Part shown: one piece after another, positions 1-64,000 of the stretch
How the letters are laid out: each line of letters begins with the position of its first letter
Position numbering within the stretch: position 1 is the stretch's first letter
Origin: Arthonia radiata
Taxonomy: Eukaryota > Ascomycota > Arthoniomycetes > Arthoniales > Arthoniaceae
Assembly: GCA_002989075.1 (NCBI GenBank)
Contig: PSQN01000017.1
Span: forward strand, 2,797,453 to 2,861,452
Reading direction: 5' to 3'
DNA: 64,000 nt
Translations under genes and position numbers: made by a program
Notes under the pieces: generated by a model
What the model saw: the letters and a program-made list of their open reading frames with translations, nothing else
Database searches by the model: none
What the model was told of the DNA's origin: nothing

Positions 1-2
1 AG

Positions 3-1001
3 CTGAAGATGGGTCTTACGCTCGGCGACGGCCTCGACAGCCCGTCGAGGCGTCCGTTCGCGCTGCCTGGTAAAGTCGAAGAGACCGCCGACGACGCAGA
101 GTTGGTGGATGAAGAAGTCTCCAGCGAAGAGCGAGAAGACTCACCAGATGTCAACGATCTCCCAGTGATCGAGGACGAGCTGGGCGCCAATGCTGAGAAG
201 CCGCTGTTTGAAGCACTACCAAGCGAGAGCTACCGGAGCAGCAGGCCAATCTTCGGCTCTGACGACAATGCGCTGAATGACGAGATGGTGCCGAATGATG
301 ACAACGCGCTGAACGACGACAGTGCTGCCGAAGAGCCCGCCCTCCGCGAAGCAGACCCAAACACCCTTTCACAACCTTCACCAATCCACGACCGCCTTTC
401 CCACCTCCAGCTCTCAGACACCGAGAACGCCTCACCGCTCCCTGAACGGCCGCGCTTCAAAGCAGCTGCGTCCACTACGAACAAGGCGTCCAAGGCTTCG
501 ACGTCCCACCCCAAGCCCGCAACGAACCTTACCAATGCGAGCAAATCCTCCACAAACCTGGTCAACGGGAGCAGGCCAACCTCAAGACCGACTTCACGCA
601 TACCGTCACGTAAAGCCCCTATTCCAAAGACACTGACCGCACCTCCAAAGCACTCACCTCCAGCGCCCGACCGCTCCCTCAGCGTATCCGAGAAGCTGCA
701 GCTTGCGGAGAAGGAGGCCAGACGAATGTCATCTTCACCTTTGAATCTGAACGGCGAGGACACGCAAAGAGGCCCTGAGTCACCGCTGGAAATGAAAGCG
801 AGCAGGGACCAGCATGCGAAGTCTGTGAACGGCCTGGGCATAGAAGACCAAGTCGATGGCCAAGTCTCACGCGTGGGCTCATTGAGGAAGGCAGATACGG
901 CAAGAAGTCCAGCGAAGAAGACGAGAATTGGGGGGCGCCCGAGACGGAGGAAGAGCACGCTGAGTCCAGATGAGCTGGAGGGATTGATGATGGGACGATG
1001 A
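3..1001 (+). CDS. 3' part of an unrecognised low-complexity protein
   Basis: The frame is open from the first bases of the window to a TGA at 999-1001. No upstream stop is visible, so the gene probably begins outside; the first ATG in the window is at base 9. The visible 330 residues are acidic in the first third (runs of Glu/Asp), then rich in Ser, Pro, Thr and Asn with a repeated Ser-Arg-Pro-Thr pattern near residue 195. A short Lys/Glu-rich helix-like stretch lies around 225-240, and the tail is strongly basic, with the pattern GRPRRRKSTLSP just before the end. No catalytic domain or membrane segment is seen. The layout suggests an intrinsically disordered regulatory or chromatin/cytoskeleton-associated tail, but I do not recognise the family. 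It is convergent with the next gene (231 bp gap). Long antisense frames across it are shadows. Confidence 0.6.
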   Translation: MKMGLTLGDGLDSPSRRPFALPGKVEETADDAELVDEEVSSEEREDSPDVNDLPVIEDELGANAEKPLFEALPSESYRSSRPIFGSDDNALNDEMVPNDDNALNDDSAAEEPALREADPNTLSQPSPIHDRLSHLQLSDTENASPLPERPRFKAAASTTNKASKASTSHPKPATNLTNASKSSTNLVNGSRPTSRPTSRIPSRKAPIPKTLTAPPKHSPPAPDRSLSVSEKLQLAEKEARRMSSSPLNLNGEDTQRGPESPLEMKASRDQHAKSVNGLGIEDQVDGQVSRVGSLRKADTARSPAKKTRIGGRPRRRKSTLSPDELEGLMMGR

Positions 1002-1232
1002 TTTTTGGCATACTTGGTTCAGGTGTCTTGAATGTTTGGTAAATTCGAATGAATACTTCATTAATGCATGGTTGAAAGCCGCTCTGATCTCATTACAAGC
1101 CGTACACGCACCCACAGCGTCACCGGCATCCCATACACGTGCATTACCATAACAAAACGTAACAAAGCCTCCGAAAGCCACATTCTACCATCTTTTGCGC
1201 ATCCCACCATTGCCCCACCCCAACCAAAGTCC

Positions 1233-3526
1233 TCACAACCCATAAAACGCCTGCACCACCGTCCCCCCACCCACCACACTATCCCCCTCCCCCAGCCTAC
1301 CCCTCACCTCCCCAATCTCCCTCCGCACATCCTCCGGCGGCACCCGAAACGCCCCGCGATCCCCCTCCATCCCCGCCAGATCCCTGCTCACCCTTCCCAC
1401 AACCCCCATCGCCTCCCTGTGCCTGTTACTCAAACTCCCGGTACTCCCCTCCAGGATCTGCAGAAACCGCGGCAGTAGGCCAGCCACGAGCTGCGAGTCC
1501 GGCGCCTGCGCCACACCGCAGAGTTCCAGCGCCGCGGCGAGCACGAAATGCAGCATCCACCACGTGCGCACGGGGAGGTTGGAGATTGAGCAGAAGTCGA
1601 GGAAGGCGCGGACGGCGTCGTGGTGGGCGGCTTCGAGGGCGCGGCCGGCGGTGCTGTCTTGCGTCTCTATTGTGAAGCCGCGTTCACCCAGGGCGGGGCG
1701 CGCGACGAGGGCGGAGACGTACGCGGCGTGCAGGCGGAAGGTGTAGTGTTCGTACCTCTCCCTTAACGAATTGCAATTGCCAATGTCAGCGATGCGGAAG
1801 CGGCGGGTGAGATCCGCGAGGTGCGCGTCGAAGCGGGGGAGGTGCTCGGGGTGGTAGGATAAGAGGTGTTGATGGACTGGCTGGGCGGAACCAGGGGTGA
1901 GCGCGGCGTCGGGGATGAGGGCGTAGAGGGAGGTGAGGATGCTGGTGAGGTCCGTGGGGGCGTATTTGGATTCTTCGGCGTGACGTTGGAGGGTGGAGAG
2001 GTGGTGGGGTGTGGCGCGCGTGAGGATGGAGGAGGTGATGGCGTCTTGGAGGGTGGTGTTGAGGGTGGCGGCGCGGCTGCGGGTTGTCAGTGTAGTGGTC
2101 AGGGGATGGGGGGAGACGACGTACTCTGCTTGGGCGCGGAGAGGTTGGTCGGGGTATGGGCCGTTTTGGTGGGAATAGGGAGATTCTATTAGTCGGACGA
2201 GGCGGGAGGCTGTGCCGATGACTGTCCAGGACAGGAGGGGTTGGTGCTCGTTGAGCAGCTCTTGGGAGAGCAGTAGTAATGTTTCGATGGTTTCTGTGGT
2301 GGGTCGGAGAAGGTAATTGGCTGGATGCAGACGAGTCAGCCATGTGCTTTTGTGCAGCAAAATTGCTCTCCTCTGAAGCTCGGACTGAATGACTTGCGGG
2401 ACCTGCCAGCGCGCTACAATACGCAGGACATAGGAAGCATGGCTCCTGTTTATTTTCTCAATGACCAGCTGTCAGAATGGTGAGGGTCTACGTTGCTCCT
2501 GCGGCTACTGGCTGTCGCCGTCCAAACAGATTGATGACAAGAAATGCAGAGGCGCAACGAAGCCGAACTTACCAAGTTGAAGGCACTTGAACGCCCGACG
2601 GATATACTCCTGAGCGGTTGCGGTCTGAGGTTGCGGGTCAGAGTCTTCCACCCGTGATCCAGTGGCGAGCACAGCAAGCAATCTTGCAAGCTGCGCAAGC
2701 TCCAGCTCAGCATTCGGATTGGCATCGCCCAGTCTGTCACGGATCTTTGGTGTCCCCATCTCGCTGAGCAGCATGAGCGCCTGCGACTCGAAAAAGTCGC
2801 AGTCCATGGTGATGGGACTGATGAAGTGTGGACCATTGTTGCGGTAGGTGCCAATGTACCTGTGGCCATTAGCATAGAACACTCCTCTGTTGGCCGTATG
2901 ACATACTTCAACAGGTCTCTCTTCTCAGGGAGGAGTTCTTCGATAGCTTCCCATTTTGGGTCCTCGCTCTCACCTCGAGATAGATAAGAAACCGAAGTCC
3001 GTTGTGCGCGAGGCAACTTGTAGTCTGGCGGCGCATATTCTGTCATGCGCGCCTCGGGCGGCGACAACCCATAAGCGTCGTCGGCCGGATCGGCCACATA
3101 CGCACCGTTTCCATTATTTGGCGTGGTACGAAATGTCGATTGAAAAGCCTCGAACTTGGGCCTCTTGTCACGATGGACATCACGCACACCCGGGTCGGAA
3201 GGACGATGCGACGAGACCCGATCCTTTTGCGACTTGACCTGGCAAAGATGGCCTTGGTCACGCTTGAGGCAATTCGAGCACGGATTCTTCAGGTCGCGGT
3301 CGCATTTGACCTTGCGTTTGGCGCATGGAAAGCATGCTGAGCTATGTCTGGTGCGCTGCTCTTTAGTTGCGGCGGGCTTCGCGTCCGGAAGCAGAGCCGG
3401 GGGCGCGGGGGCTTGGGGCGTCTGGGACTGTGGCTGGTGATGAGGCGCATACTGCACAGCTTCGGGAGGAGGATACTGGGTGTTTTGGGCCTGGAATTGG
3501 TGCGTCGGCGCGGGTGATGGATCCAT
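1233..3526 (-). CDS. Zn(II)2Cys6 fungal-specific transcription factor
   Basis: Predicted nuclear DNA-binding regulator of about 664 residues. Three exons fit: 3526-2907, 2859-2573 and 2320-1233. Intron 1 (2860-2906, 47 nt) has GTATGT, a GCTAAT-type branch site and CAG. Intron 2 (2321-2572) has GTAAGT and CAG and is long at 252 nt. Residues about 65-95 form the binuclear zinc cluster C-X2-C-X6-C-X7-C-X2-C-X8-C with a basic segment AKRKVK. A Gln/Pro-rich N-terminus precedes it. Exons 2-3 carry the middle homology region typical of this family; the join restores a motif of the type 'LANYLLRPTTETIETLLLL'. I chose the ATG at 3526 because it gives a short Gln/Pro leader; the frame stays open upstream to 3808, so a longer N-terminus is possible. 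It lies downstream of the MFS gene in the same direction. Target genes cannot be inferred from sequence. Confidence 0.85.
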
Positions 3527-4319
3527 AGTTGTATACTGCTGGACCGAAGACAGGAAACGGCGAAGGCGGACGGCGATTCCAAGGTCCTTGAGAAGTCGGG
3601 CACTTCGGTAGCCTCGGTCCTGCAGCCGGAGGACTGAGTCAAGCCAGAGATGTTGTGCTACCCTTCGGCTCCACTGGACGCGAAGTGGCACCGACAGCTG
3701 CCGAAGTGATGTTTCCTGGAAAGCGCGCCTGCGTCTGGCCGGGAGTGTGGGCGCATACGACTCCGTTGGGACAGGCTCGGCGCGAATCACGGCGTCGTTG
3801 CGTTGCACACCCCCTCACGCCCACTTCATCGGATATCACCCTAGCATGTCGGAGAAACAGGCATGGCATGGGCTATCGGCGCTGCGGTTATGCAAGGCAG
3901 AGTATGTATGCCCAATGCAGTATGCACCTAACCGAAGCAGGCACGGACAAGGATGGATTTCACGGACCATCTGCGCCAACGTCCGGGTCTCGGCTTCAAT
4001 TCTTCAGCTCGCCGCGTTCTGATTATCAATGCGAGAACGGAGTGCATGCCTCTGAAATTCCGACGCTGCATGTACTACTTCACTGCCAAACGCGCCCAAG
4101 TGGAGTCGATTCATCTCCTCGAGATAACAGACGCCTTGCACATTGTTGTTCCAAGACTGAGCCGTTTGCCTGTGACCAGGGAAGCCGACGAACGTTTCGC
4201 GCAAGTACCGGCGTTCCTGACTCGGGCGCAGGGTATCATAGACGTCTGTTTGCCTGTTTATGTAGGAGAAACGCATCCGTCAACGACCGTACATTATCAA
4301 CCATTCTTCGTAAATGAGT
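3527..4319. other. Intergenic region upstream of the Zn2Cys6 gene
   Basis: This stretch of 793 bp separates the transcription-factor start from the stop of the MFS gene; both genes are on the minus strand. It holds only short overlapping open frames in several registers with no domain. It should contain the promoter and 5' leader of the regulator. I see no RNA gene or repeat. Confidence 0.5.
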
Positions 4320-6177
4320 CTACATGCTTTCCGTGCCCATCATCTTGCGCGGCAGGAGCGCCGTGAATAGCACACATCCCAATGTCATGCCGGCTGCAAG
4401 AAACAGCACCTGATTCCACTGGTCAAGCGTGGGTGCTGATTGGCCGGGCTCCAGGGTCAACAGATTCTGCGCGATAAGCGGGCTGACAATGCTGAATAGC
4501 CTGCCCCAGAAGGAGGCCAAACCACATGCTGTGCCTCGAATTGGTGCTGGAAACGCCTCGGGCGTCCAACCGTAGAGCACGGCGTTGAACATGCTCTGGA
4601 AGATATACTCCATGATATTCAGGCCAATGTTGCCACCTCTCGTGTTGATGGTGGCAAAGAGGAACAAGCTTACGGCCATCAGCGCAGACGAGACGACCAT
4701 CGTCAGCTGGCGACCCACGCGCGGCAGATCGTAGCACCATACACCGATTCCCACGCCAACGATGCCGGGCAGGTAGATGTATACGTACTCCCGATACGTC
4801 TCCAAAAGAGAAACGCTTGCGATAGCCGCGTTCTTTGCTGCGATGATCTGAGGTAAGAACGCCTGAGCGACGGTGAAGCCCCAGTAGTCGCAGATATAGA
4901 TCAGAAAGACGAGTACCGTAAGTCGCGCCACGGGCCAAGAGCTGAAGAGGAGTTTATATCGCACGAGCTCCAGCTTGACCTTTTCAAACATCGAAGCCTG
5001 CAATTGCTTGGATCCGCCGCCCAGCATTGCTCTTCCGCTGGTCAAGGAGTCTTCTTCGGTGGTCAAGGCCTCAAATGTCTGCAGTGTGACATCGGTCGTC
5101 TGTCCATTGAACTTGGCAATGTGCTGAAGCACCTTCGCGGCCTTCTCGTCTTTGCCGCGATACAAAAGAAACTTTGGAGATTCTTGAAAGCGAAAGACGA
5201 CGAACCGGAGAATGAATACAAACATCGTGATGGAGCCTATGGTTAGCATCAGATACCGCCAGCCCCAATTGTTCTTTTGCTCGCAACAGGGTTGGCCTGC
5301 TGGGACGACTTTACATGACTTCAATGCGTCTTCTTGGAGGAAGTCGGGCTTGCAACCATACGCGGGGATGTATGCGTATGCAAAGGCGGTCGAGATGACG
5401 ACTCCAATGGGTTGGAAGAGGGACAGGAATGGTAGAAGCCGGCGTTTTTTCTGCACGATTATCGTCAGCGGGATTGCAGGAGGGCCAGGCAATTCGCTGA
5501 TTTCCCATACCTGTGGAATGAACTCGAGGGTGATGGTCGTGTCGATCGGGATGTTACCGCCCACACCAAATCCGATGAATGCGGTCAGAACCAGAAAGGC
5601 TTCATAGCTCTGCGAGCCAGCAATAGCAAGACCGAAGATGGATGAAAACATGACCGTAAGGTTGAAAGCCCATTGACGACCTTATGAAACAGTCAGCTCG
5701 CTCATGCGTTGATTGAAACGGGTTCCTGCATACCAACGATATCGACAAGAATGCCCCAGAATGCAGCGCCTGCGTCGCTGTCAGTTTCCATGATGAGTAC
5801 AAGCAGTGCTAGTCCGGTGCGACAAACCAGCTGTAAGCCCGGCGCTGAAGCTAGACGAGATGTTGCCGCTTTGAGCTTCTGTTTACTGCGTCAGCGCAGT
5901 TTCATTTGGGTGTCATGTTCGGGTACGCACTGGTGAAGCCTAGCTCTTGCTGCAACGGATTCACGACAAGGCCGAATGCTTGCGCCCACAGAAGATCAAG
6001 CAGGTAGCCGAAGCCGCACAGCCACCATATGCACCATTGATATTTGCCCATCCCCATCTTCTCAATCTCTCTGTTCACCACTTCGCATTTTCGCTCATAG
6101 AGCGTGCCCTCGCGTGGAGGTGATGCCGTGCGACTATGTATGCTCGGGGACTCGACATCTTCACTAGCCCCACCCAT
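4320..6177 (-). CDS. Major facilitator superfamily transporter (sugar porter / SV2-like)
   Basis: Predicted 12-helix membrane transporter of about 544 residues. Five exons fit: 6177-5931, 5878-5828, 5769-5734, 5680-5511 and 5450-4320, with introns of 52, 58, 53 and 60 nt, all GT-AG. The last intron (5451-5510) is a multiple of three without stops and reads through, so frame callers will keep it; removing it restores the join FIPQ/KKRRLLPFLS. The N-terminus is cytosolic, with the family motif of the type 'MGMGKYQWCIWW' before helix 1. A motif 'GFGVGGNIPIDTTITLEF' marks helix 4, as in fungal MFS proteins related to the synaptic-vesicle SV2/sugar-porter group. Substrate is unknown; sugars or other organic solutes are plausible. 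It is divergent from the cellobiohydrolase gene and directly upstream of the Zn2Cys6 gene. Confidence 0.88.
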
Positions 6178-8633
6178 CTTGTGGGACGATGTCCAACAAG
6201 CAAATTATGGCCGGATTTCAACGATGGAGGGAGGGCGTGTGGGGTTGTATGCGCGAGTGGTGAACGAAGGTTCTGGGGCCGTTGAAGCGTGGTGAAAGGT
6301 GGAGAGTGATCAAGAAGGCGTGCGGGACATGAGTGGGAGGGGGTGAGATGGCCGCGTTGGCCAAGGCAGCTTCGTGCAGCTCGAGTAAGAGGTAGTTGGG
6401 TTGGTGAAGCACAGGTGAACAGAAGACGGTGGATGAGATCACTTCCCACCGCTACTGGCCGTATCTAGGCCCAATGCGGGCTCAAGCCTGTCGGCTGATT
6501 GGCTGTGATTGTTCGGAGTGGCATCCGATCGATCTGTACCAGACTTCTTTCTAAGACATTGCGGCTGTCATTGCAACCCTACATCATTCTTCTTCTTCAC
6601 GTCCAGCAACGAATGCTTTGACCTAGGGCGCCGCCCTGCTGCTCTGACTTCAATGCGCTCACACAGCTGTTCGTGGCATAGGACCTTCGCGACTGTAGAC
6701 CCTCGCTGATGTTAGGCTCCTCTGGATTACTCACGATTGTTGCGATCTCTTGAACCCAGTCATCCAGCTCTCATGCAATGTAGGTCCTGTACATTGATGA
6801 AGCAAATATCCTTTATTGTCCTCAAACCCACTCCAAACAGCATTGCCTATTGACAGCAACTGAAATTCACTGTTCAAGAATCATGCGCGAGCAACTACGA
6901 AGGGCGCACGGAAGCTCAAGCGATCCTTGCTCATTACTGCGCAAGTTTTGAAGCTGCGTGAAAGAGTATGCAGACTTGCCGATATAATCGAAGTCTACTG
7001 AATATACACAGGCAATTGCGCGCCTAATATAGGATCTTTTAGGACCAAAGGCAACTCTCCATTGCTCCCTGTTCTCTACCTCCCCATCTTTACCAACGCC
7101 GCAGGTCTACAGCGACAGGGATAGAGCCTACGCGCAAGCCATGTGGGCTCTCTCTCATGTCGCTCGTTCGCGATCTTGATTCTGAATATTGGCTGCATGC
7201 ATTTCCACATTCGAAAATGCGACCAGTGCTCACGTCCGACCAGTGCTGACGTCAAGCGCCAGGACATTTTGGCTGCTCCAGCTCTGACCGCTGGGCCTCT
7301 TTGTGACTCTGCGATATTTTACGCGCAGGAGCTTTGAATATCAGTCGTGAGCCAGACGGCGTTGCTGTTAGCATCCTGACATGGATGCTGACTGATCTCA
7401 GCGATTTGCAGGCTCCTCTGCCATCAACCCACGTTGCGAATAGCAGCAGCATGAGTACGAGTCAAGATGGAAAATCAAACGCTGCCGCGCGAAGAGGTGT
7501 AATGCCACCGTAGTGCTGGTCGATTATTGAATTGTTGTTAGGTGGCATAGCTGTACGTCGTACAGCAAGTGCTTTAAGCGACACGCATAGCTGCAAGACG
7601 CAAACGGCACCAGCAGAGCTTTCTAGTAACATTGACAGGTATGTGGAAAATGATAGCGCTGAGTAAGTAGGCAGGTAGGCGCACCGCAGGCATAGTCGAA
7701 ATCTAGATTCCCACAGCTGTCAGTAAGATCTGTTACACGCCCCTCTATTACGTGCATCCCGTATAGGCTTCCCCACAAAGTCTTCCCCACAGATTTCCTT
7801 CGAGCCGCATGCTTGGCGCGCATTATTTCGATGTAACATGCAGGGTTTCAAATAAAGTACGAACCCTGGCCCCAAGTGACCTGTCCGTGCTTCATATTGG
7901 AGGGCGAGGTACAGACAAGGATGTCAGCACGGCCACGAACTTTGTGAGACCTTTGAACGCGTTCGTGCGGCCGCGTCGTTGCTCTACACCAGCTTGTAGC
8001 GAGCAACATCGGGACTGTCAGCAAAGATAGATTCACAGGATGAAGAGATCGTAGCGTGCAGTAATACGTCAAAAGGCGACAATATCGTGAACAAACAAGT
8101 CCTAGCGAGACCAGACCAGGATGGTGAGTAGCTCGGCGGCGTCTGGCTACTGTGAAGCTGCTAAACAAAGTCATCTGCCCCATACATGACTGCACTTACA
8201 CGCCGTTTCATTTCTTCATCCTCTGCAGGGTCCACAGAGATCACCATAGTAGGCCTGTCGTCAAGGATCATAGGCTCGCGCTATGGCACAGGCCGCTTCC
8301 GGCCATTTCCTGTACGACGGTCTCTCGCAACGGCGCTCCAATTGATGTACGGCGTAAAGGAAGGCCAAAAAGATCTCAGAGTCAGTGCTACCGAAAACAT
8401 GGGTTTGAGGATAACGAACACAGACACCTTCCGGAATCTCGCTCGTGAAAAGGAACCCGTCCATCAACCATCCACATGCCGGAATGAGTAGATTTCCGGT
8501 GTTTCGAATATATAAAATGAACACCTCTCGATTGAACTAAGATCTATCTCTCAGATCTGCAGCAACAACAGCAAACATTTACTCACCGGCTTGAACATTC
8601 ATTAACAAGCTCATTCATTCAGCATCCACTACA
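6178..8633. other. 2.46 kb divergent intergenic region between MFS and cellobiohydrolase genes
   Basis: No credible gene is seen. Open frames are at most about 125 codons, overlap in several registers and match no family I recognise. Base composition is mixed and not RIP-like. The left end should carry the MFS promoter and the right end the cellobiohydrolase promoter, with a TATA element at 8511. I found no tRNA, LTR or tandem repeat. A poorly conserved short gene or a non-coding RNA cannot be excluded. Confidence 0.5.
8511..8516 (+). promoter_or_regulatory. TATA box of the cellobiohydrolase gene
   Basis: TATAAA lies 118 bp upstream of the chosen ATG at 8634. The stretch between is an A/C-rich leader with few G, typical of strongly expressed fungal secreted-enzyme genes. 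Position and composition support a core promoter; no mapping is available. Confidence 0.55.
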
Positions 8634-10071
8634 ATGCAAGACAAGCGAGGTATTCTCGCTGCCCTCATTGCAAGTGCGGCAGCCCAGCAAGTCGGCACCA
8701 ACACTCCAGAGGTTCACCCCAAGTTGAGCACCCAGACCTGCACAACGTCTGGCTGCACGACCTCGCAGAACTCAGTCGCTCTCGACGCCAACTGGCGCTG
8801 GGTCCACACCACTACTGGCTACACCAACTGCTACACTGGCAACACGTGGGACGCGTCGCTCTGCCCTAACGACGCAACATGTGCGCAGAACTGTGCCCTC
8901 GACGGTGCTGACTACTCTGGCACCTACGGCGTCACCACCGCCGGCAATGCCCTGACCCTCAAGTTCAAGACCGGCAGCAACGTCGGCAGCCGTGTATACC
9001 TCATGGACTCCAACGATCAGACGTACAAGAAGGTCAACCTCAAGAACCAGGAGTTCGCCGTCGACGTCGACGTCAGCCAGCTACCATGCGGTCTCAACGG
9101 CGCTCTCTACTTTGTCAGCATGGACGCTGATGGTGGTCTCGCCAAGTACCCCGGCAACAAGGCCGGCGCCAAATACGGCACTGGTTACTGTGATGCGCAA
9201 TGTCCTCAGGACTTGAAGTTCATCAACGGCGCTGTGAGTCTTCCTATGATCCCCTTATTTGTCATGAAACGCCACAGTCTCACGTGCTAACCCTACGCAG
9301 GCCAACGTCGAGGGCTGGTCAGGTGCTAGCAACAACGCCAACACCGGCACCGGCGCCAAGGGCTCCTGCTGCCCCGAGATGGACATCTGGGAAGCCAACT
9401 CCATCTCCACGGCCTACACGCCGCACCCGTGCTCCGTCACGAGCCAGACTGCCTGCACAGGCGCCGACTGCGGATCGGGCGATGGCGCCGCCCGCTACAA
9501 CGGCCTCTGCGACCGCGATGGCTGCGACTACAACTCTTACCGCCTCGGCAACACCTCCTTCTTCGGCCCCGGCAAGACCGTCGACACCAAGGCCAAGATG
9601 ACCGTCGTCACCCAGTTCATCACCGCCGATAACACCGCCGCCGGCGACCTCACCGAGATCCGCCGCATCTACGTCCAGAACGGCAAGGTCATCCAAAACT
9701 CCAAGGTCAACGTGCCCGGCATCTCCGCGGGCACCAACAACAACGCCGTCAACCAGCAGTTCTGCACCAGCCAGAAGAGCGTCTTTGGCGACACCAACTC
9801 CTTCCAGAGCAAGGGCGGCCTCAAGGCGATGGGTGATGCCATGGCTCAGGGCATGGTCCTCGTCATGTCGCTCTGGGACGACTACGCCGTCAACATGCTC
9901 TGGCTCGACTCCACCTACCCGACCGACCAGTCCGCGACCAAGCCCGGTGTCGGCCGTGGTACCTGCGCCACTAATTCTGGTGTCCCCGCGACCGTGGAGG
10001 CGCAGAGCCCGAACAGCCAGGTCGTCTTCAGCAACATCAAGTTTGGTGCTTTGAACACTACTTACAAATGA
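8634..10071 (+). CDS. cbh1: Glycoside hydrolase family 7 cellobiohydrolase (no CBM1)
   Basis: Secreted enzyme that releases cellobiose from cellulose chain ends. Two exons, 8634-9233 and 9301-10071, with a 67 nt GTGAGT...CAG intron, give 456 residues. Residues 1-18 form a short signal peptide ending in Ala-rich sequence; the mature protein begins near [12 protein letters not shown], the usual GH7 start. The catalytic motif EMDIWE is at about 226-231, with Glu226 as nucleophile, Asp228 as helper and Glu231 as acid/base by family knowledge. Many Cys are conserved, and the '[12 protein letters not shown]' loop and the '[18 protein letters not shown]' stretch are cellobiohydrolase-like rather than endoglucanase-like. 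The protein stops after the catalytic domain (NTTYK), so the Ser/Thr linker and CBM1 found in many homologues are absent. Codon use is strongly C-ending, consistent with high expression. A 262-codon antisense frame over exon 2 is a shadow of this bias. Confidence 0.97.
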
Positions 10072-10362
10072 GCGCTTCTGGGAAGCGAAGAGTGAGGATT
10101 GAGGCATGACTGAGCATTTCTGAGGTGTTTCTCTTTTCTTCTATAGCTCGAGCCCGCACTTTCGTTAAGGAATTGATGATACTTCTTGACCTGACTGGAT
10201 CTCTTCTGTGTGAGCCATCCGTCTGTTGTAGCCATGTACGCTGATCGCATTACATGTTTTTCTCAGACAGCAGCCCCAGATGTCTTTGCTCTTACAGATC
10301 GCTCTCTCACATACTTGCTCTTGCGTTCCATTTCTTCACCTCATTCAGCGGCTTCAGTCAGC

Positions 10363-11769
10363 TTACGTACCACTCGGGTCACCGATCCCACCAGCCCCAA
10401 TCACATACGTCGCCTCCCTCTCCGGCATATCCGGACTATCATTGATCTTAGCCACCCGCTCTTCACCCCGGCCCTTCCTCAACGCAATCCTAGTCGCACT
10501 AGCATGCGCAAGCACATGCCCGCCCACCGGCTTCGGTCCACTCGCGAACAGTGCTGACGCACCCGGGTCCGACTGCACTTGATTCGTTATAATGACAGCC
10601 ACGTTAAACTCAGTCGCGATCTGCTCAAGGCGACGAAGGAACTGAGCGAGCTTCTGCTGGCGCTCAGCGAGCTCGCCGCGGCCAGAGTAGTCAACGCGGA
10701 AGCACGAGATGATGCTGTCGACGATGAGGAGACGGTATGTGTTGGAGGTGAAAGAGGCGGAGAGGGTGTTGAGCAGGTCCATTTGGTGTTCGGAGTTGAC
10801 GGCGCGTGCGTAGGAGATGTTCTCGAGGGCTGCTTCGGGGTCCACTGGGTGTGTCAGCGTACTCCAGAACATTGGAGGGGGTTGGAGGGGGTTGGATGTG
10901 GGACAGTGACCGGACGTACTATCGAAGCGCTCGGCAATCTGCTGGATGCGCTCAGGTCTGAAGGTGCCTTCCGTGTCGATATACGCAGCCTTGCCTCCGG
11001 CGCCGCCCTGCTCTCGTGGAAGTTGTGCGGTGACGGTCATGGTGTGACAGATCTGTGTTTTGCCGCATCCTTCGTCTATTAGCAGTGTTTCGCACGAGCT
11101 GAACCTGGATGTGGGTGGAGCATACGATATTCGCCAAAGATCTGCTCTCTCGTCAGCAGTGCTCAAGCGGACTACAAGATATCACATACCTCGCTGATGC
11201 TTGCTGTTTGAAAGCCACCACCGAGAATAGTATCGAATTGCTTGCTCCCAGTGCTGATCTTGCAGACGCGCTTGCGTTGCAAGCCGAGTTGCTGAGCGCT
11301 CATGAAGCCGTTGGCGACTTCGGGGGTCTGCCGATGGTGAGTCATGCCGTGGCAGGTTGACAGTAAGGAACGGGAGACCGTACAAGCTGCTTTGTGACGG
11401 CTTCCTTGACCTTCTCAACTTTCGCTTCACTGAAGCCTTTGATCTTCGAGAGGACGCGACGAGTGGCGGAGTGGACGGACTGGAATTTCGATTAGCCAGG
11501 GAACACGTGGGTTGGGAAAGCCGCCATACTGCGACTGTATAGAACCCATTGGCTTTCAGCTTTGATATGTCTGCCGCTCCGACACCTGGGGGTCTCTGTC
11601 AGTATCGAATTTTCGCTCGAGAGCAGATCGCAGAGCTTGCCATGCGCTTGTATGGAATCTATGTCGACGATGAAGTTGTCCTGGAGCAAAGTCAACACTC
11701 TGAGGGACAGTACGCTTGCTAGACCTTCCTCACATCGTCAACATCGTCGCTGACAAGCGAAGCAGTCAT
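10363..11769 (-). CDS. dmc1: Meiotic recombinase DMC1 (RecA/Rad51 family)
   Basis: Meiosis-specific strand-exchange ATPase. Eight exons fit: 11769-11734, 11680-11641, 11585-11530, 11479-11384, 11327-11190, 11141-11126, 11069-10920 and 10844-10363, giving 337 residues, normal for DMC1. The intron at 11586-11640 uses a GC donor (GCAAGC...CAG), and exon 6 is only 16 nt. The intron at 10845-10919 (75 nt) is in frame and reads through. The order is a short N-terminus, a helix-hairpin-helix-like 'DIDSIQAHG' and '[14 protein letters not shown]' segment, Walker A 'GEYRCGKTQ', Walker B 'LLIVDSII', then '[11 protein letters not shown]', '[14 protein letters not shown]' and '[12 protein letters not shown]'. 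The DPGASALFA loop and short N-terminus separate it from RAD51. It is convergent with the cellobiohydrolase gene (291 bp). Its presence implies meiotic capacity, which also fits RIP acting during the sexual cycle. Confidence 0.96.
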
Positions 11770-12424
11770 GATGAGAAGGTATTTCTGAAGACAAGTGATG
11801 CAATATCTGAGTACAGCGAGAACTGCTGGTGACTATGAGATGTGCCTGTAATGTAAGCTCTACCTGAATAGGCGGAGGAAGCGAAGGAACGAACGATCTT
11901 CAAGGCAGGACAGCATACAGGTCGGCGGCAGAAAACTCAGGCAGCAAAAGAATGTGTAAGAGAAGCGAAGTGCCTGAGAAAGCTCTACACCGCTTCACCA
12001 GCTTGACACCGCTGCTCTGCATGTTGCAGCCTGGCTCTTGGCTCATTAGCATGATGATCTGCCATTCTCCATTTCAGTACTTGAGAGTCATTGGTGTCAG
12101 ATGCACGCATTTGATATGGCTCCAAACTCCTTGTTCAGAGTAAGTTGCGCCGATGCCTGACTTTCCCACAGTCGCCACGGTGTTGCCATACCGCAATCCC
12201 ATTCCCGGCCACTGTGTGAATTGGCGCCTTGTATCCAAATCGCTGAAGTGATCGCGACCTCTGAACCATAAGCTGCCTCGTTGTAAGGAACGATGTCTTG
12301 ATCGGTGTTGGTAGAAAGACGTCGCTTGATTACTGATGTAGATGTCCGACTAAGAGGCCGTATCGTACAACGCCGCCTGACTTTAGACATTAGGGAAATT
12401 CTTTAGTGCGCAGGCGTGATGAGA
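11770..12424. other. Intergenic region between dmc1 and the zinc-knuckle gene
   Basis: 655 bp upstream of the dmc1 start and downstream of the zinc-knuckle stop. Only short shadow frames are present. It should contain the dmc1 promoter and the 3' end of the neighbouring transcript. I see no repeat or RNA gene. Confidence 0.5.
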
Positions 12425-13328
12425 TCACGCAACCACCGCGGAGGGAGTGGCGGTTGCGCTCGGGGTAGCTGCGACGACAGCAGGATCGGCCGGGGCTTCG
12501 CCATTGACAGCTTGTGGACATTCGCGGCTAATGTGACCAGCCTCGCCGCATCGGTAGCAGGTCTTGCCAGCGGCATTGAGCGGACCGCCGTTAGGAGCTG
12601 TGCAGTCGCGCGAGATGTGTCCAAGCTTGCCGCAGGCGTAGCACTTCTGAGCTTGAGCCTGGCAGTCACGCGCGAAGTGGTTGGGACCGCCGCACTTGTA
12701 GCACATTGCTCGCTGATTGTTGGCGTAACCTCCGCGCATGCCGAAGCCTCCGCGACCGACAGGACCAGTACCCCGACCTGTGCCACCCACACCAGGAGTT
12801 GGACAGTTGCGCTATGTCAAGTCAGTGATTTTGACTTGAGTTTGATTGACACCAAACGTACCGCAAGATGGCCTGGGCGACCACAAGAATAGCAGTGGCC
12901 GCTGGTACCACCACTCAGGCGCAGCGTTGGACAGTCAGCTTGGACATGGCCAAGGCCTTGACAGTGATAGCATTGCTTTGCTTCAAGCTGGTCAGTGTAC
13001 TGGAAGACCTCGTGATTCACGGTAGTTTTCAACGTACTCTCTGTCGTGCGTGGGAGTGGGCAAGCACTCGACTCGTGGCCTTCTCGCTATCAGCGCTCCT
13101 TTCTACAACTTTTCTCGCCCAGGATTGGCTCACCAGGCTGCTTGCAATTGTAACAGAGTCGCTCAGAGGAGGAGCAGACCTCTAAATGACGCGTTAGCGT
13201 CGGTTGGCGTGGTCCATCAGGGTGCGATGCGTATATGTACCTGCGTAGTGACCGATATTTCCACATTTGTAGCAAGCGCGTCGCTGAAGAGAAGACATAT
13301 CTGCTCCTGACCCTTCTGCAGTGTTCAT
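12425..13328 (-). CDS. gis2: Seven-zinc-knuckle (CCHC) RNA-binding protein, Gis2/Byr3/CNBP type
   Basis: Cytoplasmic single-stranded nucleic-acid-binding protein; homologues act in translation control and RNA granules. Five exons fit: 13328-13241, 13181-13134, 13079-13038, 12980-12862 and 12811-12425, with introns of 59, 54, 57 and 50 nt, giving 227 residues. Splicing restores seven C-X2-C-X4-H-X4-C knuckles; two of them are cut by introns (knuckle 1 at 13241/13181 and knuckle 2 at 13134/13079), and knuckle 4 by the last intron. An Arg-Gly-Gly-rich spacer (GRGTGPVGRGGFGMRGG) separates knuckles 4 and 5, and the tail is Ala/Val/Pro-rich. The acceptor of intron 3 is AAG at 12981, less usual than CAG, but it is the only one that keeps the frame and gives the family-like 'TTETKQCYHC'. 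Number and spacing of knuckles match CNBP/Gis2. Confidence 0.93.
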
Positions 13329-14746
13329 GGTGAGTCTGCTGCTGTTGTAGGGTATTAATTCGGTAGAACGGCACGACGAGGCTGAGAATGCGACGGGCAA
13401 CAGGCAAATGTGGTAACACGGCGAGAGCGAGTCGAAGGAGCTGAGCTTTGGTTACCTTTTCGAAGTCCGTCAAATCGATGCCGACAAATCTCCAGTGATC
13501 CTGCGACACCAATACCAGTCAGCGCGCATCCGCAATGCCATGTGTAGGGAAGGGCATGTGCAAGTACATCGGGGGGCTGCGTGAGCAAGCGGCGCAAAAG
13601 TCGTACCTCACACCCTCGAAACCTTCCGACACTTCTTCCGACCCTCTCCGTTGACACGAGCCTCTTGCGACACTCAACTCGGTGGGCGATGAATGCTTGA
13701 CGTTTGGTGAGAAAGAAGCCTGGATGCAGCAGCGGAACAGACTTTTCGAAGGTGGGTTGCATCTCTACAGGGTTACACCCTAAGGTAATGCTCGGTTTGA
13801 CATCGTAATGCTCCATCATGGTGTTGTAACATCGGCTTCCCCCTTGACACGCTGCTTGCTGCGTAGATACCCTTAATCCTCGAGAGGTCATGCCAATACC
13901 GATGCGTATTTTTTAAATCCGCTTGGCGCACGAAGAGCACGAGCAGAAAGCCAATTCTCACACATACGAGCCATTACTGGAGGCGTTACGACACCCGAGC
14001 TTGTTGCTAAAACTTCTAGCACTACGCCGCTGAGCACCGGTCCTCGAGACCCCTGACCGCAACATGCCTCAAGAGGAGCCTTCCGGTCTAGACGGACATT
14101 CATGCAACCCCATGCCCGATGACCTGTCAGGGGAATGGACCTGGTAAATGCGAGTTCGGAAGCCAGGTCGTGTCGGCGCTGTTGCGCTTGGATTGGGTCT
14201 GCAATCTCGTGACGTGCACGAAAGCAAATGAACAATTGGGAATGATGCAGAGTTGAGATGTACACATATTGCCGATGTATAAAACAAAGGGTAAGACGGT
14301 ACACGCTTGCGGAGCGGTCGTTCCCTACAGAGCCCAGAAAATGGTAGAATTGTTCAATACCCGCAGTTTGGCACAAGCTGGTATGGATTCACAAGAGCAG
14401 CTCGCGAACGCGACAGCCAATTTTTCCGCTGCATACGCTACTGCATGTCAGCTTAGCAAGGTCATGAAATGCAGGACACCAATGATGTTTGAAGATGGTC
14501 ACAATTCAATGAATTCCGCTCACATCTCACCAGCTTTTGCAGCTCGTGTCAGCTTCTTAGGTGAGCATGTAGGTCATGTTGCCTCGTATAGTAGAACGTC
14601 ACTGCTGCATTGGTAAGCAGCTGATCGCAAGCAAATGGAGCGCTTTGCGTGACTCTGTATAAATAAAGCTTTCTCACGTTTGCTTGACAGCCTCAAAACT
14701 CCTTGACCAAACTCACTGAAATTCTTGCTTCAGACGAAAGGCAAGT
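13329..14746. other. Divergent intergenic region, zinc-knuckle gene to Nis1-like gene
   Basis: 1.42 kb between two divergent genes. Several frames of 60-180 codons overlap each other, but none shows a domain or a plausible splice pattern. The left part should be the promoter and leader of the zinc-knuckle gene, and the right part the promoter of the secreted-protein gene. Composition is normal, not RIP-like. Confidence 0.45.
14658..14665 (+). promoter_or_regulatory. TATA box of the Nis1-like gene
   Basis: TATAAATA lies about 82 bp upstream of the ATG at 14747, followed by a C/A-rich leader. This is a canonical distance for a compact fungal promoter. Confidence 0.55.
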
Positions 14747-15352
14747 ATGAAGCTATCGATCACCTTCGCAACCGCAATTGCGCTCCTTACGCCAGCACTT
14801 GCTCGCATTGAAGGCAGTAGGTACCCAACAGAGCATCACGTTTCGTTTTCAGGATCGTTTGTGCTAACATCGCCCTATAGTTGCTGTACCGGATACCGCA
14901 AGTGCAGCCGGTGCTCTGCGCTTCAAGCCAGCTCTGCTAACCTACGAGAATAGATCGCACCCGGCTCCTCCTTCCGAGTCATCGTCGAAACCGCCAACTA
15001 TATTCAAACCGTTCAGGACGTGGCCATATCCTTCGGCATCTCGCCTCCAGCTCCATTTAACGGCGAAAGCCTTAGTACCTTCCTGAGCTCACGCTTCTTG
15101 GGTCCTGGTGAGTCATTCGAGTATACTTAGTGCAAAGACAGCTGACAGCTGCGGTAAGATGAATCTAACATCTTGACCAATATCACGCACTTCGTCGACA
15201 TTCCTCAGTCTGCGGCTGCCGGACCTATCGTATTCACCGGTGCTCTCTACTCGCTGTACGGTGCCGCGTACTCGCCCACGATTACCACCTTCCTAGTCAA
15301 CTCGACCATCGGTGAGTTCACCTCTGGGAATTACGTGTCGAGTGGTCCTTGA
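14747..15352 (+). CDS. Small secreted Nis1-family-like protein (candidate effector)
   Basis: Four exons fit: 14747-14816, 14881-14897, 14954-15107 and 15159-15352, giving 144 residues. Introns are 64, 56 and 51 nt. The second has a GC donor with the ideal GCAAGT sequence and a GCTAAC branch site, and exon 2 is only 17 nt. Residues 1-19 are a signal peptide ending ALA. The mature part shows 'FRVIVETANYIQTVQDVAISFG', then 'GALYSLYGAAYSPT' and a C-terminal 'SGNYVSSG', the pattern I associate with the Nis1 family of fungal secreted proteins, where a studied member dampens plant immunity. That family call rests on recall of the pattern, not a search. No Cys-rich core is seen. It is the last gene before the AT-rich island, 369 bp from the transposon end. 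Confidence 0.75.
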
Positions 15353-15721
15353 GGATGGCAGCAACCCTATACTGGGAGTTAGAATGCAGCATGAAATTCA
15401 CTCATCTTCCCTGCAATTGAAGTAAGTGTAGCCAGGCGGCGAAGGAGTACCACACAGCCAGATAAGGTCTGAGTTGGTTTCGAGACGTTCAGAATAGCGA
15501 GCATTGTTATTCACTCGGAGATGTTTTCGCGCTTGAGACGGCCTGATAAAGCCAGGTCGCTGGCAAAGCGGCAATATAAAAGGGTGTGCTGTCTCTCGTT
15601 TCGCGTACATGTTATGCTCATTATGAATGACCACTTGTCTCGTTCGTTGTGCCGGCATCCTATCATCCCAGTCGAACCTAGCTAGGCATTAGTTGCCAAG
15701 ACCGCAGATCGTTAGACCGCA
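15353..15721. other. Flank between the Nis1-like gene and the transposon end
   Basis: 369 bp of normal-composition DNA. It holds the 3' end of the secreted-protein transcript. One minus-strand open frame at 15,398-15,658 has no recognisable domain. There is no obvious target duplication directly abutting the inverted repeat. Confidence 0.5.
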
Positions 15722-15805
15722 ACCTGGATGTAGCAGCCCGCCATAACTCTGGCGCTATCCTATGTCCGACTTTTTGGTAACATACTACTACAATTATAGA
15801 CTGCG
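15722..15805 (+). repeat. Left terminal inverted repeat
   Basis: Begins ACCTGGATGTAGCAGCCC. It matches the reverse complement of 61,770-61,853 at 77 of 84 positions with no gaps, and all seven differences are C/T or G/A transitions. Weaker similarity resumes further inside (near 15,855-15,905 against about 61,690-61,720), so the original repeat may have approached 180 bp. Confidence 0.9.
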
Positions 15806-17023
15806 TATAACGTATAAGCTATTCCTACTTATATCTTAATAAACAGTAAGCAATAACGTTAATGAAGCTTAGCTATAGCGGTACAGCATTATTAGCGCTA
15901 GTAGTAGGCTTTCTTGATTACTAGTAGACTAGATAGTACTAGCTCTACTGTTAATTAAAGAGACTCTTAGTACATCTAAATTATCTTACTTAATTCTAAA
16001 ATAGTTGTATATATTTATATGTATAAAACTACTCTATTTAATATAAAGAAAGAAAGAAGAAAGAAGAGTAGGAGTATACTAATAATATATTCTTTTATTA
16101 GGCTCTAATTCTCTACTTAAATATTATTAATCTAGTATTAAGTAGATTCTATATAATATATAAAATACTTTTAATAAAGTAATAATATATAGTAAAATAT
16201 ATTAAGTTTTTTATAGTTAGTTATAGAGCTTAAAATATTAATAATAATTTTTATTATTATAAACTTTTATCTTTTATTATCTTTTCTTTTAAAAGCTCTT
16301 ATACTTTATATAGCATTTAGAAAGACTATAAGAATCTTTATACCTCTAAAAAAGAAAAGAAAATCTACTTTTTTAGATAATTATAATATAATAATAGATT
16401 ATAATATTAACTTATAGCTTTGATGTATTAAAACTTAATAAATTACTTAAATGTTATTCTTTAAAATAGATATAGAAAGAGAGTAAGACTTAATAAGTAT
16501 AGTAATACTAATTTTGTAATAATTAGACTTTATAATAAATTTTATAGGTACCTTATTAACTTTAGTATATATTAGTCTTAACTACTTTCTTATAATTATC
16601 TACTAAAGGGTTAATAACCCTAAGCAGCTAGCTTTTCTATATTAAGTATATAATATATAGTAATAATAGTATTAATGTCTCTATACTACTATATTATAAA
16701 AGCTAAGAAAGTAACTATATAAAAAGGTTTACTAGCTTATCTATATTATTTAAAATATAGTATAATTATAGAAAACTACTAGTATACTTAGATACTAGTA
16801 TACTATTAAGGTAAGACTATACTTTAAATCTTTAATTAATTAGTAGTATACTAACTTTTTAAAAACTACTTCTTTTTTAGCTATAGCTTCTTAGTAGCTA
16901 CTATTTGTCCTTTTAATATTCCTACTATATTTAATAAATTAGAATCTAAATTAGTCTTCTTAATAGAAGTCTTATTTACTATATATAATAGCTTATTGTC
17001 TCTAAAATATTAATATAGCTTCT
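15806..17023. other. Left internal arm of the outer TIR element
   Basis: About 1.2 kb of extremely AT-rich sequence between the left inverted repeat and the first LTR. A purine-rich run of GAAA/GAAG units lies near 16,050-16,070. No frame over 60 codons and no domain is readable. The last five bases, CTTCT, are one copy of the Gypsy A target duplication. Confidence 0.6.
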
Positions 17024-17493
17024 TGTAACGCCGGTTGCTGGGAGAACCGAACTAAGGCTTACTTATCTTGTGTACTTATTAACCTTAGTAAGGGGTGTCT
17101 CGTGTGCTAGAAACTAAAAGATAGGAGAGGTAAGATAGATTATAGAGGGTAAGAGGGGCTTAACTAAGTAAATAGAAGGTAAAGTACGTTACTTAAATAT
17201 AGTTAAGAAACTTATATTTAAATATTAAGTTAATAGTCTAAAGTTTATTCTAAGATTAGCTATTAGTTAGACTATATAGTTTAGAATATATAAATATATT
17301 TCTCTATATCCGTTAGACTCGATAATACTTATATTGGATTTATAGAGAATATAGGCTTTAAAGCCGTTTTATTCGATAATACTTATAGCAGATTTATAGG
17401 CTTAATTAGAAATAATACTAATAGAGCTAAAATAATTAGTAGTAATTAACACTTAGAAGTATGCTAGCTTATCTAGTGCTAGTACTTATAATA
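17024..17493 (-). repeat. LTR of Gypsy A (3' LTR)
   Basis: Reads TGTAACGCCGG at its left edge and ends in ATAATA, expected GTAACA before RIP. It is 470 bp, the same length as its partner at 57,547. Its first about 270 bp match the LTR-B family and the rest is a distinct U3. Confidence 0.85.
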
Positions 17494-17623
17494 CAATTCC
17501 CTCTTTTTTAGTTAAATTGTCCTTAATTAACCTTTTGTACGGTATACCTATAAGTTGTCTATTGCTTCTTCTTCTGTAACTATTCTATAAGCCGCTATAC
17601 CTCGTATAAAGTCTGCTGCTACG

Positions 17624-18095
17624 TGTAACGCCGGTCGCTGGGAGAACCGAACTAAGGCTTACTTATCTTATATACTTATCGACCTTAATAGTAGGTATCT
17701 TGTATATTAAAGACTAAAAGATAGGAGAGACGAGACAGATTACTAAAGATAAGAGGGGCTTAACTAAAGTAGATAGAAGATAAAGTACGTTACCTAAATA
17801 TAGTTAAGAAACTTGTATTTAGATATTAAGTTAATAAACTAAAGTCTATTTTAAGGTTAACTATTAGTCTAGCTATATAATCTAAGGTACATAGGGAAGT
17901 TCCTCTATGTCCGTTAATCTTAATAATGCTTATATCGGGTTTATAGGGAATATAAGCTCTTATAGCCGTTTTGTTTAATAATGCCTACGGCGGGTTTATA
18001 GGCTTAGTCGGGAATAATGCTGGTAGGGCTAAGATAACTGGCGGTGGTTGATGCTTAGGTATACGCTAGGCCGTCTAGGGCTGGTACCCGTAATA
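17624..18095 (-). repeat. Solo LTR of the Gypsy A family
   Basis: A 472 bp LTR starting TGTAACGCCGG and ending GTAATA, flanked by a perfect 5 bp duplication CTACG (17,619-17,623 and 18,096-18,100). Gypsy A internal sequence continues on both sides, so this is a separate insertion reduced to one LTR by LTR-LTR recombination. It is visibly less mutated than the 17,024 copy. Confidence 0.88.
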
Positions 18096-18100
18096 CTACG

Positions 18101-20204
18101 GGTTCTAACAAGAAGTATAGTCAATACCTTCTAATCGAAGCCTATAATATTAAAATGCCTCTGTATTCCAGATATACGTCAAATAGAGAAAGGTGTGTAG
18201 TAGAGTTTAGAAAGGCGACGTATTCAGTATATACTCGAGATAGAAAGAGTTATAATTTATAGGTATTGCTAGCAGATAGTATACTTAGTTATTATTGTTT
18301 TCTGTTGCTTGCCGTTAACTTAATTATAGCGCGGTCTGTTTATTCTCAATATCCCTTCTAGTTGGCTACGCTTTAGCGTATAAAGCGCTAAATACGTACA
18401 TTAAAGGTACAGGCCGCAGTATTAGTAGCGACTATATAGCGCGATTAGTCGGAGATTTAGAAGTTAAAAGAGAAGGTTAAGAAGACTTGTATACGGACGG
18501 CAGCTAAGCTAGTTTAAAATAAACTGTTAGAGTAAGAGAAGCTAGCTATATTAATAGCTAGAAGTAATATATTTAAATATGCGAGTAAGTTGTCTGTTAA
18601 CTTTTAGAAAAATTTATACTCAGAGTTAAGCGGTAGACCGGTAACGTAGTAAGCTAGTTTGTTTGTAAATAATCTAGATGCCGGCGGAGCGCACTAGATA
18701 GTAGATTAGAATATTAGTACTATTACAAACAATTAATATTTTAGTTCTAATATTGTCGAATAATGTTCTTACAGTTAGTTAGGTTTCGTTCTAGTTTCTA
18801 CTAGTTTTTGTATTTAAAGTATTCTCTCTACTTTATAAGATACTGTCGTTTGCCTCGGTATTATCTATAAGCTCGAATCGTTTCGACCTTATACTTAGGT
18901 TCTTAGTTGTTAGAAAGAATTTCTAGGTTAAGTCGTTTTACCTCTTAAGAGTAGACTAGTTTTAATAGCGCTATATAGAATATAGAGTGTATTCTTATTA
19001 TTCTTAGAAGTTTAAGTTTAAACGTTACGGATCCTAATTATTGTAGAATTCTAAACGGTTTCATTTTAGTATAGTTAAGTTTTTTACTTAGTTTTGTAGT
19101 TTTAAGATTTCTTATAAGTAAGTAAGCTCTTCTTCTCTCTTTTATACCTGTATTTAGAATAGTTCTTAACTTATTATACTATTTCTTAATACGTTCGTTA
19201 ATAAACTCGCTGTTAGACTTTAACTGCTGGTACAGGGTTTTTATGTTTATAGCTATTCGTATAGCTATTTCGTTTTCCGTTGTATTTTATAGTTGTCTTC
19301 TCTAAAGAGGGTAGTAGCTATATAAGACGTAAAACAGAGTTATTTTTGTTATATCGTTCTTTATATTGTTATACGTAGTTTACACAACTAGTAGCAATTG
19401 TATTCAGTCGTTTTGCTAGTAGTTAATATATGCTCAAAGATACTACTTTAGAATCTAGTTTATTCTTTCGGTTTGTCTGTCTATTTATAGATAGAATGAA
19501 GTAGACATTTTTTATTTTATTTTTAATTGTTGCATTAGAAATATTTAAAATTGTAAGATAAATTTTTAATCTCTATTAGAGATAATTCTTTGTAATTATC
19601 TATAGTTTACTAAGATAATCTAAAGGAAGATATATACTAATTGTTCTAAGTTACTAGCTTTCTTATATAGTACGAAGTATACATATCTCGTTAGCTTATT
19701 GTATATAACTAGAATAGCATCGTAAGCTACTTCTATAAGTAAATTCTTAAATAGTCGTAACTTAGTAATAAAGTCTAGTAAGACTATATACTATAGTCTG
19801 TCTAGTATTTTAAGTAGTTATAGTTTGCCGTAAGGTAAACGTCTTGGATACTTTATTCTCGCGCAAATATTATATTCTTAGATATAATCTTTAACGTAGT
19901 GTTAGATTCTCAAGATATAATAAGTTTTTATAATCTTCTTAATAGTATTGTTAATATCTTTATATCCTTTTATTAGGTTATTGTAGAAGTTACTAATAAT
20001 ATATTAAATTAGATTTCTTAGAATATAGATTTTTTCTTAAAATTTGTAGTAGCCTTTATCGCTTTTTATTAATCTTAGGTGTTGTTTCTTGTTTTCTTAA
20101 TATGTCTCTAGATTGTTTAGAATATTTAGAATTTAGCTCTTTAGTTCTATAATAAACTTAGTTGTTATAGCTAGTTAATTGTATCTAATCTTATTGTTGT
20201 ATTC
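18101..20204 (-). pseudogene. Gypsy A integrase-side fragment
   Basis: Matches the 45.8-47.4 kb part of the minus-strand LTR-B Gypsy element base for base over long stretches; for example, 18,690-18,790 parallels 45,890-45,975. On the minus strand it corresponds to the integrase core and C-terminus. No frame survives. It stops at the TATTC duplication of the chromovirus at 20,205 and resumes at 27,682. Confidence 0.75.
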
Positions 20205-20881
20205 TGTTAAGACGCACGCACAGACCAACTAATGATTAAACAGAAGCACGTTCTTTTATATACGTTACACAGAATTATATAATAGAGCAAAGGTTACGTA
20301 ATATAACCGCAAGGAACGCAGCGTTACTAGCGTTACTAACCGCATACGACGTAGCGTTACTAGCGTCACTAACCGTATACGACGTAGCGTCGCTAGCGGT
20401 CCCCGACACAGCTAACGTAGCGGTAACAGCGGTTACTATAGACTATATAGCAAGGATAGATATTTACCTTAGTAGATAGATATCCGTAAATTTAGATTTA
20501 GAATTAGTATTATCGTTTAATATTAACTCTAAGGTATTAAATCTAATTAGTTTATCTTGCTGTAATGCAACTAGTAAGCTACGAGCGACTCTCGTAAGTA
20601 TTAGCGCGAGGCAGGACCCTATAGCTACGACGGCGTGCGAATAGAGCGACCGTGTTCTAAGAGAGCTTTCCTATGCGGCCTTAGTACATCTTCTAGCTTA
20701 TTTATATTACCGGCTGAGTTCTTTGTTCAAAGACTTATAGTTTGTCCCTTGCTTCCTTAACCTCCCCTCCCGAGTTAAATACCTAGACGATAGACCCGAC
20801 CTTAGTCTCCCTTATCTTAGTTAGATCACCCTTAGCATAGAATAAGACCAAGTAAAGCGGTTACGGCCGCCCGACGTTATA
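20205..20881 (+). repeat. 5' LTR of the 20.2-27.7 kb chromovirus
   Basis: Starts TGTTAAGACGCACGCAC and ends CGTTATA where its partner has CGTTACA, a RIP-type change. At 20,318-20,400 it contains two copies plus a part of a 33 bp tandem unit beginning GTAGCGTTACTAGCG. TG...CA ends and equal length to the 3' copy define it. Confidence 0.9.
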
Positions 20882-20949
20882 CTTTTACGGATCGCCTTAA
20901 GCAACTAACAAACTAAGGTATGTACTTCTATTCTTATAACTAACTTATT

Positions 20950-23900
20950 TAGGAACAAGACTCTATTAGAAGACAATTCTTTAGACAGTTCTTTAGAGAA
21001 AGAACAAATAAAGGTTTCTTAGTACCGATCGTCTAGCCTAACCTTTGTACGAAGTGTACTAACCTTGTCGTTAAGATTAAGAAACGAGCGAGTGAAAAAA
21101 CAAACTACACCGCGAACGTACAAGTTAAGCACCCTAAACACTCTTAAACGAATTCCAGAGGACCTTTTTAGGAAAGCAACAACACAACCAGAATCTTCGA
21201 ATTAACCTTAGAAGCCTAACATACCACAAGATGAAGACGTTACTATAGTACGTAGAAACAATAACATTAAGATACCAGAATTTCGAGGAGACCGACAGTC
21301 TCTACAAATATTTCTCAGCCTGTGTCGAATTAATCTCATCAACAAACAAAAGGAGTTAGCCACTAAAGTAAAGAAGGTATTCTATATAAAGTCGTACCTA
21401 CATAGAGATACACTCTTGTAGTTTTTACCGCTTCTAGACGACTACCTTAACAATAGTAACAAAGCAAAGAAGAAAACGAAACGAGTATTTAAATCGTACA
21501 CAGTATTTACTACAACGCTCAAGGACATATATAGAGGAGGAAATTAGAAGCTTAAAGCACAATATAAGCTCAAAGGATTTAAGCAGGGTAATTTACCAGT
21601 AATACAGTATGCAGCTAAGTTTATAACATACGCCTACATTATAGAATTCGACGAAGAAGCCCTAGTGGTTCAATTCTATTAAGGATTAAACAAGAAGATA
21701 AAAAACCTTATGTTGCATAAAGAACGCGCAGAGCGACTCACAGACATTAAGGCTTAAGCAACGAGACTTAATTAACGACTCTAAGAACGTAAGCGCGAAC
21801 GAACTAGTAAATAGCCTAGTTAAATACCGAACACGTCCCGACCTCGCTACAACAATCGTCGTACCAAACTAATAGATCTTAATGCGCTCTAAAAGAGAGG
21901 ACCGCGACCCAGTTAAAAGAAATATAGAAAACTTTCGGAAAAGAACTAAAAGTATCGACTTGCTAACAACCTCTGCCTCTACTACGGCAAGGAGGGCTAT
22001 AGAGCAGCCGAATGCAAATCTAAACAACAAGGCCCGATTAAGAAGCTCAATACTCTTAGACAAAGCGAATACAACGAGAAAAACGTAGCCGAAGAACTAG
22101 CGCAACTTGAAGCCTATACAATAGAGGACCCCGATAATTCGTTAACCTTCCTTTTAGCATTAGCTAAATCTCTAGAGAAAATTGCTAGCTAGAAACTAAG
22201 AATTAACTTAAAGGACGCATACAACATAGTCCTAATTAAAGGAATCGACTGAAATTGGGTTTCACTACGAGACAACTATAATAAGCAGCTTTCAGTAGTA
22301 TTAGCTCGCAATTATAAACAATAACTTTAAGAACTTAAGAATTACAATATCGAAGCTCTATAACATCTTATAAGACTCGCAGCTATAGAAGAATCGAAAA
22401 ACCAACCGACTAACGAATCTTAAGCCTTAACAGCCAATAAAGAACGGCTTTGAGAAGAAGAGGAATTATTATTATCCGAAGAAGACAAGGAACAACCCGA
22501 CCATACAGACGCAATATTATAACTATAAACGGCTAGGTTATGCTTATAGGACCTAGAAGCCCGAGCAAGAATATAGTTACTTATTAATAAACTTAGGTTC
22601 GTAGGTCAAGGCTACAAACCAGTACTACGCCTCAATAATATTCTCGTTAATACAGCAATAGGAGTAGTACTATTCCTAGGATAGTATATAATACAAGCAA
22701 TCTAAGTTAACGAAGAATAGCGAGTGTTTATTAAACAGTTTAAAGGAAGATTAGATACAGACAAGACATTCCAAAAACAAGTTATTTCGAACTATTACAA
22801 CACATAGAAACTCGCGTACAAGCATACGTCGGGAAACGACAACGCCGTTCACAAACCAAGGGAAGCACGAGGACGACGGCGTCCAAGTCCCTACCTAAGA
22901 GCCCAGTAGAAACACTTTGTTCCCTACTAGGAAGAGGACAAGAACTTATTAAGACACTACTCAACGGAACACTAGTTACAATTATAATCGATTTAGAAGC
23001 AACAGAAAATTTTATCTACTTCGATATAGTATCCAAAATTTAAGAAAATTAACACAAAAAGGGATCCCCGTACAATCTATAAGTCGCGAATAGATTTAGG
23101 AATGTATATTACAACGGCGCTATTACACACAAAGTCAGAACTACAATGAGAACAGCAAAATTTGAAATAGACATTATCTTAGACGTTATCAATACTGAAG
23201 CACATTAAGTTATACTAGGAACGTCTTTTCTAAACAGACACGCACTAAAATAGAGAAATGCACTAACGTCGTTCCTTAGATTAGAAGAAAGACAATACCG
23301 GACTATTTCGTCCTTAGAGGATCTCAGAACAGATTTTATCGACGAGTTAGCAATAGCTATGCCAACCTATTACACTAAAAGACGCAGGGAGCGTGCCTAG
23401 GTAAGAGAAGTAGCCAAACTAACAAGCCTTAACACTTCTTAACCGGTATTACCTAAGGAATACCAGCAGTATAAACAAGTTTTTAGAGAAGAAGCCGACA
23501 ACGAGTTATTCAAACACGCACTATAGAATTACAAGATTAAGTTTCTACCCGACTTAAATTCCAAGGGCACCAAGTTATACCTAATAAGACTAGATCACAG
23601 AAACGAATATAAGGTATATGTTAACAAGCTTAAAAAGAAAGAATTTATTAGGAAATTAGAAGCTCTATTTAGATACTTACTATTCTTTGTTCCTAAGAAA
23701 GGAGACAAGCTCCGACCGGTTATTAATTACTAACTAACGAACGCAATTACAAAGAAAGATAGGTACTCATTACTACTTATTAACGACGAGATAGACTCTC
23801 TCCGAGGAGCACAATGGTTTACAAAAATAGACCTTCGAGGCGCTTACAATCTAATCCGAGTACGAGAAGGAGACGAGTAGAAAACAGCATTCAAAACGCC

Positions 23901-26330
23901 TTTTAGCCTCTATAAATACCTCGTTATACCTTTCGAACTAGTAAACGCTCTAGCAACCTTTCAGCGATATATTAACTTAGTGCTAGGAAAGCACCTTAAC
24001 GAATTTATAATAGCATATATAGACAACATTATTGTCTACTTTAGGACGCTAGAGGAATACAAGCAACACGTTGCGTAGGTACTAGAACAGCTAGATAAAC
24101 ACGATCTCCGTGTTAAGCTCTAGAAGTATAAGTTTTATATACAGAAAACTAACTTCCTAGGATACGTTATTAAACCTAGCGTAATTAAAATGTTATCGGA
24201 CAAGGTAAAAGCCATACTCGAGTGGCCTACCCTAAAAAATGTAAAGGAAATTTAATCCTTCCTCGGCTTTAGAAACTTTTACAGAAGATTTATTAATAGA
24301 TACTTTAAAGTAGTCTTGCTAATAATAAGACTTACGCAAAAAGATTTACCCTTCGTATAGAAAAAGGATCAAGAAGACGCGTTTTAAGATCTTAAGCAGC
24401 GGTTCACGACCGCACCAGTTCTAACAACCTTCGACTACAACAAACTAACCATCATAGAGACAGACGCATTCGACTTTGTAATCGGATTAGTACTCAGCTA
24501 ACTAGAAAACAAAATTCTATACCCGGTAGCATTCTACTTAAGAACGATAACAGCACTAAAACTAAACTACAATATTTACGACAAGGAACTACTGTTAGTA
24601 GTTGAGTTACTTAAGCACTAGAAGCATTACTACGTAATGCCAAAACATTAAGTATATGTTATCACAGACTATAAGAATCTAACCCAGTTTACAACAACAA
24701 AGGTCTTAAACAGACGACAAGTTAGATAGTTAGAGGAACTACAATCGTTTAATATCTATATTACATACCAGAAAGGATTAGAAAACCAAAGAGCCGATGC
24801 TCTTAGTAGAAGATTGAATTATATAGCAAACAAAATACAAGTCTCGTATATAATACTATAATACAATCTAGATAGAACGCTTAGACCCAACGGGGCCAAG
24901 GAACTCTCAGTAGTAATAAGAGTAGAGAACTAGTCAAGGAGGAACAAACTAATATAAGGGTACAAATAGGACTAAGTGGTCTGTAACAATACTATGAAGC
25001 TTACTAACAAATATAGACTTAAAACATTTAACGGTAAGATCTATGTTCCGAGAAACATACAAAACACTATTATTCGCGAAGCTTACGATAAAGAACACCG
25101 AGAAGTTGCTACAACTATAGAAAGGATTACAAGAACTTACTTTATTCCAGGACTTAGAAAGATAATCGATAACTACATTAATAAGTACGATGTATGCAAA
25201 AGAATTAAGAACGAACGATATCGACTATACGGCCTTCTCTAACCCTTAAAGATACCAGTAGAGCCTTGGAGCTCGGTTACTATAGACTTTATTATAGACC
25301 TACTACCTTCCAAAGAACTAGGAAATAAAACAAGGTACGATACAATCTATGTAATTGTAGATCGATTTACAAAATATAAGTACTTTATCTTAATAGTGCG
25401 AAGCTGTACCGCACACAACACAGCATTCCTTTTGTATCGATATGTTATCGCTTAGCATAGAGCACTAGCAGAGATAATCTCCGACAGAGATAAACTCTTT
25501 ACTTCAAGATTCTAGGAATCAACACTTAAGCTTATAGGTACAAAGCGAAAGCTATCGACTAGCTTTTATTCTCAAACTAATAGACAGACAGAAAGACTTA
25601 ACTAGACATTGAAACAGTTTCTACGAGCCTATATTAATTATACTTAAGACAATTAATTATAACTACTGCTATTAGTATAGTTTACGTACAATAACAGCAG
25701 GTTATTAACAGGTAATACACCCTTTTAGGTTAATTTCGGACAAAATTCTACCTTACAATATAACGCAGGCGTAACTACGGCAAACTTAGAACGAGCAGTT
25801 AAAATTTTATAGCATAGAGAAGTAGTCTATAACTACCTCTGTTAATAGTTACAGTAGAATTTAGAAAAAATAAGAGCATAAGTTAACAAGTTACGGTCTA
25901 TAGGACTAGACCTTAAGAAGGGGGATACAGTTTACCTTCGTCGAAAATATATTAAAACTAAACGACCTTGCAATAAGTTAGACTATACGAAACTCGGACT
26001 ATTTAAAATTTCTAAGGTACTCGGACTAGTTACCTTTAGATTAGAACTACTATAAATAATACGTATATACAACATCTTTTATAAATTACTTCTAAAACTA
26101 GTACTAAAGGATGCACTACGATTAAGACCTATCGAACTATTAGACGAGAACTAAGAACTAGAATACAAAGTTAAATAAATCCTTATATATCGCCAACGAG
26201 GTAGAATACGTAAGTATCTTATTAAATAGAAAGGATATTTAGAAACAGAAAACATATAGAAACTAATTAAGAACTTGTCTTATTGCTAACAACTACTAAA
26301 ACATTATTAGAGCTAGTATTAGGAATAACG
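20950..26330 (+). pseudogene. Degraded gag-pol of the chromovirus
   Basis: Recognisable order: a gag zinc knuckle at 21,974-22,015, where the second Cys and the His are both changed to Tyr; a protease-like site near 22,990, with Asp kept but the following Ser-Gly lost; and reverse transcriptase 23,690-24,050 with '[15 protein letters not shown]' and catalytic YIDN instead of YIDD at about 24,016. RNase H lies around 24,450-24,620. An integrase zinc-binding domain is within an 88-codon open stretch 24,976-25,242, followed by the core near 25,270-25,600. A chromodomain at 26,161-26,285 has two Trp/Gln-type positions turned into stops. In-frame TAG/TAA interrupt every domain. Confidence 0.85.
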
Positions 26331-26999
26331 CTGAAACCACGAACCTCTCTAGAAGTCTTAGGAGGGTTAAGACTAATAGAACGCAAGGCATTGTCTTAAC
26401 TACTAGTAGCAAAACCGGTACTACCTAGATCCGATAAATCGAAAGTAATGTCTTCTATAGCGAAACGCTTAGGAACGCCAATAAACATGCCCTTAGCCAA
26501 GTCCCACCGAAACAATATCTCCTTCTTACAAACAAATATCTTACTCTACCGACTCTTAGCTTTAACGGTCTCCGTAGATATCTCTGCTAACTTTCTCTTC
26601 AGCAACTTCTTCTTCCTTTTTAATAAGTTAATTCGCTTAAAAAGGTTGTTAACTACGAAAGTATTAGAAAGGAAGGCAAGGGACCCAGACCGTGTTACGA
26701 ACACTCGCTCTCGTTAAGAAGGGCGTCGCATTTTTCTAAATAAGAACCTCGAGTACAGCGCGCACAGGAGCGAGACAGAGAAGGAGCTACAAGGCACCTT
26801 GTACTAACGTAAGAATAGCTAGAACATAGAGGCATATTGGAAGCGGCGCGAGATTCGATTCGGTTAGCACGTCTATTGCGAAGCTCGGTATGTGTCAGAA
26901 GTAGACGACTAAACATAGTCGAAAACTTATAGATCAGAATAGCAGCGAGACACCGTACTTATAGTTAATTGAGGACAACTTAACCTAGAGAGGGGCTAA

Positions 27000-27676
27000 T
27001 GTTAAGACGCACGCACGAACTAACTAATAATTAAACAGAAGCACGTTCTTTTATGTACGTTATACAGAATTATATAATAGAGCAAAGGTTACGTAATATA
27101 ACTGTAAGGAACGTAGCGTTACTAGCGTTACTAACTGTATACGACGTAGCGTTACTAGCGTTACTAACCGTATGCGACGTAGCGTCGCTAGCGGTCCCCG
27201 ACACAGCCGACGCAGCGGTAGCAGCGGTTACTATAAACTATATAGCAAGGATAGATATCTACCTTAGTAGATAGATATCCGTAAATTTAGATTTAGAATT
27301 AGTATTATCGTTTAATATTAACTCTAAGGTATTGAACCTAATTAGTTTATCTTGCTGTAACGCAACTAGTAAGCTACGAGCGACTCTCGTAAGTATTGGC
27401 GCGAGGCAGGACTTTATAGCTACGACGGCGTGCGAATAGAGCGACCGTGTCCTAAGAGAGCTTTCCTATGCGGTCTTAGTACATCTCCTAGCTTATTTAT
27501 ATTACCGACTGAGTCCTTCGTTTAAAGACTTATAGTTTGTCTCTTGCTTCCTTAACCTCCTCTTCCGAGTTAAATACCTAGACAATAGACCCGGCCTTAG
27601 TCTCCCTTGTCTTGGTTAGATTACCCTTGGCATAGAATAAGACCAAGCAAAGCGGTTACGGCCGCCCGGCGTTACA
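27000..27676 (+). repeat. 3' LTR of the 20.2-27.7 kb chromovirus
   Basis: 677 bp, starts TGTTAAGACGCACGCAC and ends GGCGTTACA. The 33 bp tandem units recur at 27,115-27,195. Differences from the 5' LTR appear to be mostly transitions. A 73-codon open frame over the tandem units is a by-product of a repeat length divisible by three. Confidence 0.9.
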
Positions 27677-27681
27677 TATTC

Positions 27682-27886
27682 TTAAAATATTGTGTGTTCG
27701 ACGTGTTTCTTATCGTTAAGGTAGTATAATTGTTAGCTGAGAGTATCTACTCTATCGTTCTTAGAACCTTTCTTATAGATAATAATAAAGTTGTACGGAG
27801 CTATAGTTTCTAACTATCGAACTTATCTTTAGTTAAGTTTCTTTATTGTAATAAAGTAGGTTAGATTTTTATAGTTTATATATACT
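27682..27886 (-). pseudogene. Gypsy A RNase H-region fragment
   Basis: Continues Gypsy A directly after the chromovirus and matches 47,390-47,600 of the LTR-B Gypsy. It ends abruptly at ATACT, where an LTR-B begins. Confidence 0.7.
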
Positions 27887-28336
27887 TGTAACGCCGATCG
27901 CTGGGAGAACCAAACTAAGGCTTACTTGCCTTATATGCTTATCGACCTTAATAGTAGGTATCTTGTGTGCTAGAGACTAAAAGATAGGAGAGATAAGACA
28001 GATTATAGAAGGTAAGAGAGGCTTAACTAGAGTAGATAGAAGATAAAGTATATTACTTAAATATAGTTAAGAAACTTATATTTAGATATTAAGTTAACAG
28101 ACTAAAGTTTATTCTAAGGTTAGCTATTAGTTTAGCTATATAGTTTAAGGTACAAAGATATATTTCTCTGTATTTAACGGTCTCAACACTTTCTTTATCG
28201 TATAATCGGAATTCTATTGCGATATAGCGACGTTGCTAACGTCGCTATATTGAAGTCGTCGGGTATACTATATAATGCTCTAATAAGGCTAGCTGCGCTT
28301 AGCTCTATACTAGCCTAATATAGTAAGATCGTAATA
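27887..28336 (-). repeat. LTR-B, minus orientation, with 24 bp of adjoining internal sequence
   Basis: A 450 bp LTR (TGTAACGCC...GATCGTAATA), followed at 28,337-28,360 by the first 24 bp of the 3' internal end of the same family (compare 45,163 onwards). The rest of that element is missing, and a plus-oriented LTR-B begins at 28,361. It is therefore a truncated insertion, head to head with the next element. Confidence 0.82.
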
Positions 28337-28360
28337 TAAGGTCTCCTCTTCAAGGCTAGT

Positions 28361-28558
28361 TGTTACGATCTTACTACATTAAGCTAGTACAAGGCTGAGC
28401 GTAGCTAGCCTTATTGAAGCATTATACAGTATACCCGACGACTTTAATATAGCGACGTCGGCAACGTCGCTATATTGTATAAGATACCTACTACTAAGGT
28501 TAATAAGTATATAAGGTAAGTAAGCCTTAGTTCGGTTCTCCTAGCGACCGGCGTTATA
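28361..28558 (+). repeat. Internally deleted 5' LTR-B of element I
   Basis: 198 bp. It starts TGTTACGATC and ends GCGTTATA, but jumps from the U3 hairpin region straight to the last about 90 bases. Compared with 34,949-35,398, a block of 252 bp is missing. Confidence 0.82.
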
Positions 28559-28564
28559 CTTTAA

Positions 28565-31500
28565 TAAACTCGCTATAAAAGTAGAGAAAGTAGATTAGTT
28601 ATATCTACTACTTTGGTATCTAATAGCCGCAACGCTACGGATAGGTTAGCCAATAGAATAGCTAGTACGAGTAAGATATTAAACGTTAACACTAAGACAG
28701 AAAAAAGCTTCTTAGATAAACGTTTTAAAGTTACTTTATTCTTAATACGCCTAGTCGTATACTTTAAAACTTATAAAGACTAGTTTCTAAACGATACTAC
28801 TATAGTTCTATTTGCTACCTCTTATATAGATAGAGATACCTACAAGTAAGTTAAATACTACCTTAACGACTTCTTATTTACTCTAATAAAGAGTAGGCGC
28901 AAGGATACCGATAAGTTCTTTGCTAGCTTTACCTTCTTTTAGAAGAAGCTTCGTAAGATCTTTAAATAGATCAACGCTAAACGCGTCGCTATTAGGAAGC
29001 TTAGGAACCTTAAGTATATAGGACTAGCAAGCAGGTATACCGCCGAATTTATATAGTATGCTAATTAAATAGAATAGAACAAGAAACCCCTTATTAAGAC
29101 CTTTTATAAGGAACTTAAGAACTATATTAAGAAAATAATCTATATCTATAGAAAGAAGTTTAATAACCTCGACAGCTTTATATAGCGAGCAAAGGAGATT
29201 AACAATAGTAACTTTAAAAGATAAATAGAAAAGAAAGGTAACTCTACTAATAAGTTCTATAGAACAAAGAATTAAGCAAACTTACAATAAGACCGAGGCG
29301 ATCTAATAGAGTTAAATTTTATAAAGCCTCAAGAGAAACTAAACAATTAAAAACGAGAATATAGAATAAAGAACAAGCTATGCTTATATTATAGAAAACT
29401 AGAACATTAAGTTAAAGAATACCGTTTCAAGAAACAATAGTTTAATAGTACCGGTAGAAATAGACACAACAATCGATCTTAGAAACCCTATTCTCTACAA
29501 TAATAGTTTAATATAACTATCTAGACAAAAGAGAACAATAGTCGCAATAAGGCAATAAAACTACTAGCAGCCTTCTCCGACCGCTAGTAGAAGGACTCAA
29601 CCGAGGGTTATCTTCTTTAAGAATTAGATTTCCTACAGAAGACTATTTAGAACTAGTATAAGTATATTACTAGACTAACTAAGAAGCAGAAGGATATCTA
29701 CTAGAATACCTTCTATAACTAGAAAAATACTCACTAGGTTTTATTTAACGAGAAGTATAACGAGCAGAACTTATTTAACTTATATAAAAACTAAGACACA
29801 GACATCGAGTTATAGGAAGAGATAAAGGAACGACAAATAAAAAAGGAACAACGAAATCTATAGAACTAGAACAACATTAACCGTACTATTCCGAGGTAGT
29901 AGATATAAGATACCGTTATATTATATAAAACACTATTCTAGACTACGTACTATAATAATAATTGCACGATTTATAAATTTAATAAACTAGAATTAAGATA
30001 ATGACCGAGGAAACCGACATCTCTAAAACAAGATTTAATATAAAAACTAGGCCTTACCTGAGAACGACCTAGGTTACCTTACTTAGAAACTTAAGGGGAA
30101 TTTAAGGAAGAATAGACTATAGAAGCTAAGTAAGATAGCAGCTACGATACGTTATAGGCAAGACAACGACTTAAAGACAAAAATATAGATTCTAATAGTA
30201 CAGAATCCTCTCTTAAGGACAATATTAACTAGAAAGAGCAAACCCTAATTCGTTAGAAAGAAATAATATAGAGACTTTGTTAGTTAGCCTTTTATAAGGG
30301 AAAGTTAAGCACTAATAAAGAGATTAACGATATTCTAAGATATATTTACTTACGCCTACAACGACTAGTAGACTACCTTATTAGGGATCTAGATTTATAT
30401 AGTTAATATTAATATCTTTAATTAACAATATATAACCTATAAATACAACAAGTTTTAATTAGCGATAGTTATATAATTAAAGTAGAGATCGTAAATAATA
30501 AACTAGACGTTATAATAAAAGTAGTACTAGAACACCTTATACAGGAATTCTTATAGCAAATTAACCGATAATAGGTTTCAATATCTAAAATACTCTAGAA
30601 CGTATATAATTAACAGAAAAAAGACTAGACCGACTACTTTAAGGGCAGTAGTACCGGCCCGTTCAACGGTTAAACCCTCTAGAAGTTTAGCTCTATACGA
30701 GCTTAGCTGCTTATAGAACATATTTATATACTCGAGCAACAATAAACTACAGAAATATTAAAATTATAATCGATTTAAGCGTAATAGGTAACTTTATCTC
30801 AATACGCTACGTTAAGAAGTACCAGATATAAACATAAAAGAAGAAATTACCCTACGTACTGTCTAGATTCTAAGGGACAGAGGAAAGAGTCAACTACAAG
30901 ACTTTACCAATAAATATAACAATTAAAGACTATTAGGAAGAAATTACTTATAATATTGTAAATATTAACTAGTACTATGTCGTACTAAGTATACTCTAGT
31001 TGCAACAATATAATTTAGAAGTAAATTAAAGAACTAAGAAGCTCCTCTTTACTAGGTATAAGCACTCTAAACAAGAGTCGTTCTGCAGAACAAATACTCT
31101 ATAAGCTATTTTTAGTAGTAAAAATAAAGAGCGCAATAAAGAACTTATATAGGTTAGTACTACTATACTCCGACATTTAGATATCTTACGAGAGAAGTCT
31201 AACGTAGTATCTTGTCTATAGCTAACTATACGTAAATATAAACAAAAAACAACTACACGCTAACGATTCTATACGACAACAAGTACTTAGTTAATTACTA
31301 AGATACTAGAGGAATACAATTAGTTCCGATATCTATTCAAGGAAGCTAAGCCAAACTCAGCTCTCCTAGAATACAAACTGTAGGATTATACGATACCTTT
31401 ATAAGAAGATAAAACGCTAACATTCGGTCTAATATACTCTCTATTAGAAGCAGAAAATTAAGCACTCCGCGACTATCTTAACGAGAACCTTAAGAAAGAA

Positions 31501-34180
31501 TTTATTTAAAAATTAATATTACTAGCCGAATACCCGATACTCTTCGTACTAAAGAAGAATAGCAAACTACAACTTTATATAAATTATAGACAATTAAACA
31601 GAGTAACTATTAAAAACCGATACCCTTTACTATATATCGACGAAATAACAGATCGATTGTATAACGCGCAATAGTTTACTAAGTTTAACCTATAAGGGGC
31701 CTACAACCTAATTCGTATAAAGGAAGGCGAAGAATAAAAAACAGCCTTCTATACTAGACACAGACTTTTTAAGTATTGCGTTATACCCTTTAAACTAATA
31801 AACGTACCAGCATTATTTTAAAAACTAATTAACAACACACTTAACAATTACCTAGATATATTTATAACTGCTTATCTAAACGATATTCTAATATATAGCT
31901 GTATACTAGAAGAACATAAGAAATATATTAAGAAGGTATTAAAAAGATTAGCGTGTACCGATTTACAAATTAATATTAAGAAAACCTAGTTTTATTAACA
32001 ATCCGTTGAATTTCTTAGATTTATAATTACCGAGCACGGTCTCTAAATAGAAGATTCGAAGATCTAATTCGTTCTAACCTAGCCTATACTAAAGAATATA
32101 AAATAATTGCAACAGTTTCTTAGTTTTGTTAACTACTATAGGCGATAAATATCTAACTTTAGTTGAATTATAGCACCGCTGTCTCAACAGACAAAATAAT
32201 CGATAGAATTTTTTTAGACATAGAAAGAACAATTAGTATTTAAAGAGCTTAAGGAAGCTTTTAAGATTAGGCCTGTACTAGCAATATTCGACCCTAACCT
32301 ACCGATTATTATAGAAATAGACGCGTTAGACTATATAATTGGAGTATATATAAGTTAAAACAATAAGGAAGGAAAGCTTAGATTAGTAGCTTTCTACTTA
32401 AGAAAAATATTACTTACAGAATAGAACTACAATATTTATAATAAAGAGCTTTTAGCTATTATAGCAGTATTTGAAATATAGCGAGCTTATCTAGAAAAAG
32501 CAAACTATACAATTATAGTATATATAGACTATAAGAACCTAACTTATTTTACGACAACAAAGAAACTTAACTACAGATAAGTTAAATAGTTAGAGACTAT
32601 AGCTCTATACGACTTTATTATTACCTACAAGAAGGGTTTTAAGAACAATAAAGCCGACGCTCTAAGCCGACGACTAGATTACCTTAATAACAAGGAACAC
32701 GTTAAATACGCAATATTCTAAGAATACAATAACGAGATTAGATACAATTAATTAGCTATAACAACCGAGTTTGTTATTAAACTAGATAGCCGAATCCTAG
32801 ATATCCTGAACGATTCTAAAACCTACTAGGAAAACGAGAAACGATACCTAGTACTAACTAAAAACGATAAGGGCTATTATAAATTTTAAGGCAAAATCTA
32901 CGTTCCGAGGAATCTAATCCGATATATTATTAGTAACTTCTACGATAATTTAACGAAGAGACATAAGAGTATCAATAATACTATTAAAAAGATTATACGA
33001 ACCTACTATATCCCGAGAATCCAACACTACGTTGAAAATTATATCTAAGAATATAATATATACGCAAGAACTAAGCACACAAGGCATTTACTATACAGTA
33101 AACTACAACTACTAGAAATATCCGAGAGACTATAGCATATAGTCTTACTAAACTTTATTACTAAGTTACTAATATCTAAGGATCTACTCATAGAAGTAGT
33201 AAACAACGTTATTCTAGTTATATGCGATAAACTAACAAAATACGCGTACTTTGTATCTTACAAAGAAGCTAGCAATTTAGAACAATTAGTATATATATTC
33301 CTTCGGATTATCCTAGCAAACTATAGTTAACCGCAAAGAATTGTCTTAAACAGAGACAGAAAATTTGTTTTACGATTTTAAACATCCCTAATGCAATAGC
33401 TAGAGACAAAACAAAAAATATTAACGTTATTCTATCTATAAACAAACAGACAGACAGAACAAATAAATTAAACACTAAAACAGTATCTCTGAGCATACAT
33501 TAACTACCAACAGAACGACTAGGTACAATTACTACTAGTAGCGTAAGTAGTATACAACGATATTAAAAACGATACAACTAAAACGACACCGTTTTATACC
33601 TTATACAGCTATTACCCTCTTTAAAGTAGATAACTACAAAACAATACAGAGAACGATACTACTACGCGAATAGCAACGAATATAAAGACCCTATACTAGT
33701 AGTTAAAAGCTAACAGCGAGTTTATTAACAAATAAACAAGGAAATAGTATAATAAGTTAAGAACTACCCTAAATACAAGCATAAAAGAGAGGGGAAGAGC
33801 TTACTTACTTATAAGAAACATAAAAACTATTAGACTAAGCAAGAAACTTAACTATACTAAGACAGAACCGTTTAAAATCTTACAGCAATTAGGATTCGTA
33901 ACATTTAAACTTAAACTCTTAAAAACAATAAAAATATATTCTATATTCTATATAGCGCTATTAAAGCTAGCCTACTTCTAAGAGGTAGAACGATCTAACC
34001 CAGAAATCCTTTCTAACAACTAAGAACCTAAGTATAAGGTTAAAACGGTTCGAGCTTATAGACAATATCGAGGCAAACGACAGTAGCTTATAAAATAGAA
34101 AGGATATTCTAAATATAAAAATTAATAAGAACCGAAACGAAACCTAACTAACTATAAAGACACTATTCAACGATATTAGA
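28565..34180 (+). pseudogene. Degraded gag-pol of LTR-B element I
   Basis: Gag from about 28,600, with a ruined zinc knuckle near 29,385-29,430. Protease-like sequence lies near 30,760. Reverse transcriptase at 31,540-31,900 shows 'QLYINYRQLNRVTIKNRYPL' and catalytic YLND at 31,873-31,884 instead of YLDD. RNase H is around 32,310-32,540, integrase about 32,880-33,700, and a chromodomain at 34,024-34,140 has stops at Trp positions. Every domain contains in-frame stops. The 62-codon minus-strand frame at 33,308-33,496 is antisense to integrase and is not a gene. Confidence 0.82.
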
Positions 34181-34948
34181 ACTAGAGTATTAGTCGGTCG
34201 TAGTAGTACTAATACCCTAATCTACTATCTAGTACGCCTCGCCGGTATCTAAGTTACCTATAAACGAACCAGCCTACTATGTTAGTAGTCTACTACCTAA
34301 CTCTAAAAATAGATTGTTACGAAAATCTATACTTAGGCTACTTAGTATATCTACAATATTACTATTAGATATAGCCGCTAGCTATTCTTCCTCAAACAAT
34401 ACGTTATTCTAATCTATTTTGTTCTGCGTCTAGATACGCAACCTTTCGAGCTCTTTCTCTAAATCTACTACTACCGCTTTAATAGCTTTGCGCTACCTTT
34501 TTGCCGTACAAATAACTTTCTTTTTTTACGCTAAACGCTTACGTTGCCTTTAAAGGGTATCTAACACCTATAAGTACTAAGAACGGATACTCTGAGCTAA
34601 AAATTAAGTTAGACTAATATAAAAAATAAACGTAAGATAAAAACTAACTATCTTTTAACGACGAATAAACGTTATACAACTTCTTATTATAAGTATACAC
34701 AAAATACGATACCTTCCCAAACTTTAGAATATACTTCTTATCTAGATAAGAGCAATAGGAATACAGAAGCATCTCTCGACTATAAACTTTAGTAAGAATA
34801 GTATTAATCTTAAGCGCTTTATTAGCGTTAAGAGCCTTCTTAACTTTAAATATAACGACTTACAGAACTAGATCTACTATAGAGCAACAACGAGGTTTTA
34901 ATGTTTCTAAGGCCGTTAAGGACAACTAGCCTTAAAGAGGGGACTTTA

Positions 34949-35398
34949 TATTACAATCTTACTATATTAAGCTAGTACAAGGCTAAGCGCAGCTAGCCTT
35001 ATTAAAGTATTATACAGTATACCCGACGACTCCGATACAGCGACGTTAGCAACGTCGCTACATCGTAATAGGATCCCAACTACGCGACAAAGAGATTATC
35101 GGGACTATCGGATATAGAGAAACATACCTATATATCTTAAACTATATAGCTAAACTAATAACTAACTTTAAAATAAACTTTAGTCTGTTAACTTAATATT
35201 TAAATATAAGTTTCTTAACTATATTTAAGTAACGTACTTTACCTTCTATCTACTTTAGTTAAGCCCCTCTTACCCTCTATAATCTATTTTGCCTCTCCTA
35301 TCTTTTAGTCTCTAGCATACAAGATACCTACTACTAAGGTTAATAAGCATACAAGGTAAGTAAGCCTTAGTTTGGTTCTCCTAGCAACCGGCGTTACA
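34949..35398 (+). repeat. 3' LTR-B of element I
   Basis: 450 bp, begins TATTACAATC (expected TGTTAC) and ends GGCGTTACA. It is preceded by a polypurine tract AAAGAGGGGACTTT. It carries the U3 inverted repeat near 35,035-35,065. Confidence 0.88.
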
Positions 35399-37253
35399 CT
35401 AAAGTAAGATACCTGCTATTATAAAGTCTAATGCGTTAGTTATTAAAACGATTAATAGTATCGAGTTAAAGTACGTTAGTACTAGTATATTTATAAAGAC
35501 TTGCTTTAGCGCTTTAAAAGCTTTTTGTTAGGCTTTGCCCTAGACAAACTTAATGTCTTTCGTTAGTACGTTTATTAGTACTACGATGCGGCTAAATCTA
35601 TAAATAAATCGCTGGTAGAAGTTTATAAATTCTAGGAAGAACAGAATCTGCTTTACGGTAGTAGAGACTAGCTATTTAGCTATAGTCTGTACCCTTTTTA
35701 GATCTATTTTGATACTATCGACTCTTATAGTAAACTCTAGGAAAGAAACCTTAGTAATGTAAAATTAATACTTAGACAGCTTTATAAATAAACTCTATTT
35801 ATAGAGCCTTTGTAGGACTTCTTTAATATAGCCTTTATAGCTTTCCTTGTCTTTAGAGAAAATTAAGATATTGTCTATATAAACAATATACACAGTATTA
35901 ATAAGATTACCTATAGCTTTATAGATATATACCTAGAACGTAGTAGAGGCGTTTGCTAGTTTAAAAGGTATTACTAAGTATTTATAGTGCCCGTATCGGG
36001 TATAAAACGCTGTCTTCTACTTATTCTCTTTACAGATATAGATACGGTAATAGGTATTATAAAGATTAAGCTTCGTAAATACTTTCGAGCCTTATAAGTA
36101 ATTAAGAATCTTAGAGACTAGCAGCAATACGTAGCGATTCTTTATAGTTACATTGTTTAAACCGCGGTAGTTAACATATAGTCTCAACAATCTATCTACC
36201 TTAAGCACAAATAGAACTAAGATACCCGTTAGACTAGTAGAGGATTGTATCTATTCTTTCTTAATTATAGTATTTAGATACTTTCGGAGTATCTTTAGCT
36301 TATTCTATAATATAGAGTAGATTAGCTTATATAGAGGTTCTATACTATCCTTAAGCTTAATCTTATAAGTATACTTACTAAGCGGCGCAAGCTTACTCAA
36401 CAGTTCTTTAGAAAAGATATCTTTATATTTAGTATACTGAGGAGGAAGCTTATCTCGCTTTTCTACTTTCTTAGGCTCGCTATCTGTAGTCCGGTCTAGC
36501 GGCGAACTAACGTCTAATAGGACCGCTATTTAATACTTATAACGTCTATCTACTCTTATCTATAGGATTGCAGAGTAGTACTGTTCGCCTCTTTATAAAT
36601 ATACTAAAATTACGTCTTTATTAACAATCTTAATAGATTTAGCTTCTGCTACCCGTTCTTTAGGCATAGAGAGGTTTCTCCAAGCAATTATTTTTATTGT
36701 CTAGCTAATCTAGGGCTTAACTTACTTAAGCTATAGGTATTTTAAGACGAGGCTGTATTCTATAAAGTTAGCCGAATATAGGTAGAGTTAGCAATACCGT
36801 TTCTTTCTATATACGTCTCTTACGGTTATATTTACGTTATAAGCGCTGTAGAGCTACAGCTTATTTTTATTAAGAAACTTAGTATATAGAAGCTTTACTT
36901 TATATAATTTTTGCTATCCTCTTTTAAGTACAATACGATAATTAATAAGATTAATCTCTGTACTAGAATCTACTAGCGCGAGGATCTCTTGCGGCGACCT
37001 ATCTAGCTGTACCGAGACTTTAATTTATCCTTACCGTTAATCGATAGCCCTAAGCTTTAGAGACGCGAGACTTACTCTTAGGGCCTATTGTTTTTTTGCC
37101 CAACTAGCGTCGAATTAATACTAATTTAGAGCGTAGTATATTTAGTAGTATAATACCCTTTCTAATTGTATATAAAGTAGATAATATTTATTTTACTATA
37201 TATCGACTTTAATTGCCTCTATACGGTAGAGCTATTGTCTCTTTATTAGACTG

Positions 37254-37510
37254 TATAAGAGTACTGAGCTAGAGTTTCTACTATTCTTCTATAAATAAGA
37301 CTTACGATAAGGAACAACTATCTACAAGCGCTGCGCGCTCTTTAAATATCTAAGCTCGAGGTAAGAGTGCTTAATTGGGCCTAGTACGTACATCTCTATG
37401 GTTAATTATAATTTACCGCGTCGAGACTAGCGCGGCGTAGGAAATATTAGCGCAGGCCCGAGCTTTCTGTTTCGACTCCGTTTCAACTCATTTAGCTTGT
37501 AATCCTTACA
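37254..37510 (-). repeat. 3' LTR of Gypsy IV
   Basis: 257 bp, starts TATAAGAGTAC (expected TGTAAGAG) and ends AATCCTTACA. It is a direct match to 42,850-43,106 with transition differences. It contains a small GC-rich palindrome, GCGCTGCGCGC, near 37,329. Confidence 0.88.
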
Positions 37511-40500
37511 TTACCCCCCCCCTTCTCTCAGTCCGACGAGCATCTGCGAGCGGCTGTAATTTTTAAGGTCCTAGCTTCGTTAGGTATCGATTGTAAAAGT
37601 CGGATTTCTTCTCTATAGTCTTATTAAGATTCTATTACGGCTGCTATATAGGTACGTTGTAACTAGTCCATTTTACAAGGTATTTAAGACGGCGCTATCG
37701 GTGTCGAAAGTCCTTAATTAATTAAATCTTATATTCAGAAACACTATTTAATGCGATATTAATAAATTTAAGTTCCGATAAAAGTTAACTAGGGAAAGGA
37801 TTGTCTAATGCCGGGTAGATTCGTTTAACATAGAACGTATTATCGATCTTAGTTCCCGATAGTAGCTAAAGTTTAACATTAAGCGGGCTAAGCACTTGTA
37901 TAATCCGGAAGGGGCCTTCCCGCAGATAATCGAGCTTTTTGGTAGAACGCTCTTTACGTAGGTTCTAGACATTTAAGAAGACTATATCGCCTACCTTGTA
38001 TACTGGAGCTGGTCGGCGATATCGGTTAGCATACTCCGTTTGGTAGGCCTGAGCGAACTCAATAGCTTTCTTATAGTCTTCGTGTACCTTCTTTATATCT
38101 CTTGCAAACTAGAAAGTGTTGCGGAGTTCTGCAGTCTGTGTCTCCGGGGTGTCGAGGAAGCGAGGGTGGTAACCGAGTATAGCGAAGTAAGAGGTGTATT
38201 CGGTGCTAGTATTAATGTAGTTATTGATATAGAACTCGGCGATAGAAAGGTAACGGGCCCAGTTGTCTTACTGATTGTTAATATAGTAACGTAGGTATTG
38301 TCTTAGAACCTTATTTACTCTTTTAGTCTGGTTATCTGTCTCTGAATAGTATACTGTTAACAACTTATGCTTAATACCGAGAGATTTGCAGAGTCGTTTC
38401 TAAAAGTTTGCTAGAAAGGTTCTTTCTTAGTTTAACGTTAAGGAGTCTAGAAGCTCTACTAAGCGGAAGACATAATTTATAAACGCTTCGGCTATAGAGA
38501 AGGAGCCTATGTCTGTTATTAGTATAAGAAAGACTCTCTTAGTTAGTCTATTTACTATCTATAGGATCTGTTTGTATATCTATCCTCTATAGATACTCTT
38601 CTGGAATGGGCCGATAAAGTCGAGGGTTAGATAGTAGAATACATTCTAGGATACCGGAAGGGAGTACAGGAGTTTAGGTAGCTTTGCTGTCGAAAAGTTG
38701 TTACGAGCACACTAAACACAGCCTTTACAGTAATAGTAAGTGTCCTTATACATTAAGGGCTAAAAGTAGCTTCTTCTAAGCAATCCGAAGAGAGCTATAT
38801 CTCCTCTGTGGCCGTAGATCGGGGCGTTATAGTATAGCTAAAGTAACTTAATACGGATTAGCTTAGGGACGTAGTACTTGTTATAGTAGGTAAAGCCGTT
38901 CTCTATTAGAGCACACTAAGCTAGTTTAAAGACTATATTACTTCGATGGCTGTCTCGCAGGGCTTTCTTAATTCTCTAAGTCGTTTCGTTACTCTAGTAT
39001 GTCTCTTTTTACGGGAGCGATTCTCCGATTAAGAATTAATTTAAATTCAACTCGGGCAGAGCATCAACTAAACGGAGGATCTGGTGGGGCTTAATTACTT
39101 GCTGCTAGCGGTAGCGGATACGTTCGTCTTGGTCTAACTGGAGCCGGTCGGCTAAGATCCGGGTAAGTGCGTCTAACTTTGTGTTCTTTACTTCGGAACG
39201 GTAGTCGATCTTAAAGTTGAAGTTTAATAGAAACTTACTTCAGCGCGCTTAACGGGGATTAAGCTGCTTCGTTGTCGTAAAGTACTTAAGATTCTTATAG
39301 TCAGTAACTATACGAATCGGTGTCTCTACCGATTAAAGCTTGTAGTTCTATTCTTTAAAAGCCTGAACGATAGCGAGAAGCTCTTTGTTATAGATCTCGT
39401 AGTTATACTGAGCTGGAATTATCTTGCAAGATATAAAGGCTACTAGTCGAAGTACTCCTTTCTTGTTATACTAAGAGAATACTGCGGCCGTTATATAGTC
39501 CGATAAGTCTATCTCGATGACTGTTTCTGCCGAGAGGTTAAAGTAGGCAAGGAAACCTCCTTCTCTAAAACGTTGCTTAATCCGGACGAATGCGACCTAG
39601 TACTCTTCTATTTAGCTAAAGGTCTTGTCTTTCTTTATAAGGTCGGTAAGTAGACGGGCGATCTTTAAGAACTTAAGAATAAACCGTCGATAAAAGTTTA
39701 CGAAGCCGAGAAAACATTAAACGTCCTTTACATTGTACAGAAAGGATTAGCTAAGGACTGCTTCTATCTTTTAAGGGTCTATTTTAATACCGTCGGTGCT
39801 AATAATAAGGCCTAGGTACTTTACCTCTTAAGTCTTAAACTCGTATTTACTAATATCTACCTGAAGACCGAATTTACGGAGGTGGGCTAATACTTTTCGA
39901 ACGTATTCTCAGTGTTTCTTAAGAGTATTGCTGTAAATAAGTATATTATCTATGTACGCCGTACAGTACTAATCTAGTATTTCTTATAGAGCGTCGTTAA
40001 TATATGCTTAAAACGAGGCTGGTCCGTTATATAGACCAAACGAGAGAACGTTAAACTTAAAGAGTCTATAGCGAGTATAGAAGGCTGTTTTCTACTTATT
40101 AGCTTCCTTAATATAAAGCTTGTTGAAGGCTAATATAATGTCTAGCTTTATATAGTACTTAGCCTATAACAGGCGGTCTAGAGTTTTAGAAATTAGCGGG
40201 AGCGGGTAACGGTTCTTAACTATAACTAAGTTAAGTTCTCGATAATTTATACAGAAGCGGAGGTCTCTATTAGCTTTCTTAACGAAGAGAATGGGCGCGG
40301 CGGCTGGTAAGCGAGACAATTAAATAAAGCCGTTAGACAGATTCTTTTCGAGGTAGCTTCAGAGAGCAGTAAGTTATTTTCTGTTTATTAGGTACATCTT
40401 CTTACTCGGTAGCTCTATACCGGGATGCAAGTTAATAGCGTAGTCTTTTTCTAGACGTCTAGGTAAAAGCGTGTTGGTAAGTTTTTAGTTGAAGACGTTT

Positions 40501-42849
40501 AAGTACTCTCGATACTGTAGCGGGAGGTATTCTTGGGGATCGGTATCTTTAGGTACTACTATAGCTACATTTCCTATGCGTATAGTTCTTGACTAACGAG
40601 GCTAGAGGTCTAGTTTAAGAGCTTAGTTTAAGGATCTTATACTAAGGGAAAAGAACTTAGAGCCTTTTATACGGGCTAATTGGTAAAATCCGATTTCTTT
40701 TAACTAAACAGGGTTCTTGAGTTTAGTACGACGAGTCTTAGGTTCTAAACGACGGTTCTGTGGCTTAGAGAGGGAAGGCGGTCTCTTCTGGTAGTAGGGT
40801 ACTGTAGCCTCAAACTCGTAGTGTCCCTACTAAATATAGTGTTCTTTAAAGGTAATCTTGTTGTTCTCGAAAGACGAACGAAGCTAATGTTTCTTTATCT
40901 AAGGTAGACCGAGAACGAGAGGCTACTTAGCATTAAGAATTATATATGCCGCGAGGGTTTCCTTGTGCCTACTTATGCTAAGAGGAAGCATAGCAGTATA
41001 AGTAACGCGAGAGGATATCTTGTCGTTGAAGGTAATAATGTTAATAGACTTAGGTAGAGGACGGATAACGGAGTGTGTTAATTATATAAGAGAAGAGTCG
41101 ATAAAGGCTATACCGGAAGCACTAGTATCGAGCAGAGCTTTGATTAGTTTGCTATTTACTAAGGAGTTTACGAATATATATCGGTTCGCGTTAAGATTCT
41201 GTTAGTACTCTAAACTAATGTTTCTAACGAGTCTTTTAAACTCTTTCTCTTGTTCCGGTCTCTGGCGGCGACTTTAGCTAGAGACTACTCTTTTAACTAA
41301 TCCTAATACTCGGAGGCTAGGGCAACTAAGAACTAAAGCGGATATTTCTGATCGGAGGACTCTAACGGGGACTAAGCTCTAAAGAGGCGGTTCTGGCGCT
41401 AAAGGTTGAGAGGGCACTAAGCACGGTAGTGTCTAGTTTAATTACAGGCAAGGCAGGCGTTTCGAGAGATACGAGCTTGACAGGCTTGGTCGGTAAGCTT
41501 GCTATTTGGGCCTCGCTCGTGGGAAGTAGCTTTCTTATCTACGTTTATACGTAAAGTATTCGGAGCGGTAGACGGAGACGCTTGGAACGGGCGGAGCGGC
41601 GGAGACGTAAAGACCGACGAAGGTGCTGACGGAGGACTAAACAGCGAAGAACGGAACGAATAAGATTCTGAGCTGAATTAGGGTAAGTTCTGAGTCTAAT
41701 TCTAAATCTGGGTTGACTAGTTCTAGTTCTGGTTCGGAGTACGGGTTGTCGGAGCATAGACTTTCTTAATTTCGTACTCTTACTGGACTATAACATTCTT
41801 CTTCCGGTAGAACGTAATATAGCCGTAATACGTATCGGAGAGATTTACTGCTATACGTAGGAACCGAAGTTCTTTACTAACTGCCCTATTAAGGATAGGT
41901 ACTAAGAACTGACGCTAATCTATAAATTAAGATAATTCGGTAGTTTCTTTAAACTCGCGGATAAAGGCACTAAAAGGGGTATTCTTCTAACAAAGCTTAT
42001 AAAGTTAGATGTTTGCTTTCTCTCTACGATCGGGGTTATTAAAATAGTAGGCGAGCTTTTCCTAGAACTGAGACATCGAGAAAATAACGGGTTTGGCGGA
42101 GGTATCGTCGTAGTTCGAGAATTTATACGACATACGGCGGGCGGTATCGTTTATAAGACGGAAATAGGTATATACTATCTAATCCGCTTCTGCTCGGAAG
42201 TGGTCTGCATTGGCTTAGAGTTTGTTTATTATACGGGCTTAGAAGACTTTAAGGTTCTCTGGAGTACCATTGTACTGGTCTAAATCTAGGACTTTGGCTG
42301 AACGGCTAGGAGACTGACGGGTACTAAGACTCTAAAGGGCTTAAATAAGGGCTAAAGTATCTAAAGAAGGCTGTTAGTTCTGTTGTGCGCCTGCTCCTTT
42401 TTAAGCGGCTGCCTGATTTAAACGGGCAATTCCTAACTAAAGGACCGAGAAGGCATAAGAGAGGTGCGTCTGTACTATACAGACAAAGATAGCTTAGTTA
42501 TTAAGGTATTCTAGGGTTTACTAATCTGAAGGCAAAAGACTAAAAGAACTGGATGCTAAGGACGGGTCGTTACCTTGTTTTGCTATACTGAATTCTAGCT
42601 AAGGCAATAGGATTTAGGTTGTTAGTTGGATAACTGAAGACTGACTAAAGACGGACTGGGGACGGAGGCGTAAGACTAAGTTAATAATCTCCTAACGGAC
42701 GATCTTCCTGAAGGTCTGGTTGTTCTGTAAGATGCTCGGTAACGACGGCGCGTTCTTATACTCGAGACTAACTAAATTCTAAAACTAAAGCTAACATAAA
42801 GACTGTGTTTAAATTGGCGGTAACAATAAAGAGGAACGATTGCAAGTAA

Positions 42850-43106
42850 TATAAGAGTACTGAGTTAGAGTTTCTACTATTCTTCTATAAACAAGACTTG
42901 CGATAAGAAACAACTATCTACGAGCGCTGCGCGCTCTCTAAATATTTAGGCTCGAGGTAAGAGTGCTTAATTGGGCCTAGTGCGTGCATCTCTTTGACCA
43001 ATTATAATTTACTGCGTCGAGACTAGCGCGGCGTAGAAAATATTAGCGCGGGCCCGAGCTTTCCGTTCCGACTCCGTTCCGACTCATCTAGCTTATAATC
43101 CTTATA
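42850..43106 (-). repeat. 5' LTR of Gypsy IV
   Basis: 257 bp, starts TATAAGAGTAC and ends AATCCTTATA. Partner of 37,254-37,510 with identical length. Confidence 0.88.
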
Positions 43107-44418
43107 GACCGGTAAGTTGCCTCGTTCTCGGTATAAACCGCCTCGTCCGCGGCCCGACCTCTATAGAGATGCTCTAGCGTTATAGCTACTATAATTTATA
43201 TTCGATCCGCTATCGAAGCAATTTCGATTTATATTAGTATTGCGGGCGTTCTACGATATACTATAATTAATATTTATATATTAACAAACTTTTTTTAGAA
43301 GCTTGTTTATATCTTTAAGTAGGTTCTTTAAGAGACCTTATTTAATTAGCTTTACCTTAATTTATAAAGATAAGCGCGTATAGTAGAATGCAGTCCAATT
43401 TAGGTCCGGTATCTTGCTATTTAGCAACTTAGTTTCTTTATTCTGTAGAAAGCTTAGAAAGTCCTTAAGCTTCTACGTCGAACTCTACGTTAATATAAAG
43501 AACCTTTTTACGTTAGCTATAGTAGCTATAGCTAGGTTAACGATATATTCTATTATCTATTCTTTAAAGTATATTTATACGTAGAGCGACGTCTTTTCTT
43601 TGTTCTCTTCGGCGTAAGTTTGCTACCTATCTGCTAGGTCTCTAGAAAGTTTCTAGACGTACTAAATAATAATATAAACGTTGTCGGAATCTAAGACGTT
43701 AGCTATCTAAAATCTTTTCTTAATGGTTTAAGTCTATTAAGTGCTCGTAGAGCTTATAGCTCTCTTAAGCTTAGACGTCTTTTTTTTAAGAAGCTCGTTA
43801 ATCTAGCTTTAAAGGCTTAAATTGCTCTATAGCCGCTTACTACTAGCCTTTAAATTGCAAACAGACTGAAGCTTAACTTCGAGTATTTGCTTTTTAAGCT
43901 TAAGCTTTTTAATAGTATACTGCTACTGCTATGCTAGTAGTTCTTGTTTCAGCTTTCGTATTTTAACGCTTAAGAAGGCGCTAAAGAGGAATTCTTCGCG
44001 GTTAGAGCCTTAATAGGCCTCTTCGTCGTTGTTATTGTTTTAATTTAAACTATTATTCTTTCTAGTTTGCGATCTGCTCGGCGTCTGTTTACCGGCTTAT
44101 AAGCCCTCTTGCTTATTATCGTCGTTAAATCTTATATAAGGGTTCTAGTCTTCTTTAACGTTAACTATATTTTGCTACGCTCTGTATTTTACTTGTACGG
44201 CGGATATAAAGCGACTACCGTTGCGTACTTAGTTTCTTACTTGTTCTCTTTGAATACAGTACTTGCTAGTACCGACCATCAATTAATTTTAATATTATTT
44301 ATTTTAACGTATATACGGAGTCTCGGCTATACTCGATTATACCGGGTTAACCTCTAAGCGACGTCGATAAGGTATCTGACTGCCGGCCGCCCTCCTTGTA
44401 GGTTTAAAATAATTAGAA

Positions 44419-44614
44419 TATAATCTAGATATAGAGCAGAAAGTAGTTAGATAGCAAAAAGGATCTAAATAGGCTCTATTAGTGTTTAAGCTAATTATTA
44501 AGAAGACTAGAAAGGAATACGTCTACTAGAGGAAAGATATTCTCCTAGAATCGTAGCCTTTTTAAATAGACAATATTCTGTCTTAATCCGCTATTAGAAC
44601 ATTTATACATTATA
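44419..44614 (-). repeat. 5' LTR of chromovirus W (inverted)
   Basis: 196 bp. Its reverse complement matches 56,466-56,661, and the flank AGTTT (44,615-44,619) is the reverse complement of AAACT at 56,662-56,666. Together these mark the target duplication of W after an inversion. Confidence 0.88.
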
Positions 44615-44619
44615 AGTTT

Positions 44620-44712
44620 AATAGAACTAAATAAAGCGGATACAACAATAATCAACCTTAGAAACTCTACTCGCTACAATAATAGTTCAATATAACTATT
44701 TACTAAGTATAG
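44620..44712 (+). pseudogene. Inverted fragment of Gypsy A (zinc-knuckle region)
   Basis: 93 bp matching about 29,440-29,525 of LTR-B element I in plus orientation. When reversed and joined across one AAACT to 56,667, it restores a sequence like 50,655-50,690 of element II. It is therefore the missing neighbour of the Gypsy A gag piece and part of the inverted block. Confidence 0.78.
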
Positions 44713-45162
44713 TGTAACGCCGGTCGCTGGGAGAACCAAACTAAGGCTTACTTACCTTGTGTGCTTATTGACCTTAATAGTAGGTATCTTGTATACTAGA
44801 GACTAAAAGGCAGGAGAGGCGAGATAGATTATAGAGAGTAAGAGGGGCTTAACTAAAGTAGATAGAAGGTAAAGTACGTTACCTAAATATAGTTAAGAAA
44901 CTTATATTTAGATATTAAGTTAATAGACTAAAGTCTATTTTAAAGTTAGTTATTAGTCTAGCTATATAGTCTAAGGTATATAGATATGTTTCTCTGTGTC
45001 TAACGGTCTTAACAATCTCTTTGTCGTATAGTTAGGATTTTATTGCGATATAGCGACGTTGCTAACGTCGCTATATCGAAGTCGTTGGGTATACTATATA
45101 ATGCTTTAATAAGGCTAGCTGCACCTAGCCTTGTACTAGCTTAATATAGTAAGATTGTAATA
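44713..45162 (-). repeat. 3' LTR-B of element II
   Basis: 450 bp, TGTAACGCC...GATTGTAATA. Contains a perfect 15 bp stem inverted repeat at 45,046-45,060 and 45,064-45,078 with a 3 base loop. Internal sequence with a polypurine-complement CTCTTCTTT follows. Confidence 0.88.
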
Positions 45163-48100
45163 TAAGGTCTCTTCTTTAAGGCTAGTCGTCCTTAACGGCT
45201 CTAGAGACATTAAAACCTTGTTATTGCTCTGTAGTAGATTTAGTTCTATAAGTTATTATACTTAAAGTTAAGAAAGCTTTTAACGCTAATAAAGCGCTTA
45301 AGATTAATACTATTCTTGCTAAAGTCTATAGTTAAAAGATGTCTCTGTATTTCTGTTACTCTTATCTAGATAAGAAGTGTGTTCTAAAGTCTAGGAAGGT
45401 ATTGTATTTTGTGTATACTTGTAACAAGAAGTTATATAACGTTCGTTTATCGTTAAAGGACGGTTAGTTCTTATCTTACGTTTATTTTTTATATTAGTTT
45501 AACTTATTTTTAGCTTAAAGTATCCGTTTTTAGTACTTATAGGTATTAAATGCCCTTTAAAGGCAATATAAGCGTTTAGCGTAAAAGAAGGAAGTCGTTT
45601 ATACAGCAAAAAGGTAGCGCGAAGCTATTAAAGCGGTAGTAATAGATTTAGAGAAAGAGCTTAAAAGATTGTGTATCTAAGCGTAGAACAAAATAGATTA
45701 AAATAACGTATTGTTCGAGAAAGAATAGCTGGCGGCTATATCTAGTAGTAATATCGTAAATATACTAAGTAGCCTAAGTATAGATTTTTGTAATAATCTG
45801 TTTCTAGAGTTAGGTAGTAGGCTACTAATATAGTAGACTAGTTCGTTTATAGATAACCTAAGTATTAGCGAGGCGCACTAGATAGTAGATTAGGGTATTA
45901 GTGCTGCTATAACCGACTAATACTCTAGTTTTAATATCGTTAAATAGTATCTTTGTAGTTAGTTAGGTTTCGTTTTGGTTTCTATTAATTTTTATGTTTA
46001 GAGTATTCTTTCTATTTTATAAGATACTATCGTTTACCTTAATATTGTCTATAAGCTTAAACCGTTTTAACCTTATACTTAGGTTCTTAGTTGTTAGAAA
46101 GGATTTCTAGGTCAGGTCGTTCTACCTCTTAAAAGTAGACTAGCTTTAATAGCGCTATATAGAATATAGAATATATTTTTATTGTTTTTAAGAGTTTAAG
46201 TTTAAATGTTACGGATCTTAATTGCTGTAAGATTTTAAACGGTTCTATCTTAGTATAGTTAAGTTTCTTACTTAATCTAATAGTTTTTATATTTCTTATA
46301 AGCAAGTAAGCTCTTTCCCCCTCTTTTATACTTATATTTAGGATAGTTCTTAACTTATTATATTATTTTCTTGTTTGTTTGTTAATAAACTCGCTGTTAG
46401 CTTTTAACTGCTGGTATAGGGTCTTTATATTCGTTGCTATTCGCGTAGTAGTGTCGTTCTCTGTATTGTTTTGTAGTTGTCTATCTTAAAGAGAGTAATA
46501 GCCGTATAAGGCATAGAATAGTATCGTTTTAGTTATATCGTTTTTAATATTGTTGTGTGCTGCTTACGCTACTAGTAGTAATTATACTTAGTCGTTCTGC
46601 TAGTAGTTAATATATGCCCAGAGATACTATTCTAGTGTTTAATTTGTTTGTTCTGTCTGTCTGTCTGTCTGTAAATAGAATAACGTTAATATTTTTTGTT
46701 TTGTCTTTAGCTGTTGTATTAGAGATATCTAAAATTGTAAGACAAATTTTCTGTCTCTATTTAAGACAATTCTTTGCGGTTAACTATAGTTTGCTAGGAT
46801 AATTTGAAGGAATATATATACTAATTGTTCTAAATTGCTAGCTTCTTTATAAGATACAAAGTACGCGTATTTTGTTAGTTTATTGTATATAACTAGAATA
46901 GCGTTGTATACTACTTTTGTAAGTAGATCCTTGAATATTAGTAACTTAGTAATAAAGTTTAGTAAGACTGTATACTATAGTCTCTTGGGTATTTCTAGTA
47001 ATTATAGTTTACCGTATAGTAAATACCTTGCGTGCTTAGTTTTTACGTATATATTATATTCTCGGATATAATTTTCGACGTAATGTTAGATTCTCGGGAT
47101 ATAGTAGGTTCGTATAATCTTTTTAATAGTATTATCGATACCCTTGTGTCCCTTCGTTAGGTTATTGTGAAAGTTACTAATAATGTATCGGATTAGATTC
47201 CTCGGAACATAGATTTTATCTTAAAATTTATAATAGCTCTTATTATTTTTAGTTAGTGCTAGGTATCGTTTCTCGTTTTTCTAGTAGGTTTTAGAATCGT
47301 TTAGGATGTCTAGGATTTAGCTGTTCGGTTCGATAATAAACTCGGTTGTTATAGTTAATTAATTATATCTAATCTTATTATTGTATTCTTAAAATATTGC
47401 GTGTTCGACGTGTTCCTTATTATTAAAGTAATCTAGTCGTCGACTTAGAGCGTCGGCTCTATTGTTCTTAGAACCCTTCTTATAGATAATAATAAAGTTG
47501 TATAAAGCTATAGTCTCTAACTATCTAACTTATTTGCGGTTAAGTTTCTTTGTTGTCGTAAAATAAGTTAGATTCTTATAGTTTATATATACTATAATTA
47601 TATAGTTTACTCCTTCTAAATAAGCTTGCTATGTTTTGAATGCTGCTATAATAGCTAAAAGCTCTTTATTGTAAATATCGTAGTTCTATTCTGTAGGTAA
47701 TATTTTTCTTAAGTAGAAAGCTACTGGTCTAAGCTTTCCTTCCTTGTTATTTTAACTTATATATACTTTAATTGTATAGTCTAACGCGTCTATTTCTATA
47801 ATAATCGGCAGGTTAGGGTCGAATATTGCTAGTATAGGCTCGATCTTAAAAGCTTCCTTAAGCTCTTTAAATACTAATTGTTCTTTTTACGTTCAGAAAA
47901 ATTCTGTCGATTGTTTTATCTATTAAGACAGTGATGCTGTAATTCGGCCAAAGTTGAATATCTATCGCCTGTAGTAGTTAATAAAACTAAGAAACTGTTG
48001 CAATTGTTTTATATTCTTTAGTATAGGTTAGATTAAAACGGATTAGATCTTCGAATCTTTTATTTAAAGACTATGCTCGGTAATTATAAATCTAAGAAAT

Positions 48101-51100
48101 TCGACAGATTGTTGATAAAACTAGGTTTTCTTAATATCGATTCGTAAATCGGTACGCGCTAATCTTTCTAATACCTTCTTAATATATTTTTTATATTCTT
48201 CTAGTGTACGGCTATATACTAGGATATCGTTTAGATAAGCAGTTATAAATATATCTAAGTAATCGCTAAGTATATTGTTAATTAGTTTCTAAAATAATGC
48301 TAGTACGTTTATTAGCCCAAAGAGTATAACGCAATACTTAAAAAGTCTGTATCTAGTACAGAAGGCTGTTTTTTATTCTTCGCCTTCCTTTATACAGATT
48401 AGATTATAGGCCCCTCGTAGGTTAAACTTAGTAAACTATTGCGCGTTATACAATCGGTCTGTTATTTCGTTAATACGTAGTAAAGAGTATTAATTTTTAA
48501 TAGTTACTCTGTTTAATTGTCTATAATCTATGTAAAGTCGTAGTTTACTATTCTTCTTTAGTACGAAGAGTATCGGGTATATGGCTAGTAATGTTAATTT
48601 TCGGATAAATTCTTTTTTAAGGTTCTTATTAAGATAGTCGCAGAGTACTTAATTTTCTGCTTCTAATAGAGAGTATATTAGACCGAATATTGGCGTTTTG
48701 CCTTCTTGTAAAGGTATCGTATAATCCTACGGTTTGTATTCTAAGAGAGCTGAGTTTAGCTTAGCTTTCTTAAATAGATATCGGAACTAATTATATTTCT
48801 CTAGTATCTTAGTAATTAACTGAGTACTTGTCGTCGTATAGAATCGTTGACGTACAGTCGTTTCTTGTTTATATCTGCGTATAGTTAGCTATAGACAAGA
48901 TACTACGTTATACTTCTCTTGTAGAATATTTAAATATTGAAGTATAGTAGTACTAACCCGTATAAGTTCTTTATCGCGCTCTTTATTCTTACTACTAAAA
49001 ATAGCTTATAGAGTATCTATTTCGTAGAACGACTCTTATTTAGAGTACTTATATCTAGTAAAGAGAAGCTTCTTAGTTCTCTAATCTACTTCTAAATTAT
49101 ATTGTTATAACTAGAGTATACCTAGTATAGTATAGTGCTGGTTAATATTTACGATATTATAAGTAATTTCTTCCTAATAGTCTTTAATTGTTATATCTAT
49201 TGGTAAAGTCTTGTAGTCGACTCTTCCTTCTACTCCTTAGAATTTAGATAGTGTGTAGGGTAATTTCTTCTTTCGTATTTATATCTGACACTCCTTAACG
49301 TAGCGTATTAAGATAAAGTTACCTATTGCGTCTAAATTAATTATAATTTTAATGTTCCTATAGTTTATTGTTATCCGAGTATGTAGGTATATTCTATAGG
49401 TAGCCGAGCTCGTATAGAGCTAGACTCCTAGAGGGTCTAACCGTTGGACGGGCCGGTACTACTACCCTCGAAGTAGTTGACTTAGTCTTTTTCCTGTTAA
49501 TTGTATACGTTCTAAAGTATTTTAGGTATCGGAACCTATTATCGGTTAATTTGCTATAAGAATTCCTATATAAAGTGTTCTAATACTGCTTTTATTATAA
49601 CGTCTAGTTTATTGTTTATAATCTCTGCTTTAATTATACAACTATTGCTAGTTAAAACTTATTGTGTCTATAGATTGTATATTGTTAATTAAAGATATTA
49701 ATACTAACTACGTAAATCTAGACCTCTAATAAGGTAGTCTACTAGTTGTTGTAGGTGTAAGTAAATATATTCTAGAATATTGTTAATCTCTTTATTAGTG
49801 CTTAACTTTCCCTCGTAGAAGGCTAACTAATAAAGTCTCTATATTATTCCTTCCCAACGGATTAGAGTTTGCTCTTTCTAGTTAATATCGTTCTCGAGAG
49901 AGGATTCTATACTATTAGAATCTATATTTTTGTCTTTAAGTCGTTGTCTTGCCTATAACGCATCGTAGCTACTATCTTGCTTAGCTTTTATAGTCTATTC
50001 TTTCTTAGATTCCCCTTAGGTTTTTAGATAAGGTAACCTAGATCGTTCTCGGATAAGGCCTAGTTTTTGTGTTAAACCTTGTTTTAGAGATATCGGTTTC
50101 CTCGGCCACTATCTTAATTCTAGTTTGTTAGATTTATAAATCGTACAATCGTTATTGTAACACGCAGTCTAGAATAGTATTTTATATAGTGCAACGGTAT
50201 CTTATATCTACTGCCTCGGAATACTGCGGTTAATATTGTTTCAGTTCTATAGATTTTATTGTTCCTTTTTTATTTGTCGTTTCTTTATCTCTTTCTATAA
50301 CTCGATGTCTGTATCCTAGTTTTTATATAAGTTAAACAAGTTCTGCTCGTTGTGCTCCTCGTTAGACGAAACCTAGTGAGTATTTTTCTAGTTACAGAAG
50401 GTATTTCAGTAGATATCCTTCTACTCCTTAGTTAGTCTAATAATATACTTATACTAGTTCTAGATAGTCTTCTATAGGAGACCCAATTCTTAAAGAAGAC
50501 AACCCTCGGTCGGGTCCTTCTACTAGCGGTTAGAGAAGGCTGCTAGTAGTTTTATTGCCTTATCGCGACTATTGTTCTCTTTTGTCTAGATAGTTATATT
50601 AAACTATTGTCGTAGAGAATAGGGTTTCTAAGATCGATTGTTGTGCCCGTTTCTGTTAGTACTGTTAAACTGTTGTTTCTTAGAACGGTATTCTTTAACT
50701 TAATGTCCTAGTTTTCTGTAATATAAGTATAGCTTGTTCTTTATTCTGTATTCTTGTTCCTGGTTGTTTAGTTTTCCTTGAGGCTTTATAAAATCTAACT
50801 CTATTGAATCGCCTCGGTCTTATCGTAAGTTTGCTCGATTCTTTGTTTTATAGAATCTATTAGTGAGGTTACCTTTCTTTTCTATTTATCTTTTAAAGTT
50901 GCTGTCGTCGATCTCCTTTGCTCGCTGTATAAAGCTATCGAGGTCGTTAAACTTCTCTTTACGGATATAAATTATTTCCTTAATATAGTCCTTAAGTCCC
51001 TCGTAAAAGGTCTTAATAAGGGATTTCTCGTTCTATTCTATTTAATTAGTATACTATATAAATTCGGCGGTATATCTGCTTACTAGTTCTATCTACTTAA

Positions 51101-51551
51101 GGTTCCTAAGCTTTCTAGTAGCGACGCGTCTAGCGTCGATCTGTTTAAAGATCTTACGGAGCTTCTTCTAAAAGAAGGTAAAGCTAGCGAAGAACTTATC
51201 GGTATCCTCGCGTCTACTCTTTATTAGAGTAAATAAGAAGTTGTTAAGGTAGTATTTAACCTACTTGTAGGTATCTCTGTCTATATAAGAGGTAGCGAAT
51301 AGAACTATAGTAGTGTCGTTCAAAAACTAGTCTTTATAAGTTCTAAAGTATACGACTAGGCGTATTAAGAATAAAGTAACTTTAGAACGTTTATTTAAGA
51401 AGCTTTTTCTTATCTTAATATTGACGTCTGATATCTTACTCGTACTAGCTATTCTATTAGCTAACCTATCTACAGCGTCGCGGCTATTGGGTGTCGAAGT
51501 AGTAGATATAACTAATTTACTTTCTCTACTTTTGTAGCGAGTCTATTAAAG
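45163..51551 (-). pseudogene. Degraded gag-pol of LTR-B element II
   Basis: Same domain order as element I, read on the minus strand: gag 51,500-50,700, zinc knuckle near 50,735-50,690 with Cys changed to Tyr and a stop, protease near 49,380, reverse transcriptase 48,600-48,200, RNase H 47,850-47,590, integrase 47,270-46,300, then a chromodomain-side tail toward 45,800. Stops interrupt all domains. The plus-strand frame at 46,614-46,802 mirrors the antisense frame of element I and is not a gene. Confidence 0.8.
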
Positions 51552-52001
51552 TATAACGCCGGTCGCTGGAAGAACCAAACTAAGGCTTACTTACCTTATA
51601 TGCTTATCGACCTTAGTAGTAGGTGTCTTGTGTGCTAGAGACTAAAAGGTAGGAGAGGCAAGACAGATTATAGAGAGTAAGAGAAGCTTAACTAAAGTAG
51701 ACAGAAGATAAAGTACGTTATCTAAATATAGTTAAGAAACTTGTATTTAAATATTAAATTAATAGACTAAAGTTTATTCTAAAGTTAGTTATTAGTCTAG
51801 CTATATAGTCTAAGGTATATAAGTATGTTTCTCTATGTCCGACGGTCTCGACAATCCCTTTGTCGCGTAGTTGAGATTCTATTGCGATGTAGCGACGTTA
51901 CCAACGTTGCTATATTAGAGTCGTCGGGTATACTATATAATACTCTAATGAGGCTAGCTGCGCTCAGCCTTGTACTAGCTTAATGTAGTAAGATCGTAAT
52001 A
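51552..52001 (-). repeat. 5' LTR-B of element II
   Basis: 450 bp, TATAACGCCGG...GATCGTAATA, partner of 44,713-45,162. It abuts TTTAG of element W. Confidence 0.87.
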
Positions 52002-55000
52002 TTTAGCTAAGAAGAGATAGCCGATTACTATTGCCGTTAAACATTAACTTAGACTTATTTATATTAGATATAGCAGACACCGTCCGAACTAATATTAATA
52101 ATAAGACGGATATATATCTGTATCCGGTAGCGTTCTTTTTAAAGAAATTTATAGACGCTAAGCTAAGATATAATATCTATAATAAAGAGCTTATAGCAAT
52201 ATAAATTAGCTTTAAGTACTAGCGCTATTATCTTATTAGTGTACAGTACTTAGTAAAGGTCGTAATAGACTATAATAATCTATAGTATTTTATAACAATA
52301 AAAGTATTGTTTTGCCGACAGGCGTACTAGACAGAAGACCTATTAGTATTTAACTTTAAAATACTATACCGTACAGATAGTAAAAACCTAGTAGACGTAC
52401 CGTCGCGCTATTCAAATTATAAGAATTTACGTAAAGTAAAGGAAGATAACGCTAATAAGATGTTATCGAGTCTATAGTAGAAGCTTAGAAGAGGTACTAC
52501 TTTGCCTAGTACTGGGAAAGAGCCCTCTAGCCTAGAAGAAGGTATAATTGCTACTTTAATTATATTGCTTAAAAATTAGTTTAAATACTGTTAGCGGTTT
52601 AGCTACCGATCTAAAACTTTAAACGCAACTATAACCTAAATCGAGGGTAAATTAGAGTTAAATATAGACTTTATATAGAACGCTTAGAAGCGAGAAACGC
52701 GTTCGTCTTCTTCTACTAATACAGAGCCTTTTTTAATAGCTCTCGTATTACGAGTTAAGGTAGTTGCAGCTACCGCTCTTAAAACAGCTTATAATAATAC
52801 TTCTCGGAGTCTTACGACCCTAATCCTCGAAGTCTAGCAGAGAGACGCCTTTATAAAGTAGAAAGTATTGGAGTTAAAATTATTAGCTAAGACTAAAGGT
52901 CAGTAGAGTAACAAAACGGTAATAAATTGCCGTTAAGCTGGTATAAGAAAGCGCTGTACGAGTTGAATCGACTTAAATACTCTAATAGGGTCCGACTCAG
53001 ACTCCAAGTCTCTAAAGCACGTAGAATAGTTAGTCGACAGCTATAGATTGTTGCGCTAAGATAGCAAAATTTAGATATTAGAATACTCTGCGTTAAAGCT
53101 TAAAATTATAAGTAGAAATTATAATAATAAGCTTGCTGGCTACTTTAAGATCGAGAAGACCCTTAAAATTTTAAGATATAAATATACGTAAGAAAAGATA
53201 GCAACGTATATTAAGAACTTTGTTACTAAATACAATATATACTAACGAACAGCCGTAAAGAGGTATAAACTATATAGCGAAATAGCAGCGATATTGGTTC
53301 CGATTAGCTCCTTTAAGGACCTATCTTTAGACTTTATTGTTAAATTACCGATAGTTCTTTTAAAGAACGGGAACATTGTTAATTTAATTCTTATAGTTGT
53401 AGACCACTTCTCTAAGTTTATAACCTATATTCTAGTTAGTAAAACTATAGATGCTATAGAGCTAACAGAAGTGCTTTATAAACACTAGGCAAAAACGTTA
53501 AGATTCCTAAGGAGCCTCTTGTCTGATAGAGGATCTATGTTTACTAGCTTATATTAGAGTACCTTCTGCCAGCATTTAGCTGTAAAACGAAGGTTAAGTA
53601 CAGTATTTTACCCTCAAACTGATAGCTAAACCGAGCGCTAGAACTAAGAGCTTAAAAACTACCTATATATCTATATCTCTTAAAATTAAGATAATTAGTA
53701 TAAGTATCTAAAAGAAGCTACTTTTACGTACAATTTAAAAGTTTATTTATTAACAAAAATTTTGCCGATTAAATGTGCGTTCGGTCGCGTTACAGACGTA
53801 CTAGACGGCGTACCGCCGCTAAATTGGTACCGTACTATAGTTAAGCCGAACAACCTTTCTATCGGTAAGGACACCTTCCGTTAAGAAGAAAGGTAGTCTA
53901 AACTAGAACATTCTATAGCAGTTAAGTATATAAAAGAACGCCTTCTTTGTTAACAAGAAATAAAGCAGCAGCTAGAAAAAGCTTAGCGTCTGTAAATAGA
54001 ATAGTACAATACTAAGTACACACTAAAATACTATATATTAGGTAACTTAGTGCTGCTGTCGTTAAAGAACCTTAAGATAAAGAGGCTAATAAAGAAGCTC
54101 GACGATCGAAGCTTAGGACTATTTAGAATTCTTAAGAAAGTAAGTAAATAAGCTTACTAGCTGGTACTATTAGACTTCTACCGCATTTACTCTGTCTTCT
54201 ACGTATCCTTACTAAAGCTATATTGCCGTCGGCCCGGTATAGAACCGCCTGGTTTGGTTGAAGTCAATAGTAGTAAAGAATAGCTCGTTAAGGCGATCTA
54301 CTTTAAGGTTAAAAATAAAGACTAGTATTAAACTAAGTAGCAGGGGTAGTTAAAGACAAATAACATAATAGAGCCGCGGGTATATCTTAAAGACTCTAAC
54401 GCCCTTAAGAAATTTTAGAAGCGTAAAGACGCTAAGCTAAAAGACAAGCGTCTAAGACGAACTAGGTAACGTAAATAAGAAAGGGCTACAAGCCTACGTA
54501 ATTAGCCTACAATATAACGCTAAAGAGAAGGTAGATTATCTAAAGTACAGTTTAGAACATAGAATTAGTATAGTATTAAACCTTAAGACTATTTATATAT
54601 AATTATAAAGCTTAAGCTATAAGAAAGCTAAAATAAGACTTATATAGAGAGAAAATATAGAACAATTCCGATAGACTAAAGAAAACTACTTATATAGATC
54701 AAAACTCTAGCCGAATAAAAGACAGAAAACTACAAGAAGACTATCTAAACTAGTACCGAAGTTAGTACGGATCGGCGGTATAATACTACTTAACTTAGCC
54801 GCAATTACCGTTAATACGGTCTTAAATCTAATTAATTAAACCTACTATAGCTAGCTTATAAAGAGCCTTATTTATAGACAGCTAAGGGCCGTACAACTCT
54901 ATATCAGAATTAAAGCTCTAGCGTAGCGCCTTAATACACTTAAAATCGTTAGTATCGACCTACTCGACCGACTTAGTGCCTAAACCGCGCTATTAGGCCT

Positions 55001-56661
55001 ACAGCTAAACATAAAAGATAAGAAGTAGAGTAAGATAGTCGTTATAGAAAGACTCTTTATTATTCTAAACGTCCTTACTAGAGGTTAAGAAGAAGTTAGC
55101 GCGCACAAGAAGGTTGTAGGTACGTCTCTATTAAGTAGAAACCTAGTATACGTTAATATAGAGTTAATTAGTATTTAAAACGAGAGAATATTAAACTTAC
55201 TATCTTATACTTATCTTCCGACCTCTTAATACTAGTATAGCGAGTATACTTAGCGTACTATCTTTTAGACTACTTATAGGTTTAGTTCTCGTAATACTTA
55301 AAATCGGAGTTTGTAGAAGGACTACTATATATAGCTATATCGTTAAATAAGATCTTTATATAATAGTAGTATACTAAGACGTAAGCCTTTAGCTAAGGCT
55401 AAATTAATATAGATATAGCGTAAAAAGTAGAATTCGAGGAGGTAGACTAGCAAGACTTTATAAGCGACTCGGGCTTATAAGCAGTACCGCGGTAATAGAG
55501 AGAATAAACAATCTTATTATTATTAGAGTCGTTTTTATAGACGTAACGCTTTTAACGAGCTAGAATACTAATAATTAAACTAAAATAAAGCAATAAGAGA
55601 TAGTAGACTTATAAAGAGTTGTAAGAGTTAGAGACACGTTACTTAGTTTAGAAGAGCGTAGACTAGAAGAAGCTGTAAATAATTTAGAAATTAGTAAAGT
55701 AACTTTAAAAGCTTTCTTCTTACGAGCGTTATAAAGAAGAGCTTTAAGATTAATAGCGGCTTTAGAGTCTTTAATACTGTAAGTTAAGCGGTAAGTTAGC
55801 GCTTTAGAAGAGCTCGCTCTAATAGTAGGTTTATTAATAGAGTTAAAACTCAATATAGTAGAGATTATAAAGATAAATTAGAGGCAATTTAATATTAAAT
55901 TAGCTACAAACTTATTATCTAAAAAGAGAAGTAAAGGCCTATTAAAGAAGAGAAGCTTGTAAGCTAAATAGAAGAGTATAATAATATTAAAGAAAGAAAG
56001 AGAAAGTTTAAAAGAGTAAGAGCCTTGTTTTATGCCTATTGTTAGATATCGATAACAAAGCTTCTGTCTATAGGTACTAATATAAGAGCAAAGAAGCCTA
56101 TTTATATAGATTGCTACTACCTATAGAGGTAATTAATCGGTAAAAGCGTATATAAGAGCATACAAAAGAATATAAAATTAGGTAAAAATAATATATAACC
56201 TTACTACCGAGCTTATAACTTAGGCTCGAAAGCTTTAAATTAAAAGTAAAGCTCAGCACTATAACTCGGTGCTGCAAAAAACTAGCACTAAACGACGCGT
56301 AGGATAATAGTAAGCAACATTACTCTTTTCCTAACTAAACGCAGACATAAGCCAGTAGATTTTTAACGAGGTTGTTGCTCTACGTAAGACAATAAATAGA
56401 AGGTACGATAGAGATAGCGGATTGCACTTAGATCGAGGGCGATCCTTCTTAAGAGGGAAGATAGTTATAATGCATAAACGTCCTAATAGCAAATTAAAAC
56501 AGAATGTTGCCTATTTAGGAAGGCTGCGATTCTAGGAGGATATCTTTCCTCTAGTAGACGCATTCCTTTCTAGTCTCCTTAATAATTAGCTTGAACATTA
56601 GTAGGGTCTATTTGAGCCCTTTTTGCTACCTAACTGCTCTCTGCTCTATATCCAGATCACA
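52002..56661 (+). mobile_element. Chromovirus W, right half: RNase H, integrase, chromodomain, 3' LTR
   Basis: Continues W on the plus strand. RNase H with 'LRYNIYNKELIAI' lies at 52,150-52,205. The integrase core begins in an open stretch 53,294-53,488 ('LSLDFIVKLP', 'VVDHFSKFITY') and runs to a SDRGS motif near 53,522. A chromodomain lies at about 54,270-54,420 with Trp and Gln codons now stops. From 54,450 to 56,450 there are about 2 kb that I cannot assign, including a minus-strand open frame of 92 codons at 55,575-55,853. A polypurine tract at 56,451-56,464 precedes the LTR. Confidence 0.82.
56466..56661 (+). repeat. 3' LTR of chromovirus W
   Basis: 196 bp, starts TATAATGCATAAACG (expected TGTAATG) and ends CCAGATCACA. 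It is followed by the target duplication AAACT and then Gypsy A gag sequence. Confidence 0.88.
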
Positions 56662-56666
56662 AAACT

Positions 56667-57546
56667 ATTGTTTCTTAGAACGGTATTCCTTAACTTAATG
56701 CTCTAGCTTTCTATAATATAAGTATAGCTTATTCTTTATTTTATATTCTCTTTTCTAGTTGTTTAGTTTTTTCTGAAGCCTTATAGAATTTAACTTTATT
56801 AGATTATCTCAGTTTTATCGTATATTCGCTCGATTTTTTATTTTATAGAATTTATTAGTAAGATTACTCTTCTTTTCTATCTATCTTTTAAAGTTACTGT
56901 TATTAATCTTCTTTACTCGTTATATAAAACTATTAAGATTATTAAACTTCTTTCTACGAATATAAATTATTTCTTTAATATAATTCTTAAGCTCTTTATA
57001 AAAGGTCTCAATAAGAGGTTTCTCGTTCTATCCTATTTAATTAGCATACTATATAAATTTGGCAGTATATCTGCTTACTGGTCTTATTTACTTAAAATTC
57101 CGAAGCTTTTTAGTAGCGACGCGTCTAGCGTCGGTCTAACTAAAGATTTCTTGAAGCTTTTTTTAGAAGAAGACAAAGCTAGTAAAGAATTTATTAGTAT
57201 CCTCGCGCCTACTTTTTATCGAGGTAAACAAAAAGTCGTCGAAATAATACTCAACCTATGTGTAAATATCTCTGTCTATATAAGAGGTAGCAACTAGAAC
57301 TATTGTAGTATCGTTTAAAAACTAGTCTTTATAAGTTTTAAAGTATATAGCTAGGCGTATTAAAAATAAAGTAACTTTAAAACGTTTATTTAAGAAGCTC
57401 TTTTCTATCTTAGTATTAACGTTTAATATCTTACTTATACTAGCTATTCTGTTAGCTAGTCTGTTTATAGCGTTGTAGCTATTAGGTACTAAAGTAGTAA
57501 ATATAATTAATCTGCTTTCTCTACTTTTATAGCGAGTCTATTAAAG
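56667..57546 (-). pseudogene. Gypsy A gag fragment
   Basis: About 880 bp matching 50,665-51,551 of element II, on the minus strand from the 5' LTR at 57,547 to the zinc-knuckle region, where W inserted. It contains many stops. Confidence 0.78.
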
Positions 57547-58016
57547 TATAACGCCGGTTGCTAGAAAAACTAAATTAAGACTTACTTACTTTATATACTT
57601 ATCGACCTTAGTAAAGGGTATCTTGTATACTAAAGACTAAAAGATAGAAGAGGCGAGATAGATTATAGAGGGTAAGAAGGGCTTAACTAAGTAAATAGAA
57701 GGTAAAGTACGTTACTTAAATATAGTTAAGAAACTTATATTTAAATATTAAGTTAATAGACTAAAGCTTATTCTAAGGTTAGCTATTAGTTAAACTATAT
57801 AGTTTAGGGTATATAAATATATTCCTCTATATCTATTAGACTTAACAATACTTATATCGAGTTCATAAGAAATATAAGCTTTAAAGCTATTTTATTCGAT
57901 AATACCTATAGTAGATTTATAGGCTTAGTTAGAAATAATACTAATAGAGCTAAAATAACTGGTAGTAATTAACACTTAGAAGTGCGCTAGCTTGTCTAGT
58001 ACTGGTACTTGTAATA
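57547..58016 (-). repeat. 5' LTR of Gypsy A
   Basis: 470 bp, TATAACGCCGG...CTTGTAATA, followed by CTTCT. Same length and U3 type as 17,024-17,493. Confidence 0.87.
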
Positions 58017-61000
58017 CTTCTACTTCTTCTATATAATCTCTACTACTATTATTTTATATCTAAATAGTTCTCTAATATAATTAAAAGTAGCTAGTAATAA
58101 GCTTAAAGACGCTAATTAAGATTAATTTTATAGATATTAACTCTTATACTTAGACTCTATCTATAACTATAGTAATAGAGTATACTTACTAGTATTACTA
58201 ACTTTAGTAGGTAGTAGTATTATCTTTTTACTCTACTATAATAAAGATAATTACTAATATTCTTGCTAGTAAGGCTAGTTTAGTTAGCTATTAAGCTTTA
58301 TACTAATTAATTAGAAATACTTATATTTAGTATAAAAGTCTTAGCTATATTCTTCTTCTTCTTTCTCTTCTTCTTCTTTCTCTTCTTCTTCTTTCTCTTC
58401 TTCTTCTTTCTCTTCTTCTTCTTTCTCTTCTTCTTCTTAATTATAACTTTTATCTTCTTTTCTACTAATATCTACTTTATAAGCTAGTCTATAACCTCTA
58501 GTCATTTATTTACTATAGATATCTTTATCTTACTCTTCTTAATAGATATACTTTTAGACGTACTATTGCTAGTAGAAGAACGCTAAATAATAATATAAAT
58601 AATCATTTTACTAGTACTATTATAACTAAATAAATTAAGCTATTTAAATAGCTTTATAGAGGGATTCTAAAGTAAGGCTCTATTACTAATTAGTATAAGA
58701 TTAATACTACTATTCTATACTGTCTTTAGTAGCGCTTAGATATTATATACTTTATAATAATCTAGATTTATTAGTAGTAATAGCTACTAGTCCTTATTAT
58801 AGATAGTAATAAATTTTTAGTTTATTAACTATAGAAGGTCTAGATAAAGGTATTAATACTAAATAGATTTAAAATTGTCTATAATTATACTAATATATTT
58901 CTAAATTATATCTCTAGATAGTTTATCTTTAGAAAAGTATGCTAGATACTAATTAAGAGTAGCTTTAAGCTTAGAAGATAGTACTACTTTAAAAGGCTTA
59001 TTATAATTAGTATACAAAGTATTATAGATAAGATACTTAGTATTCTTTATACTATTAGGATTATATTAGTACTTGCTTTAGTAAGTCTTCTAGCGATACT
59101 TACTAACCTCTTATAGTCCTACTAGCTAGAAGTATAGTATTACTATAGAAAATAGTCTAAATATAAGATTATTAATAAGTACTATCTACTATCTCTCTTA
59201 ATTATATTGTTTAGGCGTATTAAGGTTAATAATAGTATTCTTTAAACCTAATAGAGCTAGTTGATATCTTAGTTAGCTGTATATTAGATATTAATAGCTA
59301 ATATAAAGAGTAAAATAATTAATATACTAGTCCGCTAGATATAGGATAAAGTTTATAGTAAGAGTATAAGTAAGAGATATAAATTCTATAGCTAAATACT
59401 AATTATATACTATAAATCCTTATAGACAAGTACTTTTTAATACTCTTAATTAATTATATATATTAATAAGATTATAGTATAAGTAGATACTTTACTACCC
59501 TTACTACTATTATTAGATTATATAATAATTTTATTTAGCTTAGTATAGAATATAATAGAGTAGATATATAAGTATTCTTAGATAAGATGTTATTACTATT
59601 TATTATAACTAATTACCTACTATTATACTCTACTATAAATACTAAATAATTATAACTTATATATTAATAAGTACGCTAAAGTAGATACTCTATATCTAGC
59701 TAAATAGAAATATATATATATATATAAAAGCTATATATCTATAATTAATTCTAATCTATTATAGTAGTAATGCTACTTTACTTATAGACTCCTAATATCT
59801 AACTAATTTATAAGCTCTTATAGAAATTAACTATTATTATTCTTATTATTAGGGTAATTTAAACTCTCTTCTCTCTTATTAGTATCTTCTCTAGCCTAAC
59901 TAACAGAATTTTTATCTATATTCTATATACTCTTAATACTCTTATTATAGTTAGTATCTCTATTAGCTAGGTCTACAGCTTATCTTAAGCTACTTAGGTT
60001 ACTTTTAAAGCTCTATAAGAGCTTATCTATTTCTACTAGCTACTAGCTATTAGTAAACAATAGTAGTATTGTTTCTTTAAGAATATAGTAGTATTAATTA
60101 ACTTTATTTCTCAATATATTTTATAGCTATAAGTAAGCCTATTTATATATCTTATTACTACTTAGAAAGGCTAATACTACTGTAATTAGATTAAAAAAGT
60201 CTAGTTTATTTAGTAGACGTTAATATAACTAGTAAGTACTTACTAGTAAGTACTTTTACTTATTAAAATTTAATATATTATAGAGAAATAGTATTAAGAG
60301 CTTCTTATTTATTGGTATTTAGTAGTAATAATGCCTATTTAGTAGCTTTTTATAGATATCTAGCGGACAACTAGTAATAAGATACAATTAATAGTACTAA
60401 GCCTAGATTTAGCTAGTATTACAGTTAGCGATATACGTCTCTATAGTTATATAGATAATTAAAAAGTAGATTATCTTTAAAGCTATATAATTAAGTAACG
60501 ACTAGCTATTCTACTACTATCTTATCTTAAATTCTTTAAACAGATTAGTAAAATTATAAAGAATAGTAAAGTCTAGTAGCTACTACTAGACTTTAATCTA
60601 CTAGTTCTTTTAACTAGTACTAAAGAAGAAGTACTCTTAGAGGCTAGCACTATAAAAATAATACTACAGATAAGCTTAATATTATACTAATAATCTAGCC
60701 TTTTACTATAGTTAATATAAATAATCTTTAGAGCGTATTTATATACTATAATATTTTAAGTAAACTACTTAAGAACTAATATCTATATATATATAAAGAC
60801 GTCTATATAGAACTAAATAGTATATTAGAAGAATAAATTAATAGTAGTATATATTTAGAAGCTATACTACTTTAGCTTTATATAACTATCTATTAATTAT
60901 ATCTAGTTAGAATCTTGTATATAACTAGAGCGCCGTAAATAGAAAAGCTAGCTACTATATTAAATGTAATAGCTAATAATCTTAGTAGAATTAATATAGT

Positions 61001-61769
61001 AGATTAACTTTAATATTAGCTTCTTTAGAATATTATACTCTTTACTATATATATACTTTTAAAGCTAGCTATAGCTAAGTTAAGATAGCTTACTACTATT
61101 ATAGAGCTAATATAGATTCTCTTTATATTAATCTATCTAAGTTGTATATTCTATAGGTAATTGCTATATAATAATACTAAAACTCTTATAGTATTTATAT
61201 AGTATATAGATTAAGTTAAAGTAATAGCCTTTCTTTACTAAATTACTAAGGATAAGTAAGTCTTTATACTTATATTAGTAAAAAAACTAGTATAGATATA
61301 TCTATAGTAGTAAATTATCTTAATTAAGTTTTATTAGCTTTTTATTCTTATCTACTATATAACTCTATACCTATAAGCGTCGCTCTAGCGTATATGTTAA
61401 TATAGAAATACTATAATTTATTAGCTATCTTAGTATAAACTAGGTTAGTTATCTATTAGTATATTAAAATAGAATAATACCTTAATAGCTATTAATAGTA
61501 GTATTGCCTAAGCGTAGTATAGTAAGATTATATAAATAAGAAGAATATAAAGATAGATAGGTAGAGGTAATAATAGTAATATATAGTCTATAAACTAAGA
61601 GTAGAGTATTATAATTTAACTTATAGTTATATTTTAGTATTTATAGCGCTGTCTACTTATACTACCTCTACTACTAAGTATACTACCCTCACTACTAGCG
61701 CTAGGCTTTATTAACGTTATAAATATATAAGTTCTTTAAAATAATTATCTTATATATTTAAACTTAATG
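58017..61769. other. Right internal arm of the outer TIR element
   Basis: 3.75 kb of extremely AT-rich sequence beginning with the second CTTCT. It should hold the transposase of the outer element if there was one, but no frame over 60 codons and no confident motif is readable on either strand. It includes a 15 bp microsatellite at 58,350-58,438 and a TA-rich run near 59,710-59,725. Confidence 0.6.
58350..58438. repeat. Pyrimidine tandem repeat, 15 bp unit
   Basis: About six copies of a unit like TTCTTCTTCTTTCTC in direct array. On the minus strand it would code Lys/Glu-rich sequence, which could be a remnant of a low-complexity segment of the element's protein. The pure CT composition has no CpA on one strand, which may explain why it stayed intact under RIP. 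Confidence 0.8.
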
Positions 61770-61853
61770 CGCAGTCTATAATTATGGTAGTGTGTTACTA
61801 AAAAGTCGGACATGGGATGGCGCCGGAGTTATGGCGGGCTGCTACATCCAGGT
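61770..61853 (-). repeat. Right terminal inverted repeat
   Basis: Ends GGGCTGCTACATCCAGGT and is the inverted partner of 15,722-15,805. It is the less mutated copy: at most mismatches it carries C (or the complementary G) where the left copy carries T/A. Normal composition begins within it. Confidence 0.9.
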
Positions 61854-61979
61854 CAATACGTTAGCGTATTATTTGCCGATTTGACCAGTTGGTCGTCGTG
61901 TTAGTGCCCGCCTGAGACCTTTACGACTCTATCAAGCATCTCAAAGGCCTTTCTTTTCTCTTCGTATCTTATTCCCGCT

Positions 61980-63518
61980 ATGATACGTCGAGGCAGACGT
62001 GAAGGCTGGCTCAGCTTATCTGTAGATGCTTTGCCATCCTTCACCCGTCTGCACAACATCAACGTCTCGAACATTCAGACTTCTGGCACTTCCAACAGGG
62101 GCAATGCCCTCATTGCTACCAAAGCAGTAACTTCGATGCAGAGCCCGCTTGTCACAGTTCCTTCAGAAGTCGTACTCTCAAGAGGCAATGTGCTACTGCA
62201 CGCAAAGACAGACCAGAGGCTGCGTGAGGTGCTAGATGCGTGTGGTGATTTTGCTTCGGTACGGGTTTGCTCCAGCTCTGATCGGTGGGCTGAGAATTGA
62301 CGCTTTTACGATTATCAGACAAGTCGGCATATCATTCTGATTTTCTTACTTGTACAAGCAACGTACTCATGCCCAGACGCTTCCGATCTGAAGGGTGTAC
62401 AACACGCTTTCACTAAGTCTGTTTACTGACCTCATCTCCAACCGTGTCTCCTCATAAATTGTGTCTGATACATCTACAGCTACATCAAGTTCTTACCTGA
62501 GGAGCTACTACCGACTTTCTGGACTGATGAAGAGGTCACCTTGGCGATAGGAACGACCCTCAAGCCAGCGCATGATGCCAAGATGCACAGTCTGTATCGT
62601 GAATACGAGGAGTTGCGGCGAGCGACCAGCACTGTTGCATGGTGCCGAAACCTTTGGTGGGATGGCGTCGACGGTATCTTGGAGTTTGACGACTGGAAAC
62701 AGGTTGATGCTATGTACCGCTCCCGAGCTCTAGAGGTCCCTGGCATTGGCGATGCAATGCTGCCGTATATTGATTTCGCAAACCATGCCTCCCGCGACAA
62801 GACGATGGCCGCCTATCAAACGGATGAAAACGGGAACGGCCTTTTGCTCCTATACGACGGAATGTCGATGGACGAAGGCCAAGAAGTCACGATCACGTAC
62901 GGTGACGAGAAAGGCGCTTGCGAAATGATTTTCTCCTACGGTTTCCTTGAGGAAGACATGAAATCCGCAAACACGCTATTCTTGGATCTCGAAATACCTG
63001 ATACCGATCCGCTTAAGCGGGCAAAGCAGGCGTGGGATCCATGCGCGCCTGGCGTACGACTCACGGTCGTGGACAACGAGGTAAGCTGGGAGAGCGATTA
63101 CATTTGGCTAATCATTACCAACGAGGAGGACGGGCTCGAATTTGCAGTGCTAGAGATGGTCACTGGTGAGCGTGAGCTTAGGCTGAACTGGAATGGTGAA
63201 CACGTAACCGGCATGCAGAAGCTCGAGAGCGGACTACATGAAAGCCCAATGGCAGAAGTATTTCAGCTAAGAGCCATTGTACTGATAGAGGCTCGGATCG
63301 CGGCGCAGCTACAGGCTTTGGCTTCGAAGCGTGCCGAACCGGACAGCGTCCGTGACCAACCGAGACGCTTGGCCGAGAGATTACGAAGTCTCGAAGGAGA
63401 CTTGCTTGAGACTTGCGCAAACTACTTTGAGCAGGAGAAAGCTAGACTTGCAGCGACTGCAACAGTACAGGAGTATCTGCTCTCGCAACAGTCGGGAGAA
63501 GACGAGGATTTCTCGTAA
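61980..63518 (+). CDS. SET-domain protein methyltransferase (SETD3/RKM/Rubisco-LSMT type)
   Basis: Predicted protein-lysine (or histidine) methyltransferase of about 471 residues. Exons 61,980-62,258, 62,319-62,416 and 62,480-63,518, with introns of 60 and 63 nt (GTACGG...CAG, GTCTGT...CAG), fit the family: joins give 'DFAS/TSRHIILIF' and 'FTNYIKFLPEELLPTFW'. The N-terminal SET half contains 'NRGNALIATK'; an inserted helical part follows; the core motif 'DFANH' (Asn227-His228) binds the methyl donor, and 'EVTITYGD' holds the usual Tyr266. The C-terminal third is a helical substrate-binding region ending in acidic 'SGEDEDFS'. The start at 61,980 is the only in-frame ATG before the conserved region, but the first about 12 residues look unusual, so the original start may lie elsewhere. 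Only 126 bp separate it from the transposon end. Confidence 0.87.
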
Positions 63519-64000
63519 GCCGCACGCTTAGTGGCGAGCCCTGGACGCGGTCACGAGTCGGACCTGTCGTCTACATTCAGCCACAAAGACAGCCATGCTC
63601 TAGTGGGAAAGGGCGAAGTTCCACGAAGCTCAATCACAATCGAGAGAAGAGCCGTTGCCAAGCTTGTTGTCGACGGTGGTCATGCGCCAGAATGCCAGTG
63701 CCTTAGCTTGTCGTCCATCTGGCTTTACAGTCATTCATCGTTGAAAGACGAAGCTTGAGGGTTTGAGAGGAAATATGGCAACGTCTCCGGAGAATATGTG
63801 AGGCCCATGATCGCCCACCCATAATTGTACAATCGCTACTTGGGAAAGATTGGCGGAAGATCCACCGAGTTCGAAGTCCCACTCTCCAGCCCGAGGGGTT
63901 CGTCCGCGCGTGACGGGGACACCCGCCAGAAGCTTTGGAGCGTTTACCCTTTGAACAGCATTGCGGGGTCGGTGCCTTGGAAGTTCAGACAGCTCTTTAT
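63519..64000. other. Right end of the window, no recognised gene
   Basis: 482 bp downstream of the SET gene. A 75-codon frame at 63,531-63,758 shows no domain and overlaps others. Composition is normal. It may include the 3' end of the SET transcript and part of a neighbouring gene outside the window. Confidence 0.45.

Follow-up and report, generated by a model that had tools for sequence, protein, structure and literature searches.

How two copies of one LTR retrotransposon family came to lie in opposite orientations, each between flanks that fail to pair, is the question raised by this locus. The window (the whole 64,000-nucleotide stretch that was analysed, C1:2797453-2861452, from a genome of 33.5 Mb in 16 contigs, presumably that of a filamentous ascomycete) contains an AT-rich island at about 15.8-61.8 kb with strong RIP-type indices, and GC-rich DNA lies on both sides of it. 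The left GC-rich flank holds a Rad51-family gene fragment (10366-11166) near the island, adjoined by a fragment of a GH7 glycosyl hydrolase gene. A 96-bp inverted repeat (89%) is found at both island edges (15722-15817 and 61758-61853). A genome search gave no further copy of it beyond these two places and no clear target duplication was seen; the repeat could go back to an old inverted duplication, or its two copies could be terminal repeats of a DNA transposon, the outermost of the nest. The island itself is a nest of RIP-mutated LTR retrotransposons. The best overall explanation of this nest, to which a probability of roughly 0.8 is given, combines an inversion between two LTR-B elements, I and II, with an added LTR-B deletion.

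The two LTR-B elements have the following parts, full-length LTRs of this family being 450 bp:

28361-35398, plus strand: element I, an LTR-B Gypsy element and presumed hybrid, from its termini, flanks and alignment to II
28361-28558, plus strand: 5' LTR of I, with a 252-bp internal deletion
34949-35398, plus strand: 3' LTR of I, from its termini
44713-52001, minus strand: element II, an LTR-B Gypsy element and presumed reciprocal hybrid, from its termini and alignment to I
44713-45162, minus strand: 3' LTR of II, from its termini
51552-52001, minus strand: 5' LTR of II, from its termini

Elements I and II form an inverted repeat with arms of 6124 and 809 nt (89%). The left and right flanks are CTAGT and CTAAA for I, and TATAG and TTTAG for II; each read in its own orientation, I lies between CTAGT and CTAAA and II between CTAAA and CTATA, so that in neither element do the two flanks match. 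The preliminary description had presented them as inverted copies whose own flanks do not match, with the right flank of I (CTAAA) being the reverse complement of that of II (TTTAG), and both points are confirmed by the arms and the flank readings. Aligned over their full length, the two show 741 transitions, 6 transversions and 2 gaps, the 747 substitutions falling on about 7,040 aligned sites, roughly one in nine. Differences that are almost only transitions carry the signature of RIP, which has a RID-type methyltransferase and a sexual cycle among its requirements. Related to the available C sites, the transitions fall on 258 of 639 CpA, 192 of 946 CpG, 110 of 592 CpC and 181 of 2276 CpT, CpA being the favoured context. 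The reading frames of I are broken, and one of its two fragments searched against Pfam gave a match, to SH3_Tf2-1 alone (PF24626, E 2.8e-8; 33748-33978, near the 3' end). Four of the six stop-free TE fragments searched in this way were without a match.

The DNA between I and II, and that to the right of II, belongs largely to a Gypsy-like element, W, which is split in two halves. The features that bear on its former continuity, including the target-site duplications (TSDs) of W and of a minus-strand LTR-B element (B) that W would have received, are these:

35399-44418, minus strand in the sense of W: left half of W, interrupted by N, from the genome search
52002-56465, plus strand in the sense of W: right half of W, from the genome search
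44419-44614, minus strand: W LTR, inverted, from LTR alignment
56466-56661, plus strand: W LTR, from LTR alignment
44615-44619, plus strand: AGTTT, copy of the W TSD, from flank reading
56662-56666, plus strand: AAACT, copy of the W TSD and reverse complement of 44615-44619, from flank reading
35399-35403, plus strand: CTAAA, one copy of the B TSD, in W, at the 5-bp position that separates the W halves in copies elsewhere
52002-52006, plus strand: TTTAG, the other copy of the B TSD and reverse complement of 35399-35403, from flank reading
37252-43104, no strand assigned: N, an LTR element nested in W, with LTRs of about 255 bp and its own TSD TAGAC intact (a control)

The pair of W LTRs (196 bp), inverted to each other, differs by 29 transitions and no transversions. 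The two halves of W were searched separately in the genome, taking the best 40 of 145 and of 141 candidates, 39 matches per list lying outside the window. When halves less than 60 bp apart on opposite query strands are taken as adjacent, W is found joined at no fewer than 19 places elsewhere among the matches listed. The spacing is exactly 5 bp at 15 of these 19 places and 13, 13, 13 and 6 bp at the other four, which also becomes 5 bp once a later alignment start in the query is allowed for. At one locus (L028), W runs from LTR to LTR uninterrupted, and the halves overlap by 5 bp at this site. Among the matches listed, 22 pairs have their halves within 25 kb of each other, the 19 adjacent pairs being joined by three with wider spacings of 8.6, 8.8 and 23.8 kb. 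The two members of every pair match opposite query strands, and none of the 22 shows the same-strand order seen in the window. The 20 unpaired matches in each list count neither for nor against an inversion. Two of the wider pairs, C9:2786602-2797134 (8.6 kb) and C10:1750483-1776291 (23.8 kb), may be interrupted, rearranged or merely neighbouring copies. As to coding content, the frame of W is shredded by RIP stops: the right half gave a weak RNase H match at 52007-52201 (PF17919, 19 bits, below the cut-off of 29.8), and the single fragment tried from the left half gave no Pfam hit. The preliminary reading that the frame of W breaks at one LTR-B element and resumes at the other on the opposite strand could thus be judged only weakly at the protein level.

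The whole nest lies within a minus-strand Gypsy-A element, G, which provides a second record of continuity and pieces of which are found on both sides of the LTR-B elements:

17024-17499, minus strand: 3' LTR-A of G, with left flank CTTCT at 17019-17023
17624-18095, minus strand: solo LTR-A near the 3' end of G, with its own TSD CTACG intact (a control)
20205-27676, no strand assigned: V, an LTR element nested in G, with LTRs of about 675 bp and its own TSD TATTC intact (a control)
27677-27886, minus strand: internal piece of G, ending at the insertion of element 0, from Gypsy-A comparison
27887-28360, minus strand: remnant of element 0, consisting of an LTR-B 3' LTR (27887-28336) and the end with the polypurine tract, truncated at CTAGT against the start of I
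44620-44712, plus strand: internal piece of G, inverted relative to its continuation at 56667, from Gypsy-A joins elsewhere
56662-58016, minus strand: 5' end of G, an internal part with LTR-A at 57547-58016, and right flank CTTCT at 58017-58021
35399-44712, minus strand: inverted segment in its minimum extent, with the left half of W and N, a W LTR and the Gypsy-A piece

The LTR pair of G shows 57 transitions, 1 transversion and 6 gap columns, and the solo LTR-A differs from the 5' LTR of G by 10 transversions. The outer flanks of G are both CTTCT, a weaker match than the other TSDs because CTTCT-like sequence abounds in the right flank. Since the ends of G stay at one place with matching flanks, a translocation is argued against. 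Sequences corresponding to 44615-44712 and 56662-57400 are adjacent (less than 80 bp apart) at 10 or more places elsewhere, a count of adjacent pairs among the 39 matches listed per piece outside the window, on opposite strands and each with a 5-bp overlap, which is the TSD of W. No same-strand Gypsy-A pair occurs within 3 kb among the matches listed. An indel at 44703-44712, where Gypsy-A copies elsewhere vary, was considered and set aside: by eye, the piece through 44712 aligns with some copies at the purine/pyrimidine level. Two further proposals, that the W LTRs are inverted to each other between AGTTT and AAACT, and that the Gypsy-A piece at 44,620-44,712 continues into 56,667 when reversed, are thus borne out, the former by LTR alignment and flank reading and the latter by the joins elsewhere.

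Because W and G are each continuous in copies elsewhere, the segment 35399-44712 has been turned around with respect to the flank on its right. If there were no inversion, the W halves and the Gypsy-A pieces would have to derive from separate insertions in opposite orientations. The families are numerous, as the 145 and 141 first-look candidates for the W halves attest, but such an origin is hardly credible: the W halves stop at one and the same base, at the 5-bp site, and each of the two W LTRs and the two W halves occurs just once. As a feature of the assembly, the inversion is therefore practically certain. It is also very probably real in the genome. An assembler that crossed between the two repeats would flip the segment, and a false join at an inverted repeat predicts exactly this pattern; an artefact of this kind is nevertheless quite improbable on two indirect grounds, namely that reads should tell I and II apart at their present level of difference and that the sequence of the window contains no ambiguous base N.

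The TSDs tell how the inversion was made. On reversing 35399-44712, B acquires CTAAA/TTTAG and W acquires AAACT/AGTTT as exact 5-bp TSDs. The family was surveyed as a control, 40 of 772 LTR-B candidates being scored, from which 11 were fetched as long loci (L034-L044); a further 12 copies had a 5' LTR start in the list, and 10 of them were read at their two ends (L045-L064). Of these 21 copies, 12 were scored for TSDs, for eight one of the ends could not be located and L036 was set aside as a tandem. All 12 copies with both outer ends have TG..CA LTR ends (CA/TA after RIP) and a 5-bp TSD, which is exact in nine and within C/T or G/A changes in three. G, V, N and the solo LTR-A, the controls within the locus, likewise keep their own TSDs. 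Between different LTR-B copies, chance agreement is exact in 2 of 132 ordered pairs and extends to 6 of 132 at the purine/pyrimidine level; in view of these rates, one TSD match alone would be modest evidence, and it is the continuity of W and G that decides. Two survey loci are of separate interest. In L036 (C2:1117001-1125700), a polypurine tract precedes the 5' LTR of the LTR-B copy, which suggests two elements sharing one LTR. At L035/L037 (C11:2001001-2013300), a plus-strand LTR-B element is interrupted by a minus-strand one with the TSD CGTTG/CGTTA, which looks like an ordinary nested insertion rather than an inversion.

The locus thus combines homologous copies in opposite orientation, outside sequences that become contiguous on reversal and one exchanged pair of TSDs, and the inversion was quite probably made by recombination between LTR-B copies. 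The other pair of TSDs expected from such an exchange, the left flanks of I and II, does not match: CTAGT and CTATA are two transversions apart. RIP as the origin of this mismatch was ruled out, the differences being transversions. Hybrid-end events of aberrant retrotransposition or integration, in which the ends of two copies join two sites and so produce the inversion without any recombining of resident copies, could leave mismatched flanks such as this pair. An origin of this sort is very unlikely, given that the TSD of B is complete on both sides in the un-inverted order, so that B was probably an ordinary resident insertion before the flip.

In the recombination model, the left side of the locus calls for more than the flip. 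Element 0 is inserted in G after ATACT, and its minus-strand LTR-B remnant abuts I head to head. To the right of the un-inverted left element, G resumes at a different internal position; the missing part of G amounts to about 2.1 kb (by comparison with the Gypsy-A copy L033) to 2.9 kb (with the copies L031 and L032), and neither this part nor the rest of element 0 (LTR-B) was found in the window. From the CTAGT/CTATA mismatch and the missing sequence it follows that at least one more event is needed, and the unmatched second TSD pair sets the locus apart from a plain two-element exchange. The preliminary description had held that a single crossover between I and II explains everything. Its core stands, inasmuch as an inversion of 35399-44712 by I/II recombination restores the TSDs of B and W and agrees with uninterrupted W and Gypsy-A copies elsewhere; its completeness does not, with CTAGT/CTATA unmatched and part of G and the rest of element 0 missing.

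The additional event may be assigned, with moderate likelihood, to a deletion by direct LTR-B recombination, a step drawn from the unpaired flanks and the missing sequence. Alternatively, the left breakpoint might have been made by end joining or break-induced repair on LTR-B sequence, an event that would also have deleted the missing parts of G and element 0. The flip and the loss of 2.1-2.9 kb from G would then have a single cause, and the left side also has a head-to-head LTR palindrome and the 252-bp LTR deletion; still, I starts on the left precisely at the end of its LTR, as insertion predicts, and neither filler nor a ragged junction is seen there, which makes such a repair event unlikely. 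The palindrome (28222-28475) is made up by the LTR of element 0 facing, across 24 bp, the 5' LTR of I, and its instability may have caused the 252-bp deletion in the latter.

Under the favoured model of inversion plus LTR-B deletion, the minus-strand element G would first have received W, and W would have received the minus-strand element B, while LTR-B copies in plus orientation lay closer to the 3' end of G. One of these copies and B, inverted repeats of about 7 kb, would have undergone homologous recombination and flipped the intervening DNA, with the exchange presumably inside both elements, and I and II would be the two products of this exchange. Separately, an LTR-B copy inserted in element 0 at CTAGT would have recombined with a second one, inserted in G at CTATA and likewise on the plus strand, and the deletion between these direct copies would have taken out about 2.1-2.9 kb of G together with what remained of element 0; the mismatch of CTAGT and CTATA would be due to this deletion. 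The exchange would have taken place before RIP drove I and II about 11% apart.

As products of such an exchange, I and II are presumed to be reciprocal chimeras, which follows from the inversion model. They are the closest pair among 11 aligned sequences (I, II and nine other copies), with 0.9 transversions per kb; L037 comes next to either of them, at about 3 transversions per kb. A crossover point was sought by SNP windows along I and II with the nine other copies aligned, and none was mappable, because the parents are indistinguishable outside RIP-type sites; within the 11-sequence alignment, every one of the six I/II transversions is found in just one of the two elements and in no other copy. 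The 3' LTR of I and both LTRs of II differ from one another by transitions only, with zero transversions. Their pairing was discarded as evidence of inversion: with 48 transitions, the pair of the un-inverted order (II 5'/I 3') barely improves on the 51 between the LTRs now paired in II, and I 3'/II 3' (43) is the closest. The strand bias of RIP along W and I/II, taken as a clock for RIP versus inversion, revealed no tracts by eye. It is plausible that the exchange preceded the RIP divergence of I and II, since they now differ by about 11%.

Published work places RIP in the pre-meiotic cell and, for Podospora anserina, mentions premeiotic recombination beside it (PMC12543289). Going beyond what that work says, we tentatively connect the RIP phase with this locus: the deletion and the inversion might be linked LTR-B recombination events of the same short pre-meiotic phase as RIP, a doubtful but possible course, and RIP might then have frozen the structure by making the copies too unlike for further recombination. 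If this were true, the structure would keep flipping without RIP.

Ectopic recombination between retrotransposons in RIP-mutated DNA is of a known kind, of which the present locus provides a well-resolved example that includes a further rearrangement. In the account of Drosophila buzzatii inversion 2z3 consulted here, ectopic recombination of Galileo involved copies in opposite orientation at the breakpoints, with TSDs exchanged between them and chimeric copies (PMC2775673), and the present locus resembles it in the first two respects. According to that account, however, TSDs were exchanged at both breakpoints of 2z3, whereas one pair of two is exchanged here; both Galileo copies were reported as chimeric and non-inverted chromosomes were sequenced, whereas here chimerism is presumed from the inversion model and the un-inverted order is read from one assembly; and Galileo is a P-superfamily transposon with inverted terminal repeats, whereas I and II are LTR elements (PMC2775673). 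Unlike the 2z3 inversion, the flipped DNA here is about 9-24 kb of TE sequence. Another comparable case is that of Mycosphaerella fijiensis, for which 125 of 640 complete LTR elements were described as having differing 5' and 3' insertion sites, read as ectopic recombination (PMC3562529); this case too is fungal, mainly Gypsy, and accompanied by RIP. No recombination partner is named in the part of that survey dealing with these elements (PMC3562529), whereas here the partner was found and the ancestral order recovered. REANNOTATE, as its description puts it, treats rearranged elements as products of inter-element LTR recombination and proposes LTR phylogeny for their detection (PMC2672092); an LTR comparison in this style is uninformative here, RIP-type transitions making up nearly all of the differences.

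The flipped DNA appears to consist entirely of transposon sequence, and direct effects on the organism are therefore probably small. A single assembly is enough here to identify the partner element, reconstruct the ancestral order and recover two target sites, and further copies of the families serve as built-in controls. A RIP-mutated nested island can thus keep a readable order of insertions and rearrangements in spite of its broken reading frames.
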